Assembly: GCA_016214955.1 (NCBI GenBank)
Contig: JACRMN010000012.1
Location: forward strand, 248,001 to 312,000
Length of the DNA: 64,000 bases
Direction of reading: 5' to 3'
Origin: Deltaproteobacteria bacterium
GTDB taxonomy: Bacteria > Myxococcota > Myxococcia > Myxococcales > Anaeromyxobacteraceae
How positions within the stretch are numbered: position 1 is the stretch's first letter; every line of letters begins with the position of its first letter. Below, piece by piece: positions 1-64,000 of the stretch. The notes beneath the pieces were generated by a model that saw nothing but the letters and a program-made list of their open reading frames with translations, was not told where the DNA came from and made no database searches. A program made the position numbers and the translations under genes.

Positions 1-804
1 GCTCACCTCGCCGGGCGCGGGCGGCCGCGGCCCCTTCATCCCGGCGAAGGCCCGCTCCAGCTCCTGGACCCGAGAGAGGTAGCGGGCCAGCTCGTGGTCG
101 CCGCAGCGCTCGCCGGGCCGGAGCCTGAAGCCACGCCCGGCGAAGGAGGAGCCCCGCTCGCGGCCGCAGAGGTGGATCACCGCGGCCAGCCGCGATCGAT
201 CCTCGGGGCGCGCCCGCCCGCCGCGCCGCGCCGCCAGCGCCTCCTCGACCGCCAGGTGGAGGCGCGCCGAGGTCATCTCGATGGCGTCGCCGGGCAGGAG
301 GCGGAAGTAGAGGGCGTTGAGCCAGCAGGAGTCCGGGTCGTACCAGGGGCCGTCGCGCGCCACGGCGTGGTCGTGGATGCAGAGCCGCCGCGCCTCGGCG
401 AAGGTGCCGTCGGTGATCTGCAGGAGCCCCACCGCGCTGGAGGCGGGCCGGTAGAGCTGCAGCGGGTTCCAGCTCCACTGCCAGCGCCAGTAGGTGCGGG
501 CCAGGGGATCGCCGGAGCTCTCCACCTGGGCCAGCGCCGCCAGCAGCTCCGCCGGGATGGTGCCGGTGGCGTGGGACTCGAAGTGGTGGCGGTAGGCCTC
601 CCAGGTGGCGGCCGGCGCGCGGGGGTGGGCCGGCAGCACCGCGCCGGCGAGCTCGGTGGGCTTCCTGGCCACCTGCCAGGCGACGTCGGCCACCGCCCAG
701 AGGGCCACGAGGAGAAGCACCAGCGCGGCCGGCGGCAGGGACCGAACCCCGCCGGCAAGGCGGCGGAGCCGGGGGAGGAGCGCGGGCTTTCGGCGGCGGG
801 GCAT
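1..804 (-). CDS. Membrane-anchored lytic transglycosylase-like (SLT fold) protein, C-terminus cut by the window
   Basis: Read on the minus strand from the ATG at 804, the frame stays open for all 268 codons to base 1, so the 3' end lies outside the window. Residues 24-45 form a hydrophobic anchor (ALVLLLVALWAVADV). The centre looks like a soluble lytic transglycosylase domain: the catalytic-type Glu95 sits in AQVESSGDP and the GLLQIT motif is at about 126-131, the usual order in that family. Such enzymes cleave the MurNAc-GlcNAc bond of peptidoglycan at the inner face of the periplasm. The distal part carries several Cys residues (LCIHD, DSCW, HLCG, ERCG). It diverges from the hydroxylase operon across about 145 bp. 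The family call is fairly secure; the substrate role is inferred. Confidence 0.72.
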   Translation of the reverse strand, partial: MPRRRKPALLPRLRRLAGGVRSLPPAALVLLLVALWAVADVAWQVARKPTELAGAVLPAHPRAPAATWEAYRHHFESHATGTIPAELLAALAQVESSGDPLARTYWRWQWSWNPLQLYRPASSAVGLLQITDGTFAEARRLCIHDHAVARDGPWYDPDSCWLNALYFRLLPGDAIEMTSARLHLAVEEALAARRGGRARPEDRSRLAAVIHLCGRERGSSFAGRGFRLRPGERCGDHELARYLSRVQELERAFAGMKGPRPPAPGEVS

Positions 805-906
805 GGGAGGCCCCATGGTACCAGGGCGCTCCGGCGGCGCTTTCTCCCGGCCCCTCCTGGCCCGCCCCGCTACACCCCACGCGGGCTTGCACCCCCGAAG
901 GCTATT

Positions 907-924
907 CTGGTACGCAATTACCAG
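907..924. promoter_or_regulatory. Candidate operator upstream of the molybdenum hydroxylase operon
   Basis: A perfect inverted repeat CTGGTA-N6-TACCAG lies 25 bp upstream of the first start codon, in a locally AT-richer patch. It could bind a dimeric regulator (MarR, TetR or GntR type) that responds to an aromatic acyl-CoA. No regulator gene is adjacent, so this is based on symmetry and position only. Confidence 0.4.
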
Positions 925-949
925 TTAAGCCCCAACCCCGAGGCCGACA

Positions 950-1513
950 ATGGGCGGTTCCCTCGTCACCCTGCCCGCCGGAGCGCGCGACAAGATCCGG
1001 CTCGCCGTCACCGTCAACGGCGAGGCGCGCGACCTGCTCGCCGATCCCTACAAGACGCTGCTCGAGGTGCTGCGCGAGGACCTGGGGCTCACCGGCACCA
1101 AGCACGGCTGCGAGCTGGGCGAGTGCGGCGCCTGCGCGGTGCTCCTGGACGGCGAGCTGCAGCTCTCCTGCCTGGTGCCGGCGGTGGAGTGCGAGGGGCG
1201 CCAGGTCACCACCGTCGAGGGGCTCAAGATCGGCCCCGAGCTCTCCCCTCTGCAGGAGGCCTTCGCCGACCACGGCGGCTCCCAGTGCGGCTACTGCACC
1301 TCGGGCATGCTGATGGCCGCCACCTGGCTGCTGGGGCGCAAGCCCGACCCCACCCGCCAGGAGATCCAGGAGGCGCTCGCCGGCCAGCTCTGCCGCTGCA
1401 CCGGCTACCAGCAGATCTACGAGGCCGTCGAGTCGGGCGCCCGGGTGCTGCGCGGCGAGAAGCCGCTGCCGCCCACGCTCTCCACGGTGGTGGAGGGAGG
1501 CGGCCATGGCTAG
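950..1513 (+). CDS. hcrC: Molybdenum hydroxylase small subunit, two [2Fe-2S] clusters (4-hydroxybenzoyl-CoA reductase gamma-like)
   Basis: This 187-residue protein has the two-domain layout of the xanthine oxidase family small subunit. The plant-type [2Fe-2S] cysteines are C54, C59, C62 and C74 (GCELGECGAC, then LSC). The second cluster uses C113, C116, C148 and C150 (QCGYC and CRCTGY). It passes electrons between the FAD and molybdenum subunits in the cytoplasm. It is the first gene of a tight operon and overlaps the large-subunit gene by 8 bp. The N-terminus is about 15 residues longer than is common for the family. The hcr assignment rests on the FAD subunit (see the gene at 4001); from this protein alone CoxS or xdhC-type would fit equally well. 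Confidence 0.85.
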   Translation: MGGSLVTLPAGARDKIRLAVTVNGEARDLLADPYKTLLEVLREDLGLTGTKHGCELGECGACAVLLDGELQLSCLVPAVECEGRQVTTVEGLKIGPELSPLQEAFADHGGSQCGYCTSGMLMAATWLLGRKPDPTRQEIQEALAGQLCRCTGYQQIYEAVESGARVLRGEKPLPPTLSTVVEGGGHG

Positions 1514-4004
1514 CGAGAAGGAGGGCGGCACCACCACCGTCCCGGCCCGCCCCGGCGACGAGGCGCAGGACCGGAGCTTCCACTCCGTCGGCAAGCCCAT
1601 CCGCCGCGTGGACGCCCGCGGCAAGGTCACCGGCGAGACCCGCTTCGCCGACGACCTCTCCCTGCCCGGCATGCTGCACATGAAGCTCAAGCGCTCCACG
1701 GTGCCCCACGCCCGCATCCTGGCCGTGGACGCCACCCGGGCGCTGGCGCTCCCCGGCGTGCGGGCGGTGCTCACCGGCAAGGAGTTCCCGGTCCCCTACG
1801 GCATCCTGCCGGTGTCGCAGGACGAGAACGCCCTCTGCACCGACAAGGTGCGCTTCGTCGGCGACCCGGTGGCCGCGGTGGTGGCGGTGGACGAGCTCAC
1901 CGCCGAGGAAGGGGCCCGCCTCGTCGAGGTGAAGTACGAGCCGCTCACCACCATCGGCTCTCCCGAGGAGGCGCTCCGCAACCCGGAGCCGCAGATCCAC
2001 GCCTACGGCAAGGGGAACATCCACCGCAGCGTGGCCTTCGACTTCGGCGACGTGCCCGGCGCCATTGCCGGCGCGGCCCACGTCTTCGAGGACAGCTTCT
2101 TCTACCAGGGCAACACCCACCTGCCGCTGGAGCAGCACGCCACCCTGGCCTACCTGGACCAGAACGGCCTGCTCACCATCTCCTCCAGCACCCAGGTGCC
2201 CCACTACCTGCACCGGGCGGCCAGCAAGGTGCTGGGGCTGCCGCCGGCGCGGGTGCGCATCATCGCCCCGCCCCAGGGCGGCGGCTTCGGCGGCAAGACC
2301 GACCCCTTCAACCACGAGATCGTGGCCGGCAAGGCGGCGCTGCTCACCGGCAGGCCGGTGAAGATCGCGCTGACGCGCGAGGAGGTCTTCTTCTGCCACC
2401 GCGGCCGCCACCCGGTGCAGATGCGGATGAAGACCGGCGTCGACGCCGAGGGGCGCATCCTGGGCCACTCGGTGGAGACGCTGCTCGACGGCGGCGCCTA
2501 CGGCTCCTACGGAATGGCCTCGATGCACTACACCGGGGCCCTCGAGACCGTCACCTACCGGATGGACCGGTACCGCTTCCGCGGCTGCCGCACCTTCACC
2601 AACAAGCCGCCCTGTGGCCCCAAGCGCGGCCACGGCACGCCCCAGCCCCGCTTCGGCCTCGAGGTCCAGATCGACAAGATCTGCGAGAAGCTGGGGATCG
2701 ACCCGGCCGAGTGGCGCATCCGGAACGCGGTGCCGCCCGACAGCGTCACCGCCAACTGGATGAAGGTGGGGACCATCGGCCTGGTGGCCTGCCTAGAGGC
2801 GGTGGTGAAGGCCTCGGGCTGGAAGGAGCGGCGCGGCAAGCTGGGGCGGGGCCGCGGCCTGGGCATCGCCGCCTCCTCGTACATGTGCGGCGCCGGCCAC
2901 CCCATCTACTTCAACGACATGCCCCACAGCGGCGTGCAGCTCCTGCTCGATCGCGGCGGCGGCGTCACCGCGTACTGCGGCTCCACCGAGGTGGGGCAGG
3001 GCTCCGACAACGTGCTGGCGCTGCTCATCGCCGAGGTGCTGGGCGTCGAGCCCGCCGACGTCAAGCTGGTCACCGGCGACACCTCCCTCACCCCCATCGA
3101 CCTGGGGAGCTACAGCTCGCGCGTCACGCTGATGATGGGCAACGCCGCCATCGACGCCGCCGAGCGGGCCCGCGACCGGCTGGCCATCGCCGCCGCCCAG
3201 AAGCTCGGCATCCCGCCGGAGCGGGTGGGCTTCGGCGGCGGGCGGGTCTTCGACGTCAGCGACCCGGGCACCGGCATGACCTTCGCCGAGGCGGTGGTCC
3301 GCGCCGAGTCCGCGGGCGGCACCGTGGGCGTTGTGGGCAGCTACCGGCCCCCGCCGCCGCCCGCCCGCTACAAGGGCGGTGGCGTCGGCCCCTCGCCGGC
3401 CTACTCCTACTCGGCGGCGGTGGTGGAGGTGGAGGCAGACGAGACCACCGGCATCGTGCGGCCGGTGAAGATCTGGGTGGCCCACGACATCGGCCGCAGC
3501 CTCAACCCGGTGGCGGTGCGCGGCCAGGTGGTGGGCTCGGTCTACATGGGGCTGGGCGAGGCGCTCATGGAGGAGCAGGCCTTCAAGCGGTTGCCGCCCA
3601 AGCTCTCCTCGGCCCTGGTGCACGTGGGCCCGTCGATGCTCGACTACAAGAGCCCGCTCACCCTCGACATGCCCGAGGTGGAGTGCTTCCTGGTCGAGGA
3701 CCCGGAGCCCAGCGGCCCCTTCGGCGCCAAGGAGGTGGGCCAGGGGCCGCTCCTGCCCATCCCGCCGGCGCTCGCCAACGCGGTCCACGACGCCCTGGGC
3801 GTGCGGGTGGACGAGGTGCCGGTCACGCCCGAGAAGGTGATGGCGGCGCTGCGCTCGCCGTCGCGCCGCTGCGGCCCCGAGGGCTTCCCGGTGGTGCCCT
3901 GGCCCGAGGCCCTCGACGTGCCCCCGCCCTGGGAGGGCGGCGACGGCAACGCCCGCAACGAGCCGCCCAGGCCGCCGAAGAAGAAGGAGGGGGTGCGGCC
4001 ATGA
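1506..4004 (+). CDS. hcrA: Molybdopterin-binding large subunit of the xanthine oxidase family (4-hydroxybenzoyl-CoA reductase alpha-like)
   Basis: The 832-residue protein matches the usual length of the catalytic subunit. An N-terminal a/b hammerhead domain (SVGKPIRRVDARGKVTGETR onward) is followed by cofactor-binding loops GGGFGGKTDP, GQGSDN and SYSSRVTLMMGNAA. The C-terminal GAKEVGQGPLLP carries the conserved active-site Glu. The enzyme class binds Mo-pterin cytosine dinucleotide. If the operon is a true 4-hydroxybenzoyl-CoA reductase, it reductively removes the para-hydroxyl using low-potential ferredoxin. The start overlaps the upstream gene and the stop overlaps the next start (ATGA). 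A short Pro/Arg/Lys-rich tail follows the last conserved block. A carbon monoxide, aldehyde or purine hydroxylase cannot be excluded from this subunit alone. Confidence 0.85.
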   Translation: MASEKEGGTTTVPARPGDEAQDRSFHSVGKPIRRVDARGKVTGETRFADDLSLPGMLHMKLKRSTVPHARILAVDATRALALPGVRAVLTGKEFPVPYGILPVSQDENALCTDKVRFVGDPVAAVVAVDELTAEEGARLVEVKYEPLTTIGSPEEALRNPEPQIHAYGKGNIHRSVAFDFGDVPGAIAGAAHVFEDSFFYQGNTHLPLEQHATLAYLDQNGLLTISSSTQVPHYLHRAASKVLGLPPARVRIIAPPQGGGFGGKTDPFNHEIVAGKAALLTGRPVKIALTREEVFFCHRGRHPVQMRMKTGVDAEGRILGHSVETLLDGGAYGSYGMASMHYTGALETVTYRMDRYRFRGCRTFTNKPPCGPKRGHGTPQPRFGLEVQIDKICEKLGIDPAEWRIRNAVPPDSVTANWMKVGTIGLVACLEAVVKASGWKERRGKLGRGRGLGIAASSYMCGAGHPIYFNDMPHSGVQLLLDRGGGVTAYCGSTEVGQGSDNVLALLIAEVLGVEPADVKLVTGDTSLTPIDLGSYSSRVTLMMGNAAIDAAERARDRLAIAAAQKLGIPPERVGFGGGRVFDVSDPGTGMTFAEAVVRAESAGGTVGVVGSYRPPPPPARYKGGGVGPSPAYSYSAAVVEVEADETTGIVRPVKIWVAHDIGRSLNPVAVRGQVVGSVYMGLGEALMEEQAFKRLPPKLSSALVHVGPSMLDYKSPLTLDMPEVECFLVEDPEPSGPFGAKEVGQGPLLPIPPALANAVHDALGVRVDEVPVTPEKVMAALRSPSRRCGPEGFPVVPWPEALDVPPPWEGGDGNARNEPPRPPKKKEGVRP

Positions 4005-4990
4005 TGCGCCTGCCGCGCTTCCGCTACCACGCGCCCCGGCTGCTCTCCGAGGCGGCCGCGCTCCTCGCCGACCTCGGCCCCGAGGCCATGCCGCTGGCCG
4101 GGGGCACCGACCTCCTCCCCAACATGAAGCGGCGCCAGCAGACCCCGGCCCACGTGGTCGGCCTCCGCGGCGTCGAGGCCCTCTCGGCCCGCAGCGGCGA
4201 CCCCGCCCGCGGCCTGACCCTGGGGGCCATGACCCGCCTCGCCTCGCTGGAGCAGGACGGCCAGGTGCTGGCCGCCTGGCCGGCGCTGGCCCGGGCCGCC
4301 GGGCTGGTGGCCTCGCCCCCGCTCCGCAACATGGCCACGCTGGGCGGCAACCTCTGCCTCGACACCCGCTGCACCTACTACGACCAGAGCGAGCCCTGGC
4401 GGGCCAGCATCGGCTACTGCATGAAGCGCGAGGGCGAGGTGTGCTGGGTGGCGCCGGGCTCGGAGCGCTGCTGGGCCGTCTCCTCCAGCGACACCGCCCC
4501 GGTGCTCTGCGCGCTGGGCGCCGAGGTGACGCTCACCTCGAAGGCCGGCGACCGGCGCATCCCGGCCCAGGCGCTCTTCGCCGACGACGGCATGCAGTAC
4601 CTGACCCGCAGGCCCGGCGAGATCCTCTCCGCCATCCACCTGCCGCCGCCGCGACCCGGCGAGAAGGCCACCTACCTGAAGCTGCGCCGGCGCGGTTCCA
4701 TCGACTTCCCGGTGCTGGGGGTGGCGGCGCGGGTGAAGCTCGGCGCCGGCGGCGCGGTGGAGGAGGCCCACCTCGTGCTCGGCGCCGTGGGCTCGCGCCC
4801 GCAGGCGGCAGAGGAGGCCTCGAAGTTCCTGGTGGGCAAGCGGCTCGGCGACGCCGAGGTGGTCGCCGAGGCCTCGCGCCTGGCCTCGCAGGTGGCGAAG
4901 CCCATGCAGAACACCGACTTCGGCCTCGCCTGGAGGAAGCAGGCGGCCCGGGAGTGGGTGGCCCGGGCGCTGAGGGAGCTGGCGGGGTAG
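4001..4990 (+). CDS. hcrB: FAD subunit with extra [4Fe-4S] insert (4-hydroxybenzoyl-CoA reductase beta-like)
   Basis: This 329-residue FAD_binding_5/CO_deh_flav_C protein has the FAD-loop motif AGGTDLLP at residues 33-40 and ATLGGNLC near 113-119. Between the two FAD lobes is a cysteine-rich insert with C124, C140, C148 and C157, spaced 16, 8 and 9, plus C119. That spacing equals the one recalled for the Thauera aromatica reductase beta subunit (Cys122, 138, 146, 155), where the insert holds a [4Fe-4S] cluster absent from ordinary xanthine oxidase relatives. This is the strongest evidence that the operon acts reductively. The gene starts within the stop of the large subunit (ATGA) and the order small-large-FAD is hcrCAB. 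No CoA ligase or benzoyl-CoA reductase is in view. Confidence 0.87.
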   Translation: MMRLPRFRYHAPRLLSEAAALLADLGPEAMPLAGGTDLLPNMKRRQQTPAHVVGLRGVEALSARSGDPARGLTLGAMTRLASLEQDGQVLAAWPALARAAGLVASPPLRNMATLGGNLCLDTRCTYYDQSEPWRASIGYCMKREGEVCWVAPGSERCWAVSSSDTAPVLCALGAEVTLTSKAGDRRIPAQALFADDGMQYLTRRPGEILSAIHLPPPRPGEKATYLKLRRRGSIDFPVLGVAARVKLGAGGAVEEAHLVLGAVGSRPQAAEEASKFLVGKRLGDAEVVAEASRLASQVAKPMQNTDFGLAWRKQAAREWVARALRELAG

Positions 4991-5038
4991 GCGTTCCGCC
5001 GTCGACAGCCCGCGCCCAGCGTGCGACGCTGCGCGCCC

Positions 5039-6394
5039 ATGGTCCGGCTCGGCCTTCGGGCGCGCCTCGCCGAGGTCTCCTGGCGCGACCTCCTCGCCAC
5101 CCTGCTCCTCTTCGCGCTGCTCCTCGGCGGCCTGGCCTGGGCCGCGGTCCGGCTGGTGCGGCCGGCGGCGCCGCGGGCCATCACCCTCTCCACCGGCCCG
5201 GAGGGCTCGGCCTTCCAGCGCGCCGCCGAGCGGTACGCCAAGGCCTTCGCGGCCCACGGGGTGACGCTCCGGCTCCGCCCCTCCAACGGCTCGCTGGAGA
5301 ACCTGCAGCGGCTCGCCGACCCCGGGTCCGACGTCGAGCTGGGCTTCGTGCAGGTGGGCGTGAAGCTGCCGGAGGCGAAGCCGGACGATCCCGGGCGCCG
5401 CGAGCTGGTCTCGCTGGGCACCATCTTCCGCCAGCCGCTCTACGTCCTGACGCGCGGGAAGGCGCCGCCCGATCGGCTCTCGGCGCTGGCCGGCAAGCGC
5501 ATCGTCGTCGGGCCGGAGGGGAGCGGCACGCGGGTGCTGGCGGCCCGGCTCCTCAAGGCCAACGGCATCGAGCCCGGCGGCGCCACCTCCTTCCTCGACC
5601 TCGACGACGAGGAGGTGGGCCCGGCCCTGCAGCAGGGGCGCATCGACGCCGCCTTCCTGATGAGCGACTCGGCCTCGCCGCGCGTCATCCGGGCGCTCCT
5701 CCAGCTCCCCGAGGTGCAGGTGCTGCGGCTGGCGCAGCTCGACGCCTACCTGCGCCGCTTCCAGGACCTCGACCGCGTGGTCATCCCCATGGGCGCCTTC
5801 GACCTGGCGAAGAACCTGCCCCCCGCCGACCTGGACCTCGTCGGCGCCACGGTGGAGATGGTGTCCCACGCCAACCTCCACCCGGCCATCTCCGACCTCC
5901 TCATCGAGACCATGCGCCAGGTGCACGCCCGGCCCACCCTGCTGCAGCGCAGCGGCGAGTTCCCGGCGGCACGCGAGCACGAGCTGCCGCTCTCCGACGA
6001 CGCCCGCCGCTACTACGACTCCGGCAAGCGCTGGCTCTACCGGCTCCTGCCCTTCTGGGCGGCCAGCCTCGCCGACCGGTTCCTGGTGGCGCTGGTGCCG
6101 CTGGCGCTGCTCACCATCCCGGTGCTGCGCACGCTCCCCGGCTTCTACCGCTGGCGCATCCGGCAGCGGCTCTACCGGATCTACGGCTCGCTGCTGGAGC
6201 TGGAGCGGGACGTGCGCACCCACGGCCCGGACGAGCGGGCGGGGCTGCTCGAGCGCCTCGACGCCATCGAGGAGCGGGCCGACCAGCTCCGGCTGCCGGT
6301 CTCCTTCGCCGACCAGCTCTACGTGCTCCGCGAGCACGTGCAGCTCGTCCGCCGCCGGCTCTCCGCGCACGCCGCCGAGGCGCGCACCGCCTGA
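5039..6394 (+). CDS. TAXI-family TRAP-type solute-binding protein, membrane anchored, orphan
   Basis: The ATG at 5039 is preferred over an in-frame GTG at 5021, giving 451 residues. The N-terminal segment LLATLLLFALLLGGLAW is a signal anchor. It precedes a TAXI-type periplasmic binding fold (ITLSTGPEGSAFQRAAERY, then RIVVGPEGSGTRVLAARLL). A second hydrophobic stretch (LVALVPLALLTIPVL) near residue 355 and a charged, coiled-coil-prone tail depart from the usual single-domain binding protein. No DctM/DctQ-type permease gene is nearby. It lies 48 bp behind hcrB, so a role in taking up an aromatic or organic acid is possible but inferred. Alternatively the protein senses its ligand rather than transporting it. 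Confidence 0.75.
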   Translation: MVRLGLRARLAEVSWRDLLATLLLFALLLGGLAWAAVRLVRPAAPRAITLSTGPEGSAFQRAAERYAKAFAAHGVTLRLRPSNGSLENLQRLADPGSDVELGFVQVGVKLPEAKPDDPGRRELVSLGTIFRQPLYVLTRGKAPPDRLSALAGKRIVVGPEGSGTRVLAARLLKANGIEPGGATSFLDLDDEEVGPALQQGRIDAAFLMSDSASPRVIRALLQLPEVQVLRLAQLDAYLRRFQDLDRVVIPMGAFDLAKNLPPADLDLVGATVEMVSHANLHPAISDLLIETMRQVHARPTLLQRSGEFPAAREHELPLSDDARRYYDSGKRWLYRLLPFWAASLADRFLVALVPLALLTIPVLRTLPGFYRWRIRQRLYRIYGSLLELERDVRTHGPDERAGLLERLDAIEERADQLRLPVSFADQLYVLREHVQLVRRRLSAHAAEARTA

Positions 6395-6820
6395 ACGGGC
6401 GGGCCGCGATCACCGCGGGGGGGCAGAGGGAGGCAGAGCGGGCGGAGTGCCGCGGGCAGAGGGGGCAGAGGAGGGCGGGCAGAGTGCCGGACAGAGGAGG
6501 GGGGCAGAGGGGGGCAGAGTGCCGGACAGAGGCAGAGTGCCGGACATGAACCACAGCGAAGACGGAGGGCAGAGGAGGGCAGAGTGCCGGACATGAACCA
6601 CAGCGAAGACGGGGAGCTTCGCGGGGCTGGTTGATGTTGTTCGTCCCTGGATGTTGCCAGAGACGGCACGAAGAGGGCTCGAAACGCCGGCAGAACTCAG
6701 GCGCGAAGCGAAAGGGCCGACCCTTGGGGCCGGGCGCGTCGCGGTGGCCAGCCGGGTCGGTCGAAGAACGCTCCCCGGCAGCGCCCTGCGGATCGCGAGA
6801 TGGCTCGCGGCTGGCCGAGG
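6395..6820. repeat. Intergenic REP-like array with core GTGCCGGACA, left flank of the split transposase
   Basis: This 426-bp gap holds no convincing gene. GTGCCGGACA occurs at 6484-6493, 6519-6528, 6537-6546 and 6584-6593, embedded in G/A-rich GGCAGAG runs. A 47-bp unit that includes ACATGAACCACAGCGAAGAC is present twice (starting near 6531 and 6578). The same core appears in reverse orientation beyond the other half of the transposase (16624-16720) and again at 25054-25180. From about 6630 to 6820 nothing recognisable remains. Confidence 0.7.
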
Positions 6821-7346
6821 TCAGGCTCTTGCGACGGTTGCTCGTCTGGGCGGCGAGAGGCCGCAGAACCGGAGACGCAGGGCGACCCAGCGCTCTTCGC
6901 CAATGAACGGCGCCTCGACGAGGTCCCACCGGCGTGTCATCAGGGACTCCACCAGTGGTACCGCGAACAGGTGCAGGTAGGCCTTGCGCCGCTCGGCCCA
7001 GGTCCGACCGAGCGCCAGGTACTCCGGTGCATCGGTGACGAGGTCGTCCGGCTTCCCGTAGGCGTAGTGGCAGTGGCTCGACCACTTCCAGTCGCTGGCT
7101 CTTGAGACGACTCCGGCCCGGACGGGGTTCAGGTCGCCGTATCGCATGACGGCGAGCTGGTGCCGGCCGTCCTGGATGCGGGGGGAGCGCAGGCGCTCCA
7201 TGACGACCTGTCCGCGGCCGCTGGTCCGCCGGTTGTACCAATGGGCGAAGCCCCAGTTGACGACCTTCCAGAAGGAGCTGAAGGCAGCCTGGCCCTGGAT
7301 GGAGCGGCAGACGAGGTGCGGGTGGGAGCCCATGAGGCAGTAGGAC
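6821..7346 (-). pseudogene. REP-associated tyrosine transposase (Y1/IS200-like), 3' part of a gene split by an insertion
   Basis: The minus-strand frame encodes the catalytic and C-terminal part of a single-strand transposase. The HUH-type metal motif is HPH in YCLMGSHPHLVC. The tyrosine-containing segment is MRYGDLNPVRAGVV, followed by the usual DWKWSSH block. The first third of the protein is missing here and lies 9 kb away at 16402-16565. Joining the two pieces at the shared GA/TC dinucleotide gives 690 bp in frame, or 229 residues, the normal size for the family. The host gene is therefore disrupted. The frame continues for a few codons into the inserted element, but those residues are not transposase-like. 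Confidence 0.8.
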
Positions 7347-7367
7347 GAGACGTTGACAATATACCTA
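7347..7367. other. Left attachment junction (attL-like) of the integrative element
   Basis: Host sequence ends in GTAGGAC followed by a candidate crossover dinucleotide GA (7347-7348). The element then shows GACAATATACCTA at 7355-7367. The exact reverse complement, TAGGTATATTGTC, sits at the other end (16380-16392). Paired inverted arms around a short core are what a large serine integrase attP site looks like when it is split by integration. The dinucleotide is inferred because it restores the transposase frame; another in-frame choice is possible. Confidence 0.65.
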
Positions 7368-7381
7368 CGCCGGGACACCAT
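7353..7381 (+). promoter_or_regulatory. Possible integrase promoter at the left end of the element
   Basis: A perfect TTGACA (7353-7358) overlaps the attachment arm. Seventeen bases later a weak -10 match, CACCAT, lies just upstream of the integrase ATG at 7389. Any transcript would be nearly leaderless, so the promoter may act mainly in the excised circle. This is weak evidence. Confidence 0.25.
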
Positions 7382-7388
7382 CCGGGCC

Positions 7389-8813
7389 ATGACGCCCGCC
7401 AAGACCCCGGCCGCCCCCCGCTACGTCGAGCTCGTCCGCGTCTCCGGCGCCTCCCAGGCTGCCAAGGACACCCCCGCCGACCAACGGGCCGCCCTCGAGC
7501 GGCTGCGTGAGGCACGGCCGGGGGTTCTCGTCGAGCGGATCGAGGAGGGCGCGGGTGGCCTCTCCGGCGCGCTCCCCCTGGAGCAGCGCCCCGACCTGAA
7601 GCGGCTCCTGCGGCTGGCGAAGGACCGCGCCTTCGATGAGGTGCGGGTCCGGCACCTCGACAGGCTCACCCGCCACCCCGACATCCGGGAGCGCGCGGCC
7701 ATCTTCGGCGCCATCGCCGAGGCTGGCGCCTGCATCGTGGACGGGGCGGGCCACGCCATCGACCCGCTCTCCGAGGTGGGCGAGCTGGAGTGGACCTTCG
7801 GCTCCCTCATGGCGGCCCGGGAGCGCAAGCGCATCACCGAGCGCACCCTGGCGGCCCGCCGCCGCCTGGCCGGGCAGGGCAAGCTACAGGGGCGCCGCCC
7901 CTGGGCGCGGACCTGGGACGGCGAGCGCTGGGGCGTCGTCGAGGAGCAGGTGAAGACGTACAAGAGACTCTTCGCCGAGGTGCTCGCTGGTCGGTCCCTC
8001 CACGCCATTGCCAGCGGTCTCAACGCGGACGGCATCAGGCCGCCGGAGGCGAAGCAGTGGTCCGCCGGTGGGGTGGCGCGCCTGGTACACGCCCGGTCGG
8101 CCATCGGCGAGGTGTCCTGCTACGGGAACACGCTGCGCTGCCCCCCTATCGTGGACGCACCGACCTTCGAGAAGGCCAACAAGGCGATCACATGGAGCCG
8201 CGCCGGCCGGCCGCCGCTCGACGACTCGATCGCGCTCCTCCGCAAGGTCGCGGTCTGCGGCGCTTGCGGCGAGATCATGTACGTGGACACGGTGTCGAAG
8301 CGCAGCGGCCGGCGCGTCTACTACCGCTGCAAGCACAGCAAGACCGCCCGCTCCCAGGAGTGCCGGCGCTACTTCGCCGTCGGCGAGGTGGACGCCCTGG
8401 TCCGGGCCGAGCTTCTCCGGTGGCTTGCGGCCGACGTCGCGCCGAAGGCGGGGAAGAAGGCGAACCCGAAGGCGGCCCTGGCCCGCGCCAAGGCGCGGAT
8501 CAAGGAGCTCGACGCGGAGGAGCGCCGGCTGCTGCGGGTGGGCCGGCGCGCCAGCGCGGCGAACCTGGCGGCGGTGCTCGCCGAGCTCTCCCAGGAGCGC
8601 GAGGAGGCGCAGCGCGACCTAGAGGCCGCGCGGCTGGCGGCGCGGCCCGGCCCGGCGCCCCTCGACGCTGCCAGGCGGGAGGCCCTGGTCCGGCGGGCCC
8701 GGAGCGCCTCGGGCGCGGAGCTGCGGGCCCTGGTGTGTGCCATCCTGCGGCCGGGCGAGGTTAGGATCTCCCCGGGGCCGCGGGTCCAGATCCGAGCCCT
8801 CGGGCCGCGCTAG
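7389..8813 (+). CDS. Large serine recombinase (site-specific integrase)
   Basis: The start at 7389 (MTPAKTPAAPRYVELVRVSG) gives 474 residues. The N-terminal resolvase fold has the nucleophile Ser19 in RVSGASQ and the conserved VRHLDRLTRHP helix. A recombinase domain covers the middle, with LHAIASGLNADGI and WSAGGVARLVHARSAIGE. It is followed by a zinc ribbon (CGACGEIMY ... YYRCKHS ... SQEC) and a Lys/Ala/Glu-rich coiled-coil segment, the layout of phiC31/Bxb1-type integrases. It sits at the extreme left end of the element and reads inward. It very likely catalyses integration at the RAYT site; excision usually needs a directionality factor, and one of the small downstream genes is a candidate. 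Confidence 0.93.
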   Translation: MTPAKTPAAPRYVELVRVSGASQAAKDTPADQRAALERLREARPGVLVERIEEGAGGLSGALPLEQRPDLKRLLRLAKDRAFDEVRVRHLDRLTRHPDIRERAAIFGAIAEAGACIVDGAGHAIDPLSEVGELEWTFGSLMAARERKRITERTLAARRRLAGQGKLQGRRPWARTWDGERWGVVEEQVKTYKRLFAEVLAGRSLHAIASGLNADGIRPPEAKQWSAGGVARLVHARSAIGEVSCYGNTLRCPPIVDAPTFEKANKAITWSRAGRPPLDDSIALLRKVAVCGACGEIMYVDTVSKRSGRRVYYRCKHSKTARSQECRRYFAVGEVDALVRAELLRWLAADVAPKAGKKANPKAALARAKARIKELDAEERRLLRVGRRASAANLAAVLAELSQEREEAQRDLEAARLAARPGPAPLDAARREALVRRARSASGAELRALVCAILRPGEVRISPGPRVQIRALGPR

Positions 8814-8827
8814 TGAGGGGGCGAGCC

Positions 8828-9391
8828 ATGGAATCCTCATCGCTGGACGATCGGGTTCGCTTTCTCAGGGCGATCGAGCGAGCGGCCCCCCAGGTGTTCG
8901 CCGAGCTTCGGGCCCTCGGCGCCGGCGCCACACACGCGGGGGTGGCCAGGTGGGCGGCCCGCTGGAACCTCGATGGGCCAGGCCTCGAATGGCTCCGCGC
9001 CGAGGCGTTGCAGGCGGCGCGAAAGGGCTTCGTCGGTGCACCGGCGATCGCTGACTTCGTGCTCACCCACGACCTGGAGCTCAGCCTCTCCTGGGAGCCG
9101 GCCGAGTCCGGGGAGACGCGGGCCCAGTTCCTGGCGCGAGCACGACGCGAGCTTGAGGCCTACGCCGACGAGGTACAGGACTGGGCTCGCGAGAACGCGC
9201 CGAGCGCACGGCGGGCGGAGCGGACGACCGGACAGGCCGAGGCCGGCGCCGCGCGCTGGGACCTCCTGGTGAGCCGGCTGGTGCTGGGCAGCACCTTCCA
9301 GGCCATCGGCGAGGAGATCGGGATCTCCTGGCAGGGGGCACGCGAGCACGTCCGCCGCCTGGCAGCCCGCCTCGGCGTGGCGCTTCCCTAA
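8828..9391 (+). CDS. Unknown protein with C-terminal helix-turn-helix
   Basis: The ATG at 8828 follows GAGGGGGCGAGCC and gives 187 residues. An in-frame GTG at 8813, inside the integrase stop, is an alternative. The first 150 residues are rich in Ala, Arg and Glu with no recognised domain. The C-terminus (TFQAIGEEIGISWQGAREHV) reads as a sigma-70 region 4 or LuxR-like helix-turn-helix. The position right behind the integrase suggests a regulator or recombination directionality role. That is inference; there is no family assignment. Confidence 0.65.
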   Translation: MESSSLDDRVRFLRAIERAAPQVFAELRALGAGATHAGVARWAARWNLDGPGLEWLRAEALQAARKGFVGAPAIADFVLTHDLELSLSWEPAESGETRAQFLARARRELEAYADEVQDWARENAPSARRAERTTGQAEAGAARWDLLVSRLVLGSTFQAIGEEIGISWQGAREHVRRLAARLGVALP

Positions 9392-9444
9392 CCGCACGGG
9401 CACAACCTAGGTCGGCGGACGTAGCTTGTCGCGCGGCCGGCGCC

Positions 9445-9657
9445 ATGCCGGCGATCTTGCGTGGCATGACGCTGCCAGACAGCACATCCCCACCCCTCGA
9501 CGCCGCCACCCTCCGGCGCCTCTCCGTCGAGGCCGAAGTCGATCCCAGGACCATCCTCCGCGTCCTCAAGGGCCTGCCAGTCCGTGGCCTGCCCCGCTAC
9601 AGGGCCCGCCGGGTCTTGCTAGGCGCCGGCTTCCTCCAGCCCGAGGCCAAGCCGTGA
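9445..9657 (+). CDS. Small putative DNA-binding protein
   Basis: The frame codes for 70 residues from 9445, or 63 from the in-frame ATG at 9466. The segment LRRLSVEAEVDPRTILRVLK resembles the first helix-turn-helix of LacI/MerR-type excisionase folds and is followed by a basic stretch (RGLPRYRARRVL). The stop overlaps the GTG of the next frame (GTGA). A directionality factor or Cro-like repressor would fit this position. Confidence 0.5.
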   Translation: MPAILRGMTLPDSTSPPLDAATLRRLSVEAEVDPRTILRVLKGLPVRGLPRYRARRVLLGAGFLQPEAKP

Positions 9658-9818
9658 GCCGCCTCGCCGCGAAGGTGGTGGTGGCGGTGGACGCGACATT
9701 CGGCCCCGAGGCGGCTGCCGCCGCGCTCCGATGGCTCGAGGGACTGCCGGCGGAGCAGCAGCGGCCGCGCCGCCGCCCACAGCTTCGGAACGTGTCCCCT
9801 CCCGAGCCGAAGCCGTGA
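9654..9818 (+). CDS. Short hypothetical protein, translationally coupled
   Basis: GTG at 9654 overlaps the preceding stop (GTGA) and opens a 54-residue frame (SRLAAKVVVAVDATFG at the start). It is Ala- and Arg-rich with a Pro/Arg tail, and no domain was recognised. The overlapping arrangement on both sides is the main support. Confidence 0.4.
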   Translation: MSRLAAKVVVAVDATFGPEAAAAALRWLEGLPAEQQRPRRRPQLRNVSPPEPKP

Positions 9819-9898
9819 GCGTCCTGCTGATGGTGCTGGTGGCGGTTCTCTCCACGGCGGCGCTGGTGGCGCCGGCGCTCCTCTCGCGGAGGCAGTGA
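9815..9898 (+). CDS. Tiny hydrophobic peptide, 27 residues
   Basis: GTG at 9815 again overlaps the previous stop. The peptide is almost entirely hydrophobic (LLMVLVAVLSTAALVAPALL) with a basic end (SRRQ), so it would be a single membrane helix. Small membrane peptides are common in phage-like elements, but so short a frame could be chance. Confidence 0.3.
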   Translation: MSVLLMVLVAVLSTAALVAPALLSRRQ

Positions 9899-9900
9899 CC

Positions 9901-10326
9901 ATGAGCGACAACGACACCCCGGTCGCGATTTTGGCGGCGACCGCTTTCACCTTCAGCGGGACGGAGACCCCGGTCCCCGTCATCGCCGTCGCCGACGTGC
10001 TGCTGGCGGCCGCTCGCCCCCACCTGTCGGAGCGCGACGTGGCCGTTGTGCTGGCCGTGGAGCTGGCGGGCGCCGAGTGCAAGCCCTGGCCCGGCGTGGA
10101 GCAGATCGACGGCAGCACCTGTCGGGTCACCAGCGCCCGGCTGGGCGAGCTGGTGGTGCAGGTGGTGGATCTCAAGTTCAGCGGCAGGCCGCTGCGCGTG
10201 CTGGCGGTGCTGCCCGCGGTGGCGTGGGCCGCCTACGAGGGCACCGGGTTCGCCCTGCGGCGCCTGGTGCGGATCGACGTGGCCGCCTGGAACCAGGCGC
10301 GGCTCGCCCGGCGGGCCCGAGCATGA
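9901..10326 (+). CDS. Hypothetical protein of the element
   Basis: The ATG at 9901 lies just behind the preceding stop and gives 141 residues. The protein is mostly beta-prone, with repeated Val-rich strands (ELVVQVVDLKF, LRVLAVLPAVAW) and few charged residues. It has no signal peptide and no recognised family. It overlaps the following tiny frame (ATGA). Confidence 0.55.
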   Translation: MSDNDTPVAILAATAFTFSGTETPVPVIAVADVLLAAARPHLSERDVAVVLAVELAGAECKPWPGVEQIDGSTCRVTSARLGELVVQVVDLKFSGRPLRVLAVLPAVAWAAYEGTGFALRRLVRIDVAAWNQARLARRARA

Positions 10327-10358
10327 AGCACTCCACGACAGGGAGGGCGACATCATGA
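10323..10358 (+). CDS. Possible 11-residue coupling or leader peptide
   Basis: The frame MKHSTTGRATS begins inside the upstream stop (ATGA) and ends inside the start of the replication-type gene (ATGA). The next gene also has its own GGGAGGG ribosome-binding site, so this frame may only be incidental. It is recorded because both ends overlap exactly. Confidence 0.2.
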   Translation: MKHSTTGRATS

Positions 10359-11347
10359 GCAGCGAGCCGCAGCCGGGCATCTACCGCAAGGTCGCGACCC
10401 GGGTCTGGCAGGACGCGAAGTTCAGGGCGCTGACGCCGCTGGCGCCGAGCGGCGCGGCGCTGTGGCTGTACCTGCTGACCGGCGAGGTGACGACGCAGCT
10501 TCCCGGCCTGGTGCGAGCCGGGGAGGCGGCGCTGGCCGAGGCGCTGGGCTGGCCCCTGGAGGAGCTGCGGCGCTGTTGGGCGGAGATCGAGGCGCAGAGC
10601 ATGGCGACGGCCGACTGGCCGGCCCGCCTGGTGTGGATCCCGAACGCCATCCGCTACAACCAGCCCCAGAGCCCGAACGTGGTGCGCTCCTGGGGCCGGC
10701 CCTGGGCCGAGATCCCGGAGTGCACCCTCAAGGACGCCGCCCGCCGCGTGCTGGCGCAGCAGATGGCGGAGCGCGGCGGTGCCTTCCTGGCAGCCTTCAA
10801 GGAGGCCTGTCCACCTGCTTCCCGAAAGCCTTCCGGAAAGGCTTCCCGAAAGCCTTCGGGCAAGCCTTTCGGGAAGCCATCGCCGAATCAGGATCAGGAG
10901 CAGGAACAGGAGCAGGAGCAGGAAGAAACCTTTGGCGCGGAGCTGCCGCCTGCCGGCGGCACTGCCGCGCCGGCCCCCCAGCCGGCTTCGCCGGTGGTGG
11001 TCACCATCCCCTGCGTCGGCAACGGGCCCAAGACCTACGACGTCACCGAGGAGTTGGTGTCCAAGTGGAAGCCGGTCTTCCCAGGTGTCGACGTGCGCGG
11101 CGAGGTGCTGCGGGCAGCCGCGTGGGCGGACGCCAACCCGGCGCGCCGCAAGACGGCGCGAGGCTGCCCAGCGTTCTTGACCCGATGGCTCGCGAAGGCC
11201 CAGGACAGCGGGCGCGGCAACGGCAGCCTGGCGCCGGCGCGCTACGAGAGAGTCCTCACCAGGGACGGCGGCGTCCGGCTGGAGCCGGTCGGCCGGGGCT
11301 TCCTGGAGCCCGCCGCGATGAAGATCATCCGCAAGGAGGACTTGTGA
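10355..11347 (+). CDS. Phage replication initiation (replisome organiser)-like protein
   Basis: The ATG at 10355 follows AGGGAGGGCGACATC and gives 330 residues. The N-terminal 150 residues look like the winged-helix domain of phage replication proteins: a short primary-structure element, TPLAPSGAALWLYLLTG, then LPGLVRAGEAALAEALGW and LVWIPNAIRYNQPQSP. A low-complexity linker of Lys/Pro/Ser and Gln/Glu repeats separates it from a C-terminal domain (LVSKWKPVFPGVDVRGEVL). The DNA encoding the linker carries direct and inverted repeats (see 10817-10878), as in lambda O where the origin lies inside the initiator gene. It probably starts replication of the excised element. Confidence 0.65.
   Translation: MSSEPQPGIYRKVATRVWQDAKFRALTPLAPSGAALWLYLLTGEVTTQLPGLVRAGEAALAEALGWPLEELRRCWAEIEAQSMATADWPARLVWIPNAIRYNQPQSPNVVRSWGRPWAEIPECTLKDAARRVLAQQMAERGGAFLAAFKEACPPASRKPSGKASRKPSGKPFGKPSPNQDQEQEQEQEQEETFGAELPPAGGTAAPAPQPASPVVVTIPCVGNGPKTYDVTEELVSKWKPVFPGVDVRGEVLRAAAWADANPARRKTARGCPAFLTRWLAKAQDSGRGNGSLAPARYERVLTRDGGVRLEPVGRGFLEPAAMKIIRKEDL
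10817..10878. repeat. Direct plus inverted repeat cluster inside the replication gene (candidate origin)
   Basis: GCTTCCCGAAAGCCTT occurs at 10817-10832 and again at 10841-10856. The 17-bp arm at 10840-10856 is mirrored by AAGCCTTTCGGGAAGCC at 10862-10878 with one mismatch and a 5-bp loop. Iteron-like direct repeats with a strong hairpin in the linker-coding part of an initiator gene suggest an origin. Simple selection on a Lys/Pro/Ser linker is the alternative. Confidence 0.5.
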
Positions 11348-11739
11348 CGCCGGCCGGCACCCCGCGCACGGCGCAGGCCCACCCGCAGGCGCTCGCCTCC
11401 GCCATCGAGGTGGGGTGGCCTCCCCGCCCCGTGCGCGGCCAGGCGGCCAAGGACGGCGGCGTGGGGGTGGGCGCCGGTGGTGGAGGCATCACCGAGGGTG
11501 AGGGGGGCCGCCGGTATCATGTTCACGTCGAGTGCGACCACCGCAGCCCTCCCCGTCCATTGTCGCGGGCACCGAAGCAAAACCGGCATGGCCGGGCCAA
11601 GGCGGGCCGGTCCTGCACCTGCCGGCCACCTGCGCCGGCGCGGCCGGGCGCCCGGCACGACCTGCGTCGGCCGGGCGGGCACCGGGCGCGACCTGAGACC
11701 ACGCGGCCGGTAGCGGCCGGCACCTGCACGGAGGGCTGA
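11344..11739 (+). CDS. Doubtful hypothetical protein, Pro/Arg/Gly-rich
   Basis: A GTG overlapping the previous stop (GTGA) opens a 131-residue frame. The composition is low-complexity (Gly-, Pro-, Arg- and His-rich, with CDHRSPPRP and SCTCRPP), and third-position bias is weak from about 11500. It fills the space before the terminase gene. If it is not a gene, 11348-11743 is a non-coding stretch whose GC-rich repeats (CCGGGCG-type) might serve as a packaging or control site. Confidence 0.25.
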   Translation: MTPAGTPRTAQAHPQALASAIEVGWPPRPVRGQAAKDGGVGVGAGGGGITEGEGGRRYHVHVECDHRSPPRPLSRAPKQNRHGRAKAGRSCTCRPPAPARPGARHDLRRPGGHRARPETTRPVAAGTCTEG

Positions 11740-11743
11740 CGAC

Positions 11744-12223
11744 ATGGGCGGGCCAGGATCGGGCGGGCACAACCGGAAGTCGGACGCGGCGAAGCGGCTG
11801 GCGGGCACCTACCGCGCGTCGAGAGCGCGCCCCACCGCCAGCGCGCTGCCGGGGCTCCCGGTGGTGGCCGTCCCGCCGCCGCCGGCCGGGCTGCCGGCCT
11901 GGGAGGCGGAGGAGTGGGAGACGTTGGCGGCGGAGGTGGACGATGCCGGCACCTTCACCGCCGCCGACCTGGGGGCGTTCCAGGCTCTGCACCGGGCCGT
12001 GGTGATGCTGCGCTGCGGGCTGCGCCGGGTGAAGGGGCGGGCGGCGTTCGACTTCCGCGAGTTGGTGGCGGCGCGCCGCCTGGTCGAGCAGCTACGCGGC
12101 GACCTGCTCCTCCCCGGGCCGATGGAGCGGCTCGCGCGGCGGCTGGCGCAGGAGCCGGCCCCGGGGACTGAGGCGCCCGGCGACCCGCTGGCCGGGTTCG
12201 GGCCGGCCAAGAAGCTGCATTGA
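11744..12223 (+). CDS. Phage terminase small subunit, P27 family
   Basis: This 159-residue protein begins MGGPGSGGHNRKSDAAKRL, the characteristic basic Gly-rich start of P27-type small terminases. A central helical region (WETLAAEVDDAGTFTAADLG and FRELVAARRLVEQL) and a Pro-rich tail follow. Small terminases recognise pac or cos DNA and recruit the large terminase. None is encoded here, so the protein would have to work with a helper phage's large subunit, as in phage satellites. The next gene is the capsid protein, 245 bp downstream. Confidence 0.85.
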   Translation: MGGPGSGGHNRKSDAAKRLAGTYRASRARPTASALPGLPVVAVPPPPAGLPAWEAEEWETLAAEVDDAGTFTAADLGAFQALHRAVVMLRCGLRRVKGRAAFDFRELVAARRLVEQLRGDLLLPGPMERLARRLAQEPAPGTEAPGDPLAGFGPAKKLH

Positions 12224-12468
12224 ACACTGTCGGGGCGCTCGTGGACTCCACGCACGAACCCGCTACGCTGGAACCCCGGCGGCCGCGCTGCCCTGGCGCC
12301 GCCCTCTCGGCTAGCCCGAGAGACCTCAACCCACCGGGCGAGCCCCGGGTTGCCCGCAGGGATGCGCCGCCTAGCGCGCGCGTGTGCCGCGGCTCCACTG
12401 CCAGGACTCCACCACCGTGAGCACGGGCGTCTGAGCCCTGGCGCGACACGTTGCACCTGAGGAAAGCC
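12224..12468. other. Gap with GC-rich hairpins between small terminase and capsid genes
   Basis: No gene is apparent. A perfect 7-bp stem CTCTCGG/CCGAGAG with a 5-nt loop lies at 12304-12322, and a second C/G-rich stem follows near 12334-12350. There is no U-tract. The region could be a terminator, a control element or a packaging site. Confidence 0.35.
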
Positions 12469-13734
12469 ATGATCGACACGCAGCAGATGAGGGACCGGAT
12501 GCTGGCGCTGAACGAGGAGGGCGGGCAGATCCTGGCCGCCGCAGAGGCCGCGGGCAACTCGCTGAGCAGCCAGCAGCGCCAGCGCCTGGACGCCATCCAC
12601 GACGAGTTCAACACCCTGGAGCAGCAGGTGGCCGCGGCCGACAGGAGCCGGATCCTGGCCACGCCCCAGCCGCTGCCGCCCGGCGTGCGGGACGGGCAGG
12701 TGCCGCCCAGCCGCCGCGCCAGCGCCGGCCACAGCGGCAGCGCCATCCTGGCCGGCGGTGCCATCGGGCAGGACCAGCGAGCCGTGAAGGCCCTCGCCGA
12801 CTTCGCCCGCCGCGGGATCCCCTTCCAGAGCAGCATGTCGATCGGGAGCGACCCGGACGGCGGCTACTTGGTCCCGGTGGAGATCGACCGCGACATGCAG
12901 ACCGTGGCCGCCGGCTTCTCGCCGCTGCTCCCACTCGCCAAGAACTACTTCGGGGTGACCGACGGCTTCCGGCCGGTCGTGGTCTCCACTCTCCCGGGCA
13001 GCACCTGGAAGGCGGAGGGTGACACGCGCTCCGTGACCGCCTCGCCGGGGCTGACGCAGATCGTGCCCCAGCGCGGTGGCGTGGCCGCGGTGGTGCAGGC
13101 GTCGCAGTGGGTGTTGCAGGACTCCGATCCAGTGGCCTACGACGTCATCGTCAGGGGCCTGGGCATGCAGAACGGCGCGGCCATCGGCGCGGCGATCATC
13201 AGCGGTGCCGCCGGCCAGCCCGCGCCCAAGGGCCTCACCGCCCAGACCACCGCTGCCACGGCAGACGGCTCGCGCGCCTTCGGGACCGTGGAGCACATCG
13301 CGACCGGCGGCGCCACCACCGCGCCCAGCCTCGACAACTGCCTGACTGCCCTCAGCCGGTTGCACCCGTTCTACCAGGCGGGCGCTGCGTGGCTCATGTC
13401 CCCCAGCGCGTGGGCCGCGCTCCAGGGGCAGAAGTCGAGCGGGGGTGGCGACTTCATGTGGCAGCCGGACCTCAACGCCAAGGAGCCGCCGCGGCTGTTC
13501 GGGAAGCCCGTGCACATCGACCCCAACCTCCCGGCGGCCACGACCGCCGGCGCGCTCAGCGTGTGGCTGGGCGACTGGCAGCGAGCTTACGCGGTGTGCC
13601 ACTACGGCTCTCCGATCCTGATCCGCGACGACGTGACCGTGAAGGGCCAGGTGCTGATCTACTCGGAGCGGCGCGTGGGCGGAAACCTGGTCGACTCCGC
13701 CGCCTGCAAGGCGATCAAGACCGCCACCTCGTAG
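12469..13734 (+). CDS. HK97-type phage major capsid protein
   Basis: The ATG at 12469 follows GAGGAAAGCC and gives 421 residues; a TTG at 12451 is an alternative. The N-terminal 60 residues (MRDRMLALNEEGGQILAAAE onward) are a helical delta-domain/scaffold segment. From about residue 125 the HK97 fold is recognisable: GSDPDGGYLVPVEI, LPGSTWKAEGDTRSVT, the Q..WVLQDSDP strand and AWLMSPSAWAAL. The C-terminal strands (AYAVCHYGSPILIRDDVTVK) end in the usual G-loop-type region. No protease, portal or large terminase gene accompanies it. Capsid genes are normally surrounded by those partners, so its solitary presence is the oddest point of the element. Confidence 0.9.
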   Translation: MIDTQQMRDRMLALNEEGGQILAAAEAAGNSLSSQQRQRLDAIHDEFNTLEQQVAAADRSRILATPQPLPPGVRDGQVPPSRRASAGHSGSAILAGGAIGQDQRAVKALADFARRGIPFQSSMSIGSDPDGGYLVPVEIDRDMQTVAAGFSPLLPLAKNYFGVTDGFRPVVVSTLPGSTWKAEGDTRSVTASPGLTQIVPQRGGVAAVVQASQWVLQDSDPVAYDVIVRGLGMQNGAAIGAAIISGAAGQPAPKGLTAQTTAATADGSRAFGTVEHIATGGATTAPSLDNCLTALSRLHPFYQAGAAWLMSPSAWAALQGQKSSGGGDFMWQPDLNAKEPPRLFGKPVHIDPNLPAATTAGALSVWLGDWQRAYAVCHYGSPILIRDDVTVKGQVLIYSERRVGGNLVDSAACKAIKTATS

Positions 13735-13748
13735 CAGGTCAGGGGAGG

Positions 13749-13898
13749 CTGCACTGGTGGTGGAGGAGGCTAACCGGGGACTGTCTTGGGCCCGGGAATG
13801 GCTGCGCACCGCGAGGACGCCAGCCCAGAGCGCGGGCTCTCTGCCCCGCCCCTCGGGCGCTGATGCGGGACCTCCTCCCGCCGCCACCACCAGTGCAG
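13749..13898. ncRNA. Candidate structured RNA or long hairpin after the capsid gene
   Basis: CTGCACTGGTGGTGG at 13749-13763 is perfectly complementary to CCACCACCAGTGCAG at 13884-13898. The pairing extends inward through GAGGAGG/CCTCCTC with a small bulge. Inside is a smaller stem (AGAGC-GCGG-GCTCT). The 150-nt unit is non-coding and lies between the capsid gene and a convergent gene. It could be a small RNA, a bidirectional terminator or a packaging signal. Confidence 0.45.
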
Positions 13899-13932
13899 TA
13901 CCCCACCGGCGCGCAGCAGCACCCGGGTGACG

Positions 13933-14478
13933 CTAGGGCCGCTTGAGCAACGGCGGTGGCTCGGCCGCCGCCGGCGCATTCTCGTGAACCGGTGCAGGTG
14001 GCGGCAGCGGAGCAACGATCTGCACTTGGTTCAGGTAGATGTTGAAGTTGTTGACCGCCTTCTCGCTTTCCCGATCTTTCAGGCGGGTGGCGCAGGTGTT
14101 TGCCAGTACCAGGACCGCGGTGAGCAGCGCGATGTTCTCCTTGGTGAAGGCGACCCGTAGGAGATCCCATATCGCGCGTGTCTCGGGCCTAACCACGACA
14201 GCATCGAAGGTGACGCTGAGGTTCAGGGTTTCCACCAACGACGCGTGGAACACCGCTGGGGGCGTCGCGGTGATCCCGATCTCCCCGGCCGACGCGATTC
14301 CGGTGGCAGACTCCAGGCGCAGCGTTGCCGCCCTGAACACCTCACGGACCTCCTGCGGCGGGAGTTTGTCCAATTCGGCGAGCGCGGCGGCCAGGAGCGC
14401 CTTGAGGTCGCCGCCGCACCCTGGGCACTTGTCGGCGTCGAACTCCCTACCGCAAGCCGGGCAGGTCACTGTGGGCAT
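13933..14478 (-). CDS. Zinc-ribbon protein with a hydrophobic segment, unknown function
   Basis: Starting at 14478 the protein has 181 residues; an ATG at 14499 would add seven. The N-terminus is a zinc ribbon (CPACGREFDADKCPGCGG). The middle is acidic and beta-prone. A hydrophobic helix (IALLTAVLVLANTCA) lies near residue 135, before a Pro-rich tail (APLPPPAPVHENAPA). No family was recognised. It is the first of two minus-strand genes in the right half of the element, whose base composition is less GC-biased. Confidence 0.6.
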   Translation of the reverse strand: MPTVTCPACGREFDADKCPGCGGDLKALLAAALAELDKLPPQEVREVFRAATLRLESATGIASAGEIGITATPPAVFHASLVETLNLSVTFDAVVVRPETRAIWDLLRVAFTKENIALLTAVLVLANTCATRLKDRESEKAVNNFNIYLNQVQIVAPLPPPAPVHENAPAAAEPPPLLKRP

Positions 14479-14525
14479 GGGCGTGGATGGTACTCGCATC
14501 CCACGCGCGGTGGAACCCGCGCAGG

Positions 14526-14801
14526 CTACTCGCGCCGCAGCGCCGCCGCGGCCACCGCCCGGTGCAGGTCGGCGGTCAGCGACAGCAGCGCCCGCACCTC
14601 GCGGCGGTACTCCGTGCCGTGCCCGCTGTGCAGCAGGATCCGCCGCACGGTGGCCAGCCGCTCCTCCAGCGCCATGAGCCGCACCTGGCCGGGCGTGGGC
14701 TCCACCTCCGCGTCGGAGCGCCAGGGGTGCCGCAGCTTCTCCACCAGCGGGGGCCAGGCGCTACCGTCGAGGCAGTGGGCGGGGCCAAGGCCGTTGTCCA
14801 T
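14526..14801 (-). CDS. Small helical hypothetical protein
   Basis: From the ATG at 14801 this encodes 91 residues; the frame is open to 14876. The second half is strongly helical (VRLMALEERLATVRRILL, EYRREVRALLSLTADLHRAV), suggesting a short coiled coil. No family was recognised. It lies 27 bp upstream of the zinc-ribbon gene on the same strand, so the two may be co-transcribed. Confidence 0.5.
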   Translation of the reverse strand: MDNGLGPAHCLDGSAWPPLVEKLRHPWRSDAEVEPTPGQVRLMALEERLATVRRILLHSGHGTEYRREVRALLSLTADLHRAVAAAALRRE

Positions 14802-14975
14802 GAGGTGCAACGGTAGCGGAGCGGGTCGCGGGCGGTGATGGCTCGCACCCATGGTGACAGGCGCCTCGCGCCCCACTACGCTGGTGATGCCGGCGGCGGG
14901 GCTGTCCCGATGTCGCCTCGCTGCCGGTGCCGCACCCCGGACCAGCGGTCAGATCCCCCGCCTACACTGGCAGGC

Positions 14976-15803
14976 ATGGACCTACTTGCTTGGTGGAAGA
15001 CGCTCAAAGAAGTGGTCGTAGTCGCTGGGGTAGTCCTCGGCGCCGGGTCGCTCTACTTCGCCGCCAGAACCTACTGGCGCAACGGCCTCATCGAAGAGGA
15101 CAGGTGGCGCTCGCACCTCGCGTTGCAGGCCGTCGCCATGGACTCCAGCGTCGCCATCAGCGAGGCCGTTCACGCCGGAGACTCAATGACCGTCGAGGTT
15201 CTCCGCCCCCGGCCTCCCGCAACGACTGGGCAGCGTGCCCCGTCCCGGCCCCCTGCCAAGACCCCGGCCACGAGCAAGAAGGAGCCTTCGGGGAATGCAA
15301 CGGTCGCTCTCACGCCGATCGCAGCGGCAGGGAGCGTGGGCAGAGAGGCCGCGCCTCAAGAGAAGCACCGGCCCAGCGGTTCGGCCGCGGCCCGAGAAGC
15401 GCCGCCCGCGGGCACAACCTTCGCGATCGAGTCGGTCACCGCGACGGGAAGCGTGGCGGGTGTTGCTTCGTCCAGAGAGACCATCCACGTGATTGTTCGC
15501 AACGCGAGCTTCCGCCCGGCGGCGATCGTCTGTGTCTTCCTACGTGACCACGCCGGGCGCCCGGTAGGTCCCGACTGGTGGAAGAACGTGGGCCGGCTGC
15601 ACCTGCCGCTCCCGATCCCGCCTTGGCAGATCGCAACCCTTGCCATCGATGTTGACGGAACCGACTTCGAGCAGGCGGTCGAGCTTGTGGTGGGCGACGG
15701 GGACGACGGGGAGGTGGCCATCCCCTTGCGTGAGAGGGCCCGCTGGCGTGAGTGGATCGACTTCCAGCGCCCGCCCTCCGCGAGCAAGTGCATGCACCAG
15801 TAG
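14976..15803 (+). CDS. Hypothetical single-span membrane protein of the element
   Basis: The ATG at 14976 is chosen because the upstream part of the frame is low-complexity; it gives 275 residues. A membrane helix (VVVVAGVVLGAGSLYFAA) occupies residues 12-30. A disordered Pro/Ala/Ser/Lys linker runs to about residue 135, then a beta-rich domain (IHVIVRNASFRPAAIVCVFL, IATLAIDVDGTDFEQAVEL). The layout suggests an anchored, outward-facing domain. No homologue was recognised; phage exclusion or entry interference are guesses. Confidence 0.6.
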   Translation: MDLLAWWKTLKEVVVVAGVVLGAGSLYFAARTYWRNGLIEEDRWRSHLALQAVAMDSSVAISEAVHAGDSMTVEVLRPRPPATTGQRAPSRPPAKTPATSKKEPSGNATVALTPIAAAGSVGREAAPQEKHRPSGSAAAREAPPAGTTFAIESVTATGSVAGVASSRETIHVIVRNASFRPAAIVCVFLRDHAGRPVGPDWWKNVGRLHLPLPIPPWQIATLAIDVDGTDFEQAVELVVGDGDDGEVAIPLRERARWREWIDFQRPPSASKCMHQ

Positions 15804-15881
15804 TCGCCCCTGGCTGCACTGGGGATGCCCTTCTTCAGTTCTGTCACCGTCGGTAGAACCGTAGGATTCTAGGGAGGAGCC

Positions 15882-16253
15882 ATGAACGCATTCGGGATCG
15901 CCTTTGTGGTCGTAGCGGTCGCTGCCAGCATCTTCTACGGCGCCTTCGCGCACGACATCCACGTGTGGCCCAACAAAGCAGACCAGCCGCGGCCCATGCG
16001 GCTTGCGTATCGGGTTCACCAGTTCTGGTTCAACTTCGTGGGCTCGGTTTCTGGCTGGCTGGCACTCTTGAAGGTCGGGGACCTGGTCGATCGAGGCGAG
16101 TTCGCCACCCGCTGGGGCGACCTGGGCCTGTCTCTGGTTGCGCTGCTGGGCATCACCGGCTACCTGCCCCTCACGCTCTACACGTTCGCCGCCTATGGCG
16201 GGGAGAAGCTGCGCCAGAAGGCAAATGAAGCTGCGGCTGGCGGGGGCAAGTAG
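15882..16253 (+). CDS. Hypothetical multi-span membrane protein of the element
   Basis: The start at 15882 follows GGGAGGAGCC. The 123-residue protein has hydrophobic helices at residues 3-23 (FGIAFVVVAVAASIFYGAFA), about 48-66 and about 83-105, with short charged loops and a basic C-terminus (KLRQKANEAAAGGGK). No family was recognised. It is the last gene before the right attachment junction. Cargo genes at the edges of satellites often encode anti-phage or exclusion proteins, but nothing in the sequence proves this. Confidence 0.6.
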   Translation: MNAFGIAFVVVAVAASIFYGAFAHDIHVWPNKADQPRPMRLAYRVHQFWFNFVGSVSGWLALLKVGDLVDRGEFATRWGDLGLSLVALLGITGYLPLTLYTFAAYGGEKLRQKANEAAAGGGK

Positions 16254-16379
16254 GCAGCCGCCTGGCGCCGCGCCGGCGCAGCCGCTTGCCCACCGCTGCG
16301 CGATCGCCAACCGACGGGGCCGAAGGGCGGGTTCGGGCTGGATCATGGCCCTGGCGCGCCTGGTGCGTGGTGTTTCTCA

Positions 16380-16403
16380 TAGGTATATTGTCTAGTAATA
16401 TGA
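16380..16403. other. Right attachment junction (attR-like) of the integrative element
   Basis: TAGGTATATTGTC at 16380-16392 is the reverse complement of the left arm. The candidate core dinucleotide GA lies at 16402-16403, followed by host transposase sequence GTGGACCTCGATTCC. Joining both element ends gives a dyad with 13-bp arms about 17 bp apart, centred near the core. Confidence 0.65.
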
Positions 16404-16565
16404 GTGGACCTCGATTCCGAACTTCTCCTTGTACTTCCGGACCAGTGAGAGGAAGTGGCGGCGGGCCTCATCGGAGTCGAGGACGAAGGCGAAGCCGTGG
16501 CTGCGCCAGGTGCAGTGGTTCGTGGAGCCTTCCTCGATGAGGAGGGAGCGACGGACGCGGGCCAT
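16402..16565 (-). pseudogene. REP-associated tyrosine transposase, 5' part of the split gene
   Basis: From the ATG at 16565 the minus strand reads MARVRRSLLIEEGSTNHCTW and on to KYKEKFGIEVH, the typical N-terminal third of a Y1 transposase. Beyond the core it runs into the element and stops within a few codons. Its continuation (CLMGSHPHLV) is at 6821-7346. An upstream in-frame ATG at 16583 would add six residues. Confidence 0.78.
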
Positions 16566-16623
16566 CGGACTGGCAGTGAGCAAGCCTCAGGCCAACGCGC
16601 GCGCAGCTCCCTGCGAGACTTGA

Positions 16624-16720
16624 TGTCCGGCACCCGATTCCCGCGCGCTCATGTCCGGCACGCCGCCCCCCGACACGCGCGCTCATGTCCGGCACGCCGC
16701 CCCCCGCTCATGTCCGGCAC
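16624..16720. repeat. REP-like array with core TGTCCGGCAC, right flank of the split transposase
   Basis: TGTCCGGCAC occurs at 16624, 16652, 16686 and 16711, mostly within a GCGCTCATGTCCGGCACGCCG unit. It is the reverse complement of the core on the other side of the transposase, so the arrays face each other across the gene. A run of 13 C residues follows at 16750-16762. The rest of 16566-16782 shows no gene. Confidence 0.7.
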
Positions 16721-16782
16721 GCCGCCCGCCGCCCCCGCCGCCCCCGCTGCCCCCCCCCCCCCGGCTGCCCCCGCCGGCCGGC

Positions 16783-19700
16783 TCACGGTGCCCGCACGAA
16801 GACCGCCTCTGGCGCGAAGACCGAGTCGGACCAGAACACGCGCCCGCTGGGCTCGAGGGCCGGGCTGGTCTTGGGCGAGACGTAGCCGGTGACCAGCGTC
16901 GGCGAGCCGTCGAAGCCCGCCACCAGCCAGATCTGCGCGCCCATGGGGCTCCCCTCGGCCACATAGGCGACGTTCCGCCCGGCCAGGGCGATGTCGTAGG
17001 GCGAGAAGTAGCCATCGGCGAGCTTGCGCCCGCGGTCGTCGCCGCTGCCGAAGCGGCCGTCGGGGCCGGCGTGGACGAGGTAGAGCGCCGGCGGGGAGAA
17101 CTCGGCGAGGAGCATCAGGCTCCCCGACACCCGGAAGGCCCGGGCGTCGTGCACCGCCAGCCCGGCGCGCGGCGAGCCCGCGGGGTGGAGCAGGGTGGTG
17201 GTGGTGTCGTCGGCGGTGCCGAACTGGCCGTCGCTTCCGGCGTCGCGGACGCAGATGTCGAGGGTGATGCCGTGGCAGGAGTAGAAGGCCTGCGCGGCGG
17301 TGATGCCGGCGGCGTAGGCCCAGCCCTGGTCGATGCCCAGGGCGTCGACCACGCCGTCAGCGGGGAGCGTCGCCAGGGTTCCGCCACGCGGCTCGAGGAT
17401 GCGGTAGCGGTAGGCGTTGCCCCCCATGTTCTCGACGGCGATGCCCTTCCCGCCGCCGAGCGCCAGGGAGGTGAAGCCGGTCCCCGTGCCGGTGAAGAGG
17501 GTCACCGGCGCCGGTGCACCAGCGGTGAACCAGGTGCCCGAGGTGCCGGGCTGGCGCAGCACCAGCCGGTTGCCCTCGGCGGTGAGCAGGTTCTGGCCCA
17601 GGGCGTCGAAGAGGCCGGTGTGGCTGAACCCGGGGAGGTCGCCGCCGGCCAGGGTGCGGGCCCGGATCTGGTTGCCGCTGGTGCGGTAGAGGAGCTGTCC
17701 GGTCCCGTCGGCGGCCAGCGACATCCCGGACGACAGGCCCGCGGCCGGGGTCACCTCCCAGCGCAGGTAGGAGAGGTCGACCGCCCGGATGTTGCTCGCC
17801 TCCCCGAAGACCGCGTACCCGGCGGAGAGCGAGGCGGTGCCCCAGCTTCCGGCGGTGGGGTGGACGCGCTCCAGGGTGTCGTCGCCGGTTCCCCAGCTGC
17901 CGTCGGGGCCCGCCCACCAGTGAGCGATGGTGTTGAGCGAGGTGGTCCGGAGCAGGGCGATGACGTGGGTCCCGTCCACGGCCACCGACGACTCGGCGGT
18001 GGTGGTGTGGGCGGGCACGCCCCAGTCGGCCGGGACGTCGACGAACGCGGCGCCATCGTCGCCGGCGGCCTCGAAGGCGTCGTTGGCGCCCGAGCTCCGC
18101 AGCCAGAGCCGCTGGGGGTCGGCTCCGGCAGGCTCCCACCAGGCCACCTGGCGGCCGTCGGGCGAGAGGGCGGCGGTGGTGGCCGCGGCCGGCAGGTTCC
18201 AGGTGGTCACGCCGCTGGCGTAGCCGCCCCCGGCGTTGGCGTTGTAGATGCGCCAGCCGAAGGTGGAGTTGCAGCCGGCGCCGCAATCTGCGTACTTCAC
18301 CAACGTGCCGCGCTCGCCGCTGGTGATGGTCTCGATGTAGTTGAGCCGGGCGACGCGGGTGACCACGTCGTCGCCGCTGCCGAAGGTGCGGTCCGCGCCG
18401 GCCTCCCGGGCGTAGAGGTCGGCGACGGCGTTGCCGTAGTCGTCCTCCCACCAGGTGGCGAGCTCGCCCACGCCCGAGACGCCACGCACGAAGAAGCCGG
18501 CCGCGGCCGTACGGAAGGTGGTGGCGGTACCCTGCCAGGCGCCGGCGGCGCTGCAGAAGTGGCCGTCGGCCACCGCCGGCCGGAGCATCACGCCGCTGCC
18601 ATCGGCCACCAGGACGAGGCCGGGGCCGGCGGGGACGATGCCGCGGCCGTAGCCGGAGGCGACCGAGCCGGGGACGTCGCAGCGCAGGTCGGCGGCCTGG
18701 GCGCGCCGGTCCGAGCCGAGCTCGAGGATGACGCCGTGCGGGTTGCCGGCGCCGGGGATCCAGGAGTCGAAGGTGACCAGGCTGCCGCGCACCACCGGGC
18801 TGCCGTCGAGGGCGACGCTCCCGGCGATGACGTCGCCCGAGGAGTCGGCCCGCACCTGCTGGCTCACGCCGGAGCCGACGTTGCCGGCCAGGTCCACGGC
18901 CCGGAAGGCCACGTCGTTGGAGGAGCCCTCGCGCAGCGGCACCCGCACGCCGGTGAAGCGCGTGCCGTCGCAGAGCAGCCGGCGGTCGGTGAGGGCGCAG
19001 CCGCAGCCGGCGGCGCAGGGCGAGTAGACGCCGTCGGGGCGGCAGGCGGCCGCCGGGCAGAGGGGCTCGAAGCCGGCGCCGCCGTCGACCTCGATCCAGG
19101 CCACGCCCTCCCAGTCGACGACGCCGGACGGCCGGTCGGTGGAGGCGGTGTCGAGGAAGAAGTCCACCCAGGGGGCGCGCACCGTGACAAGCGTGGGGTC
19201 GAAGGAGGGCACGAAGCCGGGCGGGGTGGGGGCCACGAGGTCGCTGACGACGCCGCCCACGCCCAGCGAGGTCTCGGCACTGCGCGTCCCGGCGCGGTCC
19301 CAGCCGCGGGCGTAGAGGCAGGTGCGCTGGCCGGCGGCCAGGGAGAGGGCGAAGTTGGGCGAGGTGCCGGCCCAGGCGCAGCCGCCCGGCGCCGAGGGGT
19401 CGCAGGCCACCGTGGCCGCCTGGGAGACGGTGCAGATCTCGTAGCCGCCGAAGCCGGCGTCGGCGTCGGACCCGGAGAGGGTCACCGAGGTGGTGGTGGC
19501 GTCCACCACCGGGCGCGGGGTGCTGATGGTCGGCACCGGCGGCGCCACGCCGTCCTGGACCACCTGCGCCGAGGCCACCGGCCCGGCGTTGCCGGCCCAG
19601 TCGACGGCCCGCACCCAGAGCAGGTTGGTGGCGTTGGAGGCGAGTCCGGTGAAGGTGAGGCTGGCCTGCGGGGCGGCCACCAGGGTGGCGGCGCTCCAGT

Positions 19701-22404
19701 CGGCGGCGCTCCCCACCACCAGCTGATAGCCGCGCAGGTTGCCGCTGGCGTCGCCGGGCTCGACGATGGGGACGGTCACCGAGCCGGTGGCGGTGTAGCC
19801 GGAGAGGCCGCCGGCGGGCGCCACCGGTGCGCCGAGCGAGACCGCGCCCGGCGCCACCGCGTCCACGCAGAGCACCGACCCGGCCGCGGCCGAGGTGCCG
19901 GCCGGCACGGTGGCGCGCGCGAAGGCGGCGCAGGTGCGGCCGGCGCTGGTGGCGGTGACGTCGTAGCTTCCGGGAGGCAGGCCGGCGGCGCTGAAGGTGC
20001 CGCCGGCGGCGGTGGTGGTGGAGGCCGACCAGGCGGCGCCGTTGAAGGCGGTGCCCACCAGGCTCACGGTGGCCCCGGCGCTGCTGGCGTTGGCGCCGCC
20101 GCCGCCGGCGTTGTCCCAGAGGGTGACGGTGCCGGCCAGGCTGCCGACGTCGAGCGCGAGGGTGAGGAGCGCGGCGCCGGTGCTGGCGTGGGCCGCCACC
20201 GTCACCGTGCCGCTGGCCGGCCGGTAGGAGGCCCGTCGCGCGTCCACGACGTGCGCCGCACCGGTGAGGGAGACGGGCACGGCGTCGAAGCTCCAGGCGC
20301 CGGAGACGTCGGTCACGGTCGAGCGGACGGTGCCGTCGGGGGCGGTCAGGGTCACCACCGCGCCGGAGCGGTCGCTTCCCACCGGGAAGCCGGCCGCTGC
20401 GCCGGCCGAGAGGGCCACGGTGCCGGTCACCGCGCCGGTGGAGACCGGCAGGGTGGCGGTGCCGAGGGAGAGGGCCTGGCCCGTGGAGAGCGAGGCGCCG
20501 GTGGGCGCCGGGGCGTCGTAGCGGGCCTGCGCGTAAAGCACCTGGTAGCTGCCGGCCGCCAGCGCCGCGAACGACCAGGTGCCCGAGGGGGCGGTGGTGG
20601 TGGTGAGGGGGCCCACCACCGCGCCCCGGAAGTCGGTGCCCGTGATCGTCACCGTGGTGCCGGTGTGGGTGGCGGCGCCCTCGAGCAGCACCGTGCCGCT
20701 GACGGAGGCGGTGGTCGCGGGCTGCAGCGAGACCGGCGAGCCGGGGAGGGCGGTGGTGGCCGCGGCTGCCACCACGACGCCGGCCACCGACTGCGGCTGC
20801 CAGTCCGGGTCCATGCGGCCGGTCACCGTGTAGGTGCCCACCGGCAGCCCGGTGAGCTGGAAGGCACCGGTGGAGTCGGCGACGGTGCTGGCGGTGAAGG
20901 TGCCGCCCGAGAGGGCCGCGGTCACCACCACGCCGGCCGAGGAGATCCCGGCCGGCCCGGAGAGCCGGAAGGTGCCGGAGACGGCGCCGCGCGAGACGGC
21001 CAGGGTGACGTCGGCCAGCGTCAGGATCACGCCAGGGCTCACCGCCACCTGCACCCGCTGGGTGTCGTGGCCGGTGCGGTCGAAGACGATGGTCCGGGCG
21101 CCGGAGCTGACCTGCAGCGTGAAGCTTCCGTCGGCCGCCGTGAGCACCGGCGACCCGGACTGCTCGTGGACGCTGGTGCCGCCGAGGGCTCCGGAGGCCA
21201 GCCCCTCGAGCAGCACCCTGCCCTGGACCTGCCCGGGGATATCGGCGAGCTCGACCTGCGTCGCCGTGGTCACGGCGTGCGAGACCACGGTGACCAGCCC
21301 GCTCGCCGGCTGGTAGCCGGGCTGCTTGGAGTAGGCGACGTCGTAGTCGCCCACCGCGAGCCCGTCCACGCGCCAACTCCCGCTGCTCGCGGTCACCGCC
21401 GCCGCGGCCGCCGACGGGGTGGGATCGGCGGCGGTGGGGCGCGGCGTCAGCGTCACCTGGATGCCGGTGTGGTCGGTGGAGAGGTGCAGGGTGGCCACGC
21501 CGGTCACCGAGCCGGTGTCGCGCACCAGGGAGACCGGCGCCAGGGCGGTGGTGGCGTGGGGCGCCACCGTCCCCGACATCGAGACCGCGGCGTAGTTGGC
21601 GAGCTCGAAGGCGACGTTGTAGGTGCCGGCCGGGAGGCCGGAGAAGAGGTAGGTCCCGTCGGCCCGGTTCACCGTGGTGGCCTCGTAGGGAGACCCGTTG
21701 AGCGTGGTGCCCGAGGCGCGCACCGTGACGCCGCCGGAGCTGGCGGCGCCCTGCACCGAGACGGTGCCGGAGAAGGCGCCCGGGTCGTAGGAGAGGGCCA
21801 CCGGGGCCAGCTCCGTCACCATGTCCTTCTGGACCGCCACCGAGGTCACCGAGGTCTCGACGAAGCCGACCTTGGAGGCGGTGAGCGTGTAGGTGCCCAC
21901 CGGTACGCCGACGAGGAGGAAGGAGCCGGCGGCGTCGGTGGTCACCGAGCCGGGGATGCCGGAGAGCGAGATGCCGACCCCGCCGCTGGTGAGCTCGTGC
22001 TCCAGCGCGACGCTGCCGGAGAGCTGGCCGCGGGAGAGGGGCAGGCGGAGGAGGGGCACAGCCACGTCCTTGCCGCCGTCGTCGAGCAGCACCACCACCC
22101 CGGACACCAGGGTGTCGTCCCAGCCGCTGCGCACCGCCTGCACCGCGTAGGAGCCGGGCGGAACGTCGGCGATCGAGTAGGCGCCGGTGGCGTCGGTGTC
22201 GGCGGAGAGCGAGGTGCCAGGGATGGAGACGTGCACGCCCGAGAGGGTCGGCGCCGTGGTCCCGGGCTCCAGCGCCACCCGGCCGGTGAGCCGGGCCCGC
22301 CCCTGCAGCGCCGGCGGCGTCGAGGGGTCGTAGGGATTGCTGTGGTCGAGGGAGCCGCAGGCCGCGGCAGCCAGAGCGGCGAGAGCGAGCAGCGTTCGGT
22401 TCAT
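16783..22404 (-). CDS. Giant lipoprotein with many carboxypeptidase-regulatory-like modules and a C-terminal propeller-like region
   Basis: The ATG at 22404 gives 1873 residues. The start is a lipoprotein signal (LLALAALAAAAC, lipidated Cys16) followed by GSLDHSNPYDPSTPP. Roughly residues 30-800 are about a dozen repeats of a beta-sandwich module. Its signature is G.V.L.G....GV.V...G, an acidic or Gly turn, then LPxGTYTVT, typical of CarboxypepD_reg-like domains. A Cys-containing Fn3-like part follows (CLYARGWDRAGT). The last 650 residues contain short repeats with SPDGRQVAWWE and YVAEGSPM-type strands, suggesting a beta-propeller. It is probably an outer-membrane or surface protein for adhesion or polymer binding. 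It diverges from a CsgG/FlgO-like gene. Confidence 0.82.
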   Translation of the reverse strand: MNRTLLALAALAAAACGSLDHSNPYDPSTPPALQGRARLTGRVALEPGTTAPTLSGVHVSIPGTSLSADTDATGAYSIADVPPGSYAVQAVRSGWDDTLVSGVVVLLDDGGKDVAVPLLRLPLSRGQLSGSVALEHELTSGGVGISLSGIPGSVTTDAAGSFLLVGVPVGTYTLTASKVGFVETSVTSVAVQKDMVTELAPVALSYDPGAFSGTVSVQGAASSGGVTVRASGTTLNGSPYEATTVNRADGTYLFSGLPAGTYNVAFELANYAAVSMSGTVAPHATTALAPVSLVRDTGSVTGVATLHLSTDHTGIQVTLTPRPTAADPTPSAAAAAVTASSGSWRVDGLAVGDYDVAYSKQPGYQPASGLVTVVSHAVTTATQVELADIPGQVQGRVLLEGLASGALGGTSVHEQSGSPVLTAADGSFTLQVSSGARTIVFDRTGHDTQRVQVAVSPGVILTLADVTLAVSRGAVSGTFRLSGPAGISSAGVVVTAALSGGTFTASTVADSTGAFQLTGLPVGTYTVTGRMDPDWQPQSVAGVVVAAAATTALPGSPVSLQPATTASVSGTVLLEGAATHTGTTVTITGTDFRGAVVGPLTTTTAPSGTWSFAALAAGSYQVLYAQARYDAPAPTGASLSTGQALSLGTATLPVSTGAVTGTVALSAGAAAGFPVGSDRSGAVVTLTAPDGTVRSTVTDVSGAWSFDAVPVSLTGAAHVVDARRASYRPASGTVTVAAHASTGAALLTLALDVGSLAGTVTLWDNAGGGGANASSAGATVSLVGTAFNGAAWSASTTTAAGGTFSAAGLPPGSYDVTATSAGRTCAAFARATVPAGTSAAAGSVLCVDAVAPGAVSLGAPVAPAGGLSGYTATGSVTVPIVEPGDASGNLRGYQLVVGSAADWSAATLVAAPQASLTFTGLASNATNLLWVRAVDWAGNAGPVASAQVVQDGVAPPVPTISTPRPVVDATTTSVTLSGSDADAGFGGYEICTVSQAATVACDPSAPGGCAWAGTSPNFALSLAAGQRTCLYARGWDRAGTRSAETSLGVGGVVSDLVAPTPPGFVPSFDPTLVTVRAPWVDFFLDTASTDRPSGVVDWEGVAWIEVDGGAGFEPLCPAAACRPDGVYSPCAAGCGCALTDRRLLCDGTRFTGVRVPLREGSSNDVAFRAVDLAGNVGSGVSQQVRADSSGDVIAGSVALDGSPVVRGSLVTFDSWIPGAGNPHGVILELGSDRRAQAADLRCDVPGSVASGYGRGIVPAGPGLVLVADGSGVMLRPAVADGHFCSAAGAWQGTATTFRTAAAGFFVRGVSGVGELATWWEDDYGNAVADLYAREAGADRTFGSGDDVVTRVARLNYIETITSGERGTLVKYADCGAGCNSTFGWRIYNANAGGGYASGVTTWNLPAAATTAALSPDGRQVAWWEPAGADPQRLWLRSSGANDAFEAAGDDGAAFVDVPADWGVPAHTTTAESSVAVDGTHVIALLRTTSLNTIAHWWAGPDGSWGTGDDTLERVHPTAGSWGTASLSAGYAVFGEASNIRAVDLSYLRWEVTPAAGLSSGMSLAADGTGQLLYRTSGNQIRARTLAGGDLPGFSHTGLFDALGQNLLTAEGNRLVLRQPGTSGTWFTAGAPAPVTLFTGTGTGFTSLALGGGKGIAVENMGGNAYRYRILEPRGGTLATLPADGVVDALGIDQGWAYAAGITAAQAFYSCHGITLDICVRDAGSDGQFGTADDTTTTLLHPAGSPRAGLAVHDARAFRVSGSLMLLAEFSPPALYLVHAGPDGRFGSGDDRGRKLADGYFSPYDIALAGRNVAYVAEGSPMGAQIWLVAGFDGSPTLVTGYVSPKTSPALEPSGRVFWSDSVFAPEAVFVRAP

Positions 22405-22500
22405 CAGACCCCGCCTCCTGGAATCGACCGGGTCACGATATGCTGGTTTTGCACAGGGTGTCATCCGCAGGAGCGTCCCGCGAACCGTGGAGGGGATTCC

Positions 22501-23883
22501 GTGGCGAAGACCAGGCTGCTCCTGCTCGCGGCCGCCGCGCTGGCGGCCGGCACCGCGCGCGCCGAGGACCTGCCGGCGGCCGCCCGCCGCGTCGCCGACT
22601 CGCTGGGGACGGCGCTGACCGCCAGCCCGGAGCGCAGCAGCGTCAAGACGGTGGGCGTGCTCCGCTTCGGCGAGAGCGGCGTGCCCGCCGGGCTGGGCCT
22701 CCAGGCGGCGGAGCAGCTCGGCGCCCGCCTCTCGCTCGTGGCGCGGGTGAAGGTGCTCGACCCGGGCGCGCTCCAGGCGGTGCTCGGGGAGCAGCGGCTC
22801 CGGGCCCTGCTCGACGGGGCGCGCCCCGAGGATTCCGACCTGGCGCGCGCCGGCGCGCAGGCGCTGGTGGCCGGCGAGGTGGCGGCCGAGGGCGACCGGC
22901 TGCGGCTCAAGGCCCGGCTCCTGCTGGTGGGCGGGCGGCTGCTCGGCACGGGCCAGGCCGCCGCCGATCGGCCCCGCGCCGCCGCTCCCGCTCCGGCGGC
23001 CGCGGCGCCGCTCGCCGCCTCCGAGTCGGCCTCGGTGGAGGTGGCGGTGCGCCGCCTGGCCGATGGCCTGGCCGGCGGCTTCGCCCGGCTCCCGGGGAGC
23101 GCCCGCTACCGCCGGCTGGCGGTGCTCACCTTCGCCGAGGTCGGCGACGGCGCCCAGCAGCGGAAGCTGGGCACCATCGTGGCCGCCGAGGTGGCCACGG
23201 TGCTGCGCCGCGACCACGGCCTGCTGCTGGTCGAGCGCGAGCGGCTGGGCCAGGTGCTGGGCGAACTGCGGCTGCAGCAGATGGTGAGCCCCGACGCCGG
23301 CCAAGCCGGCAAGATCGGCCAGCTCGCCGACGCCCAGGCGCTGGTCATCGGCTCGGTGGCCGAGGCCGGCGACCGCTACCTCATCACCTCCCGCATCGTG
23401 GCCACGCAGTCGGGCGAGGCCCTGGCCGCGGAGTCGGCCTCGGTGCCGGCCGCCGGGCTGGTGGCGGTGGCCAGCGAGGCGGTGGTGCTGCGCTCGCGGG
23501 GGGACGCCGCCTTCCGCTCGCTGCTCGTCCCCGGCCTGGGCCAGTTCTACAACCGGCAGCCGGCCAAGGGCTGGCTCTTCGCCGGCAGCGCCCTGGGCCT
23601 GGGTGGCGCGGCGCTGGGCTACCACCTGGCCAGCACCAGCAGCTACGACGGCTACAAGAAGGCCGGCTCCTCGGCCGAGGCGGCGCGGCTCTACGACGAG
23701 TCCCAGAGCCGGGCCACCACCCGCAACTGGCTGCTGGTGGGGCTGGGGGCGGTGTGGCTGGTCAACGTGGTGGACGCCTACGCCTCGGGCGTGGACGGGC
23801 AGGCGATGCTGGGCGGCAAGGTGGCCGCCGCCCCGGTCCCGCTGGCCGGCGGGGGCGGGCTGGCCCTGGCGGGCAGCTTCTAG
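22501..23883 (+). CDS. Secreted CsgG/FlgO-like protein with C-terminal membrane region
   Basis: The GTG at 22501 sits behind GGAGGGGATTCC and gives 460 residues. Residues 1-20 are a signal peptide (LLLLAAAALAAGTARA). Two similar alpha/beta units follow (VGVLRFGESGVPAGLGLQAA; later LAVLTFAEVGDGAQQRKLG). Each ends in a predicted Rossmann-like strand with a GxxAEAGD-type turn, as in CsgG/FlgO-type proteins. The C-terminal 120 residues (LLVPGLGQFYNRQPAKGWLF) match the DUF5683-like pattern with two membrane helices. The divergent lipoprotein gene shares a 96-bp regulatory gap, so the two may form a surface-export or assembly pair. That partnership is inferred. Confidence 0.72.
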   Translation: MAKTRLLLLAAAALAAGTARAEDLPAAARRVADSLGTALTASPERSSVKTVGVLRFGESGVPAGLGLQAAEQLGARLSLVARVKVLDPGALQAVLGEQRLRALLDGARPEDSDLARAGAQALVAGEVAAEGDRLRLKARLLLVGGRLLGTGQAAADRPRAAAPAPAAAAPLAASESASVEVAVRRLADGLAGGFARLPGSARYRRLAVLTFAEVGDGAQQRKLGTIVAAEVATVLRRDHGLLLVERERLGQVLGELRLQQMVSPDAGQAGKIGQLADAQALVIGSVAEAGDRYLITSRIVATQSGEALAAESASVPAAGLVAVASEAVVLRSRGDAAFRSLLVPGLGQFYNRQPAKGWLFAGSALGLGGAALGYHLASTSSYDGYKKAGSSAEAARLYDESQSRATTRNWLLVGLGAVWLVNVVDAYASGVDGQAMLGGKVAAAPVPLAGGGGLALAGSF

Positions 23884-23893
23884 GCGGGTTCGC

Positions 23894-24928
23894 TCAGCCC
23901 TCCGGGCCGAACTTCCGCTCCGCCTGCCTCCTCAGGTCGAGCGTGGCCACCGCCGCCTCCAGCCGGCTGCCGACCGCCGGCTCGAGCGCGCCGAAGGCCA
24001 GGTGGGCGTGGCACCCGCCCGAGGGCAGCGGCTCCACCCACAGGAGGTCGGCCCGCACCTTCTCGAAGCGCGCGCCGCCGGCGCTGAAGGAGAGGAAGAA
24101 GTGCTCCCCCGGGGACACCCGGGCGCGCGTCGCCACCAGCGCCCCGCCGTTCGAGAGATCGACGAGCTCGCCGAGCAGCGCCGCCTCCTCCTCGCCGGCG
24201 CCGCCGGGCGCGAGGCGGGTGAGCCCCACGCCGGTGTGCACCGGCACCCGCACCGCCGCCCGGGCCTGGATGCGCTCCGGCGCCTCGTCGTGCTGCAGCT
24301 GCACGATGAAGCCGTCGGGCGAGGCCTGCTCCACCGAGCGGACCTGGCAGCGGAGCTGGTAGCGCGCCTCGCGTCCGCGCGAGAGGGCCACGCTGGCGGT
24401 GTCGCCGGGGGCGAGGTGCGGGTCGCCCTGCAGGGCCACCGCCAGCACCTCCTCGGTGACCGCCGTCACCCGCGCCGGCAGCGCGCCCACCGCCAGGAGC
24501 GCGCCCGGGTGCAGCTCGCGGCTGGAGAGGAGCGGGGCGCTCTGCGGCACCAGGTCGAAGAAGGCGTGGCGCAGCCGGTGGACGAGCGGCGGCGTCCCGG
24601 CCTGCCCGGGCCGCTGCAGCGCCCGCGCGGTGGCCCGCTCGAACTCCTCGCGCCGCTCCACCACCGAGAGCGGATCGGTGCCGGCCTCGTCCGCGATCTC
24701 CTCCACCTGCCGCCGGTCCGCCCGGCCGAGGCCCCGCTCGTCGAGCAGCGCCCGGAAGCGGCGGGCCCGCGCGATGCGGCGGCGCAGCGGGCGGGAGAAG
24801 AAGAGGAGCAGGAGGAAGAGGACGAGCGCCAGCAGGCCGAGCTCGACGTCGCGGGCCAGCTCCACCTTGGGGCGGAACGCCCTTCCCAGCGACTCGAAGA
24901 ACCTCAGCACGGGGTCGGCATCGGCCAT
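23894..24928 (-). CDS. PilZ-domain protein with N-terminal membrane helix
   Basis: The internal ATG at 24928 (MADADPVLRFFESLG) is chosen over 25027 because the upstream part is low-complexity; it gives 344 residues. A strong membrane helix (LGLLALVLFLLLLFF) lies at about residues 30-46. A YcgR-N-like middle domain is followed by a C-terminal PilZ barrel (RVPVHTGVGLTRL ... LVDLSNGGALVATRARV). PilZ proteins bind c-di-GMP, and the diguanylate cyclase at 56991 is one possible source. It likely modulates motility or exopolysaccharide at the membrane. It is convergent with the preceding gene, with stops 10 bp apart. Confidence 0.78.
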   Translation of the reverse strand: MADADPVLRFFESLGRAFRPKVELARDVELGLLALVLFLLLLFFSRPLRRRIARARRFRALLDERGLGRADRRQVEEIADEAGTDPLSVVERREEFERATARALQRPGQAGTPPLVHRLRHAFFDLVPQSAPLLSSRELHPGALLAVGALPARVTAVTEEVLAVALQGDPHLAPGDTASVALSRGREARYQLRCQVRSVEQASPDGFIVQLQHDEAPERIQARAAVRVPVHTGVGLTRLAPGGAGEEEAALLGELVDLSNGGALVATRARVSPGEHFFLSFSAGGARFEKVRADLLWVEPLPSGGCHAHLAFGALEPAVGSRLEAAVATLDLRRQAERKFGPEG

Positions 24929-25053
24929 GCGCACCCCTCCCCCCCATCGTACCCTCGGCACCCCGGCGCGTCCGGGCCTGCGGTCCCGCGCCTCGGGTGC
25001 GGCGCGACCCCGCCAGGAGCCGCTCATGCGCCTCGCTCGCGACTCGGGACTCG

Positions 25054-25180
25054 GTGCCGGACGGACTCGGGCGGACTCGGTGCCGGACGGTGAGGGGACT
25101 CGGTGCCGGACGGTGAGGGGACTCGGTGCCGGACGGTGAGGGGACTCGGTGCCGGACGGTGAGGGGACTCAGTGCCGGAT
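25054..25180. repeat. Tandem array of a 23-bp unit with core GTGCCGGAC
   Basis: The unit GTGAGGGGACTCGGTGCCGGACG repeats at exact 23-bp steps, with cores starting at 25080, 25103, 25126, 25149 and 25172. An earlier core starts at 25054 and the last copy is degenerate (GTGCCGGAT). The core equals that of the arrays around the split transposase, although the flanking bases differ. The unit has no spacers, so it is not a CRISPR. Confidence 0.75.
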
Positions 25181-25252
25181 GGTGCAGGCGCCCCCCCCCA
25201 TCGGAACCATAGTTCCTGGCCCATCGCGTCATAATTCCTGAGGAAACGGCCC

Positions 25253-25281
25253 TTGCCGGGTTCCTCCGTCCTTGTCAGAAT
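25253..25281 (+). promoter_or_regulatory. Predicted sigma-70-type promoter of the carboxylase operon
   Basis: TTGCCG (25253-25258) and CAGAAT (25276-25281) are separated by exactly 17 bp, in the AT-richer stretch upstream of the carboxyltransferase gene. A small palindrome TTCCT-G-AGGAA (25235-25245) just upstream could be an operator. The mRNA leader would be about 105 nt. Confidence 0.45.
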
Positions 25282-25395
25282 CGCGCCCCTTTTCAGGCCC
25301 ATCACCCCGGACGGCCGATCGCCACCCAAGGCGGACCGGGGGCAACAGAGCACGCTTCGAGCGCGGCCCCCAGCGAGCCGCGGAGGAACGAGCCC

Positions 25396-27120
25396 ATGTC
25401 GACGAAGGCGCTGAAGCCCATTCTCCAGAACCCCCTCGATCCGCCGGAGAAGGTGGAGTTCAACATCCCCGGTGAGATCCAGCGCGCCACCGGCGGCTAC
25501 GAGGAGGCGATGAAGGAGGGCTGGGACCTCATCCAGCGCCCCATCCGCTCCATCCCCGTCGACCAGATCGAGAAGCAGCACGCCAAGAAGCGCATGACCG
25601 TGTGGGAGCGCATGCGGGTGCTCTCCTCGAAGGACCCCATCGTCCTCTACCAGAACTGGGGCAAGAACCTGGACGGCGCCTCGCTGGTGACGGCGGTGCT
25701 CAACATCGGCGGCCGCGACGTGGCCTGCTACGGCCACGACTTCACGGTGCGCGCCGGCTCGATGGACGCCACCAACGGCTCGAAGCTGGCGCGCCTCTTC
25801 CGCCTCGCCGGCGAGAAGGGCATCCCGCTCATCGGCATGAACGACTCGGCCGGCGCCTTCGTGCCCGCCGGCGTCGGCGGCCTCGACGGCTACGCCGAGG
25901 CCTTCACCGCGCTCCGAAAGATCAGCGGCGTGGTGCCCTCCATCATGTGCATGTTCGGCTTCAACGCCGGCGGCGGCTCCTACCTGCCGCGCCAGGGCTC
26001 GTTCGTCATCCAGCCCAACGACACCTTCTTCGGCCTCACCGGCCCGGGCGTGGTGAAGTCGGTGCTGGGCGAGGACATCACCCCCGAGGAGCTGGGCGGC
26101 CCCAAGGTGCACGGGGCCTCGGGCGTGGCCGACCTCACGGTGCAGGACGAGCTGGCGGCGCTGCGCCAGGCGGTGCGGCTCCTCGGCTACATCCCCAACA
26201 ACAACTCCGAGCTCGCGCCCTACCAGGAGACCAGCGACCCGCTGGACCGCAAGACCTGGGAGATCAACACCCTGCTGAAGAAGGCCTTCAACTCCCCGAC
26301 GGGCTTCAACACCCCGTTCGACGTCTCCATCATCATCCAGCAGGTCTGCGACTACGGCGACTACTTCGAGCTGCAGCCCGAGCGCGCCCGCGAGGTGCTC
26401 ACCGCCTTCGGCCGGGTCGGCGGCCACGTGGTCGGCTTCGTCGCCAACAACAGCGCCGTGGCCTCCGGCCAGATCGACTGCGACTCGGCCCTGAAGATCG
26501 CCAGGTTCGTGCGCTTCTGCAACGTCTACAACATCCCCATCATCTTCATGGAGGACACCACCGGCTTCCTGCCCGGCCGGGAGCAGGAGGCGCGCGGCAT
26601 CGTGCAGGCGGGCCGCTCGATGCTCGACGCCATCGTCGACGTCCGCACCCCGCGCATCCTGCTCATCCTCCGCAACGCCTTCGGCGGCGCCTACGCCTCG
26701 TACAACAACTACCCCACCGGCGCCGACCTGGTGCTGGCGCTGCCCACCACCCGCCTGGCGGTGATGGGCCCGGCCGGCAAGGAGTTCATCTACAAGGACG
26801 AGCTCCGCAAGGCCCGCGCCACCGCCGCCGAGATGGTGAAGAAGGGCACCGCCGACCGCACCGCCGCCGGGGCCGGCGCCGACGCCGCCCGCAAGGACGC
26901 GGAGAAGGAGGCCGCCGAGTGGCTCAAGGGCCAGGAGGCAGCCCTCAACCGCCGCTACGAGAAGGAGCTCATGAACCCGAAGGAGGGCCTGGCCCTCGGC
27001 TCCATCTCCTCCATCGTCATGCCCACCGACCTGCGCGAGGTGCTGGGCAAGAACCTCCACTTCCTGCTCCGCCACTACAAGCCGGCCCCCATGACCGGCC
27101 CGCAGCGCGAGTTCCACTAG
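25396..27120 (+). CDS. Carboxyltransferase subunit of a biotin-dependent acyl-CoA carboxylase
   Basis: This 574-residue protein has the two crotonase-like halves of the family: N-lobe [20 protein letters not shown]-lobe [19 protein letters not shown]. The oxyanion-hole glycines are [10 protein letters not shown]. It carries an Ala/Lys-rich insert ([20 protein letters not shown]) near residue 480, and its [11 protein letters not shown] loop differs from the usual NDSGGARIQEG. It transfers the carboxyl group from biotin to an acyl-CoA. The biotin carboxylase/carrier gene is 45 bp downstream, so the two make a complete enzyme. The substrate (acetyl-, propionyl- or another acyl-CoA) cannot be told from sequence; a GcdA-like decarboxylase role is a weaker possibility. 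Confidence 0.85.
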
Positions 27121-27165
27121 GCCACCGGACCCACCTCGGCCCCCAAGAACCGGAGAACGACACCG

Positions 27166-30147
27166 ATGGCTTCCACCACCGACTGGTACCAGGGCAACCC
27201 GCTGACCCACCGCGATCGCCGGCTCTCGAAGTCGGCGTCCGAGTGGGTGCGGTCCTTCGCCTGCGAGGACCTGAAGCCGCTCATCGTCTGCCGCGGCCCC
27301 ATCCGCAAGGAGGCCATGGACGTCTTCGAGGAGATGGGCATCGCCCACTACGGCATCCTGCTCTCCGAGAAGGACTCCATCACCTACGCCAACGCCCTGG
27401 CCCCCGAGCTGCGCCAGCTCACCGACACCAGCCGGGTCCACCGCGTGCCCGACTACACCGGCGCCTCCAAGGAGGAGCGCGTCGAGCGGATGAACCAGAT
27501 CGTCCAGATCGCCAGGGACAACGGCTACGACTCGGTCTTCGCCGGCTACGGCTTCATGGCCGAGGACGAGGAGTTCGTGGCCACCGTCGAGCGGGCCGGC
27601 CTCAAGTTCATCGGCCCCAACTCGGTGACCCAGGCCCGCGCCGGCAAGAAGGACGAGGCCAAGCGCACCGCCCTGGAGGTGAAGGTCTCCACCACCCCCG
27701 GCATCAACAACGTCACCGCCCGCACGCTGGTGGCCAAGCACGGGACCCGCGAGGCGCTGCTGGCGCTGGCCAGGGCCGAGGGGCTGACGCTCGACGCCAA
27801 GGTGTCCGGCGACCCGAAGCTCTCCCTCGAGGACCTGGCCGACCAGATCCTCATGGCCTCCTACGCCAGGGGCAAGGACCTCTACACCATCGAGGAGCTC
27901 GGGGCCCAGGTGCAGAAGGAGGTCACCGAGATGTTCCGGCAGCACCCGCAGAGCCGGGTGCGCCTCAAGGCCATCGGCGGCGGCGGCGGCAAGGGCCAGC
28001 GCATCCTCGGCCAGGCCCTGCTCACCGGCAAGAAGGGGGACGAGAAGCTCATCCAGGAGGCGGCCGCCGAGGCCCCGGCCCTGACCCGCGAGGTGCTCAA
28101 CGAGGTCAAGGCCACCGGCGTCGGCGACAACAAGAACGTCCTCATCGAGCTCAACATCGAGCAGACCCGCCACAACGAGATCCAGCTCCTCGGCAATGGC
28201 GAGTGGTGCGTCTCGCTGGGCGGCCGCGACTGCTCGCTGCAGATGCACGAGCAGAAGCTGCTGGAGATCTCGGTCACGGTGGAGGGGCTGGCCGCCGCCA
28301 TCGCCCGGGCCGAGAAGGCCGGCAAGGCCGACGAGGCCGCCGCCCTCCGGGTGGACCTGGAGATCCTGAAGCGCATGGAGGACGACGCCGCCCGCTTCGG
28401 CCAGGCGGTGGGCCTCGACTCGGCCTCCACCTTCGAGTGCATCGTCGACAGGGACCGCTACTACTTCATGGAGGTGAACACCCGCATCCAGGTGGAGCAC
28501 CGGGTCACCGAGCTCTGCTACTCGCTCGAGTTCACCAACCCCAAGGACCCGGGCGACTCCTTCGTCGTCGAGTCGCTCGTCGAGGCCATGGCCCTCCTGG
28601 CCCGGCACAAGAAGCGGCTCCCCAGGCCCAGCCGCATCCCCCGCTTCGGCGCCTCGGCCGAGGCCCGGCTCAACGCCACCGACGCCTCGCTCTCGCCCCA
28701 CGCCGGCGGCCTGATCCGCTTCTGGTCCCGGCCCATCGAGGGCGAGATCCGCGACGACCAGGGCATCAGCCTGCCCAACCCCGACACCGGCATGTTCATG
28801 CGGTACCACGTGGCCGGCGCCTACGACTCCAACATCGCCCTCCTGCTCACCAAGGGCGACGACCGGCTGGCCAGCTACCACCACCTCTCGCGGGTGCTGA
28901 CCAAGACCAGCCTGCGCGGCGTGAACCTGGCCACCAACCTGGAGTTTCACTACGGCCTGGTGAACTGGTTCATCGGCCAGAACGTGATGGCCAAGCCCAC
29001 CACCCGCTTCGTGGTCCCCTACCTGACGCTGGTGGGCATGCTCAAGGACGAGGCCAACAAGTTCGACTCGGCCTGGGCCTTCGCCGAGCTCAAGAAAAAC
29101 TACGTCGCCCAGATCACCGCCGACTCGGGCGGCGACCCGGCGGTGGCCAAGGCCATGGGCGAGGTCATCGACCGCAAGGCCACGCTGCTGCTCCGCGTGG
29201 TGGATCGCCTCCTCGAGGACCCGCACCTGCTGGCCGGCTGGCTCTCCCTCAACCGGAAGAACTACCGGATCGAGAACGGCCACGTGGTCTGGCTGCGCAA
29301 CCCGCTGGGCGTGCTCAACGACACCTACGAGTACCTCAACATGGCCTACGACCCGCAGGCGCCCGCGGCCGAGGTCATCTGGCAGCACGACGCCGAGCTG
29401 CTGGCCCGCTCCATCCGCTTCTACGTGGGGCTGCGCAAGACCTTCGGGCTGGAGCGCTGGGAGTTCCACAAGCTCGACCGGATCCTGAAGAACGAGGCGC
29501 CGCAGGGCGGCTACGACGCCGCCACCTGGGAGAAGATCCGCGCCGCCCACCTCGGCTACGAGGCCGGCAACGAGCTCATCGGCGTGCTCTACATGATCGC
29601 CGACAAGGTGAAGTTCTTCGACTTCAAGGTGGAGCCCAACCTCGAGGTCACCATCCCGGCGCACCTCCACGACCCGGAGCTGCAGGCCCGCATGAAGAAG
29701 GTGCTGGTCCCGCCGCCCTCCACCAAGGCCGACGAGCTGGTGACTCCGTTCGGCGGCATGTTCTACAGGCAGGAGGCGCCGGGCCGGCCGCCCTTCATCT
29801 CCGAGGGGCAGCACTTCGACAAGGGGCAGCCGCTCTACATCATCGAGGTCATGAAGATGTTCAACACCGTCCGGGCGCCCTTCGCCGGAACGGTGGACAA
29901 GGTCCTCATGACCGGTGGCGACGGCACCGTGGTGCAGAAGGGCCAGCCGCTCTTCAAGATCACGCCCGACGAGAAGTTCGTGCCCGTCGACCCCAAGGAG
30001 ATCCAGAAGGAGAAGCGCGCCCGCACCACCGAGCACCTGAAGGCGGTGGTCATGGGGCCGTACACCAAGCGGTACGACCCGGTGGCGCCGCAACCGTCGG
30101 ACCGGTACGGCTTCGGCACCGCCGGCGACTACGTCGCCGCGGTGTAG
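27166..30147 (+). CDS. Biotin carboxylase fused to a biotin carrier domain, unusually long
   Basis: The 993-residue protein starts with a diverged biotin carboxylase. GYGFMAEDEEF stands in the usual GYGFLSEN position, KAIGGGGGKGQRIL is the ATP-grasp glycine loop and MEVNTRIQVEHRVTE the catalytic motif. Between the N-domain and the glycine loop lies about 80 residues, clearly longer than in normal enzymes (~430 to 450 residues in total). After a middle domain of about 300 residues comes a biotinyl domain with EVMKMFN, where Lys897 would carry biotin. Paired with the upstream carboxyltransferase it forms an acyl-CoA carboxylase in which the carrier is fused to the carboxylase. The long middle part may be the BT domain that holds the two proteins together. 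Confidence 0.86.
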   Translation: MASTTDWYQGNPLTHRDRRLSKSASEWVRSFACEDLKPLIVCRGPIRKEAMDVFEEMGIAHYGILLSEKDSITYANALAPELRQLTDTSRVHRVPDYTGASKEERVERMNQIVQIARDNGYDSVFAGYGFMAEDEEFVATVERAGLKFIGPNSVTQARAGKKDEAKRTALEVKVSTTPGINNVTARTLVAKHGTREALLALARAEGLTLDAKVSGDPKLSLEDLADQILMASYARGKDLYTIEELGAQVQKEVTEMFRQHPQSRVRLKAIGGGGGKGQRILGQALLTGKKGDEKLIQEAAAEAPALTREVLNEVKATGVGDNKNVLIELNIEQTRHNEIQLLGNGEWCVSLGGRDCSLQMHEQKLLEISVTVEGLAAAIARAEKAGKADEAAALRVDLEILKRMEDDAARFGQAVGLDSASTFECIVDRDRYYFMEVNTRIQVEHRVTELCYSLEFTNPKDPGDSFVVESLVEAMALLARHKKRLPRPSRIPRFGASAEARLNATDASLSPHAGGLIRFWSRPIEGEIRDDQGISLPNPDTGMFMRYHVAGAYDSNIALLLTKGDDRLASYHHLSRVLTKTSLRGVNLATNLEFHYGLVNWFIGQNVMAKPTTRFVVPYLTLVGMLKDEANKFDSAWAFAELKKNYVAQITADSGGDPAVAKAMGEVIDRKATLLLRVVDRLLEDPHLLAGWLSLNRKNYRIENGHVVWLRNPLGVLNDTYEYLNMAYDPQAPAAEVIWQHDAELLARSIRFYVGLRKTFGLERWEFHKLDRILKNEAPQGGYDAATWEKIRAAHLGYEAGNELIGVLYMIADKVKFFDFKVEPNLEVTIPAHLHDPELQARMKKVLVPPPSTKADELVTPFGGMFYRQEAPGRPPFISEGQHFDKGQPLYIIEVMKMFNTVRAPFAGTVDKVLMTGGDGTVVQKGQPLFKITPDEKFVPVDPKEIQKEKRARTTEHLKAVVMGPYTKRYDPVAPQPSDRYGFGTAGDYVAAV

Positions 30148-30211
30148 CGGGGCGGTCCCCGCCCGGGCCGCTGGCTCCGGGCGGACGGCGTTGTAGGCTC
30201 GCCGGCCTCGA

Positions 30212-31069
30212 ATGCGCGAGCCCGAGGACCTGGAGATGGCGGCGGCCGGCGGTGTGACCCTCGCCGGCCGCCTCTTCTCGCCCGCCGGCCCGGCCCGCGG
30301 GGCGGTGCTGCTGGCTCCCGCCATGGGCGTGGCCCAGACCTGGTACGAGCCGCTGGGAAGCTGGCTGGCGGGGAAGGGCTTCCTGGCCCTCACCTTCGAC
30401 CTGCGGGGCATCGGCCGCTCGCGCCGCCGCCCGCTCAAGGAGGAGCGGGCCGACCTCCTCACCTGGGCCGGCGACATGGGGACGGCCTTCGCGGCCCTCG
30501 CCGAGCGGGCCCGGGGCCTGCCCCTCACCTGGGTGGGCCACAGCCTCGGCGGCCAGCTCCTGCCCTTCGCGGCCGGGTCGGAGCGGGCCGCCCGGGTGGT
30601 GACGGTGGCCTCCGGCAGCGGCTACTGGCGGGAGAACGCGCCGGAGCTCCGCCGCAAGGTCTGGCTCCTCTGGTGGGTGGCGGTGCCGGTCAGCACCGCG
30701 CTCCTCGGCTGGTACCCGGGCCGGGCGCTGCGCATGGTCGGCGACCTTCCAGCCGGCGCCATGCGGCAGTGGCGCCGCTGGTGCCTCCACCCGGAGTACG
30801 CGGTGGGCGCCGAGGGCGAGCGGGCGCGCGCCGCCTACGCCGCCGTCCGCACCCCCATCACCTCGATCTCCTTCGCCGACGACGAGTACATGTCGGCCCG
30901 CAACATCGGGGCGCTGCACGAGCAGTACACAGGCGCCCCGCGCCGCATGCTGCGCTTCGCCCCCGCCGACCTGAAGGTGAAGCGGGTGGGCCACTTCGGC
31001 TTCTTCCTGCCCCGCCACGCACCGCTCTGGGAGGAGCTCCTGCTGCCGGAGCTCGCCCACGTGGGGTAG
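30212..31069 (+). CDS. Alpha/beta-hydrolase
   Basis: This 285-residue serine hydrolase has the oxyanion loop APAMGV, strand FDLRGIGRS, nucleophile elbow GHSLGG (Ser near residue 112) and a late histidine in KRVGHFGFFLP. A cap with aromatic residues (WWVAVPVSTALLGWY) sits between core strands. An in-frame ATG at 30236, behind GAGGACCTGGAG, would shorten it by eight residues. It lies 64 bp behind the carboxylase operon on the same strand and could be a thioesterase or lipase for short acyl esters. The substrate is unknown. Confidence 0.82.
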   Translation: MREPEDLEMAAAGGVTLAGRLFSPAGPARGAVLLAPAMGVAQTWYEPLGSWLAGKGFLALTFDLRGIGRSRRRPLKEERADLLTWAGDMGTAFAALAERARGLPLTWVGHSLGGQLLPFAAGSERAARVVTVASGSGYWRENAPELRRKVWLLWWVAVPVSTALLGWYPGRALRMVGDLPAGAMRQWRRWCLHPEYAVGAEGERARAAYAAVRTPITSISFADDEYMSARNIGALHEQYTGAPRRMLRFAPADLKVKRVGHFGFFLPRHAPLWEELLLPELAHVG

Positions 31070-31126
31070 CCGCTTTCCGCCGCCGGCCGGATGCGGTGGA
31101 ATGGGCCTTCACGGGGAGGAGGGGCG

Positions 31127-33865
31127 GTGAGCGACCTCGACGGGCTGGGCCTGCGCTTCTCCGAGGCCATGTCGGGCCACCTGGCGCTCGGCGAGACCGA
31201 CCCGCTCCGCGGCGAGGCCGCCGGCAAGGCGGCCGGGAGCGCCATCCGCTTCGACGTCCGCATCGAGATCGAGGGGCTGGGCCGCTTCCTCCGGGTGCCG
31301 GAGCACGCCGCCTCCCTGGCCGGCACCGTGAGCCTCGGGCCGCTGGGCGAGGGGCTGCCCATCGAGGGCGGCACCTTCCACCTCTTCACCGCCGACCCGG
31401 CCGGCGGCCGGACGATGCGCTACGCCTTCCGCTTCGCCTCGTCCGATGGGAGGCGCTGGTACCTGCAGGGCCGCAAGGACGTACGCGACGACCCAGGCGC
31501 GCTCGACGTCGTCGGCGACATGACCACGCTCTTCACCACGCTCCACCAGGGCGACGGGCCCGAGGCGCCGGTGGCCGGCGCCGGGGTGCTGCGGTTCGCG
31601 CTCGGCGACGCGCCGGCGCTCCTGGCCTCGATGGAGGTCACCGGCGCGAGCGGCCCCTGGCAGAAGGTGGAGGCGCTCACCGCCTTCGCCTCATTCGCCT
31701 GGGGAGCGCTGCGCGACGAGTACCTGAGGAGCCCGCGCCTCTTCTACGACACCCGGCTCGAGAACCTGGTGCTCTCCGGCGCCCTGCGGCGGGCAACGGG
31801 CGGGGAGGTGCCCTTCTTCCTGGTGAGCGGCGTCCACGACCGCGGCTTCCCCTGGGGCGACGGCGAGCTGTTCTGGGACCTGCTCCTGCTGGTGGGCGAC
31901 GGGCAGGGCGGCTGGCGCCGCTTCGCCAACTCGGACCGGGTGCTGCCCGGGCTGCGGCTCGACGTGGCCGGCGGCCTCCACCGCTACCAGGGGCCGGCCT
32001 TCGCCCTGGCCGGGCCCTCGGCCGCCTTCTCGGAGCTGCGCCGCGGCGCCCCCGGCCTCTCGCCCTGTGGGCTCACGGTGGCGCTCGACTTCGAGGCCCG
32101 GGCCCACGAGGCCGTGGGCGTCCACTTCCCCCTGGTCCCGCGGCTGGTCCGCCGCCTCTCCGCGGCGCTGGCGAAGGAGCTGCGCGACCACCTGCCCGGC
32201 ACCGACCCGCTCGGCATCTTCATCACCCCGCACACGGTGACGCCGCGCTCCGGCACCATCCGCATCGATCGGCCCGGCCATCCCGCCGAGGAGTACGCAC
32301 TGGTGGCCGACCGCAGCTTCGGCGAGGCCGAGCGCACCACCTTCCGCAACCTCAAGGAGCCGACGACGCTCTACGGCTACCTGTGCGCGCTGCGGCCCGC
32401 GTCTCGCGCCGCCAGGGTGCAGATCCACGCCCGGGCGCTGCGCGACGAGAAGGAGCGCTGGGCCAGGGACCGGCTCGACGCCTACCTGGGCTCGGTGGTG
32501 TCGCGGGTGGCCTGCTCCGAGCTTCGCCTGGAGGGCGGGACCCTCACGGTGCACCCCATGGCGCCCGCCGGCGCGCCCGCGCTGCAGGCCCCGCCGATCC
32601 GCAGGCTGGGCGAGCCGCTCCTCGAGATCCGCAACGACCACTTCCCCACCGCGGTGTTCCTGCGCCGCATCCGCGAGGTGAAGGATCCGGGCGGCGAGCG
32701 CTGCCTGGCGCTGGAGGAGGACATGGACCTCCTGCGGCTCGAGGCGCGCAACAGCGACCGCAGCGCGCCGGTGGCCGCCTTCCACGACCCCGATGCGCAC
32801 CGGGCCCTCGACCGGGTCCTCCTGGAGACCGGCTTCGACGAGCTCCTGCGCGAGAGGCACCGCGCCTCGGGAAAGGACCGGGCCGCCTTCTCGGTGGTGG
32901 TGAAGCCCAACTTCATGTTCGCCTACGACCGGCGCGACCGCTCCACCTACACCGATCCGGCGCTGGTGGCCCACCTGGCGGCCCGCATCCGGGCGCTGGG
33001 CTTTCCCCGGGTGCGCATCGTCGAGGCCCAGTCCACCTACGGCGAGTACTTCGACAGGCGCAGCGTCCGGGAGATGGCCGACTACCTGGGCTACGGCGTG
33101 GCCGGCTGCGAGGTGGTGGACATGACCCTCGACGCCGACGAGGTCCGCGACCTCGGGCCCGCCCTGGGGCGCCACCCGGTCTCGGCGGCCTGGCGCGACG
33201 CCGACTTCCGCATCTCGTTCGCCAAGAACAAGACCCACGCCTACGCCTTCTACACGCTCACCTTGAAGAACGTGTACGGGGCCCTGCCGCTGGCCGACAA
33301 GTTCAAGGAGTACCACTGCAAGCGCGGCATCTACGCCACCACCATCGAGTACCTGCGCGCCTTCCCGGTGCACTTCGGGCTGGTGGACGCCGCCCTTTCG
33401 GCCGACGGCCCCTTCGGCATCTTCGCCGACCCGCGCCCCAACCCCACCGAGACGGTGCTGGGCGGCCCCGACCTGGTGGCGGTGGACTGGGTGGGCGCCA
33501 CCAAGATGGGCATCGACCCGATGATCAGCCCCTACATGAGGCTGGCGGTCGAGGCCTTCGGCAAGCCGGCAATCCGCTTCACCGGCGACCCCACGCCCTA
33601 CCGCCCCTGGCTCAACGTGCCGGTGGCCCTGACCCTCTTCACCAACGAGGGCGTCGACGCCAGCCACTACTTCGGCAACCTGATGTACTCGGCGCTGGCG
33701 CAGATGGACGAGACCCACTTCACCCACCGCAACCGCTCCCTCTTCATGCGGCTCCTGCGCGCCGCCACCAACCCGCTGCGGCGCACCTTCTTCCTGCGCA
33801 CCGGCGAGGACCCGAGCGCCGCCAACCGCCTGGTGAGCTGGCTCTTCTACCGGATGGGGTTCTGA
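31127..33865 (+). CDS. DUF362 protein fused to a long N-terminal region
   Basis: The GTG at 31127 sits behind GGAGGAGGGGCG and gives 912 residues. Residues about 580-860 match DUF362 (VVKPNFMFAYD, RIVEAQSTYGEYFDRR, SFAKNKTHAYAFYTLTLKN, GPDLVAVDWVGATKMGIDP), a family often fused to ferredoxin domains. No Fe-S cysteines are present here. The N-terminal 570 residues show repeated FSEAMSGHL and FTADPAGGRTMRYAFRFAS blocks. These recall the non-catalytic C-terminal part of large cholesterol-oxidase-like GMC proteins, an association made from memory and uncertain. The fusion is unusual. A role in lipid or sterol handling is speculative. Confidence 0.72.
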   Translation: MSDLDGLGLRFSEAMSGHLALGETDPLRGEAAGKAAGSAIRFDVRIEIEGLGRFLRVPEHAASLAGTVSLGPLGEGLPIEGGTFHLFTADPAGGRTMRYAFRFASSDGRRWYLQGRKDVRDDPGALDVVGDMTTLFTTLHQGDGPEAPVAGAGVLRFALGDAPALLASMEVTGASGPWQKVEALTAFASFAWGALRDEYLRSPRLFYDTRLENLVLSGALRRATGGEVPFFLVSGVHDRGFPWGDGELFWDLLLLVGDGQGGWRRFANSDRVLPGLRLDVAGGLHRYQGPAFALAGPSAAFSELRRGAPGLSPCGLTVALDFEARAHEAVGVHFPLVPRLVRRLSAALAKELRDHLPGTDPLGIFITPHTVTPRSGTIRIDRPGHPAEEYALVADRSFGEAERTTFRNLKEPTTLYGYLCALRPASRAARVQIHARALRDEKERWARDRLDAYLGSVVSRVACSELRLEGGTLTVHPMAPAGAPALQAPPIRRLGEPLLEIRNDHFPTAVFLRRIREVKDPGGERCLALEEDMDLLRLEARNSDRSAPVAAFHDPDAHRALDRVLLETGFDELLRERHRASGKDRAAFSVVVKPNFMFAYDRRDRSTYTDPALVAHLAARIRALGFPRVRIVEAQSTYGEYFDRRSVREMADYLGYGVAGCEVVDMTLDADEVRDLGPALGRHPVSAAWRDADFRISFAKNKTHAYAFYTLTLKNVYGALPLADKFKEYHCKRGIYATTIEYLRAFPVHFGLVDAALSADGPFGIFADPRPNPTETVLGGPDLVAVDWVGATKMGIDPMISPYMRLAVEAFGKPAIRFTGDPTPYRPWLNVPVALTLFTNEGVDASHYFGNLMYSALAQMDETHFTHRNRSLFMRLLRAATNPLRRTFFLRTGEDPSAANRLVSWLFYRMGF

Positions 33866-33954
33866 GCGCGGTGCGCCACTCCGCCCTTCTCGGCCACGGC
33901 GCGGTCTGCTACTCCTCGCGACGGCTGGTGATCGCCCCGACCCGGAGGATGCCC

Positions 33955-34440
33955 ATGCTGCCCCGCCTCGCCCTCGCCGCCTGCGCCCTGCTCCTCGGCG
34001 CGCCGGCCCACGCCGGACCGCCCCCGGGGAGGGCGGCCCCGGCCGCGAATGGCACCGGCCGGGCCACCTTCCGCCTGGGCGCCCACCTCCACTCCCTGCC
34101 GCTCACGCACCAGGAGGTGAAGGCCGGCGCCGGCGGGATGACGCGGGTGACGGTGGAGTACGCCGACGACCAGGGCAACCAGCTCCAGCTCACCTTCGGC
34201 GCCCGGGCCAAGGGCGTGGTGCCCGACACCCAGATCACCGGCGTGGTGGCCAGGAGCCGGGCCGCGGGCGCGGCGCGCGCCGCGGTGGGCCAGACCCGCT
34301 GCGGGCTCACGCTCGAGGCGCTCTCGGACCAGCAGGTGAGCGGCAGGGCGACCTGCCGGCCCATGTTCGCGCTCGACGGCCGCACGCCCGCCCACGACCT
34401 GGCCGACCTCGAGTTCAGCGTCCGGCCCAGGCGGAACTAG
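33955..34440 (+). CDS. Small secreted hypothetical protein
   Basis: The ATG at 33955 is preferred because GGAGG lies six bases upstream; an in-frame ATG at 33949 is too close to it. The 161-residue protein has a signal peptide (LPRLALAACALLLGAPAHAG) and a mature part rich in beta strands (TRVTVEYADDQGNQLQLTF). Two cysteines (QTRCGLTL, GRATCRPM) could form a disulfide. No family was recognised. It lies 89 bp after the DUF362 gene. Confidence 0.65.
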   Translation: MLPRLALAACALLLGAPAHAGPPPGRAAPAANGTGRATFRLGAHLHSLPLTHQEVKAGAGGMTRVTVEYADDQGNQLQLTFGARAKGVVPDTQITGVVARSRAAGAARAAVGQTRCGLTLEALSDQQVSGRATCRPMFALDGRTPAHDLADLEFSVRPRRN

Positions 34441-34629
34441 GCCCACCGGCCGGGGGCGGGCCGGGCCCCGGAGCGATCCAGGATCCCCGCCACACCTTGC
34501 GCCCACCTGTCGCCGCTCCGGGTTTCACGCCGAGGGCGGCCAATGGCCGCACGGCGTCGCCGCCCTGCGTTTGCCAGGTGCGCCGGGCGCGGCGGTGGTC
34601 TATTCCGGACCGCGCGGAGGGAGGGGACC

Positions 34630-36174
34630 ATGCACGACCACCTCGAGGAGCTTCGCCGGAAGCGGGAGCTGGCGGTCCAGGGCGGCGGACCGGAGCGCAT
34701 CGCCCAGCAGCACCAGCGTGGCAAGCTCACCGCCCGCGAGCGGCTGGCGCTGCTGCTCGACGAGGGCTCGTTCCAGGAGCTGGGGGCGCTGGCCACCCAC
34801 AACGTCTCCGACTTCGGCCTGGGCGAGCAGCGCTACCCCGGCGACGGCGTGGTGAGTGGCTTCGGAAAGATCCGGGGCCGGCGGGTCGCCGTCTACGCCC
34901 AGGACTTCACCGTACTGGGCGGGTCCTTCGGCGCGGTTCAGTCCAACAAGATCTGCCGCGTGCAGGACCTGGCGCTGGAGAGCGGCATCCCCGTCATCGG
35001 GCTCAACGACTCGGGCGGGGCCCGCATCCAGGAGGGCGTCCGCAGCCTGGCCGCCTACGGAGAGGTCTTCGTGCGGAACGTCGCCGCCTCGGGCGTCATC
35101 CCGCAGATCTCGGTGATCCTCGGTCCGTGCGCGGGCGGCGCGGTCTACTCGCCGGCCCTCACCGACTTCGTCATCATGGCCCGCGACACCAGCTTCATGT
35201 TCCTCACCGGGCCCGAGGTCATCAAGGCGGTCACCGGCCGCGAGGTCTCGGTGCAGGAGCTGGGCGGCGCCGAGGCCCACAGCACGCTCTCGGGCGTCAC
35301 CCACCTGGTGGCCGACGACGAGCGCGCCGCGCTCAACCTGGTGAAGCAGCTCCTCGGCTACCTGCCCCAGAACAACAACGACGACCCGCCCCAGGTGGTG
35401 CCGCACGACGCGCCCGACAGGATGGACCCCGAGCTCGACACGCTGGTCCCGCGCGACGACCGCAGCCCCTACGACGTCCGCCAGCTCATCGAGCGGATCT
35501 GCGACCGCGACGGCTTCCTCGAGATCCAGCCCTACTGGGCGCAGAACGCGGTGGTGGGCTTCGGCCGCCTGGACGGGCACTCGGTGGGCATCGTGGCCAA
35601 CCAGCCCGCCCACCTCGCCGGCGCCCTCGACATCGACGCCAGCGACAAGATCAGCCGCTTCACCCGCATCTGCGACACCTACAACGTCCCCATCGTCACC
35701 TTCGTGGACACGCCCGGGTTCCTCCCCGGCGTGGAGCAGGAGTACGGCGGCGTCATCCGCCACGGGGCCAAGATCATCTACGGCTACGCCGCCGCCACCG
35801 TCCCCAAGATCGCGGTGGTGGTGCGCAAGGCCATCGGCGGGGCCTACGTGGCCATGAGCTCGAAGCAGCTCCGCTGCGACCTCAACTTCGCCTGGCCCAC
35901 CGCGCAGATCGCGGTCATGGGCCCAGACGCCGCCGTCCGCATCCTGCGCCGCGCCGAGATCAAGGCGGCCGCCGATCCGGCGGCGGTGGAGCGGGACTTC
36001 GCGGGCGAGTACCGGGAGGCGTTCTTCAACCCGTACCGCGCCGCCGACCTCGGGCAGGTGGACGAGGTGATCCTGCCCAGCGAGACGCGGCCTCGCCTGA
36101 TCCGCGCGCTCGAGATCCTCCGCACCAAGGTGCAGCTCAACCCCGCTCGCAAGCACGGGCTCATCCCGTCCTAG
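34630..36174 (+). CDS. mmdA: Carboxyltransferase alpha subunit of a Na+-translocating acyl-CoA decarboxylase
   Basis: The start at 34630 follows GGAGGGAGGGGACC and gives 514 residues, the usual length. Both crotonase halves are typical of the PccB/MmdA group: IGLNDSGGARIQEGV, AGGAVYSPALTDF, TFVDTPGFLPGVEQEYGG and RKAIGGAYVAMSSKQL. MmdA moves the carboxyl of (methyl)malonyl-CoA, or glutaconyl-CoA in relatives, onto biotin. Assignment to a decarboxylase rather than a carboxylase rests on the next genes, which encode the membrane anchor, carrier and pump in mmdADCB order. The substrate remains to be shown; propionyl-CoA carboxylase activity would be the alternative if a carboxylase subunit partnered it. 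Confidence 0.85.
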   Translation: MHDHLEELRRKRELAVQGGGPERIAQQHQRGKLTARERLALLLDEGSFQELGALATHNVSDFGLGEQRYPGDGVVSGFGKIRGRRVAVYAQDFTVLGGSFGAVQSNKICRVQDLALESGIPVIGLNDSGGARIQEGVRSLAAYGEVFVRNVAASGVIPQISVILGPCAGGAVYSPALTDFVIMARDTSFMFLTGPEVIKAVTGREVSVQELGGAEAHSTLSGVTHLVADDERAALNLVKQLLGYLPQNNNDDPPQVVPHDAPDRMDPELDTLVPRDDRSPYDVRQLIERICDRDGFLEIQPYWAQNAVVGFGRLDGHSVGIVANQPAHLAGALDIDASDKISRFTRICDTYNVPIVTFVDTPGFLPGVEQEYGGVIRHGAKIIYGYAAATVPKIAVVVRKAIGGAYVAMSSKQLRCDLNFAWPTAQIAVMGPDAAVRILRRAEIKAAADPAAVERDFAGEYREAFFNPYRAADLGQVDEVILPSETRPRLIRALEILRTKVQLNPARKHGLIPS

Positions 36175-36182
36175 GAGCCGCC

Positions 36183-36548
36183 ATGCACGACCTCGCGTTC
36201 GGGCTCCGGATCGCCGCCCTGGGGATGGGGATCATCTTCGGGCTGCTGGCGCTCCTCTGGGCCGGCCTGGTCCTCATCGGCCGCCTCGACGCCGCCCTGG
36301 TCGCGCGGGAGGAGGCGGGAGGCGGCGCGCCGGGGCCGGCGGCGCGGGACGCCGGCGAGGAGCAGCTGCCCCCCGAGGCCCTCGCCGCGGTGGCCATCGC
36401 GGTGGCCACCCACGCTGCGCTGGTCCGCCGCGAGGCGGCCCCTTCCCAGCGCGCCCACCAGCCCGGGAGCCAGCTCTTCGCCAGCCGCTGGCTCGCCGCG
36501 GGCCGGACCCGCCAGACGAGGGCCTACGGCAGCCACGGGAGGACGTGA
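36183..36548 (+). CDS. mmdD: OadG-type small membrane subunit (delta) of the decarboxylase
   Basis: The 121-residue protein starts 8 bp behind mmdA and has one membrane helix at the N-terminus (LRIAALGMGIIFGLLALLWAGLVLI), the OadG hallmark. A flexible acidic/Ala linker and a basic C-terminus (AAGRTRQTRAYGSHGRT) follow. OadG proteins tie the cytosolic carboxyltransferase to the pump subunit. The stop overlaps an alternative GTG of the carrier gene. Conservation is low, so the position in the operon supports the call most. Confidence 0.75.
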   Translation: MHDLAFGLRIAALGMGIIFGLLALLWAGLVLIGRLDAALVAREEAGGGAPGPAARDAGEEQLPPEALAAVAIAVATHAALVRREAAPSQRAHQPGSQLFASRWLAAGRTRQTRAYGSHGRT

Positions 36549-36550
36549 GC

Positions 36551-37048
36551 ATGCGCCGCTACACCATCGCGGTCGACGGGAAGAGCTTCACCCTGGACGT
36601 GCGGGGGCTCTCGCAGGACACCTTCGAGGTGACCATCGGCAACCGCAAGATGGCGGTCCAGCTCGCCGAGGGCGTCGACCTGCCCAGGTCGTCCATCACG
36701 CCGGACCTGGCGGCCAGCCTCTCCTCCTCGCCGCCCGGGCCGCCGCCTCCCGGCCCGACCCAGTCCGGCGCAGCCGTGGCCCCTCTCGTCGTGCCGCTGG
36801 CCCGGCCCGGGGTGGCCACCGCCGGCGCCGGCATCGGGGCGGTGACCGCGCCCATGCCGGGCGTCATCGCCGCCATCGAGGCCGCGCCGGGTGCGCGGGT
36901 GAAGCGGGGCCAGCCGCTCTTCTCCCTGGAGGCCATGAAGATGCTGAACGCCATTCGCTCGCCGCGGGACGGCGTGGTCGCCGAGGTGCTCGTCGCCCGG
37001 GGCCAGACGGTGGCCTTCGGCGACCCGCTGCTGCGGTTCGAGAGGTGA
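36551..37048 (+). CDS. mmdC: Biotin carrier subunit (gamma) of the decarboxylase
   Basis: The ATG at 36551 lies behind GGGAGGACGTGAGC; the in-frame GTG at 36545 is an alternative. The 165-residue protein has an N-terminal beta-rich segment, a Pro/Ala linker (SSSPPGPPPPGPTQSG) acting as a swinging arm, and a biotinyl domain with EAMKML, where Lys130 is the biotin site. The carrier shuttles carboxyl groups between MmdA and MmdB. The spacing of four bases to the next gene fits co-translation. Confidence 0.88.
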   Translation: MRRYTIAVDGKSFTLDVRGLSQDTFEVTIGNRKMAVQLAEGVDLPRSSITPDLAASLSSSPPGPPPPGPTQSGAAVAPLVVPLARPGVATAGAGIGAVTAPMPGVIAAIEAAPGARVKRGQPLFSLEAMKMLNAIRSPRDGVVAEVLVARGQTVAFGDPLLRFER

Positions 37049-37052
37049 TCCG

Positions 37053-38171
37053 ATGGACCAGAACCTCCTGGTGCGCCTGCTGGTCGGGCTGAACGCCGTC
37101 TCCTGGCAGTCGCTGGTCATGCTGGCCATCGCCGGGGCGCTGCTCTGGCTGGCCATCGCCAAGGACTACGAGCCGCTCCTGCTCCTGCCCATCGGCGCCG
37201 GGTGCCTGCTCGCCAACCTGCCGCTCTCGCCGCTGCTGGGCAAGGAGGGGATGCTCGGCATCCTCTACGAGGCCGGGGTGGCCAACGAGCTCTTCCCCCT
37301 CCTGGTCTTCATCGGGATCGGGGCCCTCACGGACTTCGGGCCGCTGCTCGAGAACCCGCGCATGGTGCTCATCGGCGCGGCGGGGCAGTTCGGGATCTTC
37401 GCCACCCTGCTCCTGGCCCTGGTGCTGGGCTTCACCCGCGACGAGGCCGCCTCCATCGGCATCATCGGCGCCATCGACGGGCCCACCTCGATCTACGTCT
37501 CCGGCAAGCTCGCGCCCCACCTCCTCGGCCCCATCACCGTGGCGGCCTACAGCTACATGTCGCTGGTGCCCATCATCATGCCGCCGGTCATGCGGCTCCT
37601 CACCACCAGGAAGGAGCGCGCCATCCGCATGGTCTACAGCAGCCGGAGGATCTCGAGGTCCACGCGGATCCTGTTCCCCATCTCCGTGACCGTCATCGTC
37701 GGCACGCTGGTGCCCTTCGCCACCCCGCTCATCGGCACCCTGATGCTGGGCAACCTGATGAAGGAGTCGGGGGTCGTCGAGCGCCTGACCCGGGCCTCGT
37801 CGCAGGAGATCGCCAACGCGGTCACGCTCTTCCTGGGCCTGGCCATCGGGTCGACGATGGTCGGCGCCCAGTTCCTGAAGGCCAGCACCCTGGCCATCCT
37901 CGTCCTCGGCATCCTCGCCTTCGGCGTCGACACGGCCGCCGGGCTGCTCTTCGGCAAGGCGCTGAACGCCCTCTCGGGCGGCAAGTTCAACCCGCTCATC
38001 GGGGCGGCTGGCATCAGCGCCTTCCCCATGGCGGCCCGCGTGGTGCAGCGGGTGGCGCAGGAGGAGGACTTCGAGAACTTCCTCCTCATGCACGCCATGG
38101 GGGCCAACGCCGCCGGACAGGTGGCCAGCGTGGTGGCGGGCGGCGTGCTCCTGGCGCTGCTGGGGGGCTAG
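37053..38171 (+). CDS. mmdB: Na+-translocating decarboxylase beta subunit (membrane pump)
   Basis: This 372-residue polytopic protein of the OadB/MmdB/GcdB group has the conserved membrane motifs GIGALTDFGPLLENP, IIGAIDGPTSIYVSGKLAP, AYSYMSLVPIIMPPVMRLL and LGLAIGSTMVGAQFL. The Asp in AIDGPT and the Ser/Gly region belong to the Na+ channel. It decarboxylates carboxybiotin at the periplasmic side and expels Na+. The stop overlaps the stop of the opposite porB gene (CTAG at 38168-38171). Confidence 0.92.
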   Translation: MDQNLLVRLLVGLNAVSWQSLVMLAIAGALLWLAIAKDYEPLLLLPIGAGCLLANLPLSPLLGKEGMLGILYEAGVANELFPLLVFIGIGALTDFGPLLENPRMVLIGAAGQFGIFATLLLALVLGFTRDEAASIGIIGAIDGPTSIYVSGKLAPHLLGPITVAAYSYMSLVPIIMPPVMRLLTTRKERAIRMVYSSRRISRSTRILFPISVTVIVGTLVPFATPLIGTLMLGNLMKESGVVERLTRASSQEIANAVTLFLGLAIGSTMVGAQFLKASTLAILVLGILAFGVDTAAGLLFGKALNALSGGKFNPLIGAAGISAFPMAARVVQRVAQEEDFENFLLMHAMGANAAGQVASVVAGGVLLALLGG

Positions 38172-39076
38172 GTGGTGGCGCCGGCGGCGTCGCGCCGGAG
38201 GTACTCGGCCCAGCGCCCGTCGACCCACCGCTGGATCTCGGTGGCCGCCTCCGGGGACATGCCCTTGAAGCGCCCCTGCGTGGCCAGGTAGTCGGCCACC
38301 GGCGGCCGCTTGCCCCGCTTGGCCAGCGTCTTCGAGCGGCCGGTGAGCCGGAAGACGCCGCCCTCGACCTCGAAGAGCACCACCAGGCCGGTGTCCACCG
38401 CGAGCTGGCCCACCGTCACCGAGTCCCTGGGCTCGAAGCTCCAGCCCGAGGGGCAGGGGGTGTTCATGTGCACGTAGCGCAGCCCCCGGAGTGTGCGGGC
38501 CCGGGCCAGCTTGTCGTAGACGTCGTCGGGGAACACCGCCGAGGTGGAGGCCACGTAGGGGATGCCGTGGGCCTCCATGATGCGGCACATGTCCTTGGGG
38601 TTCTCGCGCTTGCCCAGCATCGTGGTGGTGGTGCGCGCGCCCGCCGGCGTGAGGCCGGAGCGCTGCGTCCCGGTGTTCATGTACGCCTCGTTGTCGTAGC
38701 AGACGTAGATGAAGTCGTCGTTGCGCTCGGCGGCGCCGGAGAGGGCCTGGATGCCGATGTCGGCGGTGCCGCCGTCGCCGGCCATGGCCAGCACCGTCAT
38801 CTCCCGGTCCCTGCCGGTGGCCCGCAGGCCGGCGGCCAGGCCGGCCGCGGCGGCGGCGCAGCCCGGGAAGGCGACGTTGAGCCAGGGCACGGTCACCGAG
38901 GAGGTGGGGTACATGCCGCCGATGACGGTGAGGCAGGAGGCCGGCACCGTCATCACGGCCTTGCCGTCGAGCGCCTTCAGGATGGAGCGGAGCCCGATGC
39001 CCAGCGAGCAGCCGGCGCAGGCCCGGTTGCCGGGCAGCATGTGCTCCTGGGTGGGGAGGTCCACGAGGCGGGTCAT
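38168..39076 (-). CDS. porB: 2-oxoacid:ferredoxin oxidoreductase beta subunit (TPP)
   Basis: The 302-residue minus-strand protein has the PorB Fe-S motif GNRACAGCSLGIGL, the TPP motif GDGGTADIGIQALSG ... DNEAYMNTG and the later MNTPCPSGW cysteine. It matches four-subunit pyruvate- and 2-oxoisovalerate-type enzymes rather than the fused bacterial PFOR. It overlaps porA by 4 bp (ATGA). The reaction is CoA-dependent oxidative decarboxylation of a 2-oxoacid with reduction of ferredoxin. Confidence 0.88.
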   Translation of the reverse strand: MTRLVDLPTQEHMLPGNRACAGCSLGIGLRSILKALDGKAVMTVPASCLTVIGGMYPTSSVTVPWLNVAFPGCAAAAAGLAAGLRATGRDREMTVLAMAGDGGTADIGIQALSGAAERNDDFIYVCYDNEAYMNTGTQRSGLTPAGARTTTTMLGKRENPKDMCRIMEAHGIPYVASTSAVFPDDVYDKLARARTLRGLRYVHMNTPCPSGWSFEPRDSVTVGQLAVDTGLVVLFEVEGGVFRLTGRSKTLAKRGKRPPVADYLATQGRFKGMSPEAATEIQRWVDGRWAEYLRRDAAGATT

Positions 39077-40287
39077 GCGCGCTCCTCGAGCTGGAGGTTC
39101 ACCCACTCGGCGGGGCGCTGGCGGACGCCGCGGTCGAGGTCGGCGAGGGCCCGGCGAGCCACCTCGGCGAGCTCGCGGGCGGCGGCGTCGCGGCCGCCCA
39201 GGCCGGCCACCGCGCCGAAGACCGGCGGCGCGCCCGGGGCGCCGAAGAGGGCCGAGCGCACGTCGGAGCAGATGGGCCCCTCGTGGCCGTAGCTCATGGC
39301 CTTGTCGAAGACGAGCGCCAGCCTGCGCCCCTGGAGCGCCTGGCGCAGCGCCTCGGCCGGGAAGGGCCGGTAGGCGCGGATGCCGAGCACGCCGGCCTTC
39401 ACCCCCTCGGCCCGCAGCGCCTCGGCGGCCACCGTGAGCTCCACGCCGATGCTGCCGGCGGCCACCAGCACCACCTCGGCGTCGTCGAGCAGGTGGCCCC
39501 AGGTGAGCGCCCCGCGGCTGCGGCCGAAGAGCGCCGCGAAGCTCCGCTCCACCCGGGGGATCACCTGCAGCGCCCGGGTGAGCGCCTCCTGGTGCAGCGC
39601 CCGCAGCTCCATGTAGCCGTGGCAGATCACCCCGTCGGCGTTGGCGCGTGGATCGGCGAAGGTCACCGGGCCGACGTTGCGAGGCCGGGCGAGATCGATG
39701 ACCGGGATGGGCTCGTGGCGCGGCAGGAAGGCGTCGACGGCGGACGCCTCGGGCACGTCCACCGGCATCACCGTGTGGGAGAGCAGGAAGCCGTCGTAGC
39801 AGACCATCACCGGCAGGCCGAGCTCCTCGGCGATGCGCCAGGCCTGCAGCGTGGTGTCCAGCACCTCCTGGTTGTCGCGGCAGTAGAGCTGGACCCAGCC
39901 GGCGTCGCGCACCGACATCGAGTCCTGCTGGTCGTTGAGCACGTTCCAGGGCGCGGCCAGGGCCCGGTTCACGCAGCACATCACCACCGGCAGGCGCGCC
40001 CCGGCCGCCCACCAGATCTGCTCGTTCATGTAGGCGAGGCCGTTGGCGCTGGTGGCGGTGAAGACCCGCGCCCCCACCGTGGCGGCGGCGATGCACACCG
40101 TCAGCGCGCTGTGCTCGCTCTCCACCCGCACCAGCTCGGCCTGGAGATCGCCCTGGTCGGACCACTTGGAGAGCATCTCCACCACCGGCGACTGCGGGGT
40201 GATGGGGTAGGCGGCCACCACCTGGACCCGGGCGAGGCGCGCCGCGTGGGCGGCGGCGTCGTTGCCGGTGAGGATCGAGATGCTCAC
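39073..40287 (-). CDS. porA: 2-oxoacid:ferredoxin oxidoreductase alpha subunit
   Basis: The GTG at 40287 gives 404 residues and overlaps the stop of porD (GTGA). The pyrimidine-binding domain starts with LTGNDAAAHAARLARVQVVA and AYPITPQSPVVEMLSKW. VESEHSALTVCIAAATVGAR and TSANGLAYMNEQIWWAA are hallmark stretches. The C-terminal domain has VAAGSIGVELTVAAEAL. Substrate identity among pyruvate, isovalerate and others is not certain from sequence. Confidence 0.88.
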   Translation of the reverse strand: MSISILTGNDAAAHAARLARVQVVAAYPITPQSPVVEMLSKWSDQGDLQAELVRVESEHSALTVCIAAATVGARVFTATSANGLAYMNEQIWWAAGARLPVVMCCVNRALAAPWNVLNDQQDSMSVRDAGWVQLYCRDNQEVLDTTLQAWRIAEELGLPVMVCYDGFLLSHTVMPVDVPEASAVDAFLPRHEPIPVIDLARPRNVGPVTFADPRANADGVICHGYMELRALHQEALTRALQVIPRVERSFAALFGRSRGALTWGHLLDDAEVVLVAAGSIGVELTVAAEALRAEGVKAGVLGIRAYRPFPAEALRQALQGRRLALVFDKAMSYGHEGPICSDVRSALFGAPGAPPVFGAVAGLGGRDAAARELAEVARRALADLDRGVRQRPAEWVNLQLEERA

Positions 40288-40601
40288 CGGGCACCTCCGG
40301 CCGCGGCGGCGGCGCTCTCGCGCTCCGGCACCATGGCGATGGCGTCGGTGGGGCAGACCTCGGCGCAGATGCCGCAGCCCTTGCAGTAGGTGAGGAGCAC
40401 CGCGGGCGGGACGCCGCGGGCGATGCACAGGTCGGGGCAGTAGACCCAGCAGAGCTGACAGGCTTCCTTCTCCTGCTTCTGGGCCAGGCACAGCGCCGGG
40501 TCGAGCACCGGCCGCTCGGTGCGCCAGTCGCCGGTGGCGCCGGCCTCGCCGGCGGCCGGCGACGACATGGCGATCTGGTGCTGGCAGTCGCGGGTTCCCA
40601 C
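40284..40601 (-). CDS. porD: Ferredoxin-like delta subunit with two [4Fe-4S] clusters
   Basis: The GTG at 40601 follows GAGAGGACGGAGACC and is preferred; an ATG at 40634, inside porG, would add 11 residues. The 105-residue protein has two ferredoxin-type Cys quartets: CQLCWVYCPDLCI and CKGCGICAEVCPTDAI. An N-terminal segment with DWRTERPVLDPALC leads in. It relays electrons from the TPP site to free ferredoxin. The order G-D-A-B is the classic por/vor order. Confidence 0.87.
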   Translation of the reverse strand: MGTRDCQHQIAMSSPAAGEAGATGDWRTERPVLDPALCLAQKQEKEACQLCWVYCPDLCIARGVPPAVLLTYCKGCGICAEVCPTDAIAMVPERESAAAAAGGAR

Positions 40602-40614
40602 GGTCTCCGTCCTC

Positions 40615-41217
40615 TCAGCCGCGCGTGGCTGCATGGGCGATCTGCGCCGCCCGGAAGTTCTTCTCGGCCGCCGCCGGCGAGAAGCTCCCCTCGATGGCGG
40701 CCCGCAGGTGATCGAGGTCCACCAGGCCGGTGGCGGCGGCGAAGGCGCCCAGGATGGCGGTGTTGACCATCGGCGAGCCAGCGACGATGAGGCCGGCCTC
40801 GGTGGCCGCTGCCGAGACGTCGGCGGTGACCACCCGGGCGCCGGCAGGTGCCGGGACGGCCGAGGGAGGGCGGGCGGTGTTGACGAGCAGCGTGCCGCCG
40901 GGCTTGAGGCCGGCGGTGGCGTTGCCCACCGCCAGCAGCGTCTCGTCGAGCACCACCACGATGTCGGGCTCGGTGACCTGGGCGTGGAGCCGGATGGGCT
41001 CGGAGGAGAGCCGGGTGGACGCGGTCACCGGGGCGCCGCGCCGCTCCGAGCCGAAGGAAGGCGAGGAGGCGACACCCTTGAAGCCGCCGTGGAAGGCGGC
41101 CTCGGCCAGGATCTTGGCGGCGGTGACCGCCCCCTGGCCGCCGCGGCCGTGCCAGCGGATCTCGTGCATGTCGCGCCGCGCGCCGGGCGCGGTGGGGTTG
41201 CCGCTCTGCTCTGCCAT
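40615..41217 (-). CDS. porG: 2-oxoacid:ferredoxin oxidoreductase gamma subunit
   Basis: The 200-residue protein starts the four-gene operon. The family motif HGRGGQGAVTAAKILAEAA is present, followed by FGSERRGAPVTASTRLS and VVLDETLLAVGNATAG, and GRGGQG binds CoA or TPP phosphates in relatives. The upstream gap (41218-41416) is shared with a divergent DUF1801 gene and would hold the promoter. Confidence 0.88.
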   Translation of the reverse strand: MAEQSGNPTAPGARRDMHEIRWHGRGGQGAVTAAKILAEAAFHGGFKGVASSPSFGSERRGAPVTASTRLSSEPIRLHAQVTEPDIVVVLDETLLAVGNATAGLKPGGTLLVNTARPPSAVPAPAGARVVTADVSAAATEAGLIVAGSPMVNTAILGAFAAATGLVDLDHLRAAIEGSFSPAAAEKNFRAAQIAHAATRG

Positions 41218-41416
41218 GTCTCCACCTGCCGGGCGGCGCCGCGCCGGGCCCGGGGACCGTCCAGCCGAAGAGGGAAGTAGACATCATACCCGCGGCGGGG
41301 GTCCCGCGTCACCCGCGCGGGGCTACGCGAGGAGGGCCGGGGGCTGTGCCCGAAGGGGCGGGGACGTGGACCGGCGGCGCGCACTCGCGGTGGCTATGTC
41401 CAGCTCCGGAGGCAAC

Positions 41417-42316
41417 ATGGCAAAGGTCACGTCGCGCGCAAGGGCGCGCAAGCCGGCGGCCAGGTCCCGCAGGTCCCCGCCGAAGGTCCGCGCAAGGGCC
41501 AGGCCCGCCGTGGAGGGAGAGGCGCAGCCGGCCTCCCGGCTCATCGACGAGCGCATCCGCGAGCTGGGCGGGTGGCGCGGCGAGACGCTGGCCCGCATGC
41601 GGGCGCTCATCCTGGAGGCCGACTCCGGGGTGACCGAGGAGTGGAAGTGGGCCACCCCGGTCTGGTCGCACGGCGGGATCGTCTGCACGGGCGAGGCGTA
41701 CCAGAAGGTGGTGAAGCTCACGTTCGCCCGGGGGGCCAGCCTCCCGGACCCGTCGCGCCTCTTCAACTCGAGCCTGGCGGGCAACACGCGGCGGGCGATC
41801 GACATCCACGAGGGGGAGGTGGTGGACGCGGGCGCGTTCCAGGCGCTCGTGAAGGAGGCGGTGGCCAGGAACGGCCCGGGCGCGGCGGCGAAGGCGCCTG
41901 CGGGTGCGGCCAGGGAGGTGAGGCTGCTCTCGGGCGGCAACCCGCAGATTCCGAAGGGCGACGGGGACGCCCCGGTGCGGGCCTACCACGCGGCCATGCC
42001 GGGCTGGAAGCGCGGCGTCGGGGAGCGGCTCGACGCGCTGGTGGCGCGGAGCGTGCCCGGGGTGCGCAAGGCGGTGAAGTGGAACTCGCCCTTCTACGGC
42101 GTGGAGGGCCGGGGCTGGTTCCTCAGCGTCCACTGCTTCGAGAGGTTCGTGAGGGTGGGGTTCTTCCGAGGCGCGTCGCTGCGCCCGCTTCCTCCCGGCC
42201 CCAGCAAGCAGAAGGAGGTGCGCTACCTGGACGTCCACGAGGGCGACGCGCTCGACGAGGCGCAGGTGACTGCGTGGGTGAAGCAGGCGGCGGCGCTGCC
42301 GGGGTGGCTGGCGTAG
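41417..42316 (+). CDS. Protein with two DUF1801 (YdhG-like) domains
   Basis: The start at 41417 lies five bases behind GGAGG; the ATG at 41396 is an alternative. It encodes 299 residues. A basic N-terminus (KVTSRARARKPAARSRRSPP) precedes two DUF1801-like domains. Domain 1 has EEWKWATPVWSHGGIVCTGE and KLTFARGASLPDPSRLF; domain 2 has KAVKWNSPFYGVEGRGWFL and RVGFFRGASLRPLPPG. The domains are homologous to each other, so this is an internal duplication. The function of the family is unknown; a small-molecule or iron-related role has been suggested for single-domain relatives. Confidence 0.75.
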   Translation: MAKVTSRARARKPAARSRRSPPKVRARARPAVEGEAQPASRLIDERIRELGGWRGETLARMRALILEADSGVTEEWKWATPVWSHGGIVCTGEAYQKVVKLTFARGASLPDPSRLFNSSLAGNTRRAIDIHEGEVVDAGAFQALVKEAVARNGPGAAAKAPAGAAREVRLLSGGNPQIPKGDGDAPVRAYHAAMPGWKRGVGERLDALVARSVPGVRKAVKWNSPFYGVEGRGWFLSVHCFERFVRVGFFRGASLRPLPPGPSKQKEVRYLDVHEGDALDEAQVTAWVKQAAALPGWLA

Positions 42317-42383
42317 CGGGCGCGCTCGCTTCCCGCGCTTCCCGACCGAGCGGGCGCGCTCGCTTCCCGCGCTTCCCGACCGA
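42316..42383. repeat. Two tandem copies of a 34-bp unit beside the second transposase
   Basis: GCGGGCGCGCTCGCTTCCCG... is repeated exactly at 42316-42349 and 42350-42383. It starts just inside the stop of the upstream gene and lies downstream of the 3' end of the RAYT gene at 42606. The remaining gap to 42605 shows no gene. Confidence 0.75.
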
Positions 42384-42605
42384 GAGTAGTTCATCTATGG
42401 TTACGCGCCGGGTGACGGGAATGGGGCTGCGTGCGCGGTCGAGTGCGCCCCGAGGGCGAGTCGAGCCCACCCGAGCCAGGGGTCTGAGCCCGGATGCCGG
42501 CGTTCAACGCCTCTCGAAACGCGCAGGGCAAGGCGAAGGCAAGATCGGGCGGACGAGCGTTGCGCCCGGGCCCCGAGTCATTGCCTGGGCGCCGCGCGAG
42601 GCGCC

Positions 42606-43496
42606 CTATCCGAACGCCGCGCAGGGTGCTCCGTGGAGCACGCGCATCTGGTACGTCCCCGCCGGGAACACGACCGCGGGGTCGTTCCGCGTCCAGGCGG
42701 CCAGAGCCTCTCGATACGCCCTGAGGAAGTCCGAGAGTCGCCGGAGCACTTCGATCCGCTTCCACTTGTCCCGCGCCGCAACACGCGGGTTGAGCCCACC
42801 GCGCGTTTGCGCCAGCGCTGGCCGTGACGTGAAGCGCTGGGCGAGCACCCGGGCCGCGCCAAGGAAGCTCTTCCCCTGCTGCTCGACGACCTCTCGCTCT
42901 TCCAGCGCGCCGCGGAGGGCCCTCGCGAAGTCCTCTGCCGAGGCGAAGCCGGGAGGCGCGGCGAGCTCGAGAGCGACAGACTCTGGAAGCTGGCCCTTGG
43001 GATTGAAGAACTGCCCGGGCTTGCGAGCGACGATGGTGGTCCCGATCCGCTCGGGGCTCGACCAGAGACCGGGCCATTCCCGGCCGGTGCGAACGAGCCC
43101 GGCGGCGACGGGGTTGGCGAGCACGTAGGCCGCCTTGGCGAGTATGTCCTCGGGCGTGGCCAGAGCAACGGCGCTGTAGCTGTTGGGGGCCCAGAAGGAC
43201 TCGCTGCGGCCGAGGCTGGTGTTGAGAGCCCGCGCCACCAGCGCATCGAGGAGCTGGCCGAAGGCGGGCAGGCGCGCGTGGGGATCGGTGAGGATGAGGT
43301 GGTAGTGGTTGCTGAGGACGCAGAAGGCGTGGACGCGGACGCCGTAGCGCTGCGCCGCGAGGGCGAGGAGGTAGAGGAAGGCCTGGTTGACCAGGCGCCC
43401 GGGCCGCAGGAGAAACTGCCTCTGGGTGCAGCGGCGGGAGACGAGGTAGCAGGTGCCTGGGAGAACCTGGCGCGGAGCGGTCACGCGCGGTTGCAT
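42606..43496 (-). CDS. REP-associated tyrosine transposase (Y1/IS200-like), intact
   Basis: This 296-residue protein has the HUH motif NHYH (residues 63-66 in AFCVLSNHYHLIL), the nucleophile Tyr124 in AAYVLANPV and the C-terminal extension common in RAYTs. It starts with the family-like VTAPRQVLPGTCYLVSRR. RAYTs cleave and paste single-stranded REP elements and are often domesticated single-copy genes. It belongs to a different subgroup from the split copy (NHYH versus SHPH). It lies between the DUF1801 gene and the pseudouridine synthase, with a 34-bp tandem repeat beyond its 3' end. Confidence 0.85.
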   Translation of the reverse strand: MQPRVTAPRQVLPGTCYLVSRRCTQRQFLLRPGRLVNQAFLYLLALAAQRYGVRVHAFCVLSNHYHLILTDPHARLPAFGQLLDALVARALNTSLGRSESFWAPNSYSAVALATPEDILAKAAYVLANPVAAGLVRTGREWPGLWSSPERIGTTIVARKPGQFFNPKGQLPESVALELAAPPGFASAEDFARALRGALEEREVVEQQGKSFLGAARVLAQRFTSRPALAQTRGGLNPRVAARDKWKRIEVLRRLSDFLRAYREALAAWTRNDPAVVFPAGTYQMRVLHGAPCAAFG

Positions 43497-43606
43497 CGCA
43501 GGAGGCGTGCCGCGGGGGATGACCGGAAGACGCGGGGTTGGGTGAGGGGTGGCGTCCGCCCTTAGGCCGGGGGCGGACGCCGCGCGGAACTCTCGGTCGG
43601 GAGCGG

Positions 43607-44521
43607 CTACCCCATCCGCCCGATCGCCGTCGCCAGGTCCTCCGGCAGCGGCGCCCGCACCTCCACCCGCGCCCCGTCCGCAGGGCGCGGAAAGGCGAGC
43701 CGCGCGGCGTGGAGCGCCTGCCGGGCGATGGCCTCCGAGGCGACGCCGTAGACCCCGTCGCCCAGCACCGGGAAGCCGGCCTCGGCGAGCTGGACGCGGA
43801 TCTGGTGGGTGCGGCCGGTGTCGAGCACCACCCGCAGGAGCGTCGCACCCCTGAGCCGGCGCTCCACCGCAAAGGTGAGCCGCGCCCGCCGGGCCGAGGC
43901 CACGCGGGTGGTGAAGCGGCGCGGATCGGCCGGGCTGCGGCCGTAGGGCGTGTCGAGCGCGCCGGCGTCGGGCGGCGCGCCGGCCACCAGCGCCAGGTAC
44001 TCCTTCTCCACCTGCCCCTGCTCGAAGGCCTGTCGCAGCGCCGCCAGCCCGCGGTCGCTCCGCGCCAAGAGCAGGCAGCCGCTCGTCTCCCTGTCGAGCC
44101 GGTGCGGCAGCCCCGGGAGCGCCCGCCCGCCCACGTCGAAGGCGCCGAGCCGCGAGGCGGCGCTCACCGCCGACGGCGCGCCCGGGCCCGACCCCTCCAC
44201 CGCCAGGCCGGCCGGCTTCACCACCACCAGGCAGTCGGCGTCGTCGTGGAGCACCAGGAGCGCCGGGCCCGATGCGACGCCCGCCCGCGGCGCCTCGCGC
44301 CGCACCAGCAACTCCTCGCCGCCGAAGAGCTTGCGGTGCGGGGAGCAGGTCTTCCCGCGGATGCGGACGCGGCCGGCATCGACGAGGGCGCGGGCGCGCT
44401 CGACGGGAACCGCCAGCGCCGAGGCCACGAAGCGATCGAGCCGCTCGCCGGCGCGCTCGCGCGGCACCAGGAGCCGCTCCTCGGGCGGCGGGCTCCTGCG
44501 TGGGCCGGGCATGGGACGCAT
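43607..44521 (-). CDS. RluA-family pseudouridine synthase
   Basis: The protein has 304 residues from 44521 or 301 from the ATG at 44512. An N-terminal S4-like domain (ERLDRFVASALAVPVERARA) precedes the catalytic RluA domain. The hallmark LPHRLDRETSGCLLLARS carries the catalytic Asp. RTHQIRVQLAEAGFPVLGD is the second motif. It isomerises uridine to pseudouridine in rRNA or tRNA. Which member (RluA, RluC or RluD type) cannot be fixed from sequence. Confidence 0.9.
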   Translation of the reverse strand: MRPMPGPRRSPPPEERLLVPRERAGERLDRFVASALAVPVERARALVDAGRVRIRGKTCSPHRKLFGGEELLVRREAPRAGVASGPALLVLHDDADCLVVVKPAGLAVEGSGPGAPSAVSAASRLGAFDVGGRALPGLPHRLDRETSGCLLLARSDRGLAALRQAFEQGQVEKEYLALVAGAPPDAGALDTPYGRSPADPRRFTTRVASARRARLTFAVERRLRGATLLRVVLDTGRTHQIRVQLAEAGFPVLGDGVYGVASEAIARQALHAARLAFPRPADGARVEVRAPLPEDLATAIGRMG

Positions 44522-44605
44522 CTTGCCCGACCGAGGGAAGGAGGGAAGGGGTGGCGTGGTCGTGCCGCGCCGCCGCGCGGTACCATCCCCCGCGTGAGGA
44601 CCTTC

Positions 44606-45238
44606 ATGCGCCGCTTCGCCATGGGAGTGAACGCTGCCGCCATGGCCGCCGCCGCCGTCTCCCACGCCCTCTGGCGCAGCGACCTCCCCGCGGCCGCCCT
44701 CGCCGCTGCCCTGGTCCTCTGGGCCGCCGTCGAGCTCGCCATCGGCCTCTTGCGCAACTACGAGGGCGTGGTCCTCCGCGACACGGCCGTGGCCATCGCC
44801 CGCCTGCTCTGGCTCGCCTCGGCCGTCTACACCTGGCTCGACGCCCGCGCCGGCTGGACGGCGGTGGCGATCCCCGACGCGGCGGTGCTGCTGCTCGCCG
44901 CCCTGGTGGCCGCCGGCGCGGGGCTGCGGCTCTGGGCGGTCACGGCCCTCGGCGCCTCCTTCAGCTACGACGTGAAGCGGCCCGCCGGCGGCGCCCTGGT
45001 GGGCACCGGCCCCTACCGGCTCCTCCGCCACCCTGCCTACCTGGGCCTCACCCTGGCGAGCGTGCCCTGGGGAGTGGCGGCCGGCAGCCTGCTGGGCTTC
45101 GCCGGCCTCCTCCTCTCCACCCTGGTGGCCACGGTGCGGCGCATCCAGGCAGAGGAGCGCCTGCTCCAGGCCGAGCTGGGCCAGGCCTGGGCCGAGCACG
45201 CCCGCGGCCGCTGGCGGATGGTCCCGTACCTCTACTGA
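44606..45238 (+). CDS. Membrane methyltransferase of the isoprenylcysteine carboxyl methyltransferase/PEMT-like group
   Basis: The ATG at 44606 gives 210 residues; a GTG at 44594 is possible. Several membrane helices precede the conserved AdoMet-binding signature: GTGPYRLLRHPAYLGL, then RIQAEERLLQAELGQAW. This combination marks the ICMT/phospholipid N-methyltransferase family. Bacterial members methylate small lipids or isoprenoids; the substrate is unknown here. The gene diverges from rluA over 84 bp. Confidence 0.8.
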   Translation: MRRFAMGVNAAAMAAAAVSHALWRSDLPAAALAAALVLWAAVELAIGLLRNYEGVVLRDTAVAIARLLWLASAVYTWLDARAGWTAVAIPDAAVLLLAALVAAGAGLRLWAVTALGASFSYDVKRPAGGALVGTGPYRLLRHPAYLGLTLASVPWGVAAGSLLGFAGLLLSTLVATVRRIQAEERLLQAELGQAWAEHARGRWRMVPYLY

Positions 45239-45326
45239 CAGCGCCGCAGCCTCCCGCCTTGGTCTCCCAGGGCCTCAACCCCGGGCGCGCGGCACGCCGC
45301 CGCCTCCCGCGCTATGGTCCCTCCCC

Positions 45327-45953
45327 ATGATCGACCCCACCCGCGCCGCCGCCTGGAAGCTGCTCTGCGAGTTCACCCAGACCGCCGCCCTGCGCCGCCA
45401 CGCCCTCGCGGTGGAGGCCAGCATGCGGGCCCTGGCGCGCCGCGCCGGCGCCGCCGGCGAGCAGGAGCTCTGGGGCGTGGTGGGGATGCTCCACGACTTC
45501 GACTACGAGCGCTTCTCCACGCCCCAGGACCACGTCTGGAAGGGCATGGCGATCCTGCGGGAGCGGGGCTGGCCCGAGGTGGTGGTCCGCGGCGTCGGCG
45601 CCCACGCCAGCTACTCCGACGTGAAGCCCGAGAGCCCGCTGGAGCGGGCCATCGTCGCCGCCGACGAGCTCTCCGGCTTCGTGGGCGCCTGCGCCCTGGT
45701 GCGCCCCTCGAAGAGCGTGCGCGACCTGCCGCCGGAGTCGGTGGTGAAGAAGATGAAGGACAAGACCTTCGCCCGGGCGGTGGACCGGGACGAGATCCGC
45801 CGCGGCGCCGAGCTCACCGGGATGCCGCTCCCCGAGCTCATCGCCCTGGTGATCGCGGCCCAGATCCCCATCGCCGACAGGCTGGGCATCGGGGGCGCGC
45901 CGGCCGGCGAGCTCCCCGACGAGCCCGTTCCCCCGGTCCCGGATCCAATCTGA
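45327..45953 (+). CDS. HD-domain hydrolase
   Basis: The 208-residue protein has the HD metal site: RRHALAVEASMRALARR then GVVGMLHDFDYERF, where HD is the metal pair. A later GVGAHASYSD and IVAADELSGF complete the fold. Single-domain HD proteins are phosphohydrolases or nucleotidases. KKMKDKTFARAVDRDEIRRG and a C-terminal Pro-rich tail follow. The substrate is unknown. It starts 88 bp after the methyltransferase gene on the same strand. Confidence 0.78.
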   Translation: MIDPTRAAAWKLLCEFTQTAALRRHALAVEASMRALARRAGAAGEQELWGVVGMLHDFDYERFSTPQDHVWKGMAILRERGWPEVVVRGVGAHASYSDVKPESPLERAIVAADELSGFVGACALVRPSKSVRDLPPESVVKKMKDKTFARAVDRDEIRRGAELTGMPLPELIALVIAAQIPIADRLGIGGAPAGELPDEPVPPVPDPI

Positions 45954-46116
45954 GAGACGGCGAACGGGGCAAGCCGTCCGACCGGCCGCGTGAACCCCGC
46001 GTGCTCGCGACCACCGCTGGAGCACTTCCGAGCATTCCTGCGGCTGGCCTGCGCGCTCATCGCGCTGAATAGGCTGGCGTCAGGCCCCGCCGAAGCCGCA
46101 CGTCTTGAAATGACTT

Positions 46117-46698
46117 CTAGGGAGGCGGCCGGCAGCCGGTCGCCACGGCGGCCAGTACCCTCGCCGCGATCAGCTCCATCTGTCTTTCGTCCAGCTCCCG
46201 CGCCACGATCTCCCCACTGGCGCCGCAGCCGAACTCGACGTCGCTGCGAATCACCGCGCGCAGGGGCGCGCGCCTCTCCGCGCCCCTGCGGCAGGTGAGC
46301 TCGACGTCGTGCAGCTCGGAGACGCTGGGGCCGAGGACCGGGCTCAAGGTGAAGAGAGAGAATCCCACCGCGAAAGTCTTGAAGGTGTTGGCGATGCGGG
46401 GAACCTCGGTGCTCTGCCGCAGGCGGAGCTCGATGACCAGGTCGACGGGGTCCCCCTCCCGGTAGGGGAACTGGACCTTGCGGAACGAGCCCCAGCGCGT
46501 CCAGATTCGGGACAGCGACCGGAGATCCTGCAGCGACGTGTCCTCGTCGGCCCCCGCGAGGCCGACGACCTCGTCGAGCCGCGGCTGCCCGGCCGGCTCC
46601 GGGGACGCCGGCTCCACCCGGCGCCACGCACACGAGGAGGCCGCCGCGGCCAGAGCCAGAAGCGCGGCCATCGATGGGATCGTGCGAGCGCTTCTCAT
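46117..46698 (-). CDS. Putative lipoprotein, unknown function
   Basis: The protein has 193 residues. A lipobox signal (MAALLALAAAASSCAWRR) puts the lipidated Cys near residue 23. The mature part has a strand-rich region (VDLVIELRLRQSTEVPRIAN) and two Cys (LTCRR, FGCGAS). No family was recognised. The 163-bp gap on its 3' side (45954-46116) and the 216-bp gap on its 5' side (46699-46914) hold no gene that can be supported. Confidence 0.6.
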   Translation of the reverse strand: MRSARTIPSMAALLALAAAASSCAWRRVEPASPEPAGQPRLDEVVGLAGADEDTSLQDLRSLSRIWTRWGSFRKVQFPYREGDPVDLVIELRLRQSTEVPRIANTFKTFAVGFSLFTLSPVLGPSVSELHDVELTCRRGAERRAPLRAVIRSDVEFGCGASGEIVARELDERQMELIAARVLAAVATGCRPPP

Positions 46699-46914
46699 CC
46701 GTCCTCTCCCGGCCGCAGGGCGGGCAGCCCGCGGGGTGAGTCCACCGCGAGTCTACCCGCCGGCCGCTGCCGCGCAAGCGCGACCCCGCCCCGGGCGGCT
46801 CCACCCGCCAGGGAAAGGCAGGGCCCTGGCGCCGCGCCCGCGACTCGGCCACCGGGCCGTCCGGGCGCCGGTACCTGTGCTAGTGCGGTACATTGCCGGC
46901 GGGGAGGGCCGACC

Positions 46915-47160
46915 ATGGCCACCGACGACGAGCTGAAGGCGGAGCTGGAGCGGCTCAAGGCCGAGAACGCGGCGCTCAAGGCCCGCAGCGGCAAGGGCAT
47001 CTCCATGAAGGTCAGCGAGAAGGGGGCGGTCTCGGTCTACGGGCTGGGGCGCTTCCCGGTGACGCTCTACCAGGAGCAGTGGGTGAAGCTCCTCGACATC
47101 GCCGACGACATCCGGGCCTTCATCCGGGAGAACGAGGGCAGGCTCAAGAAGAAGGAGTAG
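46915..47160 (+). CDS. Small coiled-coil protein, unknown function
   Basis: The 81-residue protein starts behind GGGGAGGGCCGACC. A leucine-zipper-like start (DDELKAELERLKAENAALKA) is followed by a compact beta part (MKVSEKGAVSVYGLGRFPVT) and a helical tail. Small proteins of this form are recognisable in myxobacteria, but their function is not known. It lies 111 bp upstream of ettA on the same strand and may share its transcript. Confidence 0.65.
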   Translation: MATDDELKAELERLKAENAALKARSGKGISMKVSEKGAVSVYGLGRFPVTLYQEQWVKLLDIADDIRAFIRENEGRLKKKE

Positions 47161-47271
47161 CGCCCCGCCCCCCGGGGCCGCCCCGCCCCCGGCGCGCGCC
47201 GGGGCCATTCACCTCGGCCGGCCGCTTCGGGTAGATTCTCCGGCCCCTCGAACCCCGAGCGCCCGAGAACC

Positions 47272-48936
<1,665 letters not shown>

Positions 48937-48952
48937 CTGGACGTCCCGCCTG

Positions 48953-49216
48953 CTAGGCGGCCTCCACCACCTGCTCCGGGTCCAGCTCCTCGAGCGACCA
49001 GCTCTCGGTCTCCTCGTCGCGGCGGCGGAGCTCGGCCTCCATCTGCAGCACCGAGCGGGCCAGGAAGCGCGCCAGCGCCCGGACCTCGCGGCCCTGCTCC
49101 GCCTCGGGCAGCTCCGCGAGCCGCGCCTGCACCGAGGCGGTGCGCAGCAGCAGGCCCTGGAGCGCCTCCCGGGAGAGGGAGCAGAGCTTCTCGGGGCTGA
49201 GGGACGCCGGCGTCAT
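48953..49216 (-). CDS. Small helical hypothetical protein
   Basis: From the ATG at 49216 the frame encodes 87 residues, largely helical and charged (LRTASVQARLAELPEAEQGR, FLARSVLQMEAELRRRDEET). It ends 16 bp from the ettA stop in convergent orientation. The gene faces away from a histidine kinase 153 bp beyond its start. No family was recognised. Confidence 0.55.
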   Translation of the reverse strand: MTPASLSPEKLCSLSREALQGLLLRTASVQARLAELPEAEQGREVRALARFLARSVLQMEAELRRRDEETESWSLEELDPEQVVEAA

Positions 49217-49369
49217 CCAGCAAGGGGAGACCCGGACCGGTCGCCTGTGACCGGCCTGGGGCCCAGCTACGCCCCGTCCGTGCCGCGGCGCCCATCGGGG
49301 CCAGGAGATCCCGTTGCCCTGCGCCGGCGCGCGCAGCACACCCCGGTGGGGGAAGGAGCGGAGATCCGG

Positions 49370-50650
49370 ATGGACCATCCCAGGCTGGCGGCCCAGTACG
49401 GCATGGTGCTGGCGGCGGTGCCCGACGCCACCCTGGTGGCCGACCGCAGCGGCCGGCTGGTGCTGGTGAACGCGCTGGCGGAGGCGCTCTTCGGCTACGC
49501 GCCGGGCGAGCTGCTCGACCAGCCGGTGGAGCGGCTCATCCCGCAGCGCTTCCAGCACGCCCACCCCGGCCACCGCGAGGGCTACTTCGCCGACCAGCGC
49601 GTGCGGCCGATGGGCGCGGGCAAGCTCGAGCTGTGGGGCCTGCGCAAGGACGGCACCGAGTTCCCGGCCGAGATCAGCCTGAGCCCGCTCCACCACGAGG
49701 GGACGGCCTTCGCGGTGGTGGCGGTGCGCGACGTGAGCGAGCGGCGCCGGCAGGAGGAGGAGAAGGCGCGCCTGCACGCCGAGCTGGCGCGGGCCAGCGA
49801 CCTCATGCGCCAGGAGCTGCACACCCAGTCGCGCGACCTCGGCACCCTGGCCCGCGAGCTGGCGGGCCGCAAGCGCGACCTGGAGGCGGCCCTCGAGGCC
49901 GCGCGCGCCGCCCACGCCCAGGCCGAGCGGGCCAGCCGGGTGAAGACCGACTTCCTGGCGCTGGTGTCGCACGAGCTGCGCACCCCGCTGGCCCTCCTCC
50001 ACCTGCAGGTGGAGATCCTGACGCGGCAGCCGCCCGGCGGCGGGCTGGATCAGAAGGCGGTCCGGCGCCTCCGCACCGCCAGCCGGCGGCTGCGCGACCT
50101 GGTGGAGGCGCTGCTGCAGCACTCCCGCTTCGCCGGCGGACACGTGGGGCTGCGCCAGGAGCCGGTGGAGCTGCGGCGGCTGGTGGAGGAGGCGGTGGCG
50201 GAGCACGAGCCGCTGGCCGAGGAGAAGGGGCTGTCGCTGCGCCTGCGCGCCGAGGGGACGCTGCCGCCGCTGCCCACCGACCCGGTGCTGGCCCGGGTGG
50301 TGGTCTCCAACCTGCTGGGGAACGCCCTCAAGTTCACCACCGCCGGGCACGTGGAGGTGGCGCTCCTGCAGGACGGGCGCGACCAGCTCGTCCGCGTGTC
50401 CGACTCCGGCCCCGGCATCGCCGAGGCCGACAGGGAGCGGGTCTTCCAGCCCTTCGAGCAGCTCGACCCGGTGGCCGTGAAGCACCTGCCCGGCGTGGGG
50501 CTGGGGCTGGCGCTGGTGCGCCAGATCTGCGCCGTGCTCGGCGCCCGCCTGGAGCTGGAGTCGACGCCGGGCGTGGGCAGTACCTTCACCGTCCGGATCC
50601 CGGGCCCGCCCCCGGCCGACAGGCCGGTGGCGCCGCCGCCCAGCGCCTGA
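49370..50650 (+). CDS. Soluble PAS sensor histidine kinase
   Basis: The ATG at 49370 lies behind GGGGGAAGGAGCGG and gives 426 residues. A PAS domain (VPDATLVADRSGRLVLVNAL ... FGYAPGELLDQPVERLIP) and a coiled coil rich in Ala/Arg/Glu lead to HisKA with His201 in VSHELRTPLALLHLQ. The HATPase_c domain has N-box NLLGNALKFT, DSGPGIAEADRERVF and GVGLGLALV. There is no membrane helix, so it senses a cytoplasmic signal. The convergent response regulator (50653-51024), whose 3' end is two bases away, is a natural partner, but this is not proven. Confidence 0.9.
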   Translation: MDHPRLAAQYGMVLAAVPDATLVADRSGRLVLVNALAEALFGYAPGELLDQPVERLIPQRFQHAHPGHREGYFADQRVRPMGAGKLELWGLRKDGTEFPAEISLSPLHHEGTAFAVVAVRDVSERRRQEEEKARLHAELARASDLMRQELHTQSRDLGTLARELAGRKRDLEAALEAARAAHAQAERASRVKTDFLALVSHELRTPLALLHLQVEILTRQPPGGGLDQKAVRRLRTASRRLRDLVEALLQHSRFAGGHVGLRQEPVELRRLVEEAVAEHEPLAEEKGLSLRLRAEGTLPPLPTDPVLARVVVSNLLGNALKFTTAGHVEVALLQDGRDQLVRVSDSGPGIAEADRERVFQPFEQLDPVAVKHLPGVGLGLALVRQICAVLGARLELESTPGVGSTFTVRIPGPPPADRPVAPPPSA

Positions 50651-50652
50651 GG

Positions 50653-51024
50653 CTACCCGCCGGCGTGCAGCCGGATCCCGGCCAGCAGCTCGCCGATGTC
50701 GAACGGCTTGGCGAAGAGCGCCGCCACGTCGCCGAGCGAGGGCTCGCCCTCCATGTCGGAGCAGGCCGAGACCACGATCACCGGCACCTGGGCCAGCGTC
50801 GGGCGCTGGCGCTGGGCGGCCCGGAACTGCCAGCCGTTCATGGTCGGCATCATCAGGTCGAGGAGGATGACGTCGGGCCGCTCGACGTCGGCGCTGGCCA
50901 GCGCCTCCTTGCCGTTGCCGGCGCTGGAGACCGCGTAGCCCGCATCCGCCAGGATCTCCGCCACCGTCTCGCGCAGCGCCGCGTCGTCCTCGACCACCAG
51001 CACCCTCTTCATGCCCCGATTCAT
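50653..51024 (-). CDS. Stand-alone response regulator receiver
   Basis: The start at 51024 gives 123 residues; an ATG at 51012 gives 119. It consists of only a receiver domain: acidic VEDD, phospho-acceptor Asp56 in LLDLMMP, and FAKPFDI with the conserved Lys. There is no output domain, so it acts through protein partners (CheY-like) or phosphorelay. It converges with the histidine kinase gene, with ends two bases apart. Confidence 0.88.
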   Translation of the reverse strand: MNRGMKRVLVVEDDAALRETVAEILADAGYAVSSAGNGKEALASADVERPDVILLDLMMPTMNGWQFRAAQRQRPTLAQVPVIVVSACSDMEGEPSLGDVAALFAKPFDIGELLAGIRLHAGG

Positions 51025-51181
51025 AGGTCGCGGTCCCCCGTCCGGCAGGGCCCGGTGGGAGCGCGCCGTGGCGCGCCGGGGTGCCCAAGCGTTCTCTTTC
51101 CGCACACAGACCCGCGCGGGCGGGGCGGGGGAGCGGCGCCGGCGGCAGACCTGGCTTCGGGGAGGCTGCCACGGAGCACCC

Positions 51182-52354
51182 ATGAGAACCCATCGCTACC
51201 TCATCGTCGGCGGCGGCATGACCGGCCACGCGGCCGCGGCCGCCATCCGCGAGCGCGACCCCCTGGGCCCGCTCGCCCTGCTCGCCGGCGAGCCCGACCG
51301 GCCCTACGCCCGGCCGCCGCTCTCCAAGGGGCTGTGGCTCGGCAAGGAGGAGGCCTCGATCTGGCTGCCCGAGGTGCCGGGCCTGGACCTGCTGCTCGGG
51401 TGCCGCGCCGTGGCGCTCGACACCCGGCGCCGCGAGGTGCAGACGCAGGACGGCGAGACCCACGGCTACGAGAAGCTGCTGCTGGCCACCGGCGGCCGGC
51501 CGCGGCGGCTGGCCACCGGCGGCGACCGGGTGGTGTACCTGCGCACGCTGGCGGACTACCGGCGGCTCCGGGCCGAGCCCGGCAGGCGGGTGGTGGTGGT
51601 GGGCGGCGGCTTCATCGGCTCGGAGATCGCCGCGGCGCTGGCGCAGGCCGGCAAGCAGGTGTCGCTCGTCTTCCCGGAGAGCACCCTCGGCGCCCGCGTC
51701 TACCCCGCCGACCTCTCCGCCTTCGTGACCCGCACCTTCGAGGAGCGGGGCGTGCGGCTCTACCCGCGCGACGCGGTGCTGGCGGTGGAGCAGCGCGGCC
51801 CGGTCGCGGCGGTGCGCCTGGGCAGCGGCCAGGAGCTGGAGGCCGACGTGGTGGTGGCCGGCCTGGGCATCGAGGCCGAGGACCGGCTGGCGGCCGCGGC
51901 CGGGATCCGCTGCGCCGACGGCATCGTGGTGGACGAGACGCTGCGCACCAGCGCCCCCGGCGTCTGGGCCGCCGGCGACGTGGCCCGCTTCCCCAGCGAG
52001 CCGCTGGGCGGGTCGGTGCGGGTGGAGCACGAGGACAACGCCCTCTCGCAGGGCCGGGCTGCCGGGCTGGCGATGGCGGGGAGCGAGGCTCCCTACCGGC
52101 ACCTGCCCTTCTTCTACTCGGACCTCTTCGACCTGGGCTACGAGGCGGTGGGCCGGCTCGACGCCCGGCTGGAGACGGTGGTCTCCTGGACGCGCCCCTT
52201 CCGCGAGGGGGTGGTCTACTACCTGGACGAGGGCGTGGTGCGGGGCGTGCTGCTGTGGGGCGTGTTCGGCCAGGTGGAGGCGGCGCGGGCGCTCGTCGAG
52301 GGGCACCGGCCGGTGGCGCGCGAGCAGCTGCTCGACGCCATCCACCCACAGTGA
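51182..52354 (+). CDS. FAD-dependent NAD(P) oxidoreductase (ferredoxin reductase/AIF-like)
   Basis: This 390-residue pyridine-nucleotide-disulfide oxidoreductase has FAD dinucleotide site YLIVGGGMTGHAAAA, PYARPPLSKGLW, NAD site VVVVGGGFIGSEIAAALAQ, and GVWAAGDVARF near the C-terminus. A C-terminal reductase domain of about 90 residues (FFYSDLFDLGYEAVGRLDAR) matches the AIF/ferredoxin reductase subgroup that transfers electrons to a Rieske or 2Fe-2S partner. No such partner is in the window. It converges with topA, one base away. Confidence 0.85.
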   Translation: MRTHRYLIVGGGMTGHAAAAAIRERDPLGPLALLAGEPDRPYARPPLSKGLWLGKEEASIWLPEVPGLDLLLGCRAVALDTRRREVQTQDGETHGYEKLLLATGGRPRRLATGGDRVVYLRTLADYRRLRAEPGRRVVVVGGGFIGSEIAAALAQAGKQVSLVFPESTLGARVYPADLSAFVTRTFEERGVRLYPRDAVLAVEQRGPVAAVRLGSGQELEADVVVAGLGIEAEDRLAAAAGIRCADGIVVDETLRTSAPGVWAAGDVARFPSEPLGGSVRVEHEDNALSQGRAAGLAMAGSEAPYRHLPFFYSDLFDLGYEAVGRLDARLETVVSWTRPFREGVVYYLDEGVVRGVLLWGVFGQVEAARALVEGHRPVAREQLLDAIHPQ

Positions 52355-52355
52355 C

Positions 52356-55097
52356 CTAGCGGCCGGCCGCGCCCTTCTTCCTGGCCGCCTTCCTCGGGGG
52401 CTTCGCCGCCGGGGCGCGGGCTTCCTTGGCGGCGGCGCGCTGCGGGGCGCGGGCCTTCTTCTGGCCCTTCCCGGCTGCGGGCGCGGCGGCCTCGGACGGT
52501 TTGGCGGCCTTCTTCCTCGCCGCCCCGCGGGCCGGCCGCTGCCCCTTGCGCGCCGCGCGCAGCGCCGCCTTGGCCTGCCCCTCGGGCGAGGCCAGGTACT
52601 CGCGCCGCTCGGCCATGAGCTCCACCACCCGCTCCGGCGTGAGCTCCGAGGGGTCGTCGCCGCGCTTCAGCGAGGCGTTGGTCTCGCCGTCGGTGAGGTA
52701 GAGGCCGAACTTGCCCTCCTTGAGCACCACCTTCTTGCCGCTGACCGGATCCTCCGGGAAGGTGGCCAGCGGGGGCTTGGGCTGGCCGCGGCCGCGGAAC
52801 TGCTTGGGCTGGGCGAAGATGGCGAGCGCCTCGGGCAGGGTGATGCGCAGCACGATGCCGTCGTCGTCGGTGCCGAGGTTGCGGCTCTCCTTGCCCATGG
52901 TGAGGTAGGGGCCGAACTTGCCGTGGCAGGCCAGCACCTCGTCGCCGGTGGGCCCCTGGCCCAGGCTGCGGGGCAGGGAGAGGAGCTGGAGCGCCTGGTC
53001 GAGCGTGACGGTCTCCGGCTGCATGCCGCGCAGGAGCGACTGGGTCTTCTGCGGCTTCTCGCCGTCCTTGGCCTCGCCCAGCTGAACGTAGGGGCCGAAG
53101 CGGCCCGCCTTCACGTACACCGGGTTGCCGGTGGCCGGGTCGTTGCCGAGGAGCTTGCCGCCGCGCGGGGTGGAGAGGATCTGCAGCGCCTTCTCGGCGG
53201 TGAGCTCGTCGGGGGCCAGCCGGTCGGGGATGGGCGCGGTGTTCTCGCCCCACTTGAGGTAGGGACCGTAGCGCCCGACCCGCGCCAGGATCTCCACCCC
53301 GTCCGGCCCCTTGCCGACGGGGATGGCGTTCATGGCCGCCGGGTCGATCTCCTCCAGCCCCTTGCTCACCAGCGCCTTCAGGCCCGGGCGCTTCTCGTCG
53401 CCGAAGTAGAAGGCCTTGAGGAAGTCGAGCTTCTTCCGCTCGCGGCCGGCGATGCCGTCGAGGTCGTCCTCCATCTCGGCGGTGAAGGCGTAGTCGGCGA
53501 GCTGCGCGAAGTGGCTCTCCAGCAGCCGGGTGACCACGAAGGCCACCCAGTCGGGCACCAGCGCCTGCCCCTTCTTCCAGACGTAGCGGGCCGCCAGCGC
53601 TCCCATGATGCTGGCGTAGGTGGAGGGGCGGCCGATGCCCAGCTCCTCGAGCCGCTTCACCAGCGAGGCCTCGGTGAAGCGGGCCGGCGGCGAGGTGACG
53701 TGGCCCTGGGGCTCCACCGCCGAGACAGGGACCGCGGCGCCCTGGGAGAGCTGGGGCAGCGGCGACTCCTGGTCGTCGAGGGCCGCCTCGGGGTCGTCGG
53801 AGCCCTCGACGTAGGCGCGCAGGAAGCCGGGGAAGAGGATGGTGCGGCCGGTGGCGGCGAACTCGCAGCGCTCGCCGCCTGCAGCCACGGCCTCGAGCCG
53901 CAGGCTCACCGACTCGCCCTCGGCGTCGGCCATCTGCGAGGCCACGGTGCGCTTCCAGATGAGCTCGTAGAGCTTCCACTCCATGCCGGAGAGCTCGCCC
54001 TGGAGCGACTCCGGGGTGCGGAAGGCGTCGCCGGCCGGGCGGACGGCCTCGTGGGCCTCCTGGGCGTTCTTCGACTTCCTGGCGTGGGTGCGGGGCCCTT
54101 CGGGGAGGAAGCGATCGCCGAAGAGCTCGCGGATCTGGGTGCGGGCGGCGGCCAGCGCCGTCGCCGACAGCGTGGTGCTGTCGGTTCGCATGTAGGTGAT
54201 GTAGCCGCGCTCGTAGAGCCCCTGCGCCACCCGCATCACCTGCTGCGCCGAGAGCCTGAGCTTGCGCCCCCCCTCCTGCTGCAGCGTGGAGGTGATGAAC
54301 GGGGCGCGCGGCGAGCTGCGGTAGGGGCGGCGGTCGAGGGACTTCACCGCGAAGGGCCGGCCCGCGAGGCCGGCTGCCAGCGCCCGGGCGCCGGCCTCGT
54401 CGAGGAGCCGGCCGTCGGAGACGATCTTCCCCTGCTCGTTGAAGTCCTTGCCGGCGGCGATGCGGCGGCCGTTGACGCTGGCCAGGGTGGACGAGAAGGC
54501 GGGCGTCGTCGGGTGGCTGGCCTTCAGGTCCCAGTAGGCGGCCGAGCGGAAGCGCATGCGCTCCAGCTCCCGCTCCACCACCAGCCGCACCGCCGGGCTC
54601 TGCACCCGGCCGGCCGAGAGGCCCGGCCCCACCTTGCGCCACAGCACCGGCGAGACCTCGAAGCCGTAGAGCCGGTCGAGCGCCCGGCGCGCCTCCTGCG
54701 CGTCCACCAGCCCCAGGTCGAGGTCGCGGGTCTGCTCCACCGCCTCGGTGATGGCCTTCTTGGTGATCTCGTTGAAGACCATGCGCCGCACCGGCACCTT
54801 GGGCTTGAGCTGCTGGCGCAGGTGCCAGGCGATGGCCTCTCCCTCCCGGTCCTCGTCGGTGGCGAGGTAGAGGGTGGCGGCGCCCTTCAGCGCCTCCCTG
54901 AGGTCCCGCACCACGTCCTTGCGGGTGACCTCGTAGGTGAGCGCGAAGTCCTTCTCGACGTCGACGCACAGCCCCTTCGGCGGCAGGTCGACGATGTGGC
55001 CCACCGAGGCCATGACCTTGTACCCGGGCCCCAGGTACTTCTCGATGGTCTTGGCCTTGGCCGGCGACTCGACGATGACGAGGGCCTTCGCGCTCAT
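52356..55097 (-). CDS. topA: DNA topoisomerase I
   Basis: The 913-residue type IA topoisomerase starts with the Toprim fold (ALVIVESPAKAKTIEKYLG, metal site DEDREGEAIAWHL). The catalytic Tyr302 is in GYITYMRTDST. The C-terminal part lacks the classical four-Cys zinc fingers. It has instead repeated TopoI_C units (VGRYGPYLKWGE, AGRFGPYVQLGE, HGKFGPYLTMGK, GKFGLYLTDGE) and a 90-residue Lys/Ala/Arg tail. It relaxes negative supercoils during replication and transcription. The tail resembles H1-like basic extensions of high-GC bacteria. Confidence 0.95.
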   Translation of the reverse strand: MSAKALVIVESPAKAKTIEKYLGPGYKVMASVGHIVDLPPKGLCVDVEKDFALTYEVTRKDVVRDLREALKGAATLYLATDEDREGEAIAWHLRQQLKPKVPVRRMVFNEITKKAITEAVEQTRDLDLGLVDAQEARRALDRLYGFEVSPVLWRKVGPGLSAGRVQSPAVRLVVERELERMRFRSAAYWDLKASHPTTPAFSSTLASVNGRRIAAGKDFNEQGKIVSDGRLLDEAGARALAAGLAGRPFAVKSLDRRPYRSSPRAPFITSTLQQEGGRKLRLSAQQVMRVAQGLYERGYITYMRTDSTTLSATALAAARTQIRELFGDRFLPEGPRTHARKSKNAQEAHEAVRPAGDAFRTPESLQGELSGMEWKLYELIWKRTVASQMADAEGESVSLRLEAVAAGGERCEFAATGRTILFPGFLRAYVEGSDDPEAALDDQESPLPQLSQGAAVPVSAVEPQGHVTSPPARFTEASLVKRLEELGIGRPSTYASIMGALAARYVWKKGQALVPDWVAFVVTRLLESHFAQLADYAFTAEMEDDLDGIAGRERKKLDFLKAFYFGDEKRPGLKALVSKGLEEIDPAAMNAIPVGKGPDGVEILARVGRYGPYLKWGENTAPIPDRLAPDELTAEKALQILSTPRGGKLLGNDPATGNPVYVKAGRFGPYVQLGEAKDGEKPQKTQSLLRGMQPETVTLDQALQLLSLPRSLGQGPTGDEVLACHGKFGPYLTMGKESRNLGTDDDGIVLRITLPEALAIFAQPKQFRGRGQPKPPLATFPEDPVSGKKVVLKEGKFGLYLTDGETNASLKRGDDPSELTPERVVELMAERREYLASPEGQAKAALRAARKGQRPARGAARKKAAKPSEAAAPAAGKGQKKARAPQRAAAKEARAPAAKPPRKAARKKGAAGR

Positions 55098-55273
55098 TGC
55101 AGGGGACCGATACGGTCATGAGGGGGGCGCTGTCAAATCTCTCGGATCTCCCACCTCCCACCCTGCACCCCGCGGGGGAGGGCGTTTCCCGGCGCCCGGA
55201 CGCGCGGAAACCGGCTCTGCCGGCCCCATTTCTCGGGGTCGGGGTCGGGGTCGAGGTCGGAGTGGTCGAACCG

Positions 55274-55289
55274 CCCCGCGGTCGCGGGG
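55274..55289 (-). terminator. GC hairpin just behind the kinase stop
   Basis: CCCCGC-GGTC-GCGGGG forms a perfect 6-bp stem with a four-base loop right after the stop of the minus-strand kinase gene. It has no U-tract, so termination would be inefficient or Rho-assisted. The rest of 55098-55273 holds G/C-rich GGGGTC repeats and no gene. Confidence 0.35.
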
Positions 55290-55290
55290 T

Positions 55291-56643
55291 CTAGGCGCTC
55301 CGCCGCAGCTCCGTCGAGGTGGCAGCCGGGCGCGGGCGCGCAGGCGGGGCGCCGCTGTCGCCGCCGACCGCCGCGGGCGCCACCGGGATGCGGACGGTGA
55401 AGCGGGCCCCGGCGCCAGGCGCGCGGCAGGCCTCGACGGTGGCGCCAAAGCGCAGCAGGAACTCGCGGGTCAGCGACAGGCCGAGGCCGGTGCCGGCGCT
55501 CTTGGTGGTGACGAAGGGCTCGAAGAGGCGCGCCTTCACCGCCTCGGAGAGGCCCGGCCCGCCGTCGTCCACGTCGATGCGGATCGCCGCTCCCTCGCGG
55601 CGCGCTTCCACCCGGATCCACCGCGCCTCGGCCGGGAGGTGCTCCACCGCGTCACCGGCGTTGGCCAGCAGGTTGACGAGCGCCTGGACGGCGCGGCCGT
55701 GGGCCGCGAGCACGGGTGGGAGGTCCGCCGCCACGACCCGCTCCACGCGCACGGCCCTGAGGCGGAGCGAGGCGAGGCGGAGCGCCTCCTCCAGGATGCC
55801 GGCGGGGCTGCAGGGAGTCACGGTGTCGCTGCCGTTGCGGCCGAAGACGCGCAGGTCGGAGACGATCTGCGCCATGCGGTCGATCCCGGCCATCGTCTCG
55901 TCGAAGACGCCGCTCAGCTCCGGGTCGGCCAGGCCGGCCTGGGCATGGCGGTCGCGGATCCAGCAGAGGTTCGAGCGGACGAAGGCCAGCGGGTTGTTCA
56001 TCTCGTGCGCCACGCCCGTGGTGAGCCAGCCGGCGATGGCGAGCTTGTCCGACTGGCCCCGGCGCCGCTCGCTCTCGGCGAGCCCCTCGACGGCACGGGC
56101 ATGCTCCCGCTCGGCGGCGATGACGCGCTCGGCCTCGCGCCGGTTGGCGCGGGTGCAGTAGGCGGCCGCGATGGCGGAGATCGCCGCCAGGCTGATCCAC
56201 TCGGCCACCACGACGGGCGACGAGCCCATGTCGACGAGGATGGCGGCGCCCCCGGAGACGGTAATGGTGGAGGCGATCACCGGCGTGGAGATCACGCGGG
56301 GGGTGACGGCCAGGCCGATGAGCGGCATGGCCAGGAGGAAGCACAGGCCGACCAGGTGCCCGTCCTCCCGGCCGGCCACCACCGCGACCGAGGCCAGGGC
56401 GGTGCCGACGGTGGCCGCGGCGGTGGAAAGGGCGGCGAGGCGCGGGCGCTCCGGCCTCTGGAGCAGGCTCGCGCAGAGGAGGCAGCCGCTCCACAGGAAG
56501 CGGACTGCCAGCACCACCCGGTTCGCTCCGGGCGAGAGCGCGTCGAACACCAGCCAGAGCGCCACCAGGGCCGCGGAGATGCGCAGCGCCCAGCGCCGGT
56601 ACCGGATCTCCCAGGCGACGAGGCTCTGAACGTCACACGTCAT
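55291..56643 (-). CDS. Membrane-bound sensor histidine kinase
   Basis: The ATG at 56643 gives 450 residues (a GTG at 56652 would add three). The first 190 residues hold about six hydrophobic helices (ISAALVALWLVFDAL, LVGLCFLLAMPLIGLAV, AEWISLAAISAIAAAY), a membrane sensor of unknown ligand. The kinase part has His in GVAHEMNNPLAFVRS, N-box LLANAGDAVEHL, and DDGGPGLSEAVKARLFEPF / GTGLGLSL. The HEMNNPLA type is common in myxobacterial NtrB-like kinases. No receiver gene is adjacent; the sigma-54 activator at 62419 is one possible target. Confidence 0.88.
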   Translation of the reverse strand: MTCDVQSLVAWEIRYRRWALRISAALVALWLVFDALSPGANRVVLAVRFLWSGCLLCASLLQRPERPRLAALSTAAATVGTALASVAVVAGREDGHLVGLCFLLAMPLIGLAVTPRVISTPVIASTITVSGGAAILVDMGSSPVVVAEWISLAAISAIAAAYCTRANRREAERVIAAEREHARAVEGLAESERRRGQSDKLAIAGWLTTGVAHEMNNPLAFVRSNLCWIRDRHAQAGLADPELSGVFDETMAGIDRMAQIVSDLRVFGRNGSDTVTPCSPAGILEEALRLASLRLRAVRVERVVAADLPPVLAAHGRAVQALVNLLANAGDAVEHLPAEARWIRVEARREGAAIRIDVDDGGPGLSEAVKARLFEPFVTTKSAGTGLGLSLTREFLLRFGATVEACRAPGAGARFTVRIPVAPAAVGGDSGAPPARPRPAATSTELRRSA

Positions 56644-56990
56644 GCTGTCCACGGTCCTTCACGGTCCGGATGCCCTGCACCACGGGTGCCACCTCCCGCC
56701 AGCACGGAAGCCACCGTCCCCGCATTGGATTCATGGGGCGAGCCGGGTCGGGGGTGGACGAGGCATGGGTCTTTCGCCGCCGTGGGGTAGGAAAGCACTC
56801 CATGGGCCGGGTCCCCGCCGGTCGCGCGCGAGCATCAGGGCACCGGCTGCCCGCCCGAGGCTGACGAGGCCATCCGCGCCGGCCTCCCTGGGTAGCGGCG
56901 TCTCCCGGCCTGGCTCACGCCGTGCAGTGCCATGGCCCCAGGCGGAATGCCGGGCACCGCGGCGAGCGGCGACGGCCGTCCGGGCCAGCC
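56644..56990. other. Intergenic region between a kinase and a diguanylate cyclase gene
   Basis: This 347-bp divergent gap shows only low-complexity frames and no recognised gene. It must contain the promoters of both flanking genes, but no clear -35/-10 or sigma-54 pair stood out. Confidence 0.4.
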
Positions 56991-59687
56991 ATGCTCGTCG
57001 CCCAGCTCGACTACATCTACTTCTCCTTCGGGCTGGTGCTCTTCCTGCTCGCGGCCGTGTGCCTGTCGAGGTCGCGGCTCGAGCCACTCCCCACGCCGTG
57101 GTGGCTCCTCGGCGCCTTCGCGCTCGTGCAGGGCTGCGCCGAATGGCTCAACCTGGCCGCCATCACCAGGGGTGATGGGCCCGCCTTCGGCAGCTTCCGC
57201 GCGGTGGTCACCGCGGCGAGCTTCGTGCTCCTGCTCGAGTTCGCCCGGCGCACGAACCGGATCCTCCTCGGCGCGACGCCCGGCCCCTGGCTCCACCTTC
57301 TCCTGGGTGCCGCGGTGCTGGGCCTCGTGCTCGCCTTCGGCCCGGCGCACCTCGACCCCGCTGCCCGGCTGCTCATCGCAACTCCGGCCGCCTCCTGGAC
57401 CGCGGCCCTCTTCCTCGTCGCGGCTCGCAGGGAGGGGGGAGGTGAGCCTGCGACCCGGCGCGCTCGCAGGTGGGGCGGGTTCTACTTCGGCGGCTTCGGC
57501 CTGGCGGCGGGGCTCGTCGTCCCCGGAGCCCCGTTCCTCCCCGGGCGCTGGCCGAGCCCCGCGGCGCTTCTCCACTCGACGGGGGTTCCCGTCCAGCTCG
57601 CCCGGGCGCTCCTCGTCTGCGGGATGGCCGTCTCGGTGTGGGCGCTGGCGGTCTCCTCCGCCTCGCGGGACGGCGTCCTGCGGAAGCGGTGGACGCTGTT
57701 CCAGGTGATGGCCGCGTCCATCGTGGCCCTCCTCGCCGGAGGCTGGCTCTTCACCGAGAGGCTGGGGCGGCTGCACGAGCAGGACGCCATCGACGGCGCC
57801 GAGTCGTCGGCTTCCCAGGCCTACGACGACCTGGCGGAGGAGATGGCGATCGCGGAACGGGGCGCACGGTCCCTGGCGGCGCTGCTCGGCCGCCTCCGCG
57901 CGGCCGAGGCCCCCGTCGATTCCACCAGGCTCGCCGAGCTGGTGGACTCCGTGGGCCTCGCCACGGGCGAGCGGGACTCGGTCGCCTACGTGCTCGACCC
58001 CACGGGCAGGACCGCGTCCGCGTCGAATCGAGGCCGCCCGGAAAGCTTCGAGGGGAGGAGCTTCGCCGCACGCCCCTACTTCGAGGCGGCGCTCCAGGGC
58101 CGGCCCGGACGGTTCCTCGGGCTGGGCCTGGTCAGCAGGATCCCGGGCTTCTTCGCCAGCGAGCCGGTGAGGGATGGCGCCGGCCGGCTGGTGGCGGTGG
58201 CGGTCGTGAAGCGCAACCTCGGGGCGGCGCCGACCGGACCGCCCGGGCTCGACGGCTCCTACCTGGTCTCGGCCGAGGGCGGCATCCTGGTCGCGAGCCA
58301 GCCGGGCAACGGGGGGCGGTCCCTCTGGAGCGCGGCCTCGCCGGACGCGAAATCGCCGGGGGCCAGGCCGAGCGCGCCCGCGCTCCTCGACCACGCGATC
58401 CGGGGCACCGAGTGGGTGTCGCTCGGGGGACGCCGATACGTCGCCGTCCGCCGGCCCATTCCCGGATCGGACTGGTCGCTGGTCTTCCTCCGGGCCGAGA
58501 AGACCCAGGTCGCGAACCGGCTCCTCGGGATCCTCATCACGCTGCTCCTCTCCTCCCTGGTGCTCACCAACTTCGTGGCGATGGAGCGCCAGTACGGCAC
58601 GGAAGCGCGCGTCACCGGCGAGCGGCGAGAAGCCGAGGGTCGCGCCCGGGAGTCCGCCCGGCAGGCGAGCAGGGATCCCCTGACAGGGGTCCTCAACCGG
58701 CTCGGGTTCAATCACGTGATCGCCCGCGAATTCGCGGGTGCCCGGCGCCACGGCCGGTCCCTGTCGGTGGTGATGCTGGACCTCGACCACTTCAAGCGAG
58801 TGAACGACGAGCACGGCCACGCCGCCGGCGACGAGGTCCTGGTGAAGGCGGCGCGGCTCCTCCAGGCCAACGTCCGCGAGTCGGACCTCGTCGCCCGGTG
58901 GGGCGGCGAGGAGTTCATCGTCGTCGCCTCGGGAACCCCGGCCGCCGGCGCCGTGCGGCTGGCGGAGAAGGTGCGGGCGCTGCTCGAGGCCACCTCGCTC
59001 GGCCCCTGCGGCGCCGTCACCGGGAGCCTCGGGGTGGCGGAGATGCAGGCCGGCGACACGATCGAGGGGCTCCTCCACCGGGCAGACCAGGCGCTCTACC
59101 GCGCCAAGGGCGACGGCAGGAACCGGGTCGCCTGCGCCGGGACGGCGAGCGGCTCCGGCGAAGCCGGCCGGGTACCCGCAACGCAAACGACGCAGGAGGA
59201 CGCGATGATGCCAGCCACCCGGCCGTATCCGGACACCGGCTTCGCCCCGATGGACAGCGATCATCGCGCGCTGAGCGGGGCCCTCGGGGACCTGCTCCAC
59301 AAGATCAACGGGGGCGAAAGCGCGGAGGTCCGCCTCGCCCTCGAGTCGGTCATCGCCGACGTGGTGGCCCACTTCGCTCGCGAGGAGGCGCTGATGGCGC
59401 TGCACGCCTATCCGGGCCAGCACCGGCACGCGGAGGCGCACGCCCTCTTCGTCGGCGATGCACGGAGCTACCAGGCGGAGCTCCAGAGGAGCGGCGTCAC
59501 CGCCGACTTCCGCCGCTGGGCGATGGGCCGCCTGATGGAGTGGTTCCGCTTCCACATCCTCGCGCACGACGTCGGCCTGGGGCTGTTCCTCCGCAAGGCG
59601 GGTGCCGCGGACGGCCTGCCGCAGGTGCCCCCGCCGGCAGGCGAGTGGCCACCCCGGCCGGAGGGGCCGGAGGAGATCCCGGCATGA
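56991..59687 (+). CDS. Membrane diguanylate cyclase with C-terminal hemerythrin domain
   Basis: The start at 56991 gives 898 residues. Residues 1-245 contain about seven membrane helices. A periplasmic-type sensor region follows (VAYVLDPTGRTASASNRG, FEGRSFAARPYFEAALQG), closed by a helix near residue 515. The GGDEF domain has the active motif GGEEF at 638-642 and an inhibitory RxxD site (RESD, 629-632) five residues before it. From residue 740 a hemerythrin domain has DSDHRALSG, HFAREEALM, HRHAEAH and HILAHDVG ligands. Di-iron hemerythrin binds O2, so c-di-GMP synthesis may respond to oxygen or redox. An AGGAGGA site before codon 739 allows separate translation of the hemerythrin part. Confidence 0.9.
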   Translation: MLVAQLDYIYFSFGLVLFLLAAVCLSRSRLEPLPTPWWLLGAFALVQGCAEWLNLAAITRGDGPAFGSFRAVVTAASFVLLLEFARRTNRILLGATPGPWLHLLLGAAVLGLVLAFGPAHLDPAARLLIATPAASWTAALFLVAARREGGGEPATRRARRWGGFYFGGFGLAAGLVVPGAPFLPGRWPSPAALLHSTGVPVQLARALLVCGMAVSVWALAVSSASRDGVLRKRWTLFQVMAASIVALLAGGWLFTERLGRLHEQDAIDGAESSASQAYDDLAEEMAIAERGARSLAALLGRLRAAEAPVDSTRLAELVDSVGLATGERDSVAYVLDPTGRTASASNRGRPESFEGRSFAARPYFEAALQGRPGRFLGLGLVSRIPGFFASEPVRDGAGRLVAVAVVKRNLGAAPTGPPGLDGSYLVSAEGGILVASQPGNGGRSLWSAASPDAKSPGARPSAPALLDHAIRGTEWVSLGGRRYVAVRRPIPGSDWSLVFLRAEKTQVANRLLGILITLLLSSLVLTNFVAMERQYGTEARVTGERREAEGRARESARQASRDPLTGVLNRLGFNHVIAREFAGARRHGRSLSVVMLDLDHFKRVNDEHGHAAGDEVLVKAARLLQANVRESDLVARWGGEEFIVVASGTPAAGAVRLAEKVRALLEATSLGPCGAVTGSLGVAEMQAGDTIEGLLHRADQALYRAKGDGRNRVACAGTASGSGEAGRVPATQTTQEDAMMPATRPYPDTGFAPMDSDHRALSGALGDLLHKINGGESAEVRLALESVIADVVAHFAREEALMALHAYPGQHRHAEAHALFVGDARSYQAELQRSGVTADFRRWAMGRLMEWFRFHILAHDVGLGLFLRKAGAADGLPQVPPPAGEWPPRPEGPEEIPA
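59194..59207 (+). promoter_or_regulatory. Internal ribosome-binding site before the hemerythrin domain
   Basis: AGGAGGA at 59194-59200 precedes ATGATG at 59205 and 59208 with ideal spacing, inside the linker between the GGDEF and hemerythrin domains. Initiation here would give a stand-alone 160-residue bacteriohemerythrin ending at 59687. Either the two proteins were once separate genes and fused, or both forms are made. Confidence 0.5.
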
Positions 59688-59715
59688 GCGGCTCGCCCGC
59701 TCCGCGGGCCGGCTG

Positions 59716-62091
59716 CTAGCGCCGCTCGGTGGCGGCCGGGGCCGCGCCGGCCGGGTGGGAGTTGCCGGCGTCCAGGACCATCCGGACCTTCGCCGCCAGG
59801 TCGACCGCGGTGAAGGGCTTGCCGAGGAAGTGGGTCCCCGGGGTGATCACCCCGTGCCGGCCGAGGGCACTGTCGGTGTAGCCGGACATGTAGAGGACCT
59901 TCATGTCCGGCCGCGTCCGGGACAGCTCCCGCGCGACCGCCCGTCCGTTCATCACAGGCAGGACCACGTCGGTCAGCAGGAGGTGGAGCTCGCCCGCGTG
60001 CTGCGCGGCGATCCGGAACGCCTCCTCGCCCCCCGAGGCCACCAGCACCGTGTAGCCCGCCGCCTCGAGCGCCCTCCTGGCGACCGTGCGCAGCGTCTCC
60101 TCGTCCTCGATCACCAGGACGGTCTCCGTTCCCGTGGACGGCCTCGCGATCACCGGAGTCCTCGGGAGCGCCACCGCGGCGGCAGCGACCTCGCGGGGCA
60201 GGTAGACCTTGAAGGTGCTTCCCTGGCCCGGCTCGCTGTAGACCCAGATGTTGCCGCCGCTCTGCCGGACGATGCCGTAGGCCGTGGAGAGGCCCAGGCC
60301 GGTGCCCTTGCCCCTCTCCTTGGTGGTGAAGAACGGCTCGAAGAGCCTGGCCCTGGTCGCCGCGTCCATCCCGCACCCGGTGTCGGTCACCGCGAGCATG
60401 ACGTAGGAGCCGGGTGCCACGGCCAGGTGGCGCGCCGCGTACTCCTCGTCGAGCTCCACGTTGGCGGTCTCGATGGTGAGCCGGCCGCCCTCGGGCATGG
60501 CGTCGCGGGCGTTGACCACCAGGTTCATGATCACCTGCTCGAGCTGGCCCGGGTCGGCGAGCGTCGGCCAGAGGTCCGGCGCGAGCACCTGGACGAGGTC
60601 GATGTCCTCGCCGAGGATCCTGCGGAGCATCTTCTCGACCCCCGCCGCGACCTGGTTGAGGCTCAGCGGCACGGGCTGGAGCACCTGCTTGCGGCCGAAC
60701 GCCAGGAGCTGGCGGGTCAGCGCCGCGGCGCGCTCGGCCGCCTTCTTCACCTCGAGCAGGTCGCCCCTCACCGGGTCGTCCGTGCGCAGGCGCTCCAGCA
60801 CGAACCCGGTGTAGGAGAGGATCACGGAGAGCAGGTTGTTGAAGTCGTGCGCGATGCCCCCCGCCAGGCTCCCGATCGCCTCCAGCTTCTGGGAGGTGCG
60901 GAGCTGATCCTGGAGGTGGGCCCGCTCCGCCTCGGCCGCCTTGGCCGCCGAGAGGTCGCGGAAGTACCAGACCCGCCCGTGGTGGCGCCCGTCGGCACCG
61001 GTCATCGGCGCCGAGTAGCGGTCGAAGGTCCTGCCGTCCTTCAGGGTGATCTCGGCGTGGTCGGTCTCGTGGAGGGCGTAGGGAGCCGTCGTCCCGCCGA
61101 GGAGATCGCCGGGCTGGACCACCTTTTCCATCAGTGCGCGCAGCACGCCCTCGCCGGAGGCGCCGTCGACGGCGCCGGCGGGCAGCAGCCACATCTCGGA
61201 CAGGCGCCGGTTGGAGGACACGATCTCGCCCTCGACGTCGAGCACCAGGATCCCGTCCAGGGACGCCTCCTGCTGGGTCGAGAGGATGAGATTGCGGAAG
61301 AGCAGCTCCGACTCCGCGCGCTTGCGCTCGGAGATGTCGCGGATGTTGCACTGGATCTCGTCGCGGCCCTCGACGCGATAGACGTTGCTGACGAACTCGA
61401 CGTCGACCTTGCGCCCGTCGCAGGCCTCCAGGGGAAGATCGTCGTAGCGGATGTACCGCATGGCCTTCAGGTCCCTGAACGAGGCCTTGGAGGCGGCGAC
61501 GTCCCTGAACGGGCCGATCTCCCAGAGGTACTTGCCGATGAAGCTCTCGCGCGGGCAGCCCGTCAGCGCCATCAGGTACGGGTTGACGTCGACGATGGTC
61601 CCCGTGGATGCATCCAGGATCAGGATCCCGTCCTGCGCGGCCTCGAAGAGGCGGCGGTAGCGCGTCTCGGACTGCTCCAGGACCCGCTTCGTCCGCACGC
61701 GCTCCGTCCGCGCGCGTTGCCGGCCGAGCGCGACCCGGATCGCCGGCCCGAGCCGCCGGGGATGCTCCCTGAGGACGTAGTCCGAGGCCCCGGCCTCCAT
61801 GCACTCGACGGCTGCGTCCTCGTTGGCCGAGGCCGTCAGGACGATGAAGGGCACGCCCGGACAGCGCTCCTGCGCGAGGCGGAGCGGGCCGTGGCCGTCG
61901 AGGCCGGGCAGCCCGAGCTCGGAGACGATGAGGGCGGGCTGGAACTGCTCCAGGGCCGCGACGTACTCGTCGCGGGTCGTAGCTGGCTGGACCGGGCACG
62001 GACCCAAGGCCCGCCGGACCTCCTGCTCGGCAGCAGCGACCTCGGCGGGCGCACCCTGGAGGATCAAGATGCGGTTCGTGGCTCTGCCCAT
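59716..62091 (-). CDS. Hybrid histidine kinase with degenerate N-terminal receiver, two PAS domains and C-terminal receiver
   Basis: From the ATG at 62091, behind GGAAGGGGGGACAG, it is 791 residues. The N-terminal receiver-like domain lacks the acidic pair (ILILQGAPAE) and has Glu58 in place of the phospho-acceptor Asp (LIVSELGLPGLDG). Two PAS domains (YRRLFEAAQDGILILD; LEASLDGILV-type) follow. The kinase has His in GGIAHDFNNLLSVILSY, and the C-terminal receiver is normal (LLLTDVVLPVMNG, FLGKPFT). It is an HDFNN-type hybrid kinase, common in delta-proteobacteria. The divergently placed sigma-54 regulator at 62419 is a plausible output. Confidence 0.88.
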   Translation of the reverse strand: MGRATNRILILQGAPAEVAAAEQEVRRALGPCPVQPATTRDEYVAALEQFQPALIVSELGLPGLDGHGPLRLAQERCPGVPFIVLTASANEDAAVECMEAGASDYVLREHPRRLGPAIRVALGRQRARTERVRTKRVLEQSETRYRRLFEAAQDGILILDASTGTIVDVNPYLMALTGCPRESFIGKYLWEIGPFRDVAASKASFRDLKAMRYIRYDDLPLEACDGRKVDVEFVSNVYRVEGRDEIQCNIRDISERKRAESELLFRNLILSTQQEASLDGILVLDVEGEIVSSNRRLSEMWLLPAGAVDGASGEGVLRALMEKVVQPGDLLGGTTAPYALHETDHAEITLKDGRTFDRYSAPMTGADGRHHGRVWYFRDLSAAKAAEAERAHLQDQLRTSQKLEAIGSLAGGIAHDFNNLLSVILSYTGFVLERLRTDDPVRGDLLEVKKAAERAAALTRQLLAFGRKQVLQPVPLSLNQVAAGVEKMLRRILGEDIDLVQVLAPDLWPTLADPGQLEQVIMNLVVNARDAMPEGGRLTIETANVELDEEYAARHLAVAPGSYVMLAVTDTGCGMDAATRARLFEPFFTTKERGKGTGLGLSTAYGIVRQSGGNIWVYSEPGQGSTFKVYLPREVAAAAVALPRTPVIARPSTGTETVLVIEDEETLRTVARRALEAAGYTVLVASGGEEAFRIAAQHAGELHLLLTDVVLPVMNGRAVARELSRTRPDMKVLYMSGYTDSALGRHGVITPGTHFLGKPFTAVDLAAKVRMVLDAGNSHPAGAAPAATERR

Positions 62092-62418
62092 CTGTCCCCC
62101 CTTCCACGGAGGAGAGCCCCGCCCCCCCGGGGGGAGAGGCAGCCGCCCTACTCCTGGAATGCGATAGCGAGGTCTTGCCGTCCCTGCACAGGATCCTCCA
62201 TGGGTGCGGCAGGACTCCCAGTGGCGCCGACGCCCGCCTGAGCCAAAGCGGCACGGTCGAAGGTGAAGCGGAGGCGGGAAGCGGAACTGAGTCGGCACGT
62301 GGTGAGCCGCGCCCCTCCTCGCGGGCTATGGAGTACGGGTGCGCTCGCCCACGCGGAGTGCGTCCCGCTCCGGGTCGATCGCCGCGAGGCGATCTGCGTG
62401 AAGCGTCCGGGAGTCCCC
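62092..62418. other. Divergent intergenic region of kinase and sigma-54 regulator
   Basis: A G/C stem (CCCCCC/GGGGGG near 62126-62140) is the only structure noticed in these 327 bp. No second gene and no clear -24/-12 sigma-54 promoter (GG-N10-GC pattern) was found. Confidence 0.4.
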
Positions 62419-63933
<1,515 letters not shown>

Positions 63934-64000
63934 GCGGCACGGCCGGGGCGTGGCCCCGGCGTCAGGCCGACCGCTGCAGGCCCGCCCCCGGCAGTCCATC

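Follow-up and report, generated by a model that had tools for sequence, protein, structure and literature searches.

The prophage-like element phiRv1 is small and has a capsid gene as well as a small protein for directionality. It resides in Mycobacterium tuberculosis, carries a serine recombinase and integrates inside the repeated element REP13E12 (PMC9317374). Capsid genes are also known from phage satellites. The cf-PICIs, with an average size of 14 kb (PMC10803314), encode the whole head: the major capsid protein (MCP), protease, portal, connectors, both terminase subunits and an HNH nuclease (PMC10690885). The Streptomyces phage satellites MulchRoom and MiniFlayer also carry the large terminase subunit (TerL), portal, scaffold and adapter (PMC10690885). 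Large serine integrases have been surveyed by Durrant et al. (2022), and the targets named in the available text of that survey include magnesium chelatase, prolyl isomerase and competence genes (PMC10083194).

The window analyzed here, a stretch of 64,000 nucleotides, is part of contig C26; the genome has a size of 5.3 Mb, and its close relatives belong to Anaeromyxobacter. It holds a 9,058-bp element that is probably phage-satellite-like, self-integrated at a GA/TC core in a RAYT-like Y1 transposase gene and dependent on a helper for its packaging. Like phiRv1, this is a serine-recombinase element in a repeated sequence, an analogy of integration mode only; the target is a Y1/RAYT transposase gene instead of REP13E12, the host is a relative of Anaeromyxobacter, and the element has no protease gene. 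It resembles the cf-PICIs in its satellite size and in having its own MCP and small terminase (TerS), but it lacks portal, TerL and protease. Assignment to the cf-PICIs was rejected, as TerS and MCP alone do not make up a complete capsid and packaging module. MulchRoom and MiniFlayer are likewise satellites with capsid genes, whereas the window element has neither TerL nor portal. With the integrases of Durrant et al., the system shares one conserved site in a coding sequence and a 2-bp core; RAYT/Y1 transposases are not among the targets named in the available text of the survey (PMC10083194).

A transposase gene split at a GA/TC core

The two fragments that flank the element belong to one transposase, as the preliminary description had proposed. 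When rejoined, they align through the junction, over residues 1-232 and with 94% identity, to C16:77851-78546 in the same genome, an intact copy of the RAYT-like gene that reads uninterrupted across the insertion point. Another complete copy, on contig C19, has 83% identity, and no fewer than two others are represented by pieces at the ends of contigs. With the split copy, the gene family thus has five or more members in the genome; the number is a lower bound, because copies are cut off by the ends of contigs C4 and C29. Both of these contigs (of G000) terminate at approximately the same residue. Two outcomes had been named as speaking against the insertion, a restored protein that fails to align and fragments that exist as separate genes; neither was encountered, since the restored protein aligns and full-length intact copies are present in the same genome. 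A comparison of the same locus with relatives was uninformative, the left neighbour gene being absent from the nearest relatives searched.

In the intact copy, the junction DNA reads GAGGTCCACTCCTACTGCC on the gene strand. On that strand, one element end reads GAGGTCCAC[TC]ATATTAC..., and the other ...GTCTCG[TC]CTACTGCC. The sole sequence common to both ends is TC (GA on the plus strand; Table 1), and it is the only dinucleotide that fits both the intact copy and the attP symmetry. Joining 7345 to 16404 restores an empty site of 687 bp, encoding 228 amino acids (...EVHSYCLMGSHPHLV...). The right end at 16403 had been placed correctly from the start. The left end had been set at 7349, 3 bp away from the 7346 given by the intact copy, and the corresponding join of 7348 to 16404 (690 bp, 229 residues) is one codon, a Ser, too long in comparison with that copy. 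The insertion is precise and its ends can be defined, as initially claimed, but through the intact copy and not through the frame and length first offered as proof: around 26 joins at shared dinucleotides near the ends also stay in frame, so an unbroken frame at such a dinucleotide says little. The core is certain because the intact copy agrees with a 13-bp inverted repeat exactly centered on GA/TC.

The predicted attP is TAGGTATATTGTC-9 bp-GA-9 bp-GACAATATACCTA, with perfect 13-bp arms at equal distances to the core. Among 400,000 random position pairs in this window, inverted runs of at least 13 bp had a frequency of 1.5e-5. The intact copy and the arms are independent lines of evidence, because the former fixes the core without using the latter. 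Symmetric arms around a 2-bp core are as expected for a putative serine integrase attP. In the structural model for the A118 family, a half-site spans 25 bp and has the outer ZD motif at positions 16-24 (PMC3783163); in the window attP, these positions are largely covered by the arms, and the half-site size fits. The attB on the gene strand reads GGTCCAC-TC-CTACTGCC. The rebuilt 52-bp attB is identical at 51 positions in the C16 copy and at 47-48 in three further copies of the genome.

RAYT copies do break the assembly, as contigs C4 and C29 demonstrate, and repeated copies could have been misjoined around unrelated sequence. Such an artefact is highly improbable: the two halves are complementary and overlap by the 2-bp core only, the spacing of the flanking repeat arrays is as expected, and symmetric integrase arms are present at the ends, beside an integrase gene. 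This gene starts 43 bp from the attL core. Its product combines resolvase, recombinase and zinc ribbon domains (Pfam: 58, 40 and 33 bits, all above the cut-off) in one long protein, which, together with symmetric attP arms around a 2-bp crossover, characterizes the large serine integrases. Most likely, the insertion was made by this integrase of the element itself.

Table 1. Features of the element and its flanks in the window (., no strand).
Feature	Position	Strand	Basis or remark
REP-like repeat array, (A)TGTCCGGCAC	6484-6594	-	beyond the transposase 3' end
C-terminal fragment, RAYT-like Y1 transposase (host part)	6821-7345	-	from the Ser codon of EVHSYCLMGSHPHLV on; alignment and profile matches
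attL crossover dinucleotide GA (TC on gene strand)	7344-7345	+	intact copy and attP symmetry
Integrated element, 9,058 bp including one GA core copy	7346-16403	.	comparison with intact C16:77851-78546
13-bp attP arm GACAATATACCTA	7355-7367	+	perfect inverted repeat of 16380-16392; 9 bp inside core
Large serine integrase, 474 aa	7389-8813	+	family matches (Resolvase, Recombinase, Zn_ribbon_recom)
187-aa protein	8828-9391	+	no family match; C-terminal helix-turn-helix-like sequence by eye
70-aa protein	9445-9657	+	HTH-like by eye; no family match
143-aa protein	9895-10326	+	no match
DnaD-like helicase-loader protein	10355-11347	+	PHROG 1701, 1.5e-13
Terminase small subunit (TerS)	11744-12223	+	PHROG 83, 2.6e-6 (weak match)
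HK97-type major capsid protein (MCP)	12451-13734	+	TIGR01554 192 bits, profile 6-384/385; Pfam 131 bits
Zinc-ribbon-like protein, no assigned function	13933-14478	-	below-cut-off matches only
Possible 116-aa protein	14526-14876	-	no match
Protein with N-terminal hydrophobic stretch	14976-15803	+	no match
Small hydrophobic protein	15882-16253	+	no match
13-bp attP arm TAGGTATATTGTC	16380-16392	+	same offset from core, 9 bp inside
attR crossover dinucleotide GA	16402-16403	+	intact copy and attP symmetry
N-terminal fragment, same transposase (MARVRRSLL...EVH)	16404 to ~16565	-	alignment to intact copy
REP-like repeat array, (A)TGTCCGGCAC	16623-16720	+	upstream of transposase

Gene content and the reduced capsid set

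The gene starts in Table 1 were set by open reading frame and reading, and several small genes may be mis-called at a G+C content of 73%. The 70-aa protein might, as a guess, be the directionality factor. A search of 60 related genomes yielded no relative of the DnaD-like gene, and no anti-phage defence families were found among the cargo. Family searches, and tblastn with the proteins of four phages, revealed no large terminase, portal, protease or tail genes in the element. It is thus, at 9.06 kb, a compact integrated element without complete virion genes, as is typical of phage satellites. We read it, from its predicted genes, as a minimal capsid-bearing phage satellite. Its own genome gave no match to Phage_portal, so a helper of the portal-encoding type would not be resident.

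Strong relatives of the MCP within the phylum are confined to three other Anaeromyxobacteraceae genomes (G015, G007 and G012). The G015 element (L057 2166-11683, G015:C271) is complete and 9.5 kb long; it is bounded on one side by a tRNA-Cys gene and on the other by 19 bp that repeat the end of that gene. It encodes a tyrosine integrase, a primase/helicase, TerS (117 bits) and MCP; no TerL, portal or other head gene was identified by family searches and tblastn with phage proteins. G007 (L056, C199) and G012 (L058, C175) hold fragments with integrase, replication and MCP genes and without TerL or portal, an absence that is not proven, because both elements are on short contigs. In the MCP tree, a single clade with 100/100 support unites the proteins of the four elements and separates them from 20 phage MCPs. 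Single-protein queries gave no match, for the MCP among viral contigs as for the integrase among genome contigs; alignment-based queries did better.

In phages, the MCP gene comes after those of the large terminase, portal and protease. A remnant of the protease end (a weak match) precedes the MCP gene in G015 and G007 and suggests that the capsid set arose by deletion from a TerL-portal-protease-MCP operon. The same remnant, the normal operons in which MCP relatives are found elsewhere, and the location of the closest integrase (54% identity, L183) on a 36.5-kb phage contig are also what a decayed prophage would leave: a full phage with this serine integrase that lost genes after integration, now inert debris between real att sites. 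Such decay is unlikely, as the reduced set of TerS and MCP recurs in G015 with a different integrase and replication module, and the two elements that are complete have intact ends and a compact size of ~9-9.5 kb. Neither would independent recent decay predict a single MCP clade with full-length frames in four elements. Because the reduced set is shared at full length, a satellite lineage is favored over independent decay.

Transposase genes as integration targets

The target is RAYT-like with a caveat: its scores are under both curated cut-offs (NCBIfam REP_Tyr_transpos, 52.5 bits for a cut-off of 80; Pfam Y1_Tnp, 19.5 bits for a cut-off of 23), yet an HUH-type motif, SHPHLV (context HS-YCLMGSHPHLV), and REP-like arrays are present. 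The RAYT label of the preliminary description needs this caveat. The insertion point is around six codons ahead of the HUH motif. The repeat TGTCCGGCAC adjoins all five RAYT copies, and it does so on both sides in the three that are not truncated by a contig end. Genome-wide, ATGTCCGGCAC has 54 occurrences, in comparison with a single one for the reversed control; approximately half lie beside RAYT copies and the remainder are dispersed. The association with dispersed short REP-like repeats that marks RAYTs is therefore found here. No exact match to a paired-hairpin form of the REP-like repeat was found. As to the proposed link of the island itself with REP biology, no evidence was obtained except the choice of target. 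Elsewhere in the window, a tandem array at 25046-25184, with a 23-bp unit containing GTGCCGGAC, resembles the RAYT-flanking repeat and has no RAYT adjacent.

A second case was encountered in a relative, G021. There, an integrase 44% identical to that of the window directly adjoins the C-terminal portion of another transposase of the Y1/REP type, whose N-terminal portion is 12 kb away (element L048/L151, G021:C1 39881-51874). The CA core falls within the codon for the first His of the HUH motif and is flanked by symmetric arms, CTGTGC-8-CA-8-GCACAG. A small resolvase is located at the opposite edge of this element and could have acted there rather than the integrase. The G021 element also holds an IS4-type transposase, apparently interrupting a SIR2-like gene. 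The window itself carries, at 42867-43307 on the minus strand, an apparently open member of the second Y1/REP-type family, the kind that is split in G021.

No Y1 fragments were found beside the other related integrases (G020, G005, G044, G019, G004, G051, G040, G030 and four viral contigs), so the targeting of RAYT genes is no general trait of the clade, and in the integrase tree the window and G021 proteins are not grouped together. Given the G021 case, Y1/REP-type transposase genes are recurrent, not obligatory, landing sites. The preliminary description had called a RAYT target unusual. The open-licence papers searched agree with this, as none was found to describe a RAYT gene as the target of a serine integrase (and nothing relevant on Anaeromyxobacter satellites emerged), but the second case in a relative tempers it.

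A serine recombinase of low specificity or with multiple targets might have landed by accident in a common multi-copy gene, which would account for the clade integrases of the phylum beside which no Y1 transposase was found; with at least five copies, the gene is a frequent target by number. We consider this rather unlikely. By a rough count, Y1/RAYT genes make up well below 1% of these genomes. They were nevertheless hit by two elements whose integrases are related, and the two insertions (with the proteins aligned by eye) are separated by only 21 bp within one conserved block. The identity of the site between copies, 47-51 of 52 bases, also speaks against an accident.

A probable satellite that would borrow most of its virion

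For the satellite-like element, the following course can be proposed. The integrase would join attP to attB, splitting the RAYT-like gene and leaving attL and attR; recombination activity and excision are predicted. The loss of one RAYT copy is probably cheap and the others would be spare sites, because at least five copies exist and four others share 47-51 of the 52 bases. The element would provide its integration and, through the DnaD-like protein, part of its replication. The small terminase may mark the element's own DNA, and the capsid protein would likewise come from the element, with large terminase, portal, protease and tail supplied by a helper phage.

Tentatively, and with slightly less than even confidence, a new lineage of ~9-kb Anaeromyxobacteraceae satellites with TerS and MCP only can be proposed, and serine integrases of the clade of the window enzyme would repeatedly have made the HUH block of multi-copy RAYT/Y1 transposase genes their landing site. 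Portal, protease, packaging motor and tail must then be borrowed. A serine integrase with exactly defined predicted attP and attB could be a useful recombination tool. REP-kind transposases can be the landing site of phage elements, and the intact copies in the same genome are built-in controls. If the lineage is real, a satellite with only TerS and a capsid protein would be intermediate between islands remodelling the capsid of a helper and the cf-PICIs with their whole head, and it would raise a testable question: how a foreign capsid protein joins the portal and motor of the helper.

Follow-up and report, generated by a model that had tools for sequence, protein, structure and literature searches.

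A 9,058-bp island in the genome of an Anaeromyxobacteraceae bacterium is probably an integrative phage satellite that brings its own small terminase subunit (TerS) and its own major capsid protein and borrows the rest of the particle from a helper phage, a reading drawn from its sequence and from analogy with known systems. In the usual classification, a satellite either takes over the heads of its helper or builds complete ones, and a recurrent island with TerS plus a capsid protein falls in between. Such an island would show a shell protein to be separable from portal and protease and still worth keeping, and it offers a route from capsid remodeling of the kind performed by Ccm, the capsid homologue of SaPIbov5, to capsid-forming satellites. 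It also extends satellites to the Anaeromyxobacter family, in which none has been described in the literature that we searched.

A precisely integrated island with two morphogenesis genes

The island lies within a 64,000-nt stretch of DNA, the whole of which we call the window (assembly GCA_016214955.1, contig JACRMN010000012.1, positions 248,001 to 312,000, forward strand). The host genome (G000; the window is on its contig C26) comprises 5.3 Mb in 30 contigs, in a 96%-complete assembly, and its family includes public Anaeromyxobacter MAGs. The element (7346 to 16403, plus strand; the 9,058 bp include one copy of a 2-bp core) interrupts exactly a RAYT/Y1-type transposase gene, and the host carries an intact, 94% identical paralogue of that gene on its contig C16. 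The C-terminal half of the interrupted gene forms the left flank (6821 to 7345, minus strand), with 144 of 145 nt identical to the paralogue up to the junction, and the N-terminal half forms the right flank (16402 to 16565, minus strand; 189 of 196 nt). Short repeated GTGCCGGACATG-type motifs, perhaps REP elements of the RAYT transposase, occur on both sides of the gene (6400 to 6670 and 16590 to 16790).

Where exactly does the island begin and end? The ends are fixed at 7346 and 16403 because, in both flanks, the alignment with the C16 paralogue stops at the same dinucleotide, which reads GA on the plus strand and TC on the minus. The left att junction (7344 to 7367) consists of the core GA at 7344–7345 and the arm GACAATATACCTA at 7355–7367; the right junction (16380 to 16403) has the arm TAGGTATATTGTC at 16380–16392 and the core GA at 16402–16403. 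The two arms form an exact 13-bp inverted repeat, 9 bp from the core on both sides, and no comparable inverted-repeat run exists at any other axis in the 64-kb window. A 2-bp core with inverted arms is, on the sequence, the layout expected for the attP of a large serine integrase, and the island encodes such a recombinase (7389 to 8813, plus strand; PF00239, PF07508, PF13408; phrog_95, E = 4.8e-58). Read from its junctions, the island integrated through its own serine integrase at precise att sites.

The recognizable morphogenesis genes of the island, as read from its sequence, are terS and an intact capsid gene. The ORF at 11744 to 12223 (plus strand) encodes a terminase small subunit of the P27/phrog_83 type (phrog_83, E = 2.6e-6). 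Its product is 37.6% identical over 85 aa (E = 1.3e-5) to the TerS of a sister island, which itself matches phrog_83 at 5e-9; one profile library (PHROG) and the sister island together make a good, if not iron-clad, case for this assignment. The protein has no Pfam or NCBIfam match, a fold search gave a moderate model with no significant structural match, and a search of phages with it returned nothing. The capsid gene (12469 to 13734, plus strand) encodes a 421-aa HK97-type major capsid protein (PF05065, 5.2e-38; TIGR01554, 1.2e-56, residues 12–417; phrog_10, 1.9e-46) with a helical, delta-like N-terminal region (helices at 4–27 and 34–64). ATG 12469 is a better start for it than the upstream TTG 12451 of the preliminary description, which was otherwise right to report a TerS of P27 type and a full-length capsid protein of HK97 type in a 9-kb island. 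An AlphaFold2 model, built from 37 aligned capsids of islands and phages, has the HK97 fold (pLDDT 84) and two long N-terminal helices like those of a delta domain. The nearest solved structures, both of them capsids that form small heads, are the capsid of the Rhodobacter capsulatus gene transfer agent (GTA; 6tb9, profile match 2.5e-64, fold match 4.3e-24) and that of the cf-PICI EcCI2, and the best full-length phage and plasmid matches likewise include cf-PICI-like elements. An IMG/VR and GTDB contig search with the single capsid sequence found nothing.

TerS selects DNA for the large terminase subunit (TerL), and HK97-type capsids require a portal and, as a rule, a protease. Does the island encode these partners in a form that escaped gene calling? 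Pfam and PHROG scans found no portal, TerL, or protease among the called proteins, and HMM searches for the three in all six-frame stop-to-stop ORFs of the element turned up nothing beyond the capsid. The seeds of these HMMs came from a prophage of the family and from two elements of cf-PICI-like type, and the HMMs were then enlarged on 80 IMG/VR capsid neighborhoods; with them, 72 loci yielded a portal and 56 a TerL. The protease HMM is weak (five loci at the stricter cut-off), so that the absence of a protease leans more on the Pfam and PHROG scans. These are the profile searches that the preliminary description had called for, and they bear out its statement that the element holds no other morphogenesis gene; the hidden TerL or portal that it had raised against itself was not found in any frame.

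Genome-wide, the host has no portal (phrog_12, PF04860) and no TerL (PF03354). As a positive control, PF03354 recovered all expected TerLs in two family prophage genomes (G016 and G004); phrog_2 missed TerL in genomes that possess it, and PF03354 is therefore the test relied on. The sole host match to phrog_2 (1.1e-4) was rejected, the protein being a UvrD-type helicase. The genome-wide absence of portal and TerL indicates that no helper resides in the 96%-complete host assembly, and this lack of a resident helper weighs against the satellite reading, in which dependence on a helper is presumed.

The remainder of the island includes a replication gene and several ORFs without family. After the integrase come, on the plus strand, a protein with a weak C-terminal helix-turn-helix (8813 to 9391; PF13412, E = 0.11, below the cut-off) that is possibly a regulator, a 70-aa ORF with weak coding support and no family (9445 to 9657), a 143-aa protein with a good coding signal and no Pfam, PHROG, or NCBIfam family (9895 to 10326), and a DnaD-like helicase loader or replication protein (10355 to 11347; phrog_1701, E = 1.6e-13). 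The 396 bp upstream of terS (11348 to 11743), in which no coding ORF was called, are a candidate pac/cos and origin site; no repeat stands out within them, and a search of the element for a packaging site found none. Beyond the capsid gene lie a 188-aa zinc-ribbon-like accessory protein (13933 to 14499, minus strand; weak zinc-ribbon matches), an ORF with no NCBIfam family (14526 to 14876, minus strand), an ORF with a hydrophobic N-terminus, a weak coding signal, and no defense family (14979 to 15803, plus strand), and a small putative membrane protein with no Pfam, NCBIfam, or defense family (15882 to 16253, plus strand). No Stl/AlpA-type regulator, primase, or excisionase was recognizable with Pfam, PHROG, or NCBIfam, and Rfam, tRNA, promoter, and defense scans of the element gave nothing useful. 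The integrase, DnaD-like, terS, and capsid genes are all open reading frames.

Capsid islands in related genomes

How widespread is this arrangement? A search of 24 family genomes, along the lines first suggested for this DNA, found five further capsid islands without portal or TerL, one of them in the host genome itself, and the TerS-plus-capsid arrangement recurs in at least five family genomes. It is present in G015, G012, and G022, and in G007 with a deleted TerS. Three sister islands are complete between tRNA-derived repeats (9.5, 9.9, and 16.4 kb) and carry neither portal nor TerL. The G015 island (L008; 9.5 kb, tRNA-Cys, 20-bp repeat) has chromosome on both sides and encodes a tyrosine integrase, a primase/RepA, TerS, and capsid. 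The G022 island (L109; 16.4 kb, tRNA-Pro, 50-bp repeat) encodes an integrase, a primase, TerS, and capsid in a single-contig chromosome, and no portal or TerL was found anywhere in that genome. The G012 island (L010), on an 8.6-kb contig, has an integrase, a DnaB-like gene, TerS, and capsid, and the G007 island (L009) has a primase, the deleted TerS, and capsid. The second island of the host genome (L107, positions 5978–15890 of G000:C21:59600-79500; 9.9 kb, tRNA-Met, 46-bp repeat) encodes an integrase, a RepA-like ATPase, an HNH protein, a capsid of HK97 type from a different lineage, and a protein of 487 aa in which a ClpP-like protease is fused to a tail-protein-like domain; no TerS, portal, or TerL was seen in it.

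TerS and capsid are all that the window island has in common with its sisters; its integrase and replication gene have no relation to theirs. The G015 and G022 islands possess AlpA/excisionase-like and primase genes, and the G015 and G007 islands have conserved DNA upstream of terS. TerS and capsid, the content that the window island has in common with the others, are what would be expected to be retained if the pair were the working unit. A capsid left solitary by chance was rejected as an explanation, since the arrangement recurs.

In the capsid tree, the capsids of the window, G015, G007, and G012 islands form one clade (support 95/99) apart from phage capsids, and those of G022 and L107 join a family prophage lineage. 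With four island capsids in a clade of their own and two from another prophage lineage, the tree places at least two origins of the capsid-island state, which was then inherited and, in the island-only clade, lasted over very large divergence; the capsid ORFs of that clade are intact at 26–38% identity. No full prophage with a capsid of the window clade was found in the family. These patterns make it possible, and we propose it tentatively, that the islands belong to a distinct, long-lived satellite class of the Anaeromyxobacter family, whose core is a TerS–capsid pair swapped as a unit between islands. Such a class, conjectural as it is, would combine unrelated integrases and replication modules with a helper's portal, protease, motor ATPase, and tail.

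Relation to known satellites

How does the island compare with known systems? It has what is expected of phage satellites in general: its own recombinase, precise ends, and packaging and assembly-interference genes without an autonomous virion set. A close known counterpart is SaPIbov5, whose Ccm is a lone capsid homologue that enters helper heads at the pentamers and yields T=4 shells (PMC8569155, PMC5052747). Ccm is the sole SaPIbov5 protein required for capsid size redirection and undergoes cleavage even though a protease gene is missing from SaPIbov5 (PMC8569155); it is unable to form capsids without the helper capsid protein and, expressed alone, blocks its helper (PMC5052747). The window island likewise encodes a lone capsid homologue, of HK97 fold and with helices in its N-terminal delta region, and no portal, TerL, or protease. 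Unlike SaPIbov5, which lacks TerS and relies on the cos site of its helper, it does carry TerS; SaPIbov5 also has a tyrosine-integrase SaPI organization and comes from Firmicutes, and its helper and function are experimentally proven, whereas those of the window island are presumed. The delta domain of Ccm is short (87 aa), that of the window capsid is not: 131 residues precede the core glycine, against a phage median of 126. A short delta domain was considered as a Ccm-like signature and dropped, as it was a weak trend across the islands (P = 0.04, n = 5, non-independent) that the window capsid does not follow. The unshortened region thus removes one possible hint as to whether the protein co-assembles with or replaces the helper capsid.

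The cf-PICIs (Pmp8, a Morganella element, EcCI2) also pair their own capsid with a P27-type TerS, and the best full-length phage and plasmid matches of the window capsid have the Pmp8/Morganella-type layout. However, cf-PICIs further encode portal, protease, connectors, HNH, and TerL (PMC10690885), all absent from the window island, which has only capsid and TerS of that complete head set. Classical PICIs (SaPI1, SaPIbov1) resemble it in having an integrase, a replication module, and a TerS that redirects the helper terminase, but they remodel capsids with CpmA/CpmB scaffolds rather than with a capsid protein, and their Stl/AlpA-type regulation and primase-rep module were not found in the window island. 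For mycobacterial elements with an integrase and a capsid gene, phiRv1/2 among them, candidate PICI status has been put forward on the strength of those two genes alone (PMC10654092). Of these, phiRv1 is alike in size (9.3 kb) and in its serine integrase (PMC10654092, PMC3986857), and phiRv1/phiRv2-like elements share the combination of an integrase and a major capsid gene with an incomplete virion set; they belong to another host phylum, and some encode a prohead protease, scaffold, portal, or terminase. The preliminary description had proposed a minimal PICI-type satellite and a notable variant of known elements. A capsid-plus-TerS satellite is indeed the best-supported reading, though PICI-type fits only loosely, given the serine integrase and the lack of an AlpA/Stl regulator and a primase. 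As for novelty, solitary capsid homologues are already known—Ccm is a published, experimentally solved precedent, joined by the mycobacterial candidates—and the new part is the TerS–capsid pair as a shared core.

Competing explanations and a possible mechanism

Could the island instead be what is left of a prophage that lost portal, protease, TerL, and tail, with capsid and TerS as decaying leftovers? Decay is visible in one relative, G007, whose TerS (L009, 3380–3480) has lost several hundred internal bases that are present in G015, leaving about 30 residues in frame; the wider decay in relatives that the preliminary description would have taken against its own reading did not appear. Between G015 and G007, dN/dS (NG86) is 0.71 for the capsid and 0.26 for the primase, and the capsid value reads as not strongly purifying in a method that is unreliable at the GC content of these genomes. 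Portal-less capsids in Myxococcaceae also point toward loss: many look like IS-riddled remnants with the protease still attached. Loci L111, L113, L115, L127, and L130, whose capsids belong to another subfamily and frequently lie next to transposases, could be remnants or form a separate class. (A phylum-wide count, 27 of 84 myxobacterial capsids without a portal within 15 kb, suggested that a third are solitary; we set it aside, since contig ends or IS-riddled remnants account for many of the Myxococcaceae cases.) A deletion remnant would, however, predict ragged content that varies by copy and full near relatives, whereas the islands are compact and convergent: five genomes show the same end state, their integrases and replication genes being unrelated, att ends are complete, sizes are alike (9.1, 9.5, and 9.9 kb), replication modules are retained, and the capsid ORFs of the island-only clade have stayed intact. 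The window island itself has precise ends, open key genes, and no full relative, and that it shares only TerS and capsid with other islands disfavors a chance-deleted prophage. We consider a remnant unlikely, slightly more so than the alternative in which the island, as a stripped cf-PICI, builds all of its head out of the capsid protein that it encodes, with portal, protease, TerL, and tail alone coming from the helper. The full-length capsid, with its delta-like N-terminus and complete modeled HK97 fold, would suit such a shell, as would its nearest structures and its cf-PICI-like best matches. Yet a foreign shell must fit a helper portal and protease with which capsids usually coevolve, cf-PICIs carry both genes themselves (PMC10690885), and Ccm formed no capsids without helper capsid protein (PMC5052747); whole-shell replacement is therefore also improbable, if the least so of the alternatives.

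Two further readings dispense with island transfer or with helpers. The capsid protein might co-assemble with the heads of incoming phages and ruin them, protecting the host; Ccm expressed alone does block its helper (PMC5052747), and several accessory ORFs follow the capsid gene. This would leave TerS, the integrase, and the replication protein unexplained, no known defense family is present in the island, and we give the idea little credence. Least plausible by far is a protein shell or GTA-like compartment unrelated to phage helpers. The capsid is closest in profile and fold to that of the R. capsulatus GTA, but that agent is a full tailed particle from a large cluster and needs portal, TerL, and tail genes, whereas the window island is mobile and has one capsid gene in a genome without portal or TerL; in a compartment, TerS and the mobility genes would be pointless.

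If the island is a helper-dependent satellite, it would excise and replicate upon infection by, or induction of, a tailed helper phage. Its TerS would partner the helper TerL and direct the packaging motor onto island DNA, while its capsid protein would join head assembly, either mixed with the helper capsid protein at the pentamers, as Ccm is, or as the whole shell. Ccm-like co-assembly seems the most likely of these routes, and complete shell replacement ranks second. The helper portal would nucleate the shell, a protease of the helper or of the host would trim it, and the resulting small heads would fit about 9–10 kb and exclude the helper genome, with tails and lysis supplied by the helper. 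We predict that a genome of 9–10 kb suits a T=3-like shell; the R. capsulatus GTA capsid derives from T=3 geometry (PMC7296036).

The same architecture also occurs beyond myxobacteria: an 8-kb IMG/VR contig of 50% GC (L040, IMGVR_UViG_3300036715_003087) has a capsid gene at its end, together with a primase-helicase and small ORFs, and lacks both portal and TerL. Small ORFs recur in the myxobacterial islands as well. A conserved CxxC protein of about 70 aa, absent from the window island, is found in three sister islands (L008, about 8140–8350; L009, 2840–3085; L010, 5284–5559), always between the replication gene and terS. Another small ORF, between TerS and capsid (L008, 9070–9327; L009, about 3440–3680), has a conserved AERLLRAGGFSRRQAR motif, and a 66-aa ORF before the L040 capsid contains AEKTLRNQGHSRSEA, which resembles it; the small ORF with this motif may function in capsid binding or scaffolding.
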